In this document: piece after piece, positions 1-64,000 of the stretch
Position numbering within the stretch: position 1 is the first letter of the stretch
Layout of the letters: each line of letters begins with the position of its first letter
Assembly (NCBI GenBank): GCA_029783825.1
Contig: JAREIK010001718.1
Span: forward strand, 2,112,898 to 2,176,897
Length of the DNA: 64,000 bases
Direction: 5' to 3'
Source of the DNA: Sapria himalayana
Taxonomy: Eukaryota; Streptophyta; Magnoliopsida; Malpighiales; Rafflesiaceae
Notes under the pieces: model-generated
What the model was told of the DNA's origin: nothing
The model's database searches: none
The model's input: the letters and a program-made list of their open reading frames with translations, nothing else
Position numbers and translations under genes: made by a program

Positions 1-189
1 CATGTCACTCATCCATATTCTTCAAACTTGACCTGGTACCACAATCACATGACATGTCACTCATCCATATTCAAAAAAATCATAACAAAACTTTTTGAAT
101 CTAGACCTATACTTTATAAGTCTTGATTTTATTTCAACCTCTAATCTTTATGTTTTTGGAATTTTCCATGTACTTAATCTATCAAATAA
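1..189. other. AT-rich flank with a short direct repeat
   Basis: A 20-base word beginning catgtcactcatccatattc occurs twice, at 1 and at about 53, so there is a short tandem duplication. No coding signal is seen. It leads directly into the copia remnant that follows and may be its decayed upstream part. Confidence 0.4.
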
Positions 190-1190
190 TTTGTGCTATG
201 TGGGACAATTAGCTAAACTGGGTAATCACCTTAATTTGACTATTCTAGGTGTATTGTGTAGAATCTATGGATGAGATAGGAGCTTGGGATCAGTCCTAGA
301 GTTGAATGCATGTTTTCCATGGACAATCTGCATCTTCCACCCACTGTCCCTATTTCTTATCATTAATGTAGCTACTATACTTTTATCCTTACTATATTTT
401 GTACTTAGGTATTTTCACCTTTGTAATGCACCATATTCTAGGGTATAATACTTAGCTTCTAAAGATTTGTTGGGTTCTATATCTAAACATAATTTTGATT
501 GTGCTTCATGTTAGTTAGGAAAACATTAAATTTTGTCTTTCAATAATGGTGAATCCATTTTTAATATTGTTTTTGAACTAATTCATTCTGGGGATGAAGG
601 ATCTTTTCTCATTGCTAGTATTGGTGGATCAAGATATTTTATTATTTTTATTGATAATTATTCTCATTATAGTTAAATCTTTCCTACGAAGTCTCATTAT
701 GAAATTTTACTAAAATATAGATATTATTTTAATATACACTATCTATATCCTATGTTCTAGTAATTATTTGTTAAACTTTGTCACTTTCATTTTTCCTTTA
801 CTATATCCTATGTTCTAGAAAATTTTTCAAATGAGTCTTTTATTCCTTCTATAGATATTTCAAATAAGCTATCCCACCTTGAAAATGAGTTCCATGCTTT
901 AGCTCCACCTAAAGATCATCCATAAGACCTTCCACCTCATCATGGATTGCCTCCACAAGACATTCCACCTTTCCACTCAACCCAAGTAAGATCCATTCCT
1001 ACACATTTACTTGAATATCATTGTTACACTACCGTTACTACTCTTCAAGAACCTCAAACTTATCATTAGGCCTCCACTCACCCTTTATGGCATATTGCAA
1101 TGAAACTAGAACTTAATTCAATAATAAAAAACCATACTTAGGATATGGTCCCTTATTGCAACTTTGTTATTAGTGCTAAACATGTTGTTT
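190..1190 (+). pseudogene. Ty1-copia pol remnant (GAG-pre-integrase, integrase, start of RT)
   Basis: Broken reading frames follow the order of a plant Ty1-copia polyprotein. At 330-450 there is a remnant of the segment with LPPTVP-like and HxxLGHA-like motifs. At about 500-520 comes the zinc-finger-like CASC of the GAG-pre-integrase region. At about 605-690 comes the integrase core ASIGGSRYFIIFIDNYSHYS. At 860-1180 comes the proline-rich linker and the start of the reverse transcriptase (THPLWHIAMKLELN, then TWDMVP). Many in-frame stops and frameshifts are present and most of the integrase core is deleted, so this is a dead copy. The RT stops shortly after its first motif, where gypsy LTR sequence takes over. 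The 3' part of a copia element in the same orientation reappears at 36440, possibly the other side of a nested insertion (inference). Confidence 0.8.
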
Positions 1191-1199
1191 AGAGCATGA

Positions 1200-1440
1200 C
1201 TCCAAAATTTTATTATTGATTAGAAACATCCAACAAAAACCCACAAATATATGAGTCTTACAAATAATAAAGTAGATGTAAGTCTAGATATTAATTCAAC
1301 ATGAATGGTATGAGCAATTTGACTAACTTATATTGAATGAACTACTACTAAAGTTGAGAAGATAAACTTGGTTCTCATATTGATATTTCGAGTTTAAGAT
1401 TAGTTTACTTCTTAATGTATGATGAGTTTTCTTTATTATT
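1200..1440 (-). repeat. Fragment of the gypsy LTR family, LTR-end part
   Basis: The stretch around 1215-1330, with a run like tgagtcttacaaataataaagtagatgtaagtctagat, resembles 7890-7960 and 16060-16130 in the same orientation. It is therefore the LTR-end portion of the repeat family described at 7860-10640. It is short and strongly diverged. Confidence 0.45.
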
Positions 1441-1469
1441 AAGGTGATGTTATGCTTGATTATTAGATG

Positions 1470-4130
1470 TAGGGTATGATGTGGATTTCCCTTTTTTTGT
1501 TTGGAATCAAACTATATAATATTTTTATCCATTTTGGTAACTTGTGATGATATGTAGGCATGAAAGTATTTTACTTATAGATTAATTTCATGATGTTGGA
1601 GTTTTGGTGAATTTTGATGAATAGTTATAAAATCGATAGGTTTTTAGAACTATTTGGTTGAGAAATAAAGTATGGAGTCTAGTATAGTTTGAATTACATT
1701 CTTGACTGAAACTCTATCAAGTTGGTCATGACAATCTTGATATGTCATGACCATACCAGCTCGTTAGAATGATCCTTCCATTATTTGACATATTCTTTGT
1801 GGCTATGATATTATAATGGAGTCATATCCATACTTATCTCATAAAATTTAAATGATTGAGATATTAATTTTATGTCACATCAACCAAATACTCCACTAGT
1901 ACTAAATGTCATGCCATGTTCTAGTGTCATGTCTTAATTTTTAATATGACTTTATAGTCTCAAGTTAGAATCACTACCTTGTTACAATGACATGGCTATT
2001 GGACTACAAAAAATTATATAATCAAAACTACTTGGGTCAAAGCTATGGAAATTATTCATCATAGTAACTTTTGAGACATGAAATATTATAAAAGACATTA
2101 TTCGAGTATGACTAGTTCTCAATATCACAACTCTTATCCTTAAAGGAAGGAAAGTCAGTGTCTTAGTATCTTTCTAGCACCATAAGAATATGATACATGA
2201 TAGGAGTAAAGGCTAGTATTGTGACCACTCGTAGTACCACAAATACTTATACATAATAAAGAGTAATTTTTTTGACGTGGATATTTCCTAGCACCATGGC
2301 CACATGATACACACGAGAGATCTTCCTAGTACCATAGCTATTTCATTATATTGTAGCTATATAATGATCAAGAAATACTAATACCAATGTTATATCTATT
2401 TCATAGTATCATGGTCATATAATAATATGAGAGGTCATTCATAAGCCTTTCCTAGCATAGTAGCCCTTTATGAAAAATAAGAAGATAGGGGAAAAAATTG
2501 ACAACCACTTCATAGCAACATGACTTTGTGTTACAAAGATATTAGGCTCAAGTCGTGGTCATTACCTATTATCATGACTTTGTATTACAGAAAAATTAGG
2601 ATGTATTTTAGAGTCATAGTCATTTTTTAAAGTCATAACCTCCAGCTTATAAAGAGATGAAGGCCAAAGTTATAAATTTTTTCTAAAGGCTTTGAATTCT
2701 TTCATTGAGTAATCTAGAATCATCCGAGTATAAAAATGGAAAAAAGAAAAGTGTTAAGGATCTCACTTTTTTTTTCTTCTCGCTTCATGTGACAAACAAA
2801 TCCATGGTGTGACTACCAAAATTTAGGTGAAATTTTCATTCTTCCTAGGAGCTTCATAAACAAACAATAGAAACATTACTTAATACTAATTCTTAGAGTT
2901 GGATAGCATGACTCTCAAACTCCTCCTCTCTAGAAAAGACTTGGGAATTATTATCAAAATTGTGGGTAGTATATCGTTTGTATAATTTATTTTATGTGAT
3001 TTGACATTAGGTTTTTTATTATTTAATGTAATTGATTTATGTTGTGTTATAGAAATTGATGGATAAATAATTAAATAGAACTTAAAATAGAGTTTTGACC
3101 ATTGGAAAGTTTGTGCAAGATTGTGGTGGTGGATGATAACAAATAAACCATGGAGCTCACTCATGCATATGGTAGGAAGAAAATCACATTCCTTTTGATT
3201 ATGATGATCAAGATAAACTTATATGCTAGAACCTAAAATTTAGTTATATTAATCATGATGGGTATGACATTTATGAAGCTGAAAATATGAATCCATTTAC
3301 AAGCCAATCCATTATAGACATCTTAGAAGGATAATTCTTGATTAGGATAGATATAACATAGAATATTTTCCAAAAATATTTTATCTTTATTGTAAATGTT
3401 GTATCATTACCAAGGAGAACAATGATAGGAAATCCTTGAGATATATGTGAGTTTGTTGTGACTCACAAGGTGGTTATAGCCATTATGAGTTGATTTCACT
3501 TGTATGGTTCTCACATGTCAAACATGAGAGAAACATATATTGATTGTATGAGCATGGCATCTTTATTGTTGTAACTCGCAAGGTGATACGAAGTCAAAAG
3601 TATAAATACTTACAAACTATATTAATTCTTGGTCTTTATGATATATGTGGTTGGAGAATAAGAGTGTGCATAAAAAGTAACCATCAAGTACAATTAACAA
3701 AATTACCTAAAGGCATGGAATTAAGAATGACTTTCGAGCATAACTAATTTATTTCCTCAATTGTGAGTTATAGAGGTGATAGTTAATAAGAAACTAATAT
3801 TGGGATGGACTCAATGGTGACAACCATCTTGTATGCTCTTATGATAAGCAGTCATTGCACAACACTTTAATCTTCACTCATTATCCAAACATAATATAAT
3901 TCAGGCTAATTTGAACTAATATCACCTAAATTAAATGAATAAGCCTATAGATCTAAGATTGATCCACAATCATAATATCCATTTTACTATAATTGAGTTG
4001 TCTCATTATTGCATATTTAATTTCCAATGCAATCCATGTAGGACTAATACATGGATGAAAGTTCTTTTTACTACTTATATGACTCATGCACTTGCATATC
4101 TTTATTGATGAGATATTCGAGTTGACAAGA
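1470..4130 (+). repeat. Diverged gypsy-type LTR, plus orientation
   Basis: This stretch matches the reverse complement of the repeat at 7860-10640 in the same order of parts. First comes an AT-rich tail (1480-1700). Then comes a zone full of the words gtcatgac, catggtc and tcatgac (1720-2680). Last comes a 1.3 kb body (about 2820-4130) that shares blocks with 34900-36400. Identity appears low, so the copy is old. The ORFs at 2886-3164 (minus) and 3544-3747 (plus) lie in this repeat and show no family similarity; I do not regard them as genes. Confidence 0.5.
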
Positions 4131-4249
4131 TTTTAGGATATCAATCAACTAACAAATTAGACAACATAACAAAGTCATAATACTTCTTGGAATACAAGGT
4201 GATTTTTAACCTTAGACTATCACTACCAAGGATAGTCCTTTTGTAGTTG

Positions 4250-6660
4250 TATCTTTTGTATATTAGTATTGAAACTATATTTATTATATTCATGAGCCAT
4301 CTACACTTCTCCTTCTTTTAGGCAAAATGTCAATTATTCTTGATATTTCATTTGAGTGTGTATTCCTATTCTCCAACCTCGTTTGTCATAAAAGACATGA
4401 AATAATAGTGTATTAATTATATTTAAGTTTTTGGCTTTATAAGTATCACATTTGTATCAATTAGCATATATGCCCCTGACTATTTTGCCTATGGAAGTCA
4501 TACAAGAGAAAATGGTCATAAGTTTCTCACCACCATATGAAGCACATTCTCTTTCATCTATCTTATCTCATCATTCACCACAGCCAATACATGACTCATG
4601 CACTATGGTGAAACCCTTAAGTTAGATATTCTACTTAACGCAAACAACATTTGAAGGCTTCTAAAATATACAAAACAAAATGATCATATATTTGTCTATG
4701 GTTTTGTTTTCATGAGCATCATATTCATATCAATGAAACTTTCATAAATCTAAGATTTTCACATGTAGGTTCATCTCACAAGGTAAGAATAGAAAGACCA
4801 TCACTTCCTTCATATGCAACCTCTTGGAGATATCCAGTGACTTATATGTCACCATCCTTTATAGCCAATGCACATATACATATTTAGTTTGGAACTCTAA
4901 ATCTCCATTCTAATTAATATTCATATCCATCAATATTCAAAATATCTCAAAAATATATCATCATCATACACATATACATCATACACATAACATACATACC
5001 CTAATTACCTTTACATTGAAGAAGATTTTACATGAGAGGATTGAAGCATCATCTCGTTGAATCGAGAGTTCTTAATGATAGTTTACATGAAAATCTAAGT
5101 ATCAAATTGGTTTACACTCTATCATTGCTTGTATTTAGCTTGAATTTGCTACAAATTAAGGCTTGAAATTCATGCCCTATTAGGGTTGGTATATTTTTAG
5201 CCTCAAAATTAGAATTCTCATCTTTCTCTTTGAAATTCTCTAAGTCTTTCTTTTATAGCATTGGAGTCTCATCGAGTTGTTGTGTGAATTTTCAAGTTGA
5301 GAGTTGCAACTTTAAGTTGAGGTCATATCTTTACATGTTATTTAAATCCCCTTTGAAGTACTAAGTCATGGTAGTAAAGAAATGTCCTGACCAAGGTAAT
5401 TTCTTTTTAAACACATGGTCATGATGGCATGAATTTCACAACCAAAAAAATTTACTTGATGTTGTATGATTTTGGTTAAAAAAAACATCACAATTTCACA
5501 ACAAAAAAGTCATAGTAGAAAAATATGTCTTGTCTAAAAATTACTTATATAGTATGATTTTGGTTCTATAATGAATATGTCATAGAGCTATAAAAAGTCA
5601 CGACTTCTAGTACCTATTTGGAAATGGGTTTCCATGTATGAAAATTGTTGGGTAATTGTGCTTCCACGGGTAATGAGATTAAGAAACAGAAAACAACAGA
5701 AACACAGAAAACAAGCAATATATATCTCAATCACAAGAAGCATCCACGACAGAATCAAAAAAAAACGAGAAATTAACACAGGAAATAACGTGGTTCGCTA
5801 GTCACTCAGTACGACTAGCTACCTCCACCAGAAAACGCTTATGCATTACAGATTAAAACCAAACAGAACGTCTTACAGTATGCAGCACGCAGTAGTCGCG
5901 AAATCGCGCAGAGAGAGGAGAGGGATGATGAATAGTTCAACGGGTCAAAACAACCACCCGAAAAATAAATTACAAATCATTTTATATGAAAAATAAACAT
6001 CAGGTTCATTTAACCGAAGCGGGACCTCCGTTATTGTGCTACTGCTGCATCCCCGACCTCTTAATATATCCTTTCCTGCACATACATGAAAATATTAAAA
6101 TAGAAAAAACATTTGATTATACAAACAGATTATTAAATAAAAATAAGTTACATATACAGTAAAAATAATATCGTGTCCAAATTTAGATTATAAAACTAAT
6201 ATGATAGTGACTCTAAGATAATATCATGGTCATAAAGAATGTGTGACACAGTAAAAGATTTTGACAAACAAGTGATAGAATCGTGGCATACAAAAATTAG
6301 CATGACTTATTTATAGAGCCATGACCAAGAAAGGTTTCCAAAACTTCTCAATAGATATGTACTAGTGTAAATAAGTCATGACATTAAAAATTTCATGTTA
6401 TTTCTTTTTTATTCTATCCTCCATTTCAACTTTCAACCATATCTACTATTTATACCCAATTTATATTTGATTTCACTATTAGTTAGTCAGTTCCATAAAA
6501 ATTATCATTTAGCAAAATTCATAGGTTAAAATCCAATATTTAGTACAATTATATCATAAAAATAATATAAAACAACCACAAAAAGTTAATACTTTAGTAC
6601 CAAACGAACTTGCACACTAGATAATTACTCATCCTAAAGAAATTCCATAAAAATTCAAAA
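4250..6660 (-). repeat. Diverged gypsy-type LTR, minus orientation, split by a solo copia LTR
   Basis: The body part (4250-5350) aligns by eye with 8180-9200. It is followed by the gtcatg-rich zone (5340-6420) and the AT-rich tail (6420-6660) that resembles 10380-10470 and 12090-12400. The gtcatg zone is interrupted by the copia-type LTR at 5646-6086. Read on the minus strand this would be a 3' LTR of an internal region lying at 6660-7860. Confidence 0.5.
5646..6086 (-). mobile_element. Solo LTR of a Ty1-copia element
   Basis: A 441-base block with clearly higher GC and less decay than its surroundings starts TGTTGGG and ends in CA. On the minus strand it has the usual plant copia LTR layout: a region rich in TCTC near the expected transcription start, then a GAACCACGTTA-like stretch (plus-strand counterpart aataacgtggttcgctag near 5785), then an end in CCCAACA. 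No internal domain, primer-binding site or coding sequence follows on either side, so it is a solo LTR. The 8-base word ATGAAAAT occurs at 5638-5645 and again at 6086-6093; copia normally makes 5-bp duplications, so the exact right edge is uncertain. It is inserted within the older gypsy LTR. Confidence 0.6.
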
Positions 6661-7860
6661 AAAAAGAATCGCACAATGTATCAATATGGAGAACAAGATT
6701 GATGGAGTGTTCGAACCTTTGTATCAAACTCTTTCAGTGAGAATTGTGCCTTAGATGGCTCAAATTTGGGCATGAATATGAAAGGTTTTTCTACATCTCT
6801 TTTTTTGCTCATTGTGCATTCCATCATCTTTGACATCATGTTCCATAATATATCTTCTCTCCTCCCAATGAAGTTGAGTGCATCCTCAAAATAATTTTGT
6901 GCATAATACATATTTTTCTAGTTCTCATTATACTTTTCCAAGTTCTCTATACATTATTTCTCTCTAAACAGCATGTTATAGTCTATCTCTTGATTTATTC
7001 CTTTTATCATTCTTTATTACTCATTTGTGACTAATTCATAGAGCTTCCCAAAAGATTTAGTACTTCACATTACTCTGGTCTTCACTCTTTTCTTTATATC
7101 TTCTAAGATCTTTATAACTCAATCACTATATCTTTCAATTATGCCACTAAGAAACTATGCATCTTCATTAGCTCCCTCCTCAATTGGATCACTCTTTTGT
7201 TTGCTTCTATCTTTATATTCATTAATAGAGTGAAGATTTATTACAAGTCTCATTCTTGTCTATCCATTGAAAACTTATTTTTGAGTAGTGATTCTTCCTC
7301 AAATTTCTCTATGAATCTTTCTATTTCATCTACTTAAGCTTTGGGGAAGCCTGACACTTATTGATGCATATATATTGGTTGATTCTTACCCTTTAAGAAG
7401 TAACTTTATCTTCTTATCTCCTTCAAGTCCTTTTGTCACACCCACCAATGTTAGTGAGAATATATATTGGAACCAATCATCTATGTCTTCAAAAGTTGAC
7501 ACTCCTTTGACACAACATAATATAGTAATCAAAAAAAATAAATTATATAACCTGAAAACTATGCTCCTTGGAAATCAAGAGTTGACTTCTCCAAAATCAT
7601 GTTAATATGAATTTTATACCATGTTACTAGAAAAAAAATCAAGATCACCCTATCTTACATAATGTCAGAGAGGTTAAGAGTTAACTACAAAATAAAACAC
7701 AAAAAATACAACCAAACTTTGCTCTTTTCCAACAACTCTTCCATTACTAGGCATCCAAAGGGACATTTTTATAGCCCTATCCAACTTTTCTTTATCATCT
7801 ATCAAAGTCTTGGAGATGGATTTTGTAATTTTATTATGCCACTAAATTTTATTGATTGGG
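6660..7860 (-). other. Internal remnant between two gypsy LTR copies, coding unrecognised
   Basis: It is bounded by minus-oriented LTR copies on both sides. The longest open stretch on the minus strand is 6681-6911 (76 codons, lysine- and phenylalanine-rich, with KPFIFMPKFEPSKAQFSLKE). I do not recognise it. Next to the right-hand LTR at about 7830 the minus strand reads tttagtggcataataaaatt, matching tttaggcatcataataaagt beside the LTR end at 16010. This is a candidate degenerate primer-binding site shared by both copies. No gag, protease or RT motif is visible. Confidence 0.35.
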
Positions 7861-10640
7861 AAATATCCCCAAAGTTCATAAACAAAAGTATCTCATCAAT
7901 TAAGATTTGTAAGTATATGGGTCTTATAACTAGTAAAGTAGATTTTTGTCTAGATAATCACATGGGAAGTGTATCAACAGTTTAGTTATTCAATAATGAG
8001 AACTTATTTTTAGTATATTTTGAATTTGGATTAATAGACAATATTAGGTTCATGGTTTATTCATTTAACCTATGTGATGAAATTTAAGTTGCTCGACTTA
8101 TAATATATTGGACACATAATGAAGGTTGGGTGTTGTGCAATGACTCCTTGCCCTACCAATAGACAAGATGAATGTTACCATTGAGTTTGTACTAATGGTG
8201 GTCACTTCGTAGCTTTCTCCTTGGTATATCATCACCAAGACAACAATTCATCTCTATTTGAGAGTCCTTCACAATTATATAACTTTTAGACAGCTTCATT
8301 AACTACCCTTGATAGTTATTTCATATGTAAACTTTTATTCTCTAGCCTCAAATATCATAAAGACCAAATATTGACATGGATAATAAGCATTTTCACTCTC
8401 ATATTTGTATGTGATAGACTTACACAATTAATATATATCTTTCTCAAGTTTCACATATGAGAACTATATAAGTAAAAGTAGCTCACATAAGATGTCAACA
8501 CCTTGTGATTCACAACATACTTGTGTATGTCCTAAGGATTACTTATCATTATCCTCCTTAGTGATGATGTGACTCATAGACTAAACATGAACCACATAAA
8601 AAAATAATTTATATAACATCCATCCCAATCGAGAACTAGTTTTTAAAGATGTGTATAATGGATTGGTATATAAATTTTTTCATATTTTCAGCTTCATAAT
8701 CACCATACTCATGAAGATTAACATATCCAAATTTTGAGTTTCAACATATAGGTTTATGTCATGCATCAAAGTCAAATAGGTTGTCACTGTTTTCCTTCAA
8801 TATGTGTGAGTGAGCCTCATATTTTATTTGTCACTATCCACCACAATAATCTTGTACAAAACTACTAGTAGTCAAAACTTTAGTTCATTTTCTTTTTAAT
8901 TACCAGACATCAATATCTATAGCAATTAATAAATCAAATACACTTATTCATTAATTAAAAATTAAATTCATATCACATAACTCAACTTAAACAAACTCTA
9001 GACTCATACTAGTTTGGTTCAAATTTCCAAATCCAACCTATAGAAGAGAAGTTTGATAATCATGCCCCCCAAATCTAGAGATTAAAATTAATCTTGTGTA
9101 TCTTGCTAGTGGAACCCCTAGAGATTGCAAAATTTTCCCCTAAAGTTTTGTAATTTTTGTGACTTTGTTTGTTGCGCGAGGGAGAATAAGAGGAAAATGA
9201 GAGATACTAATGGAATTTCTCTATCTTCCACATTCATACTTGAGTAATATTGCATTACTCTAAGAAGAAAGTCTTGGTTATTAGAAGGTCATAACTTTAG
9301 CATTTATCTCTTCAACTTGAGGTTGTGACTCTAGAAAATGGATATGACTCAAGTCTAAATCTTGATCATTCTATAGCACAAAGTCATAGTATTGGCAATG
9401 AGCATGACTTGGCCCTAGTGTCTCTATAACACAAAGTCATAGTGATATGAAGTGGTGGTGGCTTCATACCTTTGTCAGCTTATCATCCCTATAAAGGGCC
9501 ATGGCATTTAGATGTGACTATAAAGTGGTGAATGGCTTTTTATTTTTTTTATATAGCCATGATGTTGTGTAGAAGCTGTGTTATTAGAAATAATCTTTCT
9601 TGAGTTTATATTATCGTGGTGTTGTGGAGGCCTTTCATGTTTAGTCATGACCACAATGCTGGGAAATAATCATGGCACACAATTTTCCATACATATCTCT
9701 CAAATGTCTATAGTATTGTGGTGCCCATAGAATTATCCTTATCTTCTCTCATATATCATATTGACATAGCACTGCAAGGATGCCTTGAGAAAGGCAATTA
9801 TATCAAGGCATCAAGCATACATGTCATGCTTATGTCATCCTATGAGGACAATAGTTTTGGCTTTGAAAATAGTCATACTCAAGTAATGTCCTCTATGACT
9901 TTAGTATTACAAAAGTCTTGGTTCTAAAAAAGTGTCATGGCTTTTGAATGAGTAATTATAGCTCGATAATATTTTGAAGCTCAAAAGTCACAACTATATA
10001 AAAAAAGAATGGCTATAACTAAATATGCTAAGCCTTGTTAAAGATAAAGTATGACACTTGAACTTAACCATGACCTTGAGTACTAGTGAGATACTTAGTT
10101 ACTATAACATAGAATTAATATTGTAGCTATTTTAATTTCTCAAGATAAGTATGATTGTGACTCTATTATAATATTTTAGCCACTAGGAATATGTCGCATA
10201 GTCAAAGGATTGTGCTAACTAGTTGGTAGGATTGTGGCATATAAAAATTATATTGACTAATTAGATAATGTTTCAGCCAAAAAAGGATATTACAACTACT
10301 TGAGACTCAATATTCTATACCCTTTACTAAACACATCAAAAATATATATTATATTCATGCCTATTTATAACTCACCAAAACAACAAAGTCATAAAATTAA
10401 CCCATAATATCTTTATTTCCATATCTACACACTAAAATAATTGTTCATCCCTAAGAAATAACATCCCTCTCTATATAAAAAATATTTATCATCACTACAA
10501 ATTGCTACGATTAGGGTGTCATATTGTTAAAAAATAGTGGAATAACTTAAAGTGGATATGTTGATAGTTATGGTGAGATTTTAGTTCCACAACTATACTT
10601 GTAGGTCATTGGATGTATATATATATTTTTTGTGATGGAT
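7860..10640 (-). repeat. Best-preserved copy of the gypsy-type LTR
   Basis: The block has three parts, read on the plus strand: a body (7860-9200), a zone with dozens of gtcatg/catgac words (9280-10300), and an AT-rich tail (10300-10500). It then runs into a conserved junction near 10660. On the minus strand that junction reads aggtgagag-like sequence followed by caacccaaag, like the short GAGGCAACCC stretch that follows pol in Athila/Tat-type gypsy elements. The same parts in the same order occur at 16030-17391 plus 33719-34760. The stretch 9400-9450 aligns with 33726-33770 across the CACTA insertion site. LTR status is inferred from this paired arrangement around gag and protease remnants. 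Confidence 0.55.
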
Positions 10641-10644
10641 ATAT

Positions 10645-11334
10645 GTGACATGCAGAAAAAAATCTTTGGGTTGTCTCTCATCTAACACTATGTTTAACAA
10701 CCATGCCTACACCATCAAAATATCTTTTTCTCCATTAGAGGTCTTCAATGTCGATGTTATCTTCTTAATATATTACTGTACATCCTCCGTGTTGGTTTCT
10801 CTCTTTAGTCTTGCTTTAGCTATACACTTATTTGTTGAGTTTTTCTATTTAGATGTTGTGACTTTAGCGAATAGCATGGCTCCTTCTCGGTTTAATTGTG
10901 CCTTTTATTTTTGGATCCCCAAAATCATGATGTTGAGTACTACCATGGCTTTACCATTAAGCCTTTTTTTTCTTTTCTTTTAATTACTCCAAATTCATGA
11001 CTATAATTGAAGTTGTGGCTTTATCTTGAAGCTTTTCATTATCCTTTTCTTCTTTATCTCAAAAGTCATGGTATTGTGCATAGTCATGGTCTTATCTTTA
11101 AGCTTATGATAGGCTGGTTTGTTTTGTGTACCCAAAGTTGTGGTGTTGGGCACAATCATAGCTTTATTTTTGATTTGCTCCTCCTCCATGTTGAGTACTA
11201 CCAAGGCAAAGATAGTACTATGAATGGTTGTCTTCCTCCAAACCCAACCCAATGAAGTTGCTAGAAAATAAAAATACTCATCTTGACCATTTTGTTTTTG
11301 ATGATTTCTTCTAGGTGCTTTAGAGTCCAATCTA
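10645..11334 (-). other. Gypsy 3' internal spacer, non-coding
   Basis: This lies between the 3' junction near 10660 and the protease remnant at 11335. It is dominated by repeated words such as agtcatggtattgtg, catagtcatggtctt and gtggctttatc, each followed by a related 20-40 base phrase. The ORFs here (10645-10983 plus, 11001-11330 minus, 11007-11255 plus) overlap one another and match no family. Reverse transcriptase, RNase H and integrase would normally sit here in an autonomous element and are absent. Confidence 0.45.
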
Positions 11335-11538
11335 TCATGAAATTAATATGGGCATCAAGTTGACACATGATCCCAAGTTACACAATATCTTCCAAAAGGT
11401 GTGATCACCAATAGTGCAAAGTATAGTAAAGCTTTCGTGATCCTTTAATTTTTTAGAAAATTTTTTTGAATGATATGCACTACATTTCTTGTTCATATTC
11501 ATAATTTTGTATATTTCTAATATTCTCTTGTTACTCAT
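11335..11538 (-). pseudogene. Gypsy aspartic protease remnant (copy 1)
   Basis: The 67-codon minus-strand stretch contains KLKDHESFTILCTIGDH followed by ILCNLGSCVNLMP. This is the pattern of the retropepsin region of Athila/Tat-type gypsy polyproteins, whose usual form is FTIPCTIG followed by a CDLGASINLMP-like motif. The catalytic aspartate of the DLGA motif is replaced by asparagine (NLGS), so it would be inactive. It is truncated just after the active-site motif, and spacer sequence follows. It is a second copy of the better preserved region at 13440-13990. Confidence 0.8.
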
Positions 11539-11880
11539 TATGTCATTTATAAATGTAATATAGTTCAGTATCTAAGCTAGGGTTTTGACAAATAATATAT
11601 TCACTTCTAACTTCTAAAATATATTGAGAAGCTTTAACTTCTAACTTCTGACTTTTAAAATAACTTTTAAAGTGTTTATATAATTTTCCCTTCCTAAATC
11701 ATTGAGGAAATAGAAAATTTGTCAGACCTACCCCTAGCTTCATTATGATCCATTTATTTCTCTTCATGGCTTCAGGTAAGCTTAATTCATTATTATATTT
11801 CCCTATTTTCCATTTTCTCATCTATGGGTAAAACTTAGGTTTGCACTTCTTTTAGGGTTGCAGCCTTGTGTTTGGTGTCA
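11539..11880 (-). other. Gypsy gag-protease linker region (copy 1)
   Basis: The phrase cttctaacttctaaaatatattgagaa at 11606 and ggcttcaggtaagcttaattcattatt at 11769 recur in related form at 13998-14035 and 14143-14170. This segment is thus a duplicate of the region upstream of protease copy 2. Coding is too decayed to read. At about 11880 it passes abruptly into LTR-type gtcatg sequence. Confidence 0.45.
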
Positions 11881-12620
11881 TGGTATTATATCTGTCAAAC
11901 TTTTAATTATATTCAGCTGGGGTTGTAGCTTCTTGATGAATTTCATGCTGAGTCGTGACTTTTGAGAAAGTTGTGGCCTTGTGTCAATAAGATTGTAAGG
12001 TCATAGCATACAAAGATTGCCATGATTAATTTTCTAGATTTCAATCATGAATAGATATTGAAACTATTGTATATGCTCTTTAAGATAAAACTAAGTCATT
12101 ACATGAGAAATTTTAAGACTTTACAAGACTTTTATCTCACTGCCTACTCACCAAAAAAAATTTATGTGCTCACAAAAAATTACTTGATATCACTACTATT
12201 CATCATGATTCATCAAAACTATAATTTCATAAAATTATTTTGTTTGAATCCCTATTTCATGAAAATAAAAACAAGAAAGATCATCAAAATAACTAATAAT
12301 ATTTATTATTTAGTATACCAAACAAACTCTCATATAAAAGGCCTTGATCATCCTCGAGCAATTAATCTGCCTCTAAAAAATTACAATTAATCTTTCCATC
12401 CATATAACACAAGTGTTTGCTATGACTAGGTTTAAATATCATAATATATAAAGATTGTAGGCTACTTCTTTTTGTAGATAAGTAAAAAAGTCAGGGTGGG
12501 GTTTGAGTTCCATGAATAAATTTGTGGGTGAATAAAATGTACACAATGACTATGTGAATGAATACATAATATTTTATTCCATCACACTATGTAGAAAAAA
12601 AGATTTCTTAGGTTGCCTCT
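11881..12620 (-). repeat. Partial gypsy LTR (tail and part of the gtcatg zone)
   Basis: 12090-12400 resembles 34400-34690 and 10380-10470 (AT-rich tail ending in a run like ccaaacaaactc). 11880-12060 holds the gtcatg-type words. At 12600-12625 there is the same 3' junction as near 10660 (on the minus strand, gaggcaacctaag). The body part of the LTR is missing, and the remaining part is fused to protease copy 1, so two element copies have been joined by recombination or deletion. The plus-strand ORF 12058-12390 lies in this repeat and is not a gene. Confidence 0.5.
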
Positions 12621-13439
12621 CAAGCAGTGCTATATTTAATGTATATAGCTAGACTATCAATGAACTATTACTTCTATTGGTGATCTAAGCTATCCAAAGT
12701 CCAAACTAGCTTTTTAATATAAATTTTTACTTTATTTTACCTTCTAGATTTCTCTTTCAACATCGAATCATATTCTATGTTTGCTTTTTCAAGGCTTCCT
12801 TCTTTGGATCTTTCTTCTCTAAATGTAATGAATTTTTGGATCATCATAGATTTTTATTGGGTTAAAGCTTTAGCATTTTTTTAGATCACTAAATTCATAG
12901 TTCTATTCATTTATACAACTTCATTTAATTTCTATATCTCCAAAGTTGTAGTACTTGTAAAAGCCATGACTTCCATTTCTCCCTCTACTTCTTTATATCC
13001 TTTATTTGGATCCTCTAAAATATTCATTTTAGTTATGTATTCCTTTGTAATTTCATCAGTCACTATTTAGGATATTTTCATTAATTTCACTATTGGTTGT
13101 CTCCAAATTCTCTACATTATTTTTTTGTACAACTATAATGAGAGTTTGGGCATTCTTCTTTCTTTTTTCTACTTCTCTAAAATACTATTCGTTGGAGTCT
13201 TTTGAAGTCGTGATTTGGAAGAATATTGTAATTTTGTAACATTTATCCTCATCAATCTTTGCTACATCACATTCATAACTTTAGATTTCTTTGTCTACAT
13301 AATCTTCCTCATCTTTTGCAAGTCAATTGTCTTCTACAAAATATCTTCATCTAAAGTTTACTTTTTGTGGCATTACTACGCAAAGGAGGTTATATATCCT
13401 ATAAAAATCTTTCTTATTATCATCAAGATTTTATAATCC
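12621..13439 (-). other. Decayed polyprotein C-terminal region after protease
   Basis: This lies between protease copy 2 and the 3' junction. The minus strand shows lysine-rich, low-complexity reading with many stops and no RT, RNase H or integrase motif. It probably continues the protease-downstream linker of the gypsy element. Nothing else is recognised; the plus ORF 13215-13436 is antisense noise. Confidence 0.35.
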
Positions 13440-13990
13440 ATTATAAAGATTAAATTTTATTTTCTCTTTGCCTATGCAAAGGCCAGAGAGTGAACTTTTC
13501 CTTTTTAATATCGATGATGGCCAATTAATTAGTGTTTGAAATGGTCATCCAAAGATCAATTATTCTTGTTGATCTTTTTCCATATCCTATATAATAAAGT
13601 CCATAAAAAAATTAAATACATCAATATTGACCAAGACATCTTCAATCATTCTATTTGGATGCTTGGTTGATTGATAGACTAATTGAAGTGAGAGAGAGTG
13701 AGAGAGAGGTTGGAGTGATCTCGTTGAGATTCAATCTTCATCCTATTGACAAAGATATCAAGTTGATACTCAATCTCAAATCATAAAGAACCTTTTGGAA
13801 TGCAAGCTTACCAATTATACATGGTATCATAAAACTTCTTAAATCCTTCAACTTCCTCAAAATATTTTATTGAATAATCACACTATATTTCTTAATTATA
13901 ACATTTCCATGCATCTTTAATATTCACTTACTACTCATGATATCCATCATGAATTTAACATAGTTCAGCATTTGAGACAAGGATTCAGCA
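13440..13990 (-). pseudogene. Gypsy aspartic protease region (copy 2)
   Basis: Reading the minus strand with frame changes gives the region following the retropepsin active site. There is an HPNRMIEDVLVNID-like stretch at about 13600-13670, then a DME-rich segment with a LIFGxPF motif at 13545-13580. This is the hallmark of Athila/Tat proteases, which read VLVKVD then DMEED then LILGRPFL. The active-site half (13730-13990) is homologous to 11335-11640 but more decayed. Several stops and frameshifts are present. Confidence 0.7.
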
Positions 13991-14989
13991 AATGGGATAT
14001 TCACTTCTAACTTATAAAAAATATTGAGAAATTTCTCAAATTATTCATCTAATTTTTTATTCATAAAATATTATAGAGAATGAAGATTTAGAAGAAAATT
14101 ACCTATAGTATCATTCTTTATCACATTCATCATTTCATTGCTTTAGGTAATCTATATTCGCTCTCTTATTATTCTTTTTCTTTGTCTATCATAGCTAGTG
14201 GTGTGAGCTAGGTATAATGTTCATTAGCTACCATGGCTTGAGAAAATATCATATCATTGGGCACCATAGCTTTTGAAAGTATCATGGTGGGAGCCATGAC
14301 TTTTGGAAAAGTCATAGCATCGGCAGTTTTAGCTTTGTCTATTTTAGCTTCTTCTAATTGTTACCCCTCTACCTCTTTGCTACATAAAAGTATGATCAAC
14401 AAGCACTACTTTGGGTTTATCCTAGTATCACTTGGTAACTCATTAATGCTCTTTCCTTTCACTGATAATATCAATTATCCAACCTTATTCACTATTTGTC
14501 ATATTTATGTATTCCAATCTTATCTCAAAAATATTCATATTTCTCCCTTTAAGATCATTTCTTATTTTCCTCATGCTTATTAATGCTATCAAATTATCAT
14601 TGATAGAAAAGTTTGTTTAACCATTAAATATTGATAATTTGAGCTTGACCCTCATTGAATATTATACTCAATCAAAATATTCCCAAATTTTTTCATGATT
14701 TGTCTAACATTCTTCTGCCCACTATCATAACTCTCATATAAAAAAATTTTATGATTTCTCATGTTCGATTGGTAGTATGTGTTAATATTAATATTGGGTC
14801 AAAAAAAATTCTTGACAAATAGGGTCAAAGTTTTCCATTTTTTCTATTACAAAATGGTGATTTATCACATTCCTTTTCACTTCTCCTCTCGAGTTTCTAG
14901 CTTCTTAATGAAAGCTGCCACCTTGTTTTCATAGTAAAAAACATGTCCAACTCTAATACTCCAGCTTATTTTCTCTCAAAGACATGATC
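13991..14989 (-). other. Gypsy internal region between gag and protease
   Basis: The left part (13995-14170) duplicates 11600-11800. The part at 14200-14340 again carries gtcatg-type words (catggtgggagccatgac, gtcatagcatcgg). The plus ORF 14257-14583 runs through these words and has no family signal. No zinc knuckle is visible. It is interpreted as a decayed linker between gag and protease. Confidence 0.4.
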
Positions 14990-15480
14990 ATTCAGAATTT
15001 GGTATTTATTTTTGTTAACTCTTCAAACAAATAATATGCTTCTTAGAGTGACTTGTTCATAATTGACCCACCCAAGAGCATATCAAAGGTACACATCATC
15101 ATATAGTTCAAACTAGTATATAACATTTGGACTTGGAATTATAACTCAAACTCATGTTGAGGACATCTCTTTAATCACTTCTTTAAATGATCCTAAGCAT
15201 CATACAAGGATTGTAGCTTCTCCCGATGGAATTGGCTTATCTTTATCATTAACTATGAGATGATTTGAGGTGAATAAAACTTTGTGAGGATGGCTTGCAC
15301 AAGTTCATTTTAACTTTCAACATATCTTGAGATAAGTACTAAAGCAAACTATGTTCTTTGTCTTTCAAATTAAAGAAGAATAGACATAATTTGATGGCAT
15401 ATGGGCTAACTCCATTCATTTTAATTTTATCACACAACTTTAAATCTATGGCAATATTTCCATTCAGATCCTTTGATATC
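14990..15480 (-). pseudogene. Gypsy gag (Retrotrans_gag) remnant
   Basis: On the minus strand the reading shows VSPYAIKLCLFFFNLKDKE, then a segment equivalent to the usual WDELxxxFLxKFFPPSK, then a FKExxxRCPQHEF block, then QVQMLYTSLNY, then LLGGSIMNKSL and EAYYLFEEL. These are the successive conserved blocks of the plant gypsy gag domain (usual forms: LRLFPFSLKDKA, FKELLRRCPHHG, FYNGL, GGxLMxKT, AYxLIEEMA). Frames change several times and stops are present, so it is dead. It lies just downstream (minus sense) of the LTR at 16030-17391, as expected for gag after the 5' LTR. Confidence 0.85.
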
Positions 15481-16029
15481 CTACCATAGTACTAATGTTG
15501 TTGAACCATTTATATCATACTCAATTTTAATTCAAAATAATTAGCTTCTACTAGTTGCATCTGAATCTCATAGTAGCTATCTATCATAATTAGCCACAAA
15601 TAGTCTCCCAAGATATGGTGAACATTGGGTTATTGGATAGCTTATTTTTTCTACCTTTGACCTCTCTATCACTGCCAAATTCTTCCTTCTATTTTTTCTC
15701 ATCTCTCTATCGCAAAATTACTCTTCTAGTTCTTTTAATCTCTAGGTCCATAAGTGGTAGTTCAATCCTAGAGTTTTTGCAAATAGAAATTATGGATAAA
15801 AAAATACAACAACTATACCATTAGATACAAAAAATAAATACAAGATAAGCTATCCAAATCAAAGTAAATTAATCAAGATATTATTATCCAAACTACTAAA
15901 AATAGAACTACCTTTTTAAAGGATAGTAATATTAAATAAAGTTGGCTAACCAAACTAAATAATTTCTAAAAATAGTGTTAAAAACTTATTACAACTTTAT
16001 TATGATGCCTAAATTTGTAGGATTAGGTA
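15481..16029 (-). other. Gypsy 5' leader and primer-binding-site area
   Basis: This lies between the inferred 5' LTR end and gag. Near 15990-16015 the minus strand reads tttaggcatcataataaagt, similar to sequence beside the other LTR end near 7830, a candidate decayed primer-binding site. The remainder is AT-rich with no coding signal. The plus ORF 15615-15824 is antisense noise. Confidence 0.4.
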
Positions 16030-17391
16030 ATTTCCCAAAAGCTCACTAGGTGAGTGTCTCACATAAAATGTAGTTCTACGCGTATAAGAGCTATATAAGT
16101 AGTAAATTAGACATTTATCTAGGTCCGATACCATAAAGATTATGTAGGTAGTTTGATCAATCAATGGTTAATCAACTGCTCCTCTAGTTGGAAGAATAAA
16201 ACTAGCTTTTTGTTATGGCTCTTAAATTCTAGGGTTGATCCATTACACTAAGCATAATGACATAATTAAATTGCCTAGTTATTAATGTGCTTGGTTATAG
16301 AATAAATGTTGGATTATTGTAAGAATATCTTAGTGTCCTACTAGCATAAATGGTAGTTATCATCTATTATACCTTCTCCAATTGATTGTCCTCTTATAGT
16401 TATTCCCTTGATAGTTTACCACTAAAACAATACATCATTCATGTTTGAATGTCATTTAAAAGTCCACACTTTTTAGGCAACTCATCAACTAATCTTAGTG
16501 GTTGCTTTGTATATTTTTTTATTATTATTTTGACCTCATTTGTTATAAAGTTATGAATTGGTGTGGTATTAAAAGTATTTATACCTTCTAGTACATAAGT
16601 ATCATACTCATAATAATTAATGTATATCTTCTCTCTAATATCACTGATAGTGATCATATGATAGAATATAACTCACCAAGGCTATCACCACCTTATAATT
16701 CACCTCTATATATGCATGTATCGTGACTTACATGTCACCATTCATCATGATAACACACAACTACAACATGCAAGGTGAAACCCTTATAAAAAAATTTTAT
16801 AAATCCTCATATTAATTTATAGTCATTTTATTTAAGATATGCACAATAGATTATCTTATAATAGTATTTGTGCTTTTTACTTCATAAGTACTATATTGAA
16901 AAAGTCATAATGATTAAACTTATCTCAATTTTATAGGTTTACCTAATGTATCATGATCAAAAGGGTTGTCAATTTATTCATACTATTACATATGAGTGTG
17001 TCTCATGACATACCTATCATGGTCCATGATGATGACTTGTACAAACTTACTAATAGTAAAACTTTAATTTTAGTTCTAAATAAATTACATATCTATCAAT
17101 AACAAAATCATAACACAAACTTCAAACTAAATATAAAAGTTATCAATTATATATCTATTACACGTAACAAAATACATTAATCCTATATCTCAATTTAACC
17201 TAACATTTAAGAGGAATTCACATGAGATGATTCAAAATATATCTCAGGGAATTTTTGACTCCCAATGATATCCCTCAGAAGAATCTATGATTCATGATCT
17301 TAAATCCTCAATTCTCATTTAGAGTTCCTCGAATCTACTTCTAAGTGGGAGTCAAAATTCATGTCACCTTTTAGGGAAAGTCATGTACTAG
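16030..17391 (-). repeat. Gypsy 5' LTR, body part (left of CACTA insertion)
   Basis: This aligns part by part with 7860-9200. Shared words include the ggttgtcaa stretch (16963 and 8776) and the tataagtagtaaattagacatttatctagg block. Reversed blocks also occur at 35060-36400. The LTR is interrupted at 17391 by the CACTA element and resumes at 33719. The minus ORF 16439-16657 lies here; its peptide shares a REKIYINYYEYD-like stretch with the plus ORF 35622-35888. That reflects the LTR homology, not a gene. Confidence 0.55.
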
Positions 17392-18060
17392 CACTACAAG
17401 AAAATATTGATTTAGCTAGGGAATTTTAGTTAGGGATCAATCCCTATCTAAATTGTGAGAGATTAGCTAGGGAATAGCAAGGGATTTATGTTTTTTCATT
17501 AAAATAAAAATTTGCAATGGATTAGTGACGGATTAGCGATGGAAAAATTTCATAAATTCTGCATCAGAAAAAAGCGGAGAATTTAGCAATGGATTAGCTA
17601 CAAATTTAGCGACGGAATTTCCTTAGATATTAAAATCTTGAATTTAGAGATGGATTTAGCGACGGAATTTCCCTTGCTATTAAAATTCAGAATTTAGTGA
17701 TGGATTTTGCGACATAATTTCCCTAGCTTTTAAAATCCATGATTTAGTAACAGATTTAGCGACGGAATTTCTCTAGCTAATTACATCTAAAATAATGCAA
17801 TGAATTTATGCATGAAATTTTTCTAGCTAATTACATCTGAAATATAGTGAGAGATCTAGCGATGAAATTTTCCTAGCTAATTAGATCCGAAAATAATTCA
17901 TCGCTACTTTTTTCATAGATTCCACGAAATTATAAACCGGTAAAATAGCGACGAATTTAGCAATGAAATTTTCCTAGCTAATTAGATCAATACAAAATCA
18001 ATCACTAAATAAATTTTTGATTTTATTTTTTTACAATTTTATATAAAATTGGAATCGATT
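17392..18060 (+). repeat. CACTA left terminal and subterminal repeat region
   Basis: This begins with the CACTA inverted repeat, followed by about 20 degenerate copies of a unit with tagcgacggaatttccctagct or its variants (17520-17990). The region 17392-18360 is closely similar to the reverse complement of 44560-45181, so the same terminus type exists twice in the window in opposite orientation. Confidence 0.8.
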
Positions 18061-18577
18061 ATTCTTTTAATGCTTATTTTTTCAAAATATATGTATTTAG
18101 CTAGGGATTTTTTTTCTAGCTATTTGGGCAAGTGATAATTTCTGTCACTAATTTTTAATAATTTAATTTTTTTAGCAATATTTATTTTAATATTTTATTT
18201 TATTTTCTATATTAAAGGAAAGTCATGGTCTATAGATGAGCAATCCTTGAAAGACACAATCTCCTGATATAATTATAAAAATATGATGTTATAAATAAAA
18301 ATTTCATAATTATATAAATACGAATAAAAATTTATATTAAATAAGACTAAAATAACTATTTTTTGATTATAAATTAATCAAAAAATAATACAAAATATTT
18401 TTCTGAAAATTTTACTTATGATATTTAAATATTTGTATTAAAAACATTATATAATTTATTATATAATTATAATAAATTTTAAAATATTTTAATTAATAAA
18501 TAAACATAAATAAAAATTACTACTAATAATTAGCTAAAATAAACAATTTATAAATATTAATATTATTTCTATAATAG
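18061..18577. other. AT-rich inner part of CACTA left end
   Basis: Very AT-rich with no coding signal. The stretch 18220-18360, including ggaaagtcatggtctat and aaatacgaataaaaatttatatt, recurs reversed at 44570-44680. It therefore belongs to the element's terminal domain rather than to host DNA. Confidence 0.55.
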
Positions 18578-18860
18578 AACAAGGTGAAGGTGTAGTTGGT
18601 TCAATTGTGGTTGAGTCGAAGAAGGTGAAATTGTTTTTGGTTCAATTTTGGTCGAAGAAGGCAAAGGTGTTTATTGTTCAACTGCGCTTGTACAAGGTAA
18701 AGGCATTTTTGGTTAAATTGCATTCGATCAAGGTGAATGTGTCTGGTTCAACTGCACTCAAACAAGGTGAAGGTGTTTCTGGTTCAATTGCTCTCGAACA
18801 TGGCGAAGGTGTCTCTGATTCAATTGCCCTCGAATATGGCGAAGGTGTTTTTGATCTCCA
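18578..18860 (+). repeat. 36-bp minisatellite with an open reading frame
   Basis: About eight tandem degenerate copies of a unit of roughly 36 bases (gaaggtgtttctggttcaat, then tgctctcgaacaaggc). Because 36 is a multiple of three, the plus frame is open (18607-18876) and reads a repeating peptide with GEGVSGSIALEHGEGVSDS. The minus frame is open too (18678-18863). Copies become less regular at the left end. There is no start context, partner exon or family similarity, so I treat it as a repeat and not a gene. Confidence 0.75.
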
Positions 18861-20689
18861 CACTCAATACTTTTAATGAATTGAAGGTAAGATGCCCATC
18901 TCATAATCAATGATTAGTTCCATGTAGTCAAACTGAGTTTCCAATTTTCCCTATAATTTAATCTGATCTTTCTGCACTACTAGGATTTTATTTATTGTAG
19001 GACCATTGGTTGTTTTTTCATAATATTTTTTGATTTCCTGAGCTATAGTAATTGAAATACATGAACAATTTAGAATTAGTTTATTTTTACCAAAAGAAGG
19101 GAAGTAGCCTTGCTAATTTTATAACTAAGCTTCTGTTCATTGTACCCACATCTGTAAGGTATATCTTATTTTAATGCATCTTCTCCGAGTCATTGTATTT
19201 CCCTAATTGTGAAAGACAAAAAAAACTTATAATGCATCTTCCACGGATCATTATTTTTAACTAAGCTTCTTTACTTACTTTTGTAAAAAGGATGAAATAG
19301 ATTATATACAATAGCTATTTGATCCAAGGGGTCTCCGAAAAGTTCTATTATTTTTCTCCAACTGCATCGAAGATTGTTAGGGCCTCTTACTTACACTTCA
19401 TCATGAAAGGGTTTGGATTTTCTTACTATGTAATCAAGGAGATAGATCTTTCAGTTTTCTATAGTTTTTGTTTACTTTCAGAGTTAGTGTTCCATGTTGA
19501 AAATGGATATTTTCTTTACTATTTCATGTCAATGCATATAGTTAAGATACTTGAAACCTAATTGTAGCCAACTTTGAACAAAAATAATGTGTTCGATATT
19601 AAGCAAGAAAAAAATACTGGAAGAGAAAAGCTGCTAAATGTGATTTTTAAAAATTTTATCTAATATCTCTTGGTTTTCATAAATTTATATGGATCTCTTG
19701 ATTTTTGTAGCCTCCATGTGAGGCTTGATTTTCATAAATTTCTTGTGAGGCTTTTGCTCTTTTGAAACCTTCATGTTTTTTTTTTTAAATTTCAGAAGTT
19801 TTTATTCTTTTTTATACAGATACTAAATGTCATGTATAAGTATTAAGTGTTGTTAAATCTATTCAAATTTGTTTTGTTATTATTTTCATTAGTGAGGTGA
19901 TGTCATCAAAATCAAGTCATTAAACCACCAAAACTCTCACAGAAAACTTACTATATTATAATTTCAAATTTTTTATAATTTTTTATTTATTTTATTTTGT
20001 TTATTTTTTATTTATGGATAAAAGTATCCAATATATACATTATTTCAAATTATCTTACTTAGCATATAAGGGTATCTTCTATATGTATATTTTTATTGTA
20101 TTGATAGTGAGATTTTTCATATTTTAAATTCACATAGTGCATGTGAATTCAAGCCAATATAATATCCTTTGTTAAGAAGAAGATATGCTTAATGCAAAAC
20201 TTTAAACACAAGAAAAGTGTGCCGCCATTTTATTTTAGTACCTTTGTTTCACGGTCATTGCATGCAATGTATAGTAATTACAGAAGCAAAAAAAAAGAAT
20301 TAGTCATGCCATTTTTTTCTCTTACTATGTATAGAAAATTCTATGTACATCACATACTATAGGTTGCAGGCGCATACAATAAACATGCAAGAAGGGAGTA
20401 AAGAAAAGTAGAAATTTTAGTATGACATTTTGAATGAAACAAACTAATTGTTAGTGTCAAAATTATTTGTATGATACCAACTTATTGTGGCTATTAATTG
20501 AGATAGTAATGGTATGATATCCATATGTAGATATAAAAGATTTTTTTTATCGTTACATATTGTAGGTAGAAAGGAAATGAAGAAGTACTAATAGTTATTT
20601 TTAGGAAAGATATTGAACTAATTACATAATATTAAGAGATATACAATGACAATCAAAGTTATCTAAGGATATTCATAGTGATTATCTAT
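18861..20689. other. CACTA interior, no recognised gene
   Basis: AT-rich sequence with scattered T-runs. The plus ORF 19319-19561 has no family resemblance. No exon-like GC islands are apparent. Confidence 0.4.
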
Positions 20690-21570
20690 TATGATACTTA
20701 TTAGATAGAATTATACAAAATTTTTCTCTAAGGTAAATATACATATTTTATATTTTTTAGGTATTACTGGTATTGTGATATGTTTGTTCATTTGAGACTC
20801 ATGGATTATTGATTTTGGAATTAATAATTATCTTATGAGTTTTTATTATTTTTTATTAATATTATTTTTTTGTTCATTGAGTATTATAGGATCTAATGGC
20901 ATGTCCTAAAAAATTACTCATTATGGTAATAATTTATTTATTCTTAATTATTCTATTATTTTTTGTATTGAGTTCTCATTTCATAAAATATAATTATGAT
21001 TTTTTTTTTGATAATTATTTGTAGGATTAAAATATTTCAAAGTAAATGTCTCACTAAATGTTTGAGTAATATATATTTTTAATATGATCATCTATTACTT
21101 GTATATTTTTGACTTGATAATTAATTATTGGCCAAACTGAAAATATTATATTTTATATTTAAGAGAGTTGCTCTATTAGAGTGTGAGACATGTCAATTAA
21201 AAAAAATATTAGAATTTCTTATTTTACTCGCCAGATTAGTGTGAGTAAGGATCATAGAATATATATTAGATGAATTTAACACTTATTGTACAGATAACAC
21301 TATTGTATGCTAAACTTTTTATGTTGACACACTCCCATAGTATGAGTTTACAAAAAAGAAAGAAAAAATATCTAATTGAGATAGGTCATATATTTTTCTT
21401 AAGTATGAGAAATATATACAAGAAAGAAGTAAAGAAAAGATTAATTTTTCTAATATGATACTTATTAGAGAGAATTATATAAATTTTTTTTCAAAGGCAA
21501 CAAAATATATATTATATTTTTTTAGGTATTAGTAGTATTGTGATATATTCTTTCATTTGTGGCCTAATAT
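20690..21570 (+). repeat. Direct duplication inside the CACTA element
   Basis: The stretch near 20690-20795 (ttagatagaattatacaaaat, tttttaggtattactggtattgtgatat) is repeated near 21458-21560 (ttagagagaattatataaatt, tttttaggtattagtagtattgtgatat), an offset of about 765 bases. The right copy runs directly into the GH3 fragment. Its ttttttaggtatta resembles a splice acceptor, so it may be intron sequence upstream of a GH3 exon. Confidence 0.5.
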
Positions 21571-22040
21571 TCGATACGTCAAGTGTGTCACCACATGAAG
21601 CACGAAGCATGAAGCAGTATTATCAAAAACTCAAGCAATACATAGGAGAGACTTCATTGTTATGCATAGATTACCTTGCTTCAAAATGTTGTGTTGCAGT
21701 CAACCTTGATCCTACTCAACCACCAAACACAACTCGGTTCGTCATGCTTCCCACTATAGCTTACTTAGAGTTTCTTCCATATGATCCTATTAATGCAATT
21801 CATGGTGTGATCATTCTGGAAGAAACAACTGTGGATTTCTCTGGCGTCGAGGTGGGGAAGATGTATGAGTTGGTCGTGACTACCTATAGAGGACTATATC
21901 GATATCAATTGGGTGATATAGTGAGAGTTGTTGGCTTCCATAACTACTCTCCTCAAGTTGAGTTCGTAGTGAGAGCACCACAGCTTGACTATGATACTGT
22001 GACTAAGGCAGACTTGATGTCTGCCATTGAAAGTTGCTAA
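21540..22040 (+). pseudogene. GH3 family fragment (acyl acid-amido synthetase), captured exon
   Basis: GH3 enzymes are ATP-dependent acyl-adenylate enzymes that conjugate amino acids to auxin, jasmonate or benzoates in the cytosol; full proteins have about 580-610 residues. This open stretch of 166 codons covers only an internal to C-terminal part. From about residue 24 it reads MKQYYQKLKQYIGETSLL. Next come DYLASKCCVAVNLDPTQPP, then RFVMLPTIAYLEFLPYD, then the diagnostic TTYRGLYRYQLGDIVRVVGF and the PQVEFVVRAPQ block. The nucleotide-binding SSGTTxGxxK region and the start and end of the enzyme are missing. It ends at a TAA right after MSAIESC. The frame is intact over the homologous part, suggesting fairly recent capture. 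It lies inside the CACTA element, 400 bases from a UBC fragment. It cannot be a working enzyme; whether it is transcribed is unknown. Confidence 0.88.
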
Positions 22041-22460
22041 CTTGTGATGTTTTACCCAAATAGTATGTTATTCCATTCATTGTTTCTTGCATGATGTAAT
22101 TTTAACTTTTATATTCCTGATGTTTTCTTTGTTTCATGGAATACCTAGTATTTGGTATTTTAAAGTAATCTTTCTTTTTTCTTGTTTCACTTATGGGCCA
22201 TGATACATGACAACACATGCACCTACTCTGCTGGTTGTAGCTTGCATACTAGGATGCCGTGGAGCATGTGATGCATGCCCAAAATAACCTCCTCGCCTGC
22301 TTGGCATTGGCTTGTGTGTCAGTATACTAAGCTGGCCTGGCATGGTCTGTTAGTCACCTATATGTCCTAGTGATTATTAGATTTGTGATGTGTGGGTACA
22401 AAGTAGAAGATTGTTGTACTTGACATCATCTAAATAAAAAAAATGTTTCTTTTCTCGTGG
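22041..22460. other. Spacer between the two captured gene fragments
   Basis: Non-coding and somewhat more GC-rich than the surroundings at 22200-22350, where ctggcctggcatgg and gatgcatgcc words occur. It may be GH3 intron or unrelated filler DNA; I recognise nothing in it. Confidence 0.35.
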
Positions 22461-22553
22461 AATTCATCAGTTTATGCTGATGGAAGTATTTGCTTGGATA
22501 TTTTACAGAATCAATACATATATGATGTTGCTGCAATACTTACTTCTATCCAG
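22461..22553 (+). pseudogene. RAD6/UBC2-type ubiquitin-conjugating enzyme exon fragment
   Basis: The frame reads [15 protein letters not shown], then [13 protein letters not shown], then a GT splice donor (cag|gttcaac, exon end 22553). This is the active-site segment of plant UBC1/2/3 (RAD6-like E2), whose usual form is [16 protein letters not shown] followed by [14 protein letters not shown]. The catalytic cysteine codon TGC is at 22491. Relative to the family the W-S-P after QNQ is reduced to Y. The residues just before YADG (FHPN) are partly deleted, and the rest of the roughly 150-residue protein is absent. The preserved exon end and apparent intron show that the piece came from genomic DNA, not cDNA. 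It lies inside the CACTA element downstream of the GH3 piece on the same strand. The plus ORF 22443-22640 merely reads on into the intron. Confidence 0.88.
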
Positions 22554-24071
22554 GTTCAACTTTTTGTGAATCTTTTTAATCTAGTGAAATTCTTTTGTGT
22601 TTTATCATCAATAAATTCAATTTCAAATAATATATTCTGAACTTTTTCTTTTATCATCAATGGGTGGCCCAATCATACCTTGAATTGGCTGCATTTTCAT
22701 CACAATTTGTTCAGTCTAAATAATCAGAAGCTTGCTAGATTATCTTTTAAATAGTCGATTGGAGAAGATTTTACCCGGTACACAAGGCATGTACCCCATT
22801 TTTGAACTAGGCTAGGTGACTTGAGCTTGGCCCAAGGCATGGCACTGAATAGCATAGTCTATAGATGTGTTTTTAATAATGTTATTTATTAATGGGGTGA
22901 AGAATGCAAGTACTCCATTTTTGAATTTGTTGCTATTATTGGCAACAATGGCTGCTTTGAGAGTTCTGACAACAAGAGTGACAAGTTAATGTCATTGTCG
23001 CAAAGACTAATAAAAATATCTATCTTTTATTTGTAAGGTGTTTAATTTCTTCCAAAGGTTATGAACATAAATAAAATCTAATGATTATTGGATTTGTTTT
23101 AAAATGAAAAAAAAATTAAAGTAATTATCTTTTAATCTTAAACATTTATAATTTTTCATTTTAAAATTATAATTTTATTTTTCTTTTAAAATATTACAAT
23201 TATTTTATAATAGTGAGCAGTAAAAATTCTTTTATTTATTTTTTTATATCATAAAAATAATACATCATATAAATAATACATCATGTTAGAATTGAAACTA
23301 TATTATTGATTATGACTATGAGTACTCAATATTGATGGATGAATATTTTAGTTGGTTTTTGTGGACTTGTTGGGTATATTGATTGAATGTGTGTGTGTGT
23401 GTGTGTGTGAATATATATTTGAGTTAGTTTTTTTTTTCTAGTATAAAGTAAATAAAAAATAAACTAAAAATTTTATAAATTTAAAAAATAAAAAATAGGT
23501 AATATAAAAATAATATGAACTTAAATATAGAATAAATCCGATTGAAAAGTCTGAGATTGAGTTATATATTAATCATATAAGTCTACCTCAGCTTTTGCAT
23601 ATAAAAAAATATAATAATAGATGAATATTTGTAGTAAGAATTTATTTTAATAATTAAAAATAAAAATTAAAAAAATGTTGATAAAAAAATGTATATTATA
23701 AAAAAATATCTACTTGTCAGAATACTGATCGTATTAGATAATCTTAGGAGATAATTCAAACAATGCATAAATATATATGATCCATTGAATCTTAGATAAA
23801 TTTAAAGAACATGAGCGGTAAAATTTTTGAATATGGATCAACCCTCGTATTTATTTATCTATTTCATTTATCATTATTAAGTTGAAAGAAAAAGCATGAT
23901 TAAGTATATTTCTAATGTGTAAAGTGAAGTGGTCTATGAAGATGATGTATTCACATACATCATCAAAAATGTTTATAATTTGGGTCCTTTTTTAATCACT
24001 CATATTTTCAAACCCTTAATTACTTTTGCGTTATTAAACAAAATCAATAAAAAATATAATACATAAATGTC
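22554..24071. other. CACTA interior, probable captured intron then AT-rich DNA
   Basis: Immediately downstream of the UBC donor the sequence is intron-like and T-rich. At 22740-22860 there is a moderately GC-rich patch (acccggtacacaaggcatgtacccc) that I do not recognise. A (TG)n dinucleotide run of 22 bases lies at 23388-23409. The rest is AT-rich without coding signal. Confidence 0.4.
23388..23409 (+). repeat. (TG)n microsatellite
   Basis: Eleven uninterrupted TG dinucleotides within AT-rich DNA. Confidence 0.95.
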
Positions 24072-24960
24072 ATGCATAAACATGTTTTTATGCATACTAG
24101 TTATGCGTAAATATGTTTTTATGCATACCATCTATGCATAAACTTGTTTTACTGCATACCAAGGTATGCATAAACATCTTTTTATTCATACCAGCTATGG
24201 ATGAACTTGTTTTTCTGCATTCCAAGTTATGCACAAACTTGTTTTTTTGCATAACAAGCTTTTTGCATAAAACTCAGTTTATGCATATTTCAGTATGCAA
24301 AAAAAAACTTGTTTATGCATAGTTTGATGTGCATAAAAATTCATTATGCACATAAATTCATTATGCACATAAAAATTTGTTATGCACATAAGCACATGAA
24401 TGAGTTTTTATGCCCAAATGAGTCATAGTTGTAAATGAATTTTTATGTGCATGAGTTTCTATGCAATAAAATTTATAATGCATGAGTTTCTAAACTTGAT
24501 TTTATGCATAAATGAGTCGTGCAATACAAACTATGTATAAACTTGATTTTATGCATAATTAAGTTTATGCATAAATGAGTTTGTGTTTATGCATAAACAT
24601 GAATATAAATGAGTTAATGCAAATATGCATATGGTGTCAAGCAAAAACTCATTTTTATGCATATCTATGCATAAACTTGTTATGCACATTAACTTGTTGT
24701 GCATAAATGCAAAAAAGGGTTTATGTGCATAACATGTTTTATGCTTAACAGCTCATTATGCAGAAATGCAAAAACTAGTTTAGGTAAATATGAGTTTTTA
24801 TGCGTACTTAAGTTTGCATAAACTTGGCTTATGCATAAATACATAAGCTCATCATGCATAAACTTTTTTTATGCATGTTTATGCATAAATGCATAATTGA
24901 GCTTATCCATAAATTTCTTTATGCATAAATATATATGAGTTTATGCATAAATTCATGCAT
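24072..24960. repeat. Palindromic TATGCATAAA array
   Basis: Almost 900 bases are built from repeated units containing the palindromes ATGCAT and TTATGCATAA, joined by short linkers such as aacttgtttt, gagttt and gcacata. Units are irregular in length (about 15-35 bases) and occur in both orientations, so the array can fold into many small hairpins. The plus ORF 24113-24322 reads through it and is not a gene. It sits in the middle of the CACTA element. Confidence 0.85.
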
Positions 24961-27179
24961 TACATTTTATTTAATTTTTTAAATAATGCAAGGGGTAATT
25001 TAATTGTGTATGGGAATTTGGTTGCTCAAAAATAGACCTAAATCATAAATATTTTTAATGAGTCCCTAAATATTATATTAAAATAATAAGGGATTTAAAA
25101 TATTATTTTTTTTTGTTTTAGGACTTCTTTTCATTATTATCCCAAAAAATATTAGGATTTTATGAGATTTTTTATTTTTATGATGATATTGCCATATTTG
25201 AGTGTTTGTTGAGTGTTTTTAGAAAATAAAAGATGCAAAATAAATTATTTAACATAATATTAAATAATGTATCAAATAATAGTATTGGTATTATTATGTT
25301 TGTAAGAATTATTAAATATGATTTCTTAGATAAAATATTTTATATTTTATATATTTGTCACATAATGAATTAAATAATTAATAGGAATATTTTCTTAGGT
25401 AAGAATGGCATGTCATAATTATCCATTTATATAATTATTCCAAATAATATAGGATTTCATAAGTTTTTTATTTTTATCATGTTGTCATAAAATTGTTTGT
25501 TGAATGTCTTTAGGAAATATTAAATATAAAATAAAATATATAGTATAATATTATTAATATATCAAATAATGGTGTTATTATAAGTATGTTCGTAAGTATC
25601 ATTAAAAATAATTTTTTAGATGAGATTTTTCACATTATATATGTGTCATATAATTAATTTAATAATGAAGATTGACCTATCTAGTTTTCTCCTTATTATA
25701 ATATAAATAAAATTTATGAAAATATTTTGAAATATTTAAAAGATTATGAGAGTTTTATATTCTATATAAGTAAGGTGTCCTAAAATTTCTAAGTGGATGT
25801 TAGGTATTTTTGAAATTATATATTTTTTTTGTTGGATTCAAGTATTGGTACTAAATTGTGATATATGAATACATTAATAATAAATTAATAAAATAATAAT
25901 TAATAATTTAGATTGAGTTATAGAAATTTTATTTTTAAAATACTTTATGATATGATGAACCTATACTTACTTATATATACTCTTACTAAATATATTATAT
26001 TTAGGGATATATACAATATTAATTCTTTTTAATAAATATAGTGAACACTCAATTTTGTCATAACTATTAAGATTGAAAGTAAATATTTAAAATATTAAAT
26101 TTTTATTTAATATCTTTATTACTTGGCATCTTGTATGAATGCTAATGTTAAGATGAAAGATATAAAAAATATTATTAAATACATATTCATCTGCATTAAT
26201 TAATTATAAAAATATGAGTAGAATTTATGAATATTTAGATAATTTATTTAAATATTATAAAGATAAGTATAAAATAATTATTGTGAACTTTCAAGTATGG
26301 AGATTAATATCATATTTAGAAATAATTTTTTGATTCAGTTATTTGAAAGCAAATGATGAGGATGTTCATTGAAATAAGTAAATTATTGAAAAAACTTAAA
26401 TATTATGTATTATTATATTTTATTTAAAACTGATATGAAAAATTAATATGTTGAGCTTGACATTCTTCTTATAAGCTATTGATTTATTGTCCTTTCAAGT
26501 ATCTAGTATAATATCATTATTTATTTTTATTATGATTATGAATATGATTTGAGATAGAATCATAGTTGTTAAATCGAGATTTGAATTAAAAATTGGAATG
26601 ATTGATTCGTAAATCACGAATTGATTCAAATTGTAAATTAATTTTTTTGTGATTTTTTTATATTAATTAATTTATAGTTCTTATCATCGGTAAATTTTTT
26701 TTGGTATTTTAGTTTTTATTTTTATGATTTTTTTGGTATTTTATTATTTTTTTACGTTAAATTCATAATATTAAAGGTTTGAGTTATTTTTTTTCATGTT
26801 AATTAATTCTAGGTAATCAGTATTAAATTGATTCATGATTCAATGATTTAGTTTTTTAATTAATTCATGCATTTTATTCTTTTAAGAGCTGGATTTTTTA
26901 CTCTCTTAATCGTGAATTAAATTGTGAATCGTACGATTTTGATAACAGTGGATAGAAGAATACCATTATTATAAAATAAAATTAAAATTGTCATGTTTAA
27001 AAGATTGAAAATATTTACGATTGAATTTTAATGATAAAATAAAAGAGCTACAAGTGGATGTTAAAATATACAAATATAATGATCCTAACTAGATGGACTA
27101 ACCTTAGTTTAGCATACATTTCTTTAGATTTATGTTTTTAGTTGTGTGTTTTTTTTAAATTTGTCTTGTAATGATATGT
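24961..27179. other. AT-rich CACTA interior, no gene recognised
   Basis: Extremely AT-rich with irregular internal similarity: phrases like gataaaatattttatattttat with atgtgtcatataatt recur near 25350 and 25640. There are no coding blocks. It may be a decayed insertion. Confidence 0.4.
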
Positions 27180-28460
27180 TCGAGCAAGCATGTTGCCTAC
27201 ATTATTTGCGGTAGGTAGTTCAAGTTGCTCTTTGATCCTACTTATTGTTTGGTGATAGGACTAGGGCCAGTTGTAATTTGTTGCCCATGACAGCAAATCC
27301 AGGATAGTCTTGGTTAGCTATAGGCTGGGCCATGTACTAGATTCTCCCTTGCTTGGCCATGTTGGTTTTACCTGACATGAATCTAATCTGGATAGCTTAG
27401 TCAGTCCAACGAGCTTTAATTGCCTACATCATTTGGTAATGTGTTGTGGTTGAGGAGGAGCAATGTGTTGACCAAGCTTTAAAAATTTGGGCCCTATTGA
27501 TCCATTATGATCCAGCTGACGATTCTACCTCAGAGTTTAATATTTTGACAGTATTACTATTAAAAGTTGGAAATTCAATGTCTGATGAGTCTCTAACCAA
27601 ATCTATATGTCTTTGGATGAAGATATTTGTCAAGTCACCGAAACAGTTTTCAACAAATATATGAATCATAAAAATTTTTTAGATTATCAAAAATATTAGG
27701 GGTATTCTCGTCTAATCGTGTTTAACACATGTAATTTTAAAATTTTTATGATATCCAGTGTGTTAATCAATTGTCATGTTTAAAAATAAGGTATATTTTA
27801 TTGTCAACTTCAAAAATAAGTCAGATGTTATTGTGATTGTGAATGGAAGCCATCTGCTCATTAGGTATTAATACTTGCTACTTTAAAAATGTGTTCCAGT
27901 CATTAGTATGTTTCTCCTAGGAGGTGGCGGATGAGATACTTGATTATATGCTCTGGATTTAGTTTTGGAAATCATGTCTTGATGCATGCCTATGAAAGAC
28001 ACTTTCAAGCATGCCAATGTGCTATTTTTTGAAACTATTGTTGACCCATGCATGTCCAACATGATCAGACCCATGCATGTCCAGCAATGAAATGACTTGG
28101 GTCATGTTGGGCCATGTGATCAAGCTTGTGTGCCACAAATGGGTGCGACAGTCGACATGACATGACTCGCAAAACTTGCTTGTGTATGTTAAATTTGGTG
28201 TGGTTCATGCTTTGTATTGGGCAAAAATTCTGACTTGATTTGGCATATGAAACTAACATATCAGTTTTAAAAATAGATCATGGTTTAAGTTGGTCGGAAT
28301 GGTCCAAGTCAAGGCTAACAGTTAGCCTGTGCCGACTTGCCTGGACTTCACCTTGTCTAGCTAGGGTTTAGTCGTGTCTAGTTAGGAATCACTTCTGCCT
28401 AATACTTGGATTGTGTCGGGGTTTGTCGTCTCATTCCATCTTATACATCTATTCAAGAAA
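27180..28460. other. More GC-rich unidentified block inside the CACTA element
   Basis: Base composition changes abruptly to a more balanced one, as at a foreign or captured segment. Words such as ggccatgttgg, cccatgcatgtccagc and gtcatgttgggccatgtg repeat at 28050-28130. The longest plus frame, 27446-27664 (72 codons, MVEEEQCVDQALKIWALLIH), and the minus frames at 27883-28074 and 28065-28259 match nothing I know. It may be a further captured but unidentifiable fragment. Confidence 0.35.
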
Positions 28461-30099
28461 ATTTATTGATGTCTTATTGATTGTGTCAAAAGAAAATATG
28501 AGTGAGGACTATCAAAATTCATAACATAAAAAAGCTTGTGTACTAGCAGATTTAAAGATAGTGAACTAGCATTTTTTATAAAAAAATTGAGGATGTAAGT
28601 CAAGTAAAATATAAATTAAATAAAAGGAAGGATCATGCATAGAAATATATTTGTATCCTTAATCAATGATGATTTGATTTTTTGTATTTTTTGTAATAAA
28701 ACTAAAAATATAGAAATATAATGATAAATATTTTTTGTGATAATTTAAAAATGTCATGACATTTAAAATGTAAAAGAATAAATGTTTTTATACGTAGTTT
28801 TTAAAAAAAAATTTTAAATAAAAAAATAGTCTATGAAATGGATATTATACATGAAAATTTTATTGAATCTTAGGAAAATGAATATGCTATTGAAAATTAT
28901 AATAAGATGAGTGTTACATGCATATCTAGTGAAATTAGTACTTAATGAAGAAAATAATAATAATAATAATAATAGTGGTAGTAATTATTTTTTACTTCAA
29001 ATCTAAAAGGGTTTCTTTGAAATTGATCAAATTCAATTATATTGAATAATGGTTGAAAATTTAGTAAAACATCATATATATTAATTAATAGATGAATATA
29101 TTATTCTTTTTTATATTAATTTGATTATTTATCCAAGTTTTCATGTGGTAAAAAATGCTATTCTAAAAAAATAGTATTTACTAAAAAATTGATGTAAAAT
29201 TATTTGATTGAGTGAGAAATAAATATCTAATTGTGTCAGATGAATGAATTGATAAAAAATATAAAAGGATAATTACTTTTGTGTGATGTATCTAAAATAA
29301 ATATTTTATTATATTTATGCACTCAACTGTTATTTTTATTCCTACAATTATAGAATTTTTATTTAGATTTAAAAACAAGTATAACAATAAAAGAATAAAA
29401 TATGTTTTAAGGTATTTTAGATTATTATTAAGCTATATAATGATGCAAATGAAATTTTTGTTTTTTGTTTTTTTTTATGTTAATTTTATCTAAAAAATTT
29501 GCAAATTAATTATGAGCATTTTATAATATAACAAATAAAAAATTTTGGAATTGAAATTGTAAAATTTGTGTTAGGCTTTTGTATTATATTATGTTTATTT
29601 GGTCCTATAGAATGTTGTAAATGTCTTTAATATGAAGAATACATTAACAAAAGTTATTTTCTAATAGTTATAAGTATAAATTTGATTACCACTAGTTGAC
29701 ATGATTAGATGATTCACTAAACAATTGGAATTGTTTAGATTCTTGATAATATAATGTATAATTATTTTTTAATGTTGACAGCTTACTCAATTTGTGATTA
29801 AAAAAATTTGAGAAATATATTTACTTATTTTAATTAGGTAGATAATTTATTAGTAAAATAATAATATAGAAAAAAATAAGAAAAATTATGTAAAAAGGTT
29901 GTAATATGAAAATAATTAAGAAATAATACTCAAAATAAAAAAATATCTATATTTTGGTACTCTTAAAAATATAGATGGATAAATAAATTCTTTTCTCATG
30001 TTGCCTATGCTTGTGATTAAAAAATAATTTTAAATATATATTTACCTGTTTGATTAGGTAAATATATTTAAATATTTAACAAAAGTCAAAAATAGTTTT
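28461..30099. other. AT-rich CACTA interior with a (TAA)n tract
   Basis: No coding signal is seen. A (TAA)n microsatellite lies at 28952-28974. Otherwise it is AT-rich sequence with long A and T runs. Confidence 0.4.
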
Positions 30100-30320
30100 T
30101 TTTGAATATACTACTTTTGAAAACAAAAGCATATACAATATATATGTTAAAATGTGTAAATGTATATCTTGTATGCATGTATAAATGTATTAATATGTAT
30201 TTGTTATTATGTATATATTGTATAAATGTTTGTATGTATAAACATATATACATATACATATATATATATATATACGTATATATATACGTATTAATATGTT
30301 TGTTTTTTTTTTTTTGATTT
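30100..30320. repeat. (TATG)/(TA)n simple-repeat cluster
   Basis: Degenerate tatgtat and gtataaatgt words lead into a nearly pure (AT)n tract at 30243-30297 with two acgt interruptions, then a run of T at 30303-30315. The frames open on both strands here (30102-30317 plus, 30190-30423 minus) are products of the repeat. Confidence 0.85.
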
Positions 30321-31256
30321 TTTGTTTTTTACATGATGTAGATGAGTAAGACTGTAAGAGTATATTTGGGTTTTTATTTTTGAAATATAAAAAGGTTAGA
30401 TAGTATTTCTTAATTATTTTCAAATTATATTTTTTTGGATAATTTTTTCAAAAAAATGTCCAACACTAAATATATATTGTTATTATGGAACACACTTGAC
30501 TATTACTTAAAATATTCACTATTTTCACTTCACTTTATTGATTGTTTACGTATATAACTGAGCTTTTATGAAATGCATTCACAAGATAATAAATAATAAT
30601 ACAAAGATATTTGTGAAGAGTACAATAGAAATGACTAGAACTCAAAAGGATGATACAAATCATTAATATGAGCTGAGATTATAATTAATAAATCTTTAAG
30701 TATAGTTGAATTTATCTTGAACTAATGATTATGTAATTAAAAATAAGAGTAATGTCTAGCTTACTGGTGATTTTTATAGATGTGTAATGAAAATGATCAA
30801 TAATTTTAGAAAATAAGAAAAAAATGATAAAATTAATTAATAAATGATTGCTCAAGGATTACTTGGAAGTGAGTTTGTTATTTGAACCATGAAAACCAAA
30901 ATTTATTTATATACTACATTTCTAAACATATTTTATTTGATTCTCTTTGTTCTTGAAATATTAATACATATGATACAAATGAATGTGAATTGCTTGTTGA
31001 GTTTTATCTTTTATTTGGAAGGTTTCTAATGAGATTTCTGAATTTATATTTCATTAAATAAGAAAGAAAGTAGAATATATTAGAAATTTTGTGATACTAA
31101 TAGTTATAACATTGTAGATATATTAATAAGTAATTTTGTCTTATGAATTTATGATTGTTTATCTATGCATATTGTTGTGATTTAATATAATTTGTATGCT
31201 ATTTTTATGCTATATTGTTTGGGAGCATATAGCATACAAACACAGTATATATAAAT
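30321..31256. other. AT-rich CACTA interior, nothing recognised
   Basis: No gene, RNA gene or named repeat could be identified. Confidence 0.35.
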
Positions 31257-33270
31257 GCGGCAGCGATAGTGATGACAGTAGTGGCAGCAATAACGGGAGT
31301 AGCAGCAACGACAACAAATGTGGTATATACTTACATATATAGTTAGTATATACATACATATAATACTGCATTATTTTATGTACATATATAATGAGTATAT
31401 ATGTATTCAGTATATATGTATGCATAATACTGTAGTTTATATGTACATATACTACTGTAATATATGTACGAGTGAAATGCTAGTATATATGTACATAGTT
31501 ACTGCAATAATATATATGTATCAAAACATAGTTTCTTTTAAATTATTTTGATTTGATTGAGTGGTTTAAATTTCTTACAGATATGGTACCACATTGTTTT
31601 CCATACGAAGCTTGTATAAGTGAAGAGATTTTTCAACAGACATGAAGTACCGTGACTCGGACAGTTTTTTTGCAGCAGAAAGTTGGTGATCGGAGGAGCA
31701 GAGGGAGAGAAAGCAACGTCAATGCAAGTATAGATTATACTTTATGCACAGTCGGTAGAAACATTGATTAATAAGATGTAATATAATTTTGTTATTTTTT
31801 TATTTTAGTTATTTAAATTATTGTATTAGAATAAGTTATTAAATGAATTTTTTTTTGTTTAATTTAAATTTTTCATTTATAGTTTCTTTTTTTATTCAAT
31901 TTAATATAAAAATCTAAAATTATTTAATTAAATTTTTGTTGAAGCTGAATGACAATCAACTTTAATTTGTGTTTGTTCATGTCTATAATAACTATTTTTA
32001 TATATTTGTGAATATATGTGTGTGTGTGTGTATCCGAATTTTTTGGGTAGAATTTTAGCCTATTATAGGTATGTAAAATCCTATTATTAGTAGTAGTAGC
32101 AGCGGCTGTGACCGTAGTGGTAGTGATGGTAGTGGCGGCGGCAGTGGCAGTGGCGGTGGTGGTAGCGGAGGAAGCAGCGGCAGTGGCAGTGGCAGTAGTG
32201 GCAGTGGCAGCGGCGGCGGCGATAGTGACGGTAGCAATGGCAGCATCTAAAGCAGCGGCAGTAGAAAGAGGCGGCAGCGATGGCAGTGGCAGCAATGAGC
32301 AGCGGTGATAGCAGGGGGCGATGGCAGTAGCAACGGTAGTGGTGGAGCAATGGCAGTAGCGGGGCAGTGGCAGCAGCGGTGGTGGTAGCAGTGACGACGG
32401 CAGGGGCGGCTACGGTAGTGCGGAGACAATAGCAATGGCGGCGGCGACGGCAGTAGTGGTGGTGGCGGTAGCGGCAGCAACGGCAGCAACGACAGTGACA
32501 ACAGCAATGACAGCAACAGCCTCAACGACAACGACAATGGCAGCGTCCGCGGCAGCCACGGCAACAACAACAACTGTAGCAGCAGTGGAAGCAACGACAA
32601 GAGTGTCAGTGGCAGCGGGAGCAGCAGCAACAGCAACAAATATGATATATACGTATGAATAAAGTCAGTATATACATACATATAGTAATGCAGTATTTTA
32701 TGTACATATATACTGAGTATATTTATACTCCGTATATATGTAGATATAATACTGCAGTTTTTATGTACATATAATGTAGTAATATACGTACGAGTGAAAT
32801 GCTAGTATATATTTACATATATACTACATGAGTATATATTTATTAAAACATAACTTTTTTTTTATTTTAATTTGACTAAGTGGTTTAAATTTCTTACAGA
32901 TATGATACTGCATTGTTCTTCATATAAAACTTGTATAAGTGTTGAGATTTTTCACTAGACATTACATTATGTAACTCGAACAGCTTTTTCGTAGTAGAAA
33001 AATGATGATAGGAGTAGTTGGAGAGAAAACAACATCAATTAATAAATATATTATACTTTATGCACTGTCGGTAGATATATTGATGAATAAAATGTAATAA
33101 AATTTTGTTATTTTTTTATTTCAATTCTGTAAAATATTGAATTAGAATAAGTTATTAAATGATTTTATTTTATTTTTTTATTATAAATTATTTATAGTTT
33201 CATTTTTTAGTCAATTTGATATAAAAATATTAAATTATTTAATTAAAAAATTTTAAAATAAATTGAATAC
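31257..33270 (+). repeat. Large tandem duplication (period about 1319) with GC-rich trinucleotide core
   Basis: The segment 31257-31940 is repeated at about 32576-33260. For example, gtggtttaaatttcttacagatatg is at 31561 and again at 32880. Each unit has a GC-rich trinucleotide core (31257-31320, and the far longer 32084-32640), then a zone of tatatgtacata and acgagtgaaatgctagtatat words. After that comes a block with gagatttttca and a gtcggtaga stretch, then AT-rich DNA. It lies just inside the right terminus of the CACTA element and is probably part of its subterminal structure. Confidence 0.8.
32084..32640 (+). repeat. GC-rich GGC/AGT/GCA trinucleotide minisatellite
   Basis: About 550 bases consist almost entirely of the triplets ggc, agt, agc, gac, aac and gtg, with frequent 6-base periodicity (ggcagt)n. 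They start after a (tag)n run at 32085-32100. GC content is far above that of the flanks. Because the repeat is triplet-based and lacks TAA, TAG and TGA in several frames, long open frames appear on both strands (for example 32108-32308 plus, and 32247-32681, 31924-32295 and 32087-32350 minus). These encode alanine-, serine- or leucine-rich strings and are not genes. Confidence 0.9.
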
Positions 33271-33289
33271 TGAAAATAGTTTTGAAATT

Positions 33290-33718
33290 AAAATAGTTAG
33301 GGAAAAATCACTTGCTAAATTAGCTAGGGAAAATTCCCTAGCTAATTTAGCAAGGAATATCTTTATTTTAATAACTGATTTTTCCGTTGCTAAATTTATT
33401 TAGCTAGGGACTTTTTCTGTCGGTAAAATTTAGCAACCATCACTTTAGCTTGGGAATTTTTTATCGTTATTTTTGGTTAGCGATGGAAAATCTCATTTAG
33501 CTTGCTAATTTAGCGAGGGAACTTGTCTTTTTTAGCAATGGATTTTTCCGTCGCTAAATTTTTAGCTAGGGACACTTTCCCTCGCTAAATTTTAGCAAGG
33601 AGCACTTTAGGTAGGGAACCGATCCATCGGTGATCCATCGTTATATCTAGTTTAGCGACGTAAAATGCCCATTTAGCTAGGGAATTATCTCTAGGTATAT
33701 AGGATTTTTCTTGTAGCG
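33290..33718 (+). repeat. CACTA right terminal and subterminal repeat region
   Basis: Dense copies of gctagggaaa, tttttccgtcgctaaattt and ttagcgagggaa lead to the terminus aggatttttcttgtagcg, whose reverse complement starts CGCTACAAGAAAA. The motif family is the one at the left end, but unit order differs, as is normal for the two ends of a CACTA element. Confidence 0.8.
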
Positions 33719-34760
33719 TGGGGAATAAGCATGGCATTACCTTTCCTCTCTATAACACAAAGTTACCACACTATAGATTGTTTTGGATTTGATATTTTTT
33801 TTATTAGATTCCATCATGGTGAGAATGACCACGATTCATGTATTTTCTTCTCGTAATAAAGTTATAACACTAGGAATGATAATAACTTATATATTTCTTT
33901 TCTATAATTTAAAATAATGGCACTAAGAATATTCATAGCTTCTACATTTCTCCTACATAACTAAAAGTCATAGTGCTTGGAATGATCATATCTTTGGTCT
34001 TTTATCTAGAGCAAAAAGTCATTGATTTGAGATGACCATGACTCGGGTAAATACTCTTTATAAGTTTATGTAGCCAAAAGTCATGACATTAGATAATTAT
34101 CATGGCTTTTCCCTTAGCATTTGTAGACCTAGAAAGAGGAAGTCATGGTGCTAGAGAAAGTCATGGCTATTAGCATTATAAAATACTTGGCTACTATGAT
34201 ATAAAATTAATATTGCAACCAATAAAATATTATAAAGTTAGTGCAACTGTGATTCCAAAAAAAGTTTTGAAGCCAAAAAGAATGTGTTGCACACTAAAAT
34301 AATTGTGTCAATAAGGTGGTAAAGTCATGACATATAAAAATTACTATAACTAATTGTGTAGAATTTCAGCCATGAATGGATAATAAAATTAATTTATATA
34401 CTCTTATAGGTGTAACTAAGTCATAATATGAGAAATGATATGACTTTCCATGACTTGTTTCTCTCTTTATACTCAATAATTTTACCAAGTCTTACATTTC
34501 ACAAAAGAAAACTACATGATTTTACTGTTATTTTTCATATTGCACCAAAACAAAAATTTAAGAAATTATTCTATTTAAAGCATTTTTTCATGCAAAAATA
34601 TCATGAATAATTACTAAAATAAATAGTAATATTTAGTATTATACATATCAAATAGATTTATATTACACCAATACTTCTCTTAGAAAGACCAAAAATGTGG
34701 CTAATTCCAATGCTATAACTTTATATTATAGAGAGTAAATGTTAATTGTGGTAATTCTTA
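33719..34760 (-). repeat. Gypsy 5' LTR, gtcatg zone and tail (right of CACTA insertion)
   Basis: This continues the LTR broken at 17391. 33726-33770 (aagcatggcattacc, then ctctataacacaaagt) aligns with 9400-9440 (gagcatgacttggcc, then ctctataacacaaagt). It is followed by many gtcatg words and by the AT-rich tail at 34400-34690, similar to 12090-12400. The plus ORF 34428-34610 lies in the tail and is not a gene. Confidence 0.55.
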
Positions 34761-36410
34761 ACATCATGACACTTAGCTAAGAAATCCAAGGCCAAATCCA
34801 TGACTAATTCTAATAGAGAGTAGAAGTTAGTCATAGTCATTCCAACATCAAGATATTAGTGCTCAAGAGAAGATCTTAGAATAAGATAATAAGGTCATGA
34901 GTTCAGGTCTATGTTACTACTTCCAACTTAAAATATTACACATATCCTAAAAGTATAAAAGTGACACTTTGGAGAATACGAAAAAAAAATAAAAGAGAAT
35001 AAAAATGGGAAAATACGAAATATATATGCCAAGAACCCTAGGTTACATGATTACGACCACCATTTAGGACAAATCTAAGGCGAATACAAGTTATCCTCAA
35101 TTAGAATTAAAATTATATACTTAGATTTTTATTTTGATATTTATTGGGAACTCACGAATCCATGAGATATCTCTTAATAGATTTCTCATGATTTCCTACC
35201 TATCTAGCTAAATTGAGATATAACTTATAAGATTGGTGAATGTACTTGTGTTGTGATGAATTAATCATTTTTATGAGTTTATATTTTTTATTATGTTTTT
35301 GTTTGGATGTTGATGGATATGTATAAAAATTAAAACTATGACTTAGGGTATTCATTAATATGTAGGTTTATGCATATTGACCTTGGTGGACAATGACAAA
35401 TAAGTTACAAAACACACTCATATGATACAATAAGAAGGAAGTAACAACCCTTCTAATCTTAATGCATGAGATAGACAAATATGTGAAAACCCAAAGTTGA
35501 GACAAATTTAATCATTGTGAGTATGATACTTATGAAACCATAAATACAAATAGATTTAAGGCTAATTCATAGCATATTTTCTAGAAGAACTAACCTTTGA
35601 GTAATATAAGAGTTAAGTAGAATGACAAACATAAAAGTTTTACCATGGTGTGGGAGTCATGAGTTGCTTATGGTGGATGGTGGTATGCATGTCATGGGAC
35701 ACACACATGTGGGAGAGAGTAATATGGTGATAATATATCTACAAGTCAATCCCTCATATTTGACTTCTATAGGTGAGATTTATGAGAAGATTTATATTAA
35801 TTATCATAAATATGGTGCTTTCAAAGTCAAAAGTATAAATATATCTAGTACCATATTATCATGCAAATTTAAGATAATTAGAGGTTGAAGAATAAAATGA
35901 CATATTCAAAGTAATTATAAAGGATAATTGATGTATTTCCTAAAAGGAATAGATGTGTGAATGATACTTGCACATAATGACATGTGACTTTGATGTTGAA
36001 ATAGTAAGGAGACAACTATGAGGATATCATCATTGATAGTGACTAGTGATAGTCCAAGGATGATGGCAATATTGGATGCCAAGAGAGCACACATGCATTT
36101 TCACCCTAATCTATTATTCATTCAAGAATTGAATATGATATTTACCAAACATAATAGAAATATCAATATGCACAAGGACATCAGCCAATCCTAGAGTGTG
36201 GTATCATTCAAAAGACTAAGTATATCTATTCAACTCAAGTAGTTAGTTCAAAATTAGTTGATTAAACTATCTATACAATCCCCATAAGATTGATATCTTG
36301 ACTTATATCCACTTTATTACATGTATGACCCATATATTTGTAGAATTATATTGAATGAGAGATCCTTGCCCATTGAGGTTTTAAGATCATGTCAATTAAT
36401 AATAGTTTTT
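34761..36410 (+). repeat. Gypsy LTR copy, plus orientation, inverted relative to its neighbour
   Basis: 35060-36400 aligns with the reverse complement of 16030-17330. Examples are the block tcaattagaattaaaattatatacttag against 17290-17330 reversed, and 36240-36400 against 16010-16190 reversed. Together with the preceding minus-oriented LTR it makes an inverted pair. The gtcatg zone is reduced (34790-34900). The plus ORF 35622-35888 is part of this repeat. Confidence 0.5.
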
Positions 36411-36439
36411 CCACCCTTATAAAGTTGCAATACCGACAC

Positions 36440-37070
36440 CCTTAGGAGGGAACCATTCTATAATCTTTCTCTTTGTAAATGATTAGTTGGTAGCCAATTT
36501 TATGTAATAGTTATTCATCTAGATATCTCTTATACTATTCATTAGGTGAACCATTATCTATCCACTCATGATCAATTCACTATGTTGTTGTTTTGCACAT
36601 TCTTTGATACCTAAGAGCACTCTTTTTCATTTCCTTTTCTACTCAGCTTAATCTTCTATTATACTCCATGTATTCTTTGATTCTTATTGGGTAAAAGATC
36701 TCATTGATCATAGATCCACTATGAATTATTATTTTTTCCTTAGTTATTTTTTGATTTCTTGGTGAAGTAAGAAACAAACATTCATTGCTTACTCCAATAT
36801 TCAAGCAGAATATAATATTCTTATTGTTAATGATGTTTATAGATCTTTTTCTACTCCTCTTTATTGTGGAAACTAGAGTACCATTCATATTGCTCCCAAT
36901 GATTTTTTTTTCATAATGAATTAAACACATTGAGATTGATTGTCATTTCAAACGCGATCATCTTGTCCATGATGATCTCAATGTTTTCTCTATTTCTTCT
37001 GAAGATCAACTTGCAGATATCTTCACCGAGTCACTTTCTAATAAACACAATTTGTGATTTACTTGACAAC
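36440..37070 (+). pseudogene. Ty1-copia RNase H remnant, 3' end of pol
   Basis: With frame changes the plus strand reads SLISWKSKKQTFIA near 36690-36775, then an AEYN segment. It continues with a segment ending HIAPND, then IDCHF, then RDHLVHDDLNVFSISSEDQL and ADIFTKSLSNKHNL near 36940-37055. These are the final blocks of a plant copia polyprotein (usual forms: SWKSKKQxxVARSSAEAEYRA, then HIExDCHFxR, then DQLADIFTKPL). It is broken by stops and frameshifts. The ORF 36643-36930 on the minus strand is an antisense shadow. A polypurine tract and LTR follow directly. Confidence 0.85.
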
Positions 37071-37089
37071 CTCAATCTTCTCTCACATC

Positions 37090-37310
37090 CACTTAGGGTT
37101 TGAGGGGGGTAGTTAATGTATATATGCTTTAGGCCCAACAAGTTTACTTGTGCCACACACATATGCCTTCTATATAAGGCATTCATGTATATTCTTCAAC
37201 AAATAATTAGATACAATCATTCAATATTACAATTCAATAGATATCATAGAGAAAACATATTCTTTTAGTTGAGTTGATTTCCAATAATCAAATACAAAAC
37301 AACTTTTTTC
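37090..37310 (+). mobile_element. Copia polypurine tract and 3' LTR (partial)
   Basis: tttgaggggggtag at 37098 is a polypurine tract. The following LTR starts around 37112 (tagttaatgtatatatgc) and has a TATA-type signal in a short palindromic context (ttctatataaggcattc, about 37168). It fades out near 37300, with no clear CA end or target duplication. Confidence 0.65.
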
Positions 37311-39048
37311 TGGAGATGAATTTAGCCCTCCTTGATGAATCTTAGATAAGTCGGCACTTTAATGTTTTGGTCTAACATCACACATGTCCATGTAGTATGT
37401 GAATGCCCAAAAAACTTTAAATGTCTAAAAAATCAATTATGATTATCCTATGGATTCATTTTTATTGACTTCGTTGATAGAATTTTCATAAAATGAAAAT
37501 ATTACACTTGTCTATTACAATATTCATGACTTGTTAATTTAGAAATGTCAATTTAATAAACCAAGAAAGTCAAATATTAGTCACTCCAAAAAAAATTGAT
37601 GCCCAACATTAATCATGTTCAATAACACAATAGCCACTAGAATAATGTTGACTATTATTTTGTTCTAATATAGAATTCTATTAATTCATGAGTTTTCTTC
37701 ATTTAAATTTACCATCAATCAAGTTTGTTTAGATTTTGCATATATTCTTTTTTTTTAATGATAGCAATATAAATATGACTCCTATTTATGCCTTTTACTT
37801 CTTGCATTGCATAAAAATTATTTACTAGCTTAATGTCAAACTTTTATCGCCTCTTTCATAATTTATATTTTGGAACGACATTTCATTTGTCAAATTTGAT
37901 CTATCTTTTTGAATGCAACATAGAATATATCCATAATGTGGAGGAAAAGAAGAATACTAGTATTTCCTTATCCAAAATTTTTCTTGCACTGTATATATTG
38001 GATTTAGTGCAACATTATAAGTTAGTTATATGACAGTATTTTGCAAGTTGTTATGAAAATTTACATGAAAAACAAGAAAAAAGTAATATTTTTTTTCTCT
38101 TGTTATAAGTTTTGTCTCTAATTTATGTTTTATAGATTTGATTTAGTGGAATATGATAAGTTAGTTATATGATAGTACTCAGCCATTAAATTGACTAATG
38201 CTTTCATTTGGTTAGTAATGTTTTACTTGAATCTCATCCTTTATCCATGCTAGAAATGGAAAAGATATTATCAACTAAAGGAAAAATATGAAGCCAAAGT
38301 TAACGATAATCAAGTCAGAACAAGTATGTTTGATTTTACCATCACAAAGGATGTTTTGGGTATTTATATGATGAAATGATAAGAAAGTGATATTTTAACT
38401 AAACGAGGGAATCTCTTGAGAGAATTTCCTTAACCAAAAAAAGTTCATCTTATTCCCTCACTTTATTTTTGTAACAAGAGATGTTATTTTTTTATCCCAC
38501 CAAAATCAACTTATATTATCTTTTGGCTCACATTTGGCCACAAGTCCTCGCTTATTTTTTATCCTATGCACTCTATATCTCTCTCTCGAAGTATGTTTTT
38601 ATTTTCTTTCCCCGTCATCCCATTTTCCGGATTCCCAATGTTTTTCTTTTTATTTTATCTTATTAAAAATGTATTATCATTATATTTTTTTACACAAGAC
38701 CATGCATGGTGCAGCCATGTGCTGATGTCATGGCATGATCTCCTGCTTTCGTTTTTTATTTATTCTAATAATTATATAAATAAATAAATAAAATAACAAA
38801 ATTTCGACTTCCTCATAATTTGACAAAATTTGTCACCGTAGCTATATTTTCTAAGATGAATTCAATAACGAAATCCATTTCATCATTAGAGTTCTAAAAT
38901 TTTAATTTATTTTTTTTATTGCAAAATTATTATTTTGCACATTTTTTTCCAGAAACAAAATCATATTATTTATTTCTTCATTTTTTTTTCTGGATTTCAC
39001 AGCACATATAATATATTCAATAACATGAACATGAAAAAAACATTCAAC
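37311..39048. other. AT-rich stretch, no gene recognised
   Basis: The ORFs 37833-38033, 38481-38666, 38534-38725 and 38566-38787 are overlapping or T-rich and lack family similarity. At 38810-38885 the words gtcaccgtagcta and aataacgaaatccatttc recall CACTA subterminal motifs, so the 3' end of one of the CACTA copies at 39-50 kb may lie here. No CACTA terminus was found. Confidence 0.35.
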
Positions 39049-39340
39049 ATGACAAATAACTATGAACTAGGTGGATTTTCTTTAGAATAATGAAAAAGAG
39101 ATGAGTACTTACCTCTAGAGATCTAGGTGGATTTTCTTTAGAATAATGAAAAAGAGATGAAGCTTCTACCAACTTGCACATAATTTTCTCTTCAATACCA
39201 TAAACAACATAACAAATAACTATGACTCATTGCAGAGATGAGTACTTACCTCTAGAGATCTAGGTGGATTTTCTTTAGAATAATGAAAAAGAGATGAAGC
39301 TTCTACCAACTTGCACATAATTTTCTCCAAATTCAAATTA
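39049..39340 (+). repeat. Tandem duplication of a 137-base unit
   Basis: The phrase ctaggtggattttctttaga, continuing aataatgaaaaagagatga, occurs at 39067, 39123 and 39260. The longer block from gagatgagtacttacc through agcttctaccaacttgcac is duplicated with an offset of 137 bases. The copies are nearly identical, so the duplication is much younger than the surrounding decay. Confidence 0.85.
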
Positions 39341-40204
39341 TTTTGTTGTATTTCTTCATCTCTTTTCAGTCTTTATTCTTCTCTTTTTTTTTATCTCTTC
39401 AATTTTTTTTTTGCATTTCTTAATTCTTATGTTGTATCTCCTCATTTTTTTTCTTTGCAAATTATCTTGAATTTCGTGCATCTCATCTCACAATCACTCA
39501 ACATAGAAATTATTGTAATTAGAAGAAGAATATGAAGAGCTCCAAATAGAATCTGGATAAAATATAGATGCATGGGTATCAAGCTCATACACTCACTATT
39601 TTTTCAGCTCCACTCTAAAGGCCTGAAGTTAAATATTGGCAACATCAATCTTTAGAGCTTCTATAGAATAATCTATTATTTGAAGCAATAATAATCAAAT
39701 TCTTCATAGTTTTATACAATTGTTATAATACAATATAACTCATAAGTACTATATTTAGATAAAATTGAAGCCAGCACATCAAACCATCAACACCCTTCTA
39801 AATAATAATATAAAAATGAAGTGAGTCATTATAATTAAGGAGTCCATATATAATACCTCATTAGTACTATTAAGAAAAAGAAAATAATTCACTTGAAAAA
39901 TTAATTGTTGTAGTTGCCAAAAATTAATTTTTTTTACACTGTATTCTTTAATATATTATAATTTACATAACACACTAAAAGTAAAAAATGAGAAACTCAT
40001 ATTAATATCATTTGATCGCTAGTCTACAAAAGATCCATCCTTCTTATGCATTTACTTGAATACCTCAAACAGTGTTGGTAGATGTCTCAACTCAGTCTCC
40101 TAATTATAAATAATATTAACCAATAATGTACATAAAATATTATCATTAATTTATTATCATTTACATTCATATAATTAAAATCAAAATAAATTAGAAAAAT
40201 CACT
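39341..40204. other. AT-rich stretch, nothing recognised
   Basis: T-rich on the plus strand. The ORF 39311-39535 is low-complexity. It may be intron or 3' part of the CACTA gene read from the minus strand at 40205-40500. Confidence 0.35.
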
Positions 40205-40500
40205 TTTACCAAATCTACAGAATGTTGGTAAGTCATTTTGGAACCTCCGATATGTTTGGAAGGTCCTAATTTTTCACATACTTTGTCTGATCGATGATTT
40301 TGTGATGTCATTTGGGACAAGGCCTTGAACACTATAATATTCTAGTATTCCCATTATTTTATCTAAACATCTAGAGGAATACTATTTAACTTTGTATCTT
40401 TACCATTTTTTTTTCTCCATTTCCCAAGATTATCATTGTATTTGACATTAGCCACATGTTTCCATGTGTCATTCACAGATATCAATAGAATATTATTTCA
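40205..40500 (-). pseudogene. CACTA Transposase_24 (Ptta/En/Spm) domain remnant
   Basis: The minus strand reads VNDTWKHVANVKYNDNLGKW, then an RKKNGKD segment with stops. It then reads QNHRSDKVCEKLG, then PSKHIGGSKMTYQHSVDLVK. Plant Ptta/En/Spm proteins have the same layout: a W-rich start, then SEKNKxNR, then a (P)HTGGSKSF motif. Stops interrupt it near 40345-40365. It lies on the same strand as the TNP2 remnant at 45190-48960 and downstream of it. That fits the usual TNP2-then-TNP1 order of one CACTA element, though another CACTA terminus (45181) intervenes. Confidence 0.65.
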
Positions 40501-42707
40501 TTTATATTTTTTCTACAAGCAACAAAAAAAAAGAACATTACATTGTGATGCAATTTTTATTATAGTTTTTAATAATAAAACAATTTGACATTTTTCTACA
40601 TGCAATAAAAATGTACTTCAAATTCTTTTCAATAATATTTTTTATATTTGATGGCACTTTACTCCACTTTAAACCATCCACAACTAGTTTTTCCTTCAAA
40701 ATCATCATGATTATACAAGAAGTAGAAGGAATAAACTTGTAAGTAATTTAACATTAGCAATATACAATTACATATAAACAAAAAACATCCATACTTCTAT
40801 TACTAAATTCATATTTTCTTTATTTATATTATTTATCCAAAACTTAGTAAGACAAACATAATTTTAATTATGAATGATAATGTTAGATCAATAATAAAAA
40901 CATGGTTAGTTATTAATAAAAATTACTAGATTTTAAACAAAAATATTTATTTCTATTTTCATGATAGTTCTAATTTAAATTAATTATAATTGAAAAGAAG
41001 AAAATCTAATAATGCATGTAGTAGTAAATTTATGTAAGGTACATACTATATATTGTTAATAGAAGATTTGCATAGAAAAAATAGAAGAATTATCAAAGAT
41101 ATAAACTTATTCCATGGAAGATTTGCATAGAAAAGTGTTATGAAATATGAGAGCAAGAACAATCATATTTCATATCCTATTTTTATCATTTTTTATAAAT
41201 TAAAGTTGAATGACAAATAAACATGACCCCATGAACACATGAGATTCATTCATTATATGCACGAAAATGAATAGAAATAGTACATTAGTTTGCATAAAAC
41301 ATGTAAATCATTATAACAATGATTTCTCCATAAGCTGGATTGGGTTGAGGATGTTAGACTTGTTCATCTCCACGATGCACCATTCATGACCATCTCGTCC
41401 AACATAAAATGTTCCTTTTCCAAATGGAACATAATACCGAGCTCACACTAATCATTAAGAAATCACAATACAAAAAAAACTAAGTTTACTTCACGTGAAG
41501 AATTGAAAGATGAAGCAGATAAGTTCATCGTGTTGCTGTTCAAACCTACCACATTCCCAAAATGACGATCCACTTTTTCGACCAATAGATGTATGAATTC
41601 TAAAATCGCAAGCTCATTTTGCAATATGTATGATTCTACTCGTTAATATCATTGCTCATTTAATAGCAAAAAATAAAAAATAAAAAACAAAAAAACAAAA
41701 CAAATTGATTCGCCTCAACTTGATTTAGACTAACATGCACTTGAAATACATCTTATGTACAACATTGTAGATGCGATAGGAGCTTACTTCATCATTGTCA
41801 ACACCAACCAAGATAAATAAAGATGCATAGTGCCGGTATACAATTTTGTAGTTATGATGCTCCACAAACGAGCACTACAAAGAGATCGCAATACAGAAAC
41901 AACTTCAAGTATTGGAACATGAGAAATACTCGTGGCTGTGAAGAATCTGCATCCAAGAGAAATGAAATCGGAAAAGAAGTAGCAAGATGATTAAAAAATA
42001 AAAATGACCCGCTTTGTGTGAATAAGGCATTTCCAAATGATTTCACATTCTAGGGCATGCCGTTCTTCAATTGCTAGCCATTAATAGTTAAATTTCCATT
42101 ATTATATGATAGATAATAGTTATTAAATTATTAAATTGAACTTACATCATCATAAAAAAATATCATACAGATAGAAGTCTAGCATATCTTTTTAGTTTGT
42201 AAAAATTATTAGGTGTTGATTAATAAAAGGTAAATTAAATTATTCCAATTCAACAATATTTCAAAATTAGTTTAGTTGATTATGAGGATTGTATGCAGCA
42301 AAAAGATATCTAGGTAGCAATTATCACATACAGATAACATGAATAATGTCCCCCCCAACTACTACTATCTTTAGAGGCTAGACGTAGTGGAGCCTATAGT
42401 TTCTCTAGCATGTTTTTCTACAACTATTTTTTGCATCAAACCATTTTTTTCCTGATTTAGATGGACATAGAGTGAGTAGAAAGGATAAAAAAATGAATAA
42501 ATATTGAATGGACTAGATGATATTGTTGTACAAGTTACATACAGTGAACTTGTCTGCCTTTGTGCACGAAAACTTATGTGGGCTATGAGGCAAGATATAT
42601 GTTATGCCTTATCATTCTTACTTTCAAAATAATACCTGGTGCTCCCCTATTCGCATCCTTCAATTTTCTCCATATCTGGTTCAGGAGTGTTTCATTTTTT
42701 TCCACTA
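40501..42707. other. AT-rich region, one unrecognised exon-like piece on the minus strand
   Basis: Around 41341-41460 the minus strand has a more balanced composition. It reads FGKGTFYVGRDGHEWCIVEM followed by NKSNILNPIQL, which looks like real coding sequence, but I cannot assign it. 41850-42060 is similarly balanced (minus ORF 41852-42046, MKSFGNALFTQSGSFLFFNH), also unassigned. The remainder is AT-rich. Confidence 0.35.
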
Positions 42708-43340
42708 TTAAAGAGATTTTCCAGCTATGATTCCCTTTGTGCTTTCATTTCAGTATGCCCATCTATAGCAGAGGGAAATGTTTCTAGTCAAAGAAGCAAC
42801 AATAACAACAACCATGTTTGCAGAATAGAATATCAATGCTTTTTTTTGATGGATTTGATGAAGAATGATGTGTATAATAATTAAGCAATGGGAGTGGAGA
42901 AAAGAAGAGATGGCTAACAATAGATCAAGTGAAGGCATGGAGGAGAACTTTGAAGTGGAGAATAAGCTTGAACCAGAGAGGAAAAACAAACTGGCTCATG
43001 AACTTGGTTTGCAGCCAAGACAAATAGCTATTTGGTTCCAAAACTGCCATGCTAGGTGGGAAACCAAACAATTAGAGAGAGATTATGGCCTATTGAAAGC
43101 AAATTAAGACTCACTGAAGCTCAATTAAGAAGCCCTTAATCATTATCACGAAGCCTTGATAAAACAGATTAGGGAACTGAATGCATAGCTTAATACTAAA
43201 AATATAGAGGGTGGTAGCTTGTTTAAAGAAGGGGGAGAGTCTTTTTCTAAAAATAGACAAGGAGTTGAATAGTGGATCATTAGATAGTAATTTGAGTGCA
43301 ATCCTGAACGATGATAATAGTTAGAATCCTTGGATTTCTT
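42708..43340 (+). pseudogene. HD-Zip class I homeobox gene copy, inactivated
   Basis: HD-Zip I proteins are nuclear transcription factors with a homeodomain followed by a leucine zipper. The copy keeps the N-terminus of the ATHB5/6/16-like group: KRFSSYDSLCAFISVCPS from 42711, the initiator ATG being replaced by TTA. An acidic stretch with GFDEE follows at about 42850. The homeodomain covers [13 protein letters not shown], then [20 protein letters not shown], then [14 protein letters not shown]. In helix 3 the usual [15 protein letters not shown] is changed to [15 protein letters not shown]. The zipper (DSLKLN, EALNHYHEALIKQIRELN) and an acidic tail (SGSLDSNLSAILNDDNS) follow. Defects are one frameshift at a T-run near 42840-42847, a second near 42936, and stops at tyrosine and glutamine positions (TAA at 43105 and 43126, TAG near 43187). 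N-terminus, homeodomain and zipper are contiguous without introns, suggesting a retrocopy, but no poly-A is seen. It is antisense to the CACTA genes around it. Confidence 0.9.
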
Positions 43341-43720
43341 CTACTAGGTTGAAAAGCTGTAACAAATCATATATAAAATTATAATAGTCAAGCATGGAAT
43401 CATGGATTAATACATACTGACAGGGAATGGTATTGAAGATTATGGTAGCATGCATCATCACCTCCGGATTAGTTGTTAACTCCGTCAAACTGGAAGTGGC
43501 AACTTGAAATGCTCACAACCTGGTTTAAGAAAAAAAATCCTAGGTGAGTTTTAGGTTTTTATGCTCATGACTTGGTGAATGAAAAAAACTCCTAGGTGAG
43601 TAGTAGGTTATTATGCTCACGACCTACTCATGACTTGGTGCACGAAACTGTGTTCATCATAGTTTCTCTCCTGAAAGGAATTGTGATGAACAGTGAACAC
43701 GTGACTTTTTAGGATTTTAT
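43341..43720 (+). other. Decayed HD-Zip 3' region and short direct repeat
   Basis: Reading continues weakly from the HD-Zip tail to about 43510. At 43505-43650 a unit with gctcacgacctggtgaatga and aaaaaactcctaggtgagt is repeated about three times with an irregular spacing of roughly 50 bases. Confidence 0.45.
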
Positions 43721-44560
43721 TTATAATTGTAATATATATATATATATATATATTATGGATATACATTTTTATGAATTCAATATATTTTTATGAATATAAT
43801 ATGAAATAAATTTAGAGGCATAAAATTTAATATTATTTGATATATTTTATATTTTATAAAATCCTAAGTTAACTTAAAATGAGAAGATCATAAAAAGGAT
43901 ATATTTATTATTTTAATAAAATGGAATATACAAAGCTAATATTAAAAATCTTATGCAATGGTTTAATTCTTATAAATTTAGTAGGGGTAAAAATAAAACT
44001 TGAATTCAAATCAACTTAGGGTTTGTTTGGTAGTACTTTTCAAATGTGTTAATAAGACAAAAAATTATTTTATGTGTTTTTAGCACAAAAAAAATATCAT
44101 TAGTAATATTTTAATTTTTTTTTAAACTCTAAAATATCACTTGAAGTGTTCTTTTAATAAGAACTTGGATATATTTTTTTATAACACTTGAAGCTTACTT
44201 TTAATAAATCAAATATTTTTGTAAATATTTTTTTAAAAGATTCCTATGATCATAAAAATATTTTTTTAAAGTTTCATTAAAATAAATATTTACTAGTTTA
44301 TTCGTTATTTCAGATTTTTTGGAAAATTTTTTTTTATAAGCTTACAAATAATAATTTTAGATTTTTATTAATACAAATGATCATGTATGTTCATTTATTA
44401 ATTCGAAAAATTTGTAAATTATTTATAATTATAGAAATAATTATTTTACGTTATTATTAATACATATATTTAAAAATCTTTATTAATTAAATCAAATATT
44501 ATTTTGTCAATATTTTTAAAATTTTATAATCCTATAAATAGTTATTTTAGGCTTTATTAA
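43721..44560. other. AT-rich CACTA interior
   Basis: A (TA)n run lies at 43731-43753. Between 44240 and 44560 there is a degenerate repeat of about 100-130 bases (phrases such as ttataattatagaaataattattttac and ttttaggctttattaatat). It has related sequence in the inner left end of the other CACTA element at 18340-18560. Confidence 0.4.
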
Positions 44561-45181
44561 TATAAATTTTTATTCGTATTTATATAATTTTGTAATTATT
44601 TATTAATAATATATTATTTTTATAATTAATTGAGGAGAAGGCATCTTTCAAGGATCCATAACCCATAGACCATGACAAACATTTACTATAAAAATTATAT
44701 CAAATATTAAAACAAATAATATAAAAAAAATAATTAAGTATAGATTAATGATGGAAATAATCATGAGGCAAATAACTAGGGAAAAATCCATCACTAAATC
44801 CGTCGCTAAATTCTGGATTTTAATAGCTAGGGAAATTCTGTTGCTAAATCCATCACTAAATTCTAGATTTTATTGGCTAGAAAAATTCCGTCGCTAAATT
44901 CTGGATTTTATTGGCTAGGGAAATTCCATCGCTAGATTCTCCGCTTTTCTTGAGTGAAATTTACGAAAATTATCCGTCGCTAATCCATAGATAATTCGTT
45001 GCTAAATTCCCCACTTTTTTTGATGCAGAATTTACGAAATTTTTTCGTCGCTAATCCGTCACTAATTCGTTGCGAATTTTTATTTTAATGAAAAAACATA
45101 AATCAATTGCTATTCCCTAGCTAATCCCTCGCAATTTAGCTAAGGATTGATCTCTAACTAAATCAATAATTTCTTGTAGGG
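44561..45181 (-). mobile_element. Terminus of a second CACTA element, inverted relative to the first
   Basis: The reverse complement of this block matches 17392-18360 closely, motif by motif. It includes attgatttag, the aatcaatcc block, gattagctagggaatagcaa and tttcattaaaataaaaattcgcaa. It ends at 45181 in ttcttgtaggg, reverse complement CCCTACAAGAAA, a CACTA inverted repeat with two changed end bases. The body of this element lies to the left. Its partner terminus was not found, so the copy may be truncated. The HD-Zip pseudogene may be inside it. Confidence 0.75.
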
Positions 45182-45189
45182 GGTGATGT

Positions 45190-48100
45190 TTAAGTTTCCT
45201 CCATACATGTAGGAGAACATAGAATAACATTTATAGTGTTGTTGTCACTAGATGCATGAAGATTTATTTCTCTACGAATTATTTGTTGAGTTCCTCTGCT
45301 CCTCCCCATACTTTGAGAACCTATGCCACTTGAATGATTACTTTGCATACCTAAATCAAGTTACATAAATATATCAAAATATACAGAGGTAATACAAACA
45401 TTATATGAAATATCATAATAACATAACTTAATGAAAAACTCATTGACATTATAAAAAGCAATTAAAATATTTTAATTTAACATCCACTTTTCAATAATTA
45501 CAAAATAAGAATGAAAAAATAACATGACAGTCAATAAATTAAAATATTTTAATTTTACATTCACTAAGTAAAGTTCGAAGGCTATCATTTGCCCCATGAA
45601 TGATTGAATAGACTTCCACATCATTCTTTTGAAATGCTGATACATGCAATGGAGTGACCATAACACATTTTGTTCAATAATTTCAATTGATAATCTAAGT
45701 TTTATTTTACATATTACACACCAGTGATACCAATTTCTTCTTGTGGTTGGATATGTGGTGTAATACACTTGTCCGGCTTGTACCACAAAAATAAATGGCT
45801 CATGCTTATGATAAAATTTATTATGGTGCATATCAAAAAGGTTGTATTGATGATGAATTTTGGTACCCATATTTGGAATTGGATCAAACCATTCACACTT
45901 AAACAGAACAGTCATCTTAATTGGTAAAGCATGATACTCCACGTCTAGAATTTCAATTAGTCATCCATTAAAATCAGTATTATATGTAGTATAGTTAGAC
46001 ATTTTGATGCAAATACCACTATTCATTGCAGCTCTATTTGAAATATATTTCAAAGTGTGAAATTTGTATCCATTTACATAATGTATGATATATATCGGTA
46101 AACTTAATCGTAATGGTTATTTTACAATATCCTTCATTTATTTGTTATATATATTTGATGAAAAAAACTACACCAACAAAATGATAAAGGATAAATTCAT
46201 ACATATATAATGTTGCATGTAATTATTTAGAATCATAAATGATAAATTATATACTAATATATTTTTCAAACCAATTTGCAAAATCATTTTCAAGCTTTGC
46301 ATCAATTGATTCATCACCAATATGACAAAAAAGAAAATATTATTCAAAAACAAAATTAAAGATATTTTGATTAATTAAAATGTTATATCGCATACAATGA
46401 CAAAAAAAAGAAAATATGAAAATATGAAAATATTATAATAATCTTACTTAGTATAAGCTGTAACTTCCTCACAGTTCAATAAAATATATGTGTGTGCAGC
46501 ATTATACTCTAAGTCATCCAAAAAATATTTAGATATTGCTTAACCATATGATCTACCCCCTTGTATGAATATAGAAAGCATATCAATTTCATATGATCTA
46601 TCCCCCATACCATATACATTATTTGGCGACAATATTTTATGTTGATTATACAATTGTGATCAAAAGTAGTGCGCACCAAATGCTAAAGCCTCTTCGACCA
46701 AGTAAGCATTCCATATTGATCCTTCGACTTTGACTTTATTTCGAACATTATTTTTCAATTTTCTAAGATACATAAAATTAATATATATTAGAAAAAAAAT
46801 AATCGATAGATAAATTAATATTTTTATATTAAGAAATGAAAAATATATTACCTCTCAAATAAATACATTCATATTAATTGCATAGGACCTACTATAATGG
46901 ATTTGTATGGCAAGTAGACTAGGAGATGGTCCATAGAATCAGAGAAGTTATGAGAAAAAATATGCTCAAGTTTACATAAAATTATGGGCATGCCATTTTG
47001 TAATTGCTCAATTTCTTCCTTTCTTATGATATTACAAGTAAGATTCTTAAAGGAAATACTTATTTCAGTTAATGCTTCCCAAATATTTTGTGGAAGTAAT
47101 TCATAGAATACTATGGGTATTAGTCTCTACATGAACACAAGGTAATCATGACTTTTAATTCCAAATAACTTATGCTTCTTTATATCAACACATCTTCTCA
47201 TGTTAGATGCATATCCATCAATGAACCTGAGCCATATTAGATATTTGCACAAAGCTTTCTTTGCATCCTTTTCAAAACTATAACAAGTCTTTGGAAATTT
47301 ATTCCTTGATTCATCCTTTGTAACTCTCGAGATGAACATAAATCTTTCAAATCATCTCTTGATTTGGTATTATCTTTTGTTTTCCCCTTCATATTCATTA
47401 TAGTATTAAAAATATTATCAAAAAAAAAAGTTCTTCTCAATATGCATAACTTTTAAGTTGTGTCTAATAATATTTGTTTTCCAATATGACATATCCAAAA
47501 AGATACATTTTTCTGCCAACCACGGTGATAAATCTTTGAAATTTGTGTTTTGAGGAAATCTGCATCACCATCCATAATATTTTTGAACTTTTATCTTTCA
47601 ATTAATTTTTAATATCTCATTACCCGACCTCAAGGGTAATGCACTTTTAACGACTTTATGGCCTTTCTAAAATGCATCAATATTCATTTGAAATGGATGT
47701 TCCATATGTAAGAATTTATGATGACTATCAAACTAATAAGTCTTTCCTTTTTTACTCAAATAAAAGGCATATGAGTCCTCCATGCAATAAAGTCAAGCTA
47801 ATTTTCCTATAGTACTCCATTCAGACAATATTGAATATGTAGGAAAGTCACTTTAGTCAACATTAGCACTGCTCATATTTTAAAGTTTCATTTTCTAGAT
47901 ATATCATATGTTTCGTCATCATCCTTCCATAAATTTTTGAGCTCTACTATAAGGGGCTATAGAAAAACATCCAATTTGTCTTATGGATTTCTCGGATCGG
48001 GCATGATAACACACAAAAATATGTATACATCTTTCATATACATTCATGGTAGTAAGTTATAAGGTATAATAATAACCATCCATAAAGAGTATTATTTCCC

Positions 48101-48960
48101 TATATGTCCAGATGACTGGAATCTATCTATGCACAACCATAATCTAACATTTTGACTTTCATCTGTAAATAATGAATGATAATCATCAAATTGTTTTCAA
48201 GATGAAGAATCTTAGCAATACTTAATCATGACATCTTCAATAACATAATTTTTGTGCCAACTCATATCACTAGCAGTAATATCAAATGCAAATAATCTTT
48301 GTAGACAAGGAGTCAATGAGAAATAATACATCCTCTTGTAAGGAATATTTGTTTTTTGCCTTTTACATGTATTTCTTTTGTACCAATGATAGTTCCATGA
48401 ATTATATATAATTGCTTTAATATCTATGCCCCAATATATCATGTAGCTATTAATGTAGCAATGTATTTTTTTCCACCAACAAACCTAAACCTCGCATTAA
48501 TTTTTTTGTGCAGTAAAAACTATCTGTCATGACATTATTCTTTGGTAATAATTCAGACAACAACTAATAATTCAAAAAAATGATGCTTTGCCTTTAAATT
48601 TATTAGTCTGGCCATCGTAGATAACTTTGAGTGGCCATATGGATTACCTTCCCAAATCTCTTTTTCTGAAACCTTTAACATTTCAAAAAATTATTTTATT
48701 GATTATATTGGGATATCGTAAGTGATATCCAGATTTAATGAATGACCAATAATATTATTTATAATTGCTTCACATGCATCATTGGGATTAGCAAATTTTA
48801 CTGTAACAATTGAATCAACATTTCTATATACATAATGATAAGTTATTTGTAAGACAACTATTTCCCCGTGTTTATATTGAATATAATAGTCACTAACAAA
48901 TTCATTTTTTACAAGATGATATTGTATTGTGTCCACATCATAAAAACTATGATTTTGACA
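45190..48960 (-). pseudogene. TNP2-type CACTA (En/Spm) transposase, full-length but broken
   Basis: TNP2/TNPD is the transposase that cuts CACTA termini. On the minus strand the conserved blocks occur in order. First is the N-terminal part with a KIHCYINSYMIYWG segment (usual KIDACPNDCILFW) near 48430-48480. Next is IPYKRMYYFSLTPCLQRLFA near 48270-48340. Then come FPTYSILSEWSTIGKLA and YCMEDSYAFYLSKKGKTY (47745-47850). Next is RHNLKVMHIEKN (47430-47465) and the KGKTKDNTKSRDDLKDL segment. The DUF4218-type GYASNMRRCVDIKKHKLFG and IKSHDYLVFM follow at 47127-47220, then LEHIFSHNFSDSMDHL and LPYKS near 46890-46970. Last is the DUF4216-type VLFKCEWFDPIPNMG, then EPFIFVVQAGQVYY (45760-45915). A last exon may follow at 45190-45349 (splice-like tttag before it). 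Many stops and frameshifts show it is dead. The HCYINSYMIYW block has lost its cysteines. Confidence 0.92.
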
Positions 48961-49899
48961 TTTAAGAGCATTACATGATATCTTATTTTTGTTTCATCTA
49001 TAAATTCATGCTATTTTTTAATAAAAATAATAAATTCCTCAACCCCATTTATAAATTCATTAGTTAAAAATATATTATTTAGTCTTACATTCATTCATTG
49101 ACGACTAGGGCATATAATATTTTATATTCCTGTAACACATAATATTAATATTTTTAGAATAATAATAATAATATATAGAGATATGTTTGTAATAAAATAT
49201 AGTAATATTTTTACGAAATTGCATAAATAAAACAAATAAGTTGAGTAAAATACGTATTAGATAATTTTAGATTAAAATTAGAAAAGATAAGTTGTTCCCA
49301 TGTAATTTTGTTAATTCATTACATTTAACTATTCTAATTGCATACCCTACTTACATTTTGTTTTCATTATTATTGTTATTACAAATGAATATTTAGTAAT
49401 TGTTTTAATAATTTTAAATTGTTTTTTTTAGGTTACGCCATTAATATGAGTTATTCAATTTTGAAATTATCAAATATCTTTTAATTCTAGTAAGGAAACT
49501 AAATGCAATATAAAATTGGTGTATTAATTGTAAGTCAATAATAAAATACACAAAATATCATAAATAAATTAGGTTACAAAAAAAAACATATGAAAGTATA
49601 AGAAAAAAATGTAAAAAAATGTAAAAAATTTATAATTTATAATTATATTTATAATAATTTAGCAAAACAATCAGATAGAACCCAATATAAATATTAAGAA
49701 TGGAAAAAAAATTACACGTAACACAAAAACACACAAATAGAAGTATTCTTGAATACTATACATACGGAATATAATATTAATCATAATTTTTTACCTCAAT
49801 TATAGATAAAAATTATGTTTAATAATATATGAAGGATAGGTAATCCAAACACGCATCAGATGAAATTACAACAAAACTAAAAAATCCCCAAGGGAACAC
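48961..49899. other. AT-rich 5' region of the TNP2 element
   Basis: No coding blocks are recognised. It lies between the inferred CACTA 5' terminus and TNP2, and so probably holds leader and intron sequence. Confidence 0.4.
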
Positions 49900-50386
49900 T
49901 TCGAAGTTCGAAGTGGTCATTTGAAATTAATTATCGTATTTTAACAACGGAATTTAATTGCGTTGCTAAAACGTGACAAAATGACGTACCGTCACATAAT
50001 CATTTAAATTTATATAACGACAGATTTAAAATCTCTCGCAATAATAGAAATAGATACAATTTCTATTTATGATTATAAATGGATATAATTTTCATTTTTG
50101 ATTATAAATGGATATAATTTTCATTTATGATTATAAATGGATACAAATATTTCTATCATTAACTTTCATGCAAGGATATCCGCTTCTCACTTTACGGATC
50201 ATTTAGTGAAGAATATAATAACTCAAAATTTTCCATCGCTAAACAGTGACAAAAATTTTGTCCATTTCACTTTTTGAGTGGTTTTGTGTATTCCATTTCT
50301 AACTCATTTCAAATCTGTCTCTAATTTTTGAAATAGATTTGGGCATTTCTATTTTTCATTTCTAGATGATTTATTTATTGTAGTAA
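49900..50386 (-). mobile_element. Probable 5' terminus of the TNP2-bearing CACTA element
   Basis: The block carries subterminal words (acaacggaatttaattgc, cgttgctaaaacgtgac, ataacgacagatttaaaatc, catcgctaaacagtgac). It ends in tttattgtagta near 50385, whose reverse complement TACTACAATAAA is one base off the CACTACAA start. TNP2 is transcribed away from this end on the minus strand, as expected. No partner terminus or target duplication was identified. Confidence 0.55.
50061..50148 (+). repeat. Three tandem copies of a 29-30 bp unit
   Basis: The unit ttcatttatgattataaatg followed by gatataatt is repeated three times with one or two differences, within the CACTA subterminal region. Confidence 0.9.
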
Positions 50387-50860
50387 CTATAAACTTATAT
50401 GTATGTTTGAAATGTATATATATAATATGAACTTACATACATTTGAAATAAACAATATATATTATAAGTTTATTTATATGCTTGAAACGTATATAAGTTT
50501 ATCCATATGTTTGAAATAGAAAATGTAAATTATAAGTTTATACATATGTTTTTAATGAATATATACACATTATAAACTTATAAAATATACATGACAATTG
50601 ACATACACACATACTATATACTATGTATATATTATATACTATGTACATCCACACTATATCTACATACAAAGTATATAAAGTATATACATACATATACATT
50701 GTGTATATAAAATTTACAAATTAATGATAAGATTAAGTTTAATAAATGAAAAATATTTGTATCATTTATGGTTGCAAAATTAAGTGTATAAACATATAAT
50801 TTTACAAACTTTTTTAAAACTTTCAATAATTATATATATATTTTCAATTAATTCTTATGA
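50387..50860. other. AT-rich spacer with a degenerate short repeat
   Basis: The phrase ataagtttatacatatgttt, followed by gaaatgtatata, recurs about five times at 50390-50600 with variation. Beyond that lies AT-rich DNA upstream of the host gene. The ORF 50632-50826 (minus) is low-complexity. Confidence 0.55.
50829..50841 (+). promoter_or_regulatory. Candidate TATA element of the WD40 gene
   Basis: attatatatatat lies about 225 bases upstream of the ATG. In such AT-rich DNA this is weak evidence. No other core-promoter sign is clear between it and the ATG, where composition becomes more GC-rich (50940-51060), as in a 5' untranslated region. Confidence 0.25.
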
Positions 50861-51064
50861 AAAAAAAAAAGAGTTCATTGTCCCCAAATTTAAATTAACA
50901 AACAAATCTCTTGAACATTGACTTCACTCAAATAACTTAAATGGAGGGCCTTCTTATCCAGCTTCACGCCTGCACATGGGATAGCATCCTAGTCCACCCT
51001 CAGCCACTGCTTTTCATGTCACATCCACCATCCACGAGAAACACATTGAATTAACTGAGAGAAA

Positions 51065-53152
51065 ATGGATTCGTTTCTTCTTATCTTGGCCATCTCTTTG
51101 ATTCTAGCATCTCTGATTGCATTCTTCTTCTTCAAATCCTACTTTATTGAAAGAACTTCTGAAATTAAATCCATCTCCAAACCTCATCTCCATTTAATTG
51201 CCAAGAAGTCCAAAAAGGCTTCTAGGCCTGTAATCAAGAATCTAAATATTTCTCATGGCCTTGCCAAGGTTCGTCACTAGACTTATTGAATTATAATTGT
51301 ATCCTCCGTGAAACTTGGGTTTGGTTTTATCTATGAATTTTATCGAATGGGCAATATAGGATCAGCAGTTGAAACATCATCCATTATACGTGAACACTTT
51401 GAAAGGACACGTGGATTCAATATCTGGTTTGTGTTTCTCTCATGATGGGCGGAGGCTGGCAATAGGTACAAGCTTCTTAAATAGTTTCTAATGGAAAATT
51501 GTGGTTTTCGTTTTTGTTAATGCGTTTCATTTGGAAGAAGTCGCAACCATCTAATGATTAAGTGTTAATTCAAGAGTTCACTTGATTTACAGTGTTTGAA
51601 GAGTTTTTTCACGGGCTGCAATAGGAACCGTTATATCTTTTGTTCTTTTGTATGTGTATGGTAGAAATGGTGTTGACTTATTATTATGTGAAGGCCATCA
51701 AGCTTATTGATTACTAATTGTAATTAAATGTGTATATTTAGAATGGCATCAATGCTGCTTGATATTTCATTTGAAAGCCTGAAATGGGCTCTGGAATATT
51801 TTTTCACGAATATAGTTTGAAGTTCATCTAACTACTAAGGGTGAAATTGAGTTTTCAGCTACACAATTTATTGAGGGTAGTTTTAAACTACACATAAGTC
51901 CATTTAAATTGACAGTGGAGATTGAGTTGTTCATGATGCAAGCAAAATGTGGTTAGAATGGTTGACTCACAAATTGCCCAAGGTAGTTTTGTCAAGGGTT
52001 TTGCCCAAATTAATTTTAAAGAGCCTCTTTGATTCCCAGGGCTAAAGTCTTGCAAGTCATGTGTGTCCATATCCAATGTACAAGGCTTATGTCTAACATG
52101 GGTCTAAGACAGATATATATTTTTGAAAGTATTATCTCTGATAAATTAGAGAAGTTATGTCTGATTGTGTGGAACCCGAGACATATTTTGGCAAGTCTTG
52201 CAACTGCTATCGCATAAATGTGCATTTTTTTTTAATTTTGATAAAATCAAAGGGTTAGAAGGCAATATCGATGGACTACTAGCAAATTAATATTGAATCT
52301 TAAAGTCTTTCAAGTTGTGCTAACCAGTATTAATATTGATCTTATTTGAATAAGAGTGGTAGTTTGTCTGGTGCTCTGGAGCAACCAGCTACAGAAATCT
52401 GCATAAAATTTCTGGGTTAATGGTTCTTTGCTAGCAAATTTTGTTGGAATGCTTTATGTTATTCTTGCATTCATGGTGTGCTTTCTGTTCCTTGTGAACA
52501 GTAACCCCATGGTGTATCATCTTGTCACTTATACCACAAGAACTTTTCATGTGATTTTCACCAGAATAACAAATGGCTATTGTGTTGTTGCTGTGATATG
52601 TTAATTGTAAAATTTGAGCTAAATTGCCATTTTCCACAATGAAATTGTGGAAGCATCCTCTTAATTGCTTACCATGATATGTAGTCTGCAAACAGCTTGT
52701 GCAAATGGAATGATCAGGGTATTCAACTTGGATAATGCTGCGAGTAAAGACTTCAGGTACGCACACAAAACTCTCTGGGCCATACGCAATAAAGCTTCTA
52801 CAAGTGATGAGCATCTGTCGTGCATTGTTTGGCTTGTCTTATTTTACATTTTTATGCAGTGTTCTAACGATCAAATTGAATGATGGGTCTTCTCCAAGAG
52901 CAGTGGTTTTTTCTGATGATGCATCTTCCATAATAGTGGCTTCTGTTGCTCAAAATGGGACAACACTACGCATGTATGTAGAACAAAAGTTGACTTCTAG
53001 TGAATCTCCGCAGAAATCCAAGCATCCTCTACCAGAAATCAAATGGATCAATTATAATATTCACAAGGATAAAAGTGTCATATCCCTTGTTGGAAGCGCT
53101 TCAACTTATGGTCATGGTAATGGAAGTACAATTATTGCCTCATGTTCTGAAG
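51065..53152 (+). CDS. Transducin beta-like 2 type WD40 protein, first four exons
   Basis: This looks like a working host gene. Exons fit at 51065-51268, 51360-51465, 52696-52756 and 52860-53152, all in frame with no stop. Introns 1-3 (91, 1230 and 103 bases) are GT-AG. The ATG sits in good context (gagaaaATGG). Residues 1-30 form a membrane anchor (MDSFLLILAISLILASLIAF, then FFFKSYFI) followed by a basic stretch, as in ER-anchored TBL2-like proteins. Exon 2 begins the WD40 part (LKGHVDSISGLCFSHDGRRL), exon 3 gives ACANGMIRVFNLD, and exon 4 gives FSDDASSIIVASVAQNG, PLPEIKW and GSTIIASCSEG. The remaining exons, about half of an expected protein of some 450 residues, are not in the window. Exon 4 ends at a GC donor, so the next intron exceeds 10.8 kb. 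TBL2-like proteins are poorly characterised in plants; a scaffolding role at the ER is inference. Confidence 0.85.
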
Positions 53153-53158
53153 GCAAGT
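53149..53158 (+). other. GC splice donor of intron 4
   Basis: Exon 4 ends ...GAAG and the intron starts GCAAGT, the strong consensus of the minor GC-AG intron class (AG|GCAAGT). The phase (one base of a glycine codon left over) fits the family sequence, where SEG is followed by T-D. No GT donor keeps both frame and homology at this place. Confidence 0.7.
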
Positions 53159-53739
53159 ACAGTTGTTTTTAAAAAATCATTAATTGTATTCCCCAAGGGG
53201 ATATGCATGTTTTTAATTTGCATAATGACTTTAATTTTGTTAAGAGTTGTGTTTTATTTTTATCTTATTTTGTACTTGGCATGAAATGTGTTCCATTGTT
53301 TTATTCCATGCACAATCTATGCATGTACTCCTTCATCTAAAAGTAAAAGAGGTATAATTCTCAAAGATATATTTCTCTTTGTATTTTGTTAATTAGAATT
53401 AGCAAAAAAATATAACTTTATTAATCAACCATAACATATAATACAAGAGATAGTATTGGAGCACTCTTACCACAAATACAATATATATGAATAATATTAT
53501 TCATATATTTTGTATACAACTATACATATAATATTTTTATTTGTTTATTATTTTATTAAATTTATTATGTGAATATTCAACCTATGAACTACCTTATTCT
53601 CCTTTTCTATTTATATATAGCTTTATGGATCATATTTCATTGCATAAAAAATGGTGGTTTAGTTTAATTTTTATAGAATGTTTTTATATTTTTTACGGTA
53701 TCAAAATTAAGCTTTGTACACCCTAGAGAGACAGTGTGC
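53159..53739 (+). other. Intron 4, first part, AT-rich
   Basis: No element or exon is recognised. The frames 53000-53284 and 53541-53726 are read-through or chance. Confidence 0.5.
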
Positions 53740-54090
53740 TATAGTGAAAATATAATTCTAACATGTTGCTGGCATAATACATGCCAGCAACATGGTGTGC
53801 TTGTGGTGTTGTATGACAATGCAGTACAAACATGGTGTGCATGGGTTGTGCGACAATGTGGTGTAGGTGCCACAATGTAGTGCAGATGTGATGCACGTGT
53901 GATGCATGAGGTGCTATGCAACAGACATGGTCCATAACTCCATATATTGTCCATACATGGTTCATATATGGTTTATGTGGTGTCGTGCAATAGAGTTATG
54001 CACATGTGACCATGACACATGCATAGTGCATATGAAATAGTATGGTGCATGTATAATAGAGAAATGTTGGATATGTATGGTACATGTGTT
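53740..54090. repeat. GTGCATG/CATGGT word-repeat cluster
   Basis: Irregularly repeated words such as atggtgtgcatgg, gtgatgcacgtgtgatgcat and catggttcatatatgg run for about 350 bases. They produce overlapping open frames on the minus strand (53723-53965, 53739-53954) rich in His and Cys. These are not genes. Confidence 0.7.
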
Positions 54091-54239
54091 ATATTGTGAT
54101 ATCTACTTGCTATGCTGTGGTAAGGTTTATTGTGACTTGATAAAGGAAGTAAAATATTTTGTTATTACTATTTGGAAACTAGGAAAGATAAACTATACAA
54201 AATGAGCTATTAAAGTTTATATGTAGTTCCTTAGGTAAG

Positions 54240-54860
54240 GAAAATTTGATCATCTGACAAAAAATCCTTTGAGTGATGAGATGAAGAGGATTGATTATTG
54301 ATTGATTCTTGATGACTAATTGCGTTGTGACAATTTTTTAGTTGGAATATCATTAATTTTTATTTCTTATACTACTTGCAAGGTATTATGAGAATTGACA
54401 TGATTCTTATATTTATCGCGACCTAAGCAAATATAATATGGTATTTTACTTGATGAAATTAATATTAAAGGAGCTTAGAGAGTTAGAGTATATTATTATT
54501 CATTTTATTTGGCTAGCTACTTTGTTCTTGTTGTTCCCATTAGAAATAAATGTAATTTTTGGAGTGAGATGGAGAGATAATTTAATTGCATGATATTGTT
54601 ATATTATTTACTAGATAGTATTGTGGGGTTTTGTAGCTATGTTTTGAGTAATATTTTTTTTTTCTAAGTGATAGATTTATCATCAAATAATTTAATATAT
54701 GTCTAGACTAAATAGATAGACTCATTAGAGATCTCATACTACTCGTGTCAAAGACATGCAAAGTAGTAGTCATGCAAGAGGTAGAGACAAGAGATCCTTA
54801 GTGCAATGCACACATTGTAGGAAGAATAATAATTTTAGAGAGAATTATTGAGAGTAATTT
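54240..54860 (+). pseudogene. Ty1-copia gag remnant with zinc knuckle
   Basis: The plus strand, with stops and frame changes, reads a gag-like region (KFDHLTKNPLSDEMKRIDY at about 54240) and later a basic stretch and zinc knuckle, RGRDKRSLVQCTHCRKNN (about 54780-54835). That resembles the CxxCGxxGH knuckle of copia gag but lacks the later His and Cys. It is followed, after an insertion, by copia protease sequence. Confidence 0.6.
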
Positions 54861-54944
54861 TAGAGAGGAAATCGAAAGTAATGTAGATTGTTGAGAGAGA
54901 GAGTCCTCACTTAAATTCTCCCTATAATTCATAATTTTTAAAAG

Positions 54945-55450
54945 TTTCTTTAATGCTTCAATGCGCACCTCAAGGCAAGACATTTGTAAAATGTCTCAAG
55001 GCTTTAAAAAAAGATTGGTTCAATAGAACTCCACGCGAGCTCTGTTAAACTCGATGAAGCTTATGGAGCTCCATCGAACTCCACGATAGAGCATGCTAGA
55101 GTTTGTCGGAGCTCACCAGAGCTCACTGGAGCTCTACGAAGCTCCATCAAGCTTTTCGTGGAGCAAAGGAGAGGGGCGAGGGCAAGGGGCGAGGGCAAGG
55201 GGAGAGGGGCGAGGGGCAAATCCATGGAAAATTAAAAAAAATATTTTAATAAATTATCAAAATTTATTAAAATTAGATAATAATATTAATTAATAAATAG
55301 TATTAAATTAATAAATAATATTAAATTAAAATAAAAATAAAAATAGAGAATTTAATAAATTTAAAATTTATTAAATTTATGTCTTATGCCGTAACAAAAA
55401 ACTTACGCCTTAACGACTTGAGATTTATGTCTCGCCTCACGGACACAAAA
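54945..55450. mobile_element. Probable non-autonomous hAT-like insertion, GC-rich core
   Basis: The edges carry the words gcgcacctcaaggcaagaca (left, about 54960) and cttacgccttaacgacttg followed by gtctcgcctcac (right, 55402-55440). These have the style of subterminal gcctyaaggcg motifs of plant hAT elements. The interior has a patch of gagctc words (55035-55150: gagctcaccagagctcactg) and a tandem repeat ggggcgagggcaa at 55170-55215. It separates copia gag from copia protease. No clean target duplication was found. The plus ORF 55093-55293 lies here and is not a gene. Confidence 0.4.
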
Positions 55451-55499
55451 ATATTTTGTCTTTTACTTTTAACTTTTAAAACTTTACTATAATTCACTT

Positions 55500-56500
55500 A
55501 GATTATTATGAGAGAGAAATATGTATATTTTTTACTAGTGAGGTAATAATATATGCTTTACATCCTTTAGGCGTTATATTTTGTACCAATCATCTTTTAA
55601 TTATTGACTATTGGGTAATCAACTCAAGTATAAATAATTATATCATAGGTAAATATTTATTATTTGTTATTTTTCCTACGTCTCTAAATGATGTTATAAT
55701 TAATAATAAAATATGTAAAATTTTTAGTTATGATAATATTAATCATGATATTTTATTTTTATATTGAATTTTATTTATTCTAGAATATTTAAATAGTTTA
55801 TTTACTAAACAATTCAATATTTTTATCATTGTTTCTCTTATTGATATTATTTTGTAGGATTTTGAGATTTTAATAAACTTTTATTTTGAATTGAGCAAAA
55901 TAATTTGTATATGTTATTTTTCTACTATTAGGAAATCTATTATTAGGAGATCTATTAGGTATTTGTGTGGAATTAACTATTTGCTTATTTATTATTGACT
56001 TATTATTTTATACTTGATCATTATTAGAGAGAAATATATAACATTTCATACTAATAAGGTAATAATAATACTTTCCATCCTTTAGAAATTAGAATTTTCA
56101 CCTATTATTTTTTCATTCTTCACTCCTAGGTAATCTACTCAAGCATAAATAATCATGTTACAGGTAATTATTTATTATTTGTTATTTTTTATACTTCTCT
56201 AAATGTTGTTATAATTAATTATAGAATATTTGGAGTTCTTATTTATGATAATATTTATTATCATTAATTATTTCTATATTAAGTTCTATTTATTTTTGAA
56301 TATTTGAATAATTAATTTTTAAATAACTCATTATTATTATCATTGTTTTTCCTATTGATATTGTTTTGAATGATCATGAGATTTTAATAATGATTTTTAT
56401 TTTGGATTGAACATAATAATTTGTGTTTTTTATATTATTAAGAGAATTATTATATATTTGAGTATTATTAATCATTTACTTGTTCATTTTTGATTGAGTC
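55500..56500 (+). pseudogene. Copia protease and GAG-pre-integrase region, tandemly duplicated
   Basis: 55500-55960 reads WVINSSINNYIIGKYLLF near 55610-55665, the counterpart of the copia protease start WIIDSGATDHMTGNSSLF, with the catalytic D of DSG changed to N. Near 55815-55920 follows TKQFNIFIIV and a DFE segment, like the later TKQLNCSITFFP and QDLxTG blocks. The whole block is repeated at 56020-56440 (for example taggtaatctactcaagcat, then aaataatcatgttacaggta), an offset near 520 bases. Stops are frequent. Confidence 0.7.
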
Positions 56501-56559
56501 ATAAATCTTTGATCAAATTGAGAATTTTAAATCTCAATATAAAACTTATCTTTAAATTA

Positions 56560-57230
56560 GATTATGAGATTTATCAGATAAAAAAGTATATCGTAATTTC
56601 CTAACAACGGCGGCTGGAATTGTGTGGGTTAGAATTTATTAGACTATTTCAATTTGATTCATTTAAATATTTTAAAACTTAGTAGAATTGAGATTTGAGA
56701 TGACATGATATATTTATTATTTTTATTGATAATTATATTTGTTTTATTTGTTTTTTTTGAAAATATATTTATTTTTTTTTATTTTTCAGTTTTTTCTTGA
56801 AATAATTAAAAATAAATTTAATAAAAAATATTATAATTATATTAAGTGATAATGCTTTAAAGTATATGCCCTATAATTTTAACATATAATGTATTAATCT
56901 TGAGTTCATTTATTAATTTTTTTGTTGACACACTCGCATGAGTTTTTATTGATAAGTAATAATAAAATTTTATTATCAAAAAATCTTTATAGCTCTATTT
57001 TGCATCAAACTATTATATGCATTATTAAATACATTATAAATGTTCACTTTTATCTTCCGTATGATGGTTCATGCATCTTGGGATTTTCTTTTGTGTCATC
57101 TTTTGTTTTGCTCCTGTTAGATATAATATATTGTTGCTGTGAATATGACTTTCTTGAAATTATTTTTTGGCGTATCCACTTCATATTCTTTGCATAGAAG
57201 CTTTAACATGCTGGAAATTGAAAATGCACC
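56560..57230 (+). pseudogene. Copia integrase remnant
   Basis: At about 56845-56885 the plus strand reads SDNALKYMPYNFN, the counterpart of the copia integrase RSDNxxEYxSxxF motif. At 56930-56945 a gttgacacactcgca stretch corresponds to the usual (V)DTPQQNG. Downstream to 57180 there are frames equivalent to the MLxxxNxPxxFWxEA and YLINRMPS blocks, badly decayed. It ends near 57230; RT is not seen. Confidence 0.6.
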
Positions 57231-57499
57231 TCCTTGATTTTCTATCCACCACATGATATCTTGCTAGATTTTTCTGCAAAATATGCATTAAAAGAAAATC
57301 TAAAGAATAATAACATTATTGGAGATGAAATTACGAACCTAAATCATCCTAGTCCATGCACATTTTTTTTTCTGTCGGTGTGCTGTGAGGAACTTGTAAG
57401 ATTGAGCAATGATATTATCATTAGTGCCCCATATAGTAATTATATGTTTAACAATTTGATCATCTATAATAGTTAAGATCAAATTGTCTCCAATGTTAA
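57231..57499. other. Unassigned intron segment
   Basis: The plus ORF 57234-57476 has no family resemblance. A ten-T run at 57362-57371 could be the poly-A tail (on the minus strand) of the neighbouring LINE. Confidence 0.35.
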
Positions 57500-57649
57500 T
57501 TAGAGACTTTTAGAAGAGGGAATCATCTTTTGATGTATGAGCATGACAATTCTAGATGCTTGATGTTATTAGATATAGATGGTGAATCCATCTAATTCAC
57601 AACGAGTCTTTTTATTAATGTTCTAAAAGGTTTTTATAAAAAAAGATTT

Positions 57650-59180
57650 ATTTCATATTGTCAGGCTTAATAATCCACCATAATAATCTTTGGTATGCAC
57701 CATCAATAAAGTTTATGATTATCGGTGAAAATAAGAATATTTAGAATCAGTATCTTTTAATGTTTTGAATTACAATGTATGATAGCTCTAATCTACTAGT
57801 GATAGACATGATCTTATTAGCTCATTGGTGTATGATATTATTGATTTTAATAGTAATGAGTGAAAATGTAAGGATATCAGTCTTCTTGATGAGAGAGGAA
57901 CTCCCAAAAATATAAATGGTAATAAACTCATAGAGAAGCCTGTATTAGCTGCAATCTTCAGTTTAATATGGTCCGGAATTTTTCCAATGAAGATGTTTGA
58001 TCTAGATGAGTTAATATGGAGTTCAGATGTTTGTGCGAATTCTCATCACTTCTAATATAATGCTGGTTGATGAGATATCTTTTTTAGTGAATATGATGAG
58101 ATCATAAACATACATTAGATGCATTATTTATAGTGACAAACATCTTGAGCGGCAAGAAAAGTTATTTCTTTTTGTTGTTTTATGAATAAGTTTTGATGGA
58201 TACTTCATGCATAATGTAAATAAATAAGGAGAGAGAGGATTGCCTTGTGTAAGTACTTTTCATTCTTTGAAAAATCCATTAAGTTGCCTGGTAATGGATA
58301 ATGATAATGTACATTCAGAGATAATGTCTATGAACATATTCGAAAATTTAAGTGCTTCTAAGATTTTTCTGAGAAAATTCTAGTTAATCCTATCAAACAC
58401 TTTTGTATACTTTAAAGAAACATGTAGGAGATATTCCCCCCTCCACACACACACAATATTTTGGTCAAAAAGGAAATTATTTGAGATCAATATACCTTTA
58501 ACATATGTTGATTAGGCTAGGTAGGATCAATAATCTCGCCAAATATCAACTGCAGCCTTGAGGCAATTAGTTTTGATATTAGTTTATAAATGATATTGTT
58601 GCAAGAAATGAGCCTGAAATCCTTAACAGTAGATGTATAAGTAATTTTGAGTATTAATGTTATATATGCATGATTAATTTGATTTAGTATTTTTTCCATT
58701 TCAGAAGAAAGCATGGATATCTTCAAATATATCTTTTCATACATGATCCCATGCATGTTTGAAAAATTCAGCTATGAAACCATCAGGTCTAGGGGATTTA
58801 TATTTTTCCATGTCAAATTAAATTTTTTTATCTCATCGCTCGAGAAAGATAAGGAGAGATTATTCTGGTGATTACCATTTAGTCTCTTTCCATCAGAAAT
58901 GATTTCATGCTTGATTTGAACTCTACTTTTTGTAGATTCCATGAGGCATGTTTAATAATTGAGAAATTTTGTGTTGATCTTCTCTTGAGATGTAGATAAT
59001 TGTCCATCCTTTTTAACAATCGAAATAATTTAACTATTCTAAAATCTCGAATTCATTAGAGAGTAGAAGAATTTGGTGCATCTATCTGAAATTTTTAAAT
59101 ATCTAATTTTTGCTTTTTGTCTTAGAAAAAGTAATTTTGATTTTTTAATTTCTTCTATTTCATTCGCAACAAAGTTTATG
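57650..59180 (-). pseudogene. LINE reverse transcriptase region
   Basis: The minus strand reads NEIEEIKKSKLLFLRQKAKI, then YLKISDRCTKFFYSLMNSR (usual WLxxGDxNTxFFH) at about 59020-59165. It continues with PDGFIAEFFKHAWDHV near 58750-58795, then VKDFRLISCNNIIYKLISKL followed by IASRLQ at 58560-58635 (usual DYRPISLCNxxYKIIAKILAxRL). Next come LTQGNPLSPYLFTLCMK near 58205-58255, and MYVYDLIIF at about 58095-58120, where the catalytic YADD is changed to YVYD. Last are the FLGVPLSSRRLISLHF segment (57880-57935) and the RLQLIKSV-type block near 57790. Frameshifts and stops are many. The ORF 58517-58756 is one open piece of it. Confidence 0.9.
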
Positions 59181-59207
59181 CATTATGCATGGATGTGTGG
59201 TTGGGAG

Positions 59208-59650
59208 CAGAGGTGTCAAACGGGCCTGGGCCGGGCTTGCCCGGCCCGGCCCATTTTTTTTTTGAGCACGAGCATGCCTTCGTGCCGGACCAGACACGGT
59301 TTAAAATAGCTGGGCCCGGCAGGCCGTGCCGTTCCTTGCTTGGCCAGCTCGGGCTGGCCTGTCTATACGGTTTGGGATTCGGGGACTGCGGGTCGGGTCG
59401 AATTAGACCCGACCTGCTGTCTTTTTTGCAGGAGGGGCCATCGCGGGGTCGGGGTCAAAGGACACCTGACACTGGACAAACTCGTGCCGGTGTGCCGTGC
59501 CATGGGTCGAACCATGCCGGGTCAGGCACGGGCCAGGCACGGGCCAGGCACGGCACGGGCCCGGTCACGGAATTTTTCTGTGCCGGGCCGGCCCAGGCAC
59601 GGCTGAACCATGCTGTGCCTCGTGCCGGCCCGGCCAGGTTGACATCTCTT
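59208..59650. mobile_element. GC-rich non-autonomous hAT element (MITE) with perfect 8-bp target duplication
   Basis: A 443-base block begins cagaggtgtcaaacgggcc and ends ggccaggttgacatctctt. The termini are imperfect inverted repeats (CAGAGGTGTCAA against AAGAGATGTCAA). It is flanked on both sides by the identical 8-mer GTTGGGAG (59200-59207 and 59651-59658), the target duplication length of hAT transposons. The interior is full of gggcc, gccgggc, ggcacg and gtgccg words typical of GC-rich plant hAT MITEs, and its GC content is about twice that of the flanks. The frames 59073-59309, 59189-59743, 59340-59606 and 59497-59754 pass through it, encode Gly/Pro/Arg/Ala-rich strings and are artefacts. 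Confidence 0.9.
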
Positions 59651-59658
59651 GTTGGGAG

Positions 59659-60450
59659 AGTAGGGAGTTGCTTCTTGAAGTGTATGAAGTTTTTCTCATT
59701 AGAGATTTTTGTGTTAATGAGAACATGCTTGTTCCCTTATTAGAAGTGCTGTAGGATCATTGTATTATGAGGATAAAATTTATGTGAGTGAGCTACATAT
59801 TATAAAATTTGAAGGGTACATTCTGTGTCTTCTTCCATTTTTCTGCAGACAGCAACATCAAGCAGTGATCGAGGGGAATTCTTGGGGGAAAGAAATGAAC
59901 ATGGTATTCCAATTGCAGATTTGCTCATTCCTGGTTCATCATGGCTCCATTTAGTTTGCTTGAGACTTTTCTAAACTTAGTGAAGATCAACAATTAATGA
60001 AGTCATTACACTCATAATCTTTAATAGGTTTTCCTTCTGTCTTATTTGTCCTAGAGAGTATTGAATTGAAGCCTTCCATGATTATCCATAGGATACTTTT
60101 AGACACTCCTACAAATATTAGATTATAACAAAGAGGCCTTATGGTTATAATTGGAAGCAAATCATAAGCAAAAAATATGTTGAAATTTATCCTTTTTTCT
60201 TTTTTTGGTACTCGAAAAAGGATGTGTTGGGCTGAGGAAAATAGCATCCTTATCTCTGTAGCCGACCTATCTCATTAGATTAGTATTCACTCATTTTCAT
60301 GTTGAACAAAGGTCTCTGGAAAATTGAATTTTTTGAATTTATTCTTCCAAAATCAAGAGAGCTTTTGTTCATTTTAGTTTGTTTAAATAATTCTGAAATT
60401 ATCAATGCAATGTGTGTTAATAAGTCCTAACACCTCTTTATACTTTATGG
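59659..60450 (-). pseudogene. LINE endonuclease (APE-type) region
   Basis: The minus strand reads KEVLGLINTHCID near 60400-60440, then MLFSSAQHILFRVPKKEKRI, then ILWIIMEGFNSILSRTNKTE followed by GKPIKDYECNDFINC at 59987-60105. The last block corresponds to the conserved PWxIxGDFNxILxxxEKxGG of plant LINE endonucleases; the catalytic GDFN is altered to EGFN. 59659-59986 is its decayed continuation toward RT. Confidence 0.85.
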
Positions 60451-60480
60451 GATAATTTAAATCCCTTATGATTCTGCTTG

Positions 60481-60577
60481 CAATTTTGCATTCACATGAG
60501 TTGTTTTTATAAAAATATATGGTTCAAGCATATCATATAATTTCATATTCAACATTTCACATGTCCACATCAAATCA
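60481..60577. other. Short spacer between LINE and hAT remnant
   Basis: Nothing recognised. Confidence 0.4.
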
Positions 60578-60680
60578 TAGTTGTGAAAGGTGCAAGACAC
60601 ACCAAGGTGCAAGGGGCTCCAAGAGCCTTAATGCCCAAGGCCCTTAAGGCATAGATTTTTTTAAGTAAGGCGCATTCTAT
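60578..60680 (-). mobile_element. hAT terminus (3' end of the transposase-bearing element)
   Basis: tagttgtgaaaggtgcaaga, followed by cacaccaaggtgcaagg, then gccttaatgcc and cccttaaggc. This is a hAT-type inverted-repeat start with the subterminal AAGGCGCAAGGC-like motifs common in plant hAT elements. It lies 3' of the hAT transposase remnant on the minus strand. The opposite terminus is not found; a copia LTR abuts the other side. Confidence 0.55.
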
Positions 60681-60735
60681 TATATATATATGTTTAAAAA
60701 TATAATCAAATATAACAATTATTTATTATCAAATA

Positions 60736-60818
60736 TCATCAATAATATCAATCAAATCAATAATATCAATCCAATCAATAATATCAATCCAATCAATAAT
60801 ATCAATCCAATCAATAAA
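60736..60818 (+). repeat. 18-bp tandem repeat
   Basis: About 4.5 copies of aatcaataatatcaatcc, nearly identical. It makes the plus ORF 60690-60875 read a NNINPI repeat, which is not a gene. Confidence 0.92.
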
Positions 60819-61129
60819 AATACAATAATAATACTTCTAAGTATAAAAATTCATAAAACATATCAACAATTCTAACAAATTCCATCTTTTTAAAAATTCA
60901 TATAAATTATTAATAGAACATGGTAACATGCAAACACATATTCTTTGTCCAAATTCAAAAGTCATCTAAACAAAATATATTAAAATAATTAATTTGTCCA
61001 AAACATTGAATAATTGATTTTAATTCATCATTCATATTTATGTAATGATTATTATCATCATTATTTTCTTGTACTCATTTCACCAATAATTAATTTGTTC
61101 ATTTTCATCTATTAATTAAAAAGAAGACA

Positions 61130-62730
61130 TGAGTCTAGAGCTTGAAGCTGTGTTATTTTCCCTTGATGATGATTGCAACATGTTTGAGCTTGTTCTAGCT
61201 CTAATATCAAATCTAGACTCCCCAGCTTCACTTGCTCTGGCAACATCATCCCATGTCAAGTCATTATTATCAAATAACAAAATCTTTTTGTGCATCTACA
61301 TGATAATGAAAATCTTTATCATCCATTTTTCTTATTAATCACTCATCATTCTCATTAATTTTTTTCAAGATTATTGGGTCAATGATATCACACCTATCGT
61401 ATCTCTTCTTTAAGGCTCGATTATACTTGATGTATATCAAATCATTCAAATGTTGGTATTCTAATTTATTTTTCTTTTTGGTATGGATTTGCAAAATTTA
61501 TAAGCACATAAATATTTATTTTTCATATTTGGTATTTTTATAACTTAAAATATTTTTTAATATTTTTTAAGTATATAATATTACTTATGTTTTCAAAAAT
61601 ACTTGAATTTTTTTTCCAATCTTATGCACTACATGTTAGGCTAAGGATATTCACAACAAACTTTTTTAAATTTAGAGTTAAAGCTCTAAATAAAATCCAT
61701 CATTCAACTATAATAAAGATAATATATAAAATAATTTAGTATGAAATTCATAGCAATTCACTTATTTTCTACTATCTAAAATATGATATAATAAATTTGA
61801 AAAAAAAAATAAGTAACTAACATGGTGCCCTGGTCTTTCTTTTACTAATAGTTGAGTTCATTCTAAATATTCCTTTAGCCTTTTATATATATATATACCC
61901 AATTCAGCTATAGCTTTTTTTCCTATATCAACATCTGTTATTATTCTTTCAATATATTTATATAATTGTCTCATAATAATTTCATAATGTTCTAACTTTG
62001 ATTTATCATTGAAGACTTTTGGGTTCAAGAAGTACCCAATTGTGTGTAAATGTTAATGAAGCTAAAACTCTTATCTCTTATCAATGATTTCGAATATCTC
62101 ATTGTGCTTCTTTTCATTATTAAGAAAGTTTTTCATAATAATTTTTTTTGTTCTAGCCATGGTTTTATATGTGATCCATAAGAGTTTTTTTTTTCACCAT
62201 TAACCAAGTGAAGCACATGAACAAGAGGATTGAAACTCTATACAAAATATAATAATATTTCAAAAAGAAGGTATTATGGCTGTCTTAGTTGCATTATTTT
62301 TCTTTTACTCCTTTGCCCATTTATTTTCTAACTAATATGTATTTGTGAATATCTTTTTAAAATTATTTTTTTGCATATGTAAGCGAGACAATGTGATGAA
62401 AGCAATGACAAATCGTATTTTAGTAGGCTAAAGCAGTTCTTTTTGTCTAGTAAAATGTCTCATCATGTTGAATAATTCACTAAAAATATCTTCTATCCCA
62501 TTTTAATTATTGAAGGATCATTAATGAATTTCATGAACATATTTTACTTAGAATAATTCACTAAAAAGTTTATCAAAGTTTTTCCTTACCTATCGGATCA
62601 TCTATCCGACATAATGGAGCATCATTTTTTTTTTCATTCTATTTCATGATCTTTCATGGAATCTTTTATAAGCTTCAACTCTTTCTTAAGGCGAGTAACT
62701 ATTTGATTAAAATAATTTAATGGTAAAAGT
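61130..62730 (-). pseudogene. hAT superfamily transposase remnant
   Basis: On the minus strand the blocks of a plant hAT transposase (DUF659-type N-part to C-terminal dimerisation part) follow in order. CSIMSDR, TLINFLVNYSK and NDPSIIK lie at about 62510-62640. FNMMRHFTRQKELL and PTKIRFVIAFITLSRLHMQK lie at 62370-62475. LYKYIERIITDVDIGKKAIA and ELGIYI lie at 61895-61975. Then come NKLEYQHLNDLIYIKYNRAL and KKRYDR, followed by DPIILKKINENDE, at 61345-61475. The end is TWDDVARASEAGESRFDIRA followed by RTSS, at 61165-61250. Stops and frameshifts are frequent and the region between 61480 and 61850 has lost the SSSGCERNWS core, so it is inactive. The plus ORF 61129-61338 is an antisense shadow. Confidence 0.88.
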
Positions 62731-62810
62731 ATTCCAATATATTTTTTAGGAGATATGATTTTAATTTCTAATTATTTGATCATTCGAATCTTATTCTTTG
62801 TCATTTCTTA

Positions 62811-63051
62811 TGTTATAAATCAAATGTGAATGATAAATAAATAAATAATAAAAATTAATTTATCGTACTTTGAAATAATATATTTTTCAATTAAACAACT
62901 TGATTATAACTCTACATGTATTAAACAACACATACAGCTCCTTATATAGGAGACAAATTGATTAGCATAACTCACAAGAGTTGAGTGTTCCCATTAAATA
63001 GATAAAAATAAATAAAAAAATATTAAAAATAATAAAGAGCAAATGCTAACA
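62811..63051 (-). mobile_element. Ty1-copia 3' LTR
   Basis: The 241-base block starts TG (tgttataaat) and ends CA (ctaaca); on the minus strand it runs TGTTAGCATTT...ATAACA. It has a TATA signal in cctatataaggagc (about 62940-62953), followed by gtatgtgttgtttaatacatg. Immediately beyond it at 63052-63064 the minus strand carries a polypurine tract (gggaggggggaa), which marks it as a 3' LTR. It abuts the hAT remnant, so the copia element probably inserted there. Confidence 0.78.
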
Positions 63052-64000
63052 TTCCCCCCTCCCAAAGTAGTGCATGCAAAGTCTAAAATGCTAAAATCAA
63101 AGAAAAAACAAGTCACTTTGAACCAAAACTAAACTTAAGATTTGTGAACAAAATAATTTAAAATTATGTAGACTATGTAGTAATAGGGGGCAACAATGAG
63201 GGGGTAACAATGTGGGACAACATTATGATGTTCTCTTGGGTAATCAAGAGAAGATAGGCCTCCCAAATGCGAAATACTATAAAGCTGTAGTTGAAATGTT
63301 ATACAATCTAATTATAATTAAAGATGCAAGTAAAATAATGTCATAAAGAAGAAAGATTATATGAGGCCAACAAGAAGTAACACCAAATGCAAGTCTTATG
63401 TCATGATTTCTTTCTATAAAGTATGAGCTCATAATTTAATTAAATGCAAAGGAATAATAGCATAGAGATTGAATCAATATTGATTTGTTTTGAGACTTGC
63501 TTGAGCTCTTTCTACAATCATGGAATAGAATTCATAATAATCAAATAAGACAAAAAATTATTATTATATTCATTTAATTTTTTATATCATCAAAGATAAA
63601 CTTTAAAAATTGGATTTACTTCATTAACAATCAGAAATAAGTTTCAAATTCACATCAAGTTTAAATAATAATGCGTTTTTTTTTGTAAGTATTGGTAACT
63701 TTTTTAATTTTGTAATGATTTTTGATGCTATTAACAGTTTTATTCCTCTCTTTAATGGAGTTTATATCTTTCACAATAGTAGAAACTATCAATTGAATAT
63801 CTCTTATAAAGTTGTAAGTAAAGGGTATCACAACTTCATGTGAGTAGGTGATGAATTCCTTTTCATGTTTGGAAGATATTTTGCATATGAAAGGTGTGGA
63901 TTTGGCTTTGAATGCATTAGCGATAGCAACTTCTTTGCATGTGGAAGGAGCAATATTAGAATAGCCCTAATAATTAAGAGCCTCCATTTGATAGCTTTTG
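63052..64000 (-). other. Internal region of the copia element, coding not recognised
   Basis: This lies upstream (minus sense) of the polypurine tract. An open minus-strand stretch of about 100 codons at 63661-63966 reads GYSNIAPSTCKEVAIANAFK, then AKSTPFICKISSKHEKEFIT, then lysine-rich sequence. It has no ATG at its start within the window and matches nothing I know. No RNase H block (ADIFTKxL) could be found, so the element may be non-autonomous or this part decayed. Confidence 0.4.

Follow-up and report, generated by a model that had tools for sequence, protein, structure and literature searches.

How did pieces of two unrelated host genes come to lie side by side, in the same orientation, between the ends of what looks like a single transposon? 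The question is raised by a 64,000-nt stretch of the Sapria himalayana genome (the window; G000:C1718:2112898-2176897, from a 2.06-Gb genome comprising 18,497 contigs), for which a preliminary description had proposed a Pack-type CACTA element at 17392-33718 with fragments of a GH3 gene and of a RAD6-type ubiquitin-conjugating enzyme (UBC) gene. Pickup of host genes by transposons has been argued mostly from the comparison of finished elements. The premise of the preliminary description, that CACTA elements of plants capture gene pieces, is borne out by published cases (PMC8903248, PMC1947982, PMC8978399), and the parts of the literature consulted describe Pack-CACTA elements, several loci in one element and the fusion of neighbouring insertions (PMC8903248, Gisby and Catoni 2022; PMC13317346).

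One non-autonomous CACTA element

The ends and the right-hand interior of the element comprise the following features.

17389-17391, no strand: left flanking triplet TAG (right counterpart TGG, 33719-33721; two of three bases identical)
17392-17404, plus strand: left terminal inverted repeat, CACTACAAGAAAA; other copies start at the same point
17412-18105, plus strand: left subterminal repeats, TTTAGC-AGGGA-like motifs, with 50-bp units at 17604-17903
22907-33285, plus strand: AT-rich interior, also present in the full-length copies; no transposase domain detected as far as 31951
31294-33247, plus strand: a direct duplication (31294-31932 and 32616-33247, 82%) with an AGC/GGC-rich tract between its halves (about 32092-32650)
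33286-33697, plus strand: right subterminal repeats
33706-33718, minus strand: right terminal inverted repeat, CGCTACAAGAAAA when read inward

Two hallmarks of CACTA elements were found at the termini named in the preliminary description. Inverted repeats beginning CACTA are present, with CACTACAAGAAA at 17392 showing no mismatch and CGCTACAAGAAA, inward from 33718, showing one (CGCTA), where most other copies terminate in ...TAGTG. Clusters of a TTTAGC(T/G)A(G/C)GGA-like subterminal repeat lie at both ends. Ten GH3-bearing copies from elsewhere in the genome were taken as 20-kb stretches, and six of these had both ends. Homology to the window element starts in the six at 17388-17392 (17388 in C1435, 17392 in the others) and stops at 33716-33720, giving lengths of 13.3 kb (C1258), 15.6 kb (C1435), 15.9 kb (C1593), 16.1 kb (C1720a and C1720b) and 17.2 kb (C395), with 16.3 kb for the window copy. 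The remaining four comprise C1027, with a right end (33714), C2618 and C1381, each with a left end, and C3183, which is of another form. Because six further copies show the same start and stop, both termini belong to one family, and the single 16.3-kb element first proposed is supported beyond chance.

Target triplets were compared in the seven two-ended copies. All three bases agree in C1258 (AGA/AGA) and two of three in C1435 (TAA/TGA), C395 (CTT/ATT) and the window (TAG/TGG); none agree in C1593, C1720a and C1720b, of which the last two have their flanks in common. The weakness of these triplets is a point against the explanation preferred below.

Six-frame Pfam scans (E 0.1) of 18200-31951 detected no transposase domain, the repeat-rich ends at 17392-18199 and 31952-33718 lying outside the scan. 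Host gene DNA, in the form of the GH3 and UBC pieces, is present between the termini, and genome searches with each piece identified at least 40 dispersed copies, 40 of which were scored per search. The element is a real non-autonomous Pack-CACTA element, of a kind already known, and the interpretation first given, a CACTA element of the Pack type carrying pieces of GH3 and UBC, is supported. The preliminary description had also suggested looking for other copies with the same fragments. Among the matches listed, a UBC match lies within about 1 kb of the GH3 copy in 38 of 40 cases, the exceptions being C10031:21449 and C109:77254. Since the GH3-UBC pairs recur on many contigs, the pieces are not remnants of genes at one syntenic locus, a possibility that the preliminary description had named and that was rejected on this count.

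The GH3 piece

The host-gene DNA of the window copy falls into two pieces.

21557-22049, plus strand: GH3 gene piece (central domain), with a broken frame
22046-22906, plus strand: UBC genomic piece, consisting of the end of exon 3, an intron, exon 4 and the start of intron 4; 87% over 870 columns to the UBC gene on C801
22471-22553, plus strand: UBC exon 4, preceded by AG and followed by GT; the C801 exon is 6 bp longer

GH3 homology is confirmed (Pfam GH3_M, E 1.8e-25; PDB GH3-1, E 7.5e-30), and GH3 proteins match 21557-22049, rather than the 21540-22040 first given, in two frames. Among at least 120 GH3 matches, all those with a named source come from flowering plants, which points to such a plant as the origin of the window. 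The frame had been called intact and it is not: the codons of 21557-21595 are read in a different frame and are followed by a 7-bp insertion near 21590, and the frame is ended by a TAA stop at 22038-22040, while the open reading frame at 21483-22040 begins in non-coding sequence. Among 16 copies compared, the insertion was found only in the window copy and the TAA stop in all 16; by codon, the stops are Q446* (16/16) and G301* (15/16). Because a stop is common to 16 of 16 copies, the break in the piece probably predates the spread of the family.

The codon positions of substitutions agree with this. In 14 copies (C1720a and C9758 were excluded as near-duplicates), singleton substitutions numbered 43, 44 and 39 at the three positions (p 0.85), while the differences fixed relative to the nearest intact GH3 gene, on C11278, numbered 7, 8 and 25. 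Together with Q446* these counts suggest a piece that was dead at the time of spread and had earlier evolved like a gene under constraint. For annotation this calls for caution, as the open GH3 frame here is a dead fragment inside a dispersed repeat.

The C11278 gene is about 84% identical to the piece, and the mean Kimura two-parameter (K2P) distance between them is 0.185 (14 copies). Mean distances among the copies themselves, which fall into the forms described below, are 0.078 within form A, 0.083 within form B and 0.096 between A and B. Since the distance to C11278 exceeds those between copies, while the UBC piece is 92-94% identical to the C801 gene, the C11278 gene is probably a paralogue of the true source. 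Relative to C11278 the GH3 copies also show an excess of C>T changes (53-174 against 1-14). Methylation-type decay inside the element was considered as the cause and dropped, because the UBC piece lacks this excess (16-30 against 17-21, nine copies). As a side observation, the C-terminal sequence of GH3 matched 85 stretches of the genome, on many contigs and many with stops; the GH3 family appears to be expanded or much copied.

The UBC piece and its junction with GH3

The UBC exon is of the RAD6 type. Its best PDB match was 2aak (E 1.1e-9), the first match named as another kind of E2 was E2 C (E 0.036), and one chain labelled just 'ubiquitin-conjugating enzyme' had an E value of 4.1e-4. The preliminary description was right about the type, the catalytic Cys and the splice donor, to which the acceptor can be added, but the exon occupies 22471-22553 and not 22461-22553. 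The two gene pieces had further been placed on the same strand within 0.5 kb of each other. They are indeed sense to each other, but they extend over more DNA and directly abut, because the C801 alignment, which takes in introns, makes the stretch after GH3 UBC genomic DNA. The captured UBC sequence thus amounts to about 860 bp of genomic DNA directly adjoining GH3. Where the two pieces meet, the C11278 and C801 sequences both have GATG. Retention of introns in both the GH3 and the UBC piece rules out a retrocopy origin of the cargo.

The C801 gene has four matched exon blocks, no internal stop and about 21.5 kb between the last two blocks, and is likely the source of the UBC piece. The search for donor genes in the same genome that had been proposed was in this way productive, with a likely UBC source on C801 and, for GH3, the nearest intact gene on C11278.

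Three structural forms of the family

Comparison of copies identified three structural forms, A, B and C, which coexist in the genome. In the window copy, which is of form B, the region left of GH3 is made up as follows.

17392-18542, plus strand: left arm, about 76% related to the arm of a second element (45181-44354, minus strand)
18577-21559, plus strand: form B left-arm stretch, not found in the form A copies read; no Pfam match; contains 36-bp repeats (18577-18850)
20682-20794, plus strand: direct repeat copy, 83% to 21446-21559
21446-21559, plus strand: second copy of the direct repeat, ending at the GH3 junction

The 36-bp repeats number six to seven units, and one frame reads as a 12-residue repeat that has no Pfam match.

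Form C, found in C5691 and C748, carries a 1.75-kb UBC piece without adjacent GH3. Its left part consists of the terminus and about 420 bp (C5691) or 540 bp (C748) of subterminal sequence, after which the UBC piece extends from the 5′ UTR to intron 4 (positions 445-2195 of the C801 stretch read). Both copies share the UBC start base (U 445), and at the junction, as read in C5691, the C801 5′ UTR and the subterminal repeat have TTCCCTAG in common. In form A a long GH3 piece replaces the 5′ part of UBC. This form was read in six copies (C802, C109, C9758, C3431, C2329 and C3183), in all of which the alignment of GH3 with the C11278 gene covers about codons 24-449, introns included, and the UBC sequence that follows starts where it does in the window. 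In form B another left arm replaces the 5′ part of GH3. Among the 40 GH3 copies listed, 22 start at query position 1 or 6, corresponding to form B with its arm, and 18 at position 18 or 19, corresponding to form A. The right UBC junction is identical in A, B and C and the GH3|UBC junction is identical in A and B; 3′ of UBC, C5691, C802, C3183 and the available part of C748 continue with the sequence found in the window.

The left arms were compared with a second CACTA end in the window, whose terminus lies at 45181 on the minus strand (one mismatch) and whose left arm is about 76% identical to that of the window element in two stretches reaching 44354. Five form A arms match this second element over two parts, 44899-44209 (about 71-74%) and 43994-43731 (about 78-82%); no match to the latter part was found in the window copy or in either form C copy. 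The same five arms also match the window element's own arm at 18137-18542 (about 74-81%).

Proposed order of the captures

The three forms suggest serial captures beside the left end. The explanation that we prefer, at a probability of about three in four, is a Pack-CACTA family that took up DNA of two host genes, introns included, was spread by transposition and passed through forms C, A and B in that order. Form C would have arisen first, through the joining of a left end to the 5′ portion of a UBC gene of the RAD6 type. Another CACTA left arm with a long GH3 stretch would then have been joined to a UBC element lacking its left part, giving form A, and a further left arm would have replaced the 5′ part of GH3, giving form B and the window copy. 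At every step DNA would be gained on the left and older cargo trimmed from its 5′ side. The steps would fit a published model in which two insertions close to each other, each with a terminal deletion that complements the other's, transpose as a single hybrid and take the intervening DNA along (PMC8903248, in the parts consulted), and the transposase for the spread would presumably have come from other CACTA elements.

The order C, A, B is the simplest because gene sequence, once lost, is not readily regained. A tree built from the UBC segment (two loci were entered twice, under L-names) was star-like, with very short inner branches that were poorly supported except in local clusters, with the forms mixed and with C801 placed among the copies. 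No UBC substitution is fixed in A and B only or in C only, while 16 are common to all nine copies relative to C801. With a star-like tree and no form-specific fixed substitutions, it is structure alone that gives the proposed order; the tree, the lack of form-specific substitutions and the 16 shared ones point to capture and spread close together in time. By structure GH3 is the later capture, yet its distance to the nearest intact gene is greater than that between UBC and C801, so the order needs the C11278 gene to be a paralogue. Two further observations count against the preferred explanation: part of the form A arm is nearer the window element's own arm (81%, 18137-18542) than the second element (74%), and in C3183 the terminus and only 110 bp precede GH3.

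The mixed, star-like tree and the missing form-specific substitutions speak for an alternative in which the forms are not successive, the same Pack-CACTA family having captured or lengthened UBC repeatedly, by gene conversion or in a second event, so that form C is not ancestral. Against this stand the one right UBC junction of all three forms, the one GH3|UBC junction of A and B and the beginning of both form C copies at base U 445, and we consider such a history unlikely. Much less probable still is that the cargo is in use, as a chimeric GH3-UBC transcript with a role as protein or small RNA. The pieces are mutually sense, the UBC exon has both splice signals and chimeric transcripts are published for Tgm-Express1 (PMC1947982, in the text consulted), but Q446* in 16/16 copies, G301* in 15/16 and singletons spread evenly over codon positions (p 0.85) speak against it, and the sequence of the cargo gives no sign that it works as protein. 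That the termini at 17392 and 33718 come from different elements with unrelated gene remnants between them, as the preliminary description had allowed and as a related-family terminus at 45181 and the imperfect TAG/TGG triplets might hint, is rejected as highly improbable, given the same pair of ends in six other copies and the alignment of the window flanks, joined without the element, over the junction to 9352-9437 (71.6%, 88 columns, E 2.6e-5).

Within the preferred explanation, a broader and more tentative proposal, to which we give somewhat less than an even chance, is that capture operates as a one-sided ratchet. Repeated CACTA fusion would add gene DNA on the left and trim the 5′ side of the prior piece with the right arm left unchanged; C, A and B would represent steps that have survived, and the second element, with its related left arm and other cargo (below), would be a product of the same process.

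Comparison with known elements

The family resembles the Pack-CACTA/Pack-TYPE elements of PMC8903248, as far as the published text consulted goes, in its CACTA ends, captured gene DNA, lack of a detected transposase, families of copies, several loci per element and proposed fusion. It differs in its length of about 16 kb, in having the gene DNA beside the left arm and in its three forms distinguished by truncation of older cargo. The data reported there are compatible with newer cargo being more internal; in the present family the more recent captures would, on the order proposed above, be placed between older cargo and left arm. Tgm-Express1 of soybean (PMC1947982) is likewise a CACTA element with fragments of several host genes and retained introns; it is described as 5.7 kb long with pieces of five genes that are transcribed and spliced, whereas the present family consists of many dispersed, diverged copies known from sequence alone. 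Captured fragments lie in the 5′ region of Chenopodium CACTA elements (PMC8978399, in the parts consulted), which, unlike the window element, carry transposase domains and other genes. Maize Helitrons, to judge from a title (PMC3288121), likewise capture in successive steps but belong to another transposon class. No CACTA element with GH3 and UBC pieces was named in the titles and abstract openings found, most subscription papers being outside the search. The kind of element is known; the useful part is the coexistence of truncated forms together with a likely UBC source. With that source, junctions at base level and the forms side by side in one genome, both the fusion model and its direction become testable.

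Other features of the window

Behind the second CACTA end lie a homeodomain-leucine zipper (HD-Zip) fragment (plus strand, about 42900-43200; Homeodomain 39.3 bits and HALZ 39.0 bits, above the Pfam cut-offs) and AP-4 sigma exons (minus strand, about 41335-41460, 41541-41640 and 41785-41900). The latter scored 21.9 bits with Clat_adaptor_s, just below the Pfam cut-off, and matched PDB AP-4 sigma-1 at E 2.9e-15, followed by AP-1 at 6e-11. The far end of the second element was looked for and not found. An HD-Zip match lies 1-2 kb from AP-4 sigma at 31 of the 40 AP-4 sigma matches listed, the window included. UBC-protein matches ending near residue 107 adjoin AP-4 sigma/HD-Zip copies on C2296, C1560, C2086, C16615, C638, C1027 (two places), C1104, C12791, C1258 and C2510, and this family perhaps holds a further E2 piece; among the matches listed, none falls at the AP-4 sigma/HD-Zip place in the window.

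Outside the 17392-33718 element there is also a DUF4216 match (45475-45960, minus strand), a domain that we take to accompany CACTA transposase genes, and a terminus-like TACTACAATAAA reads inward from about 50385. The two may perhaps mark a decayed autonomous element beside the second one. A 182-bp stretch with sharp ends (38820-39001) had 3317 first-look candidates in the genome, of which 40 were scored. Gene-like exons lie at 51066-53172 (plus strand); one of them has no Pfam match above the cut-off, and they may encode a WD40 protein of the TBL2 kind.
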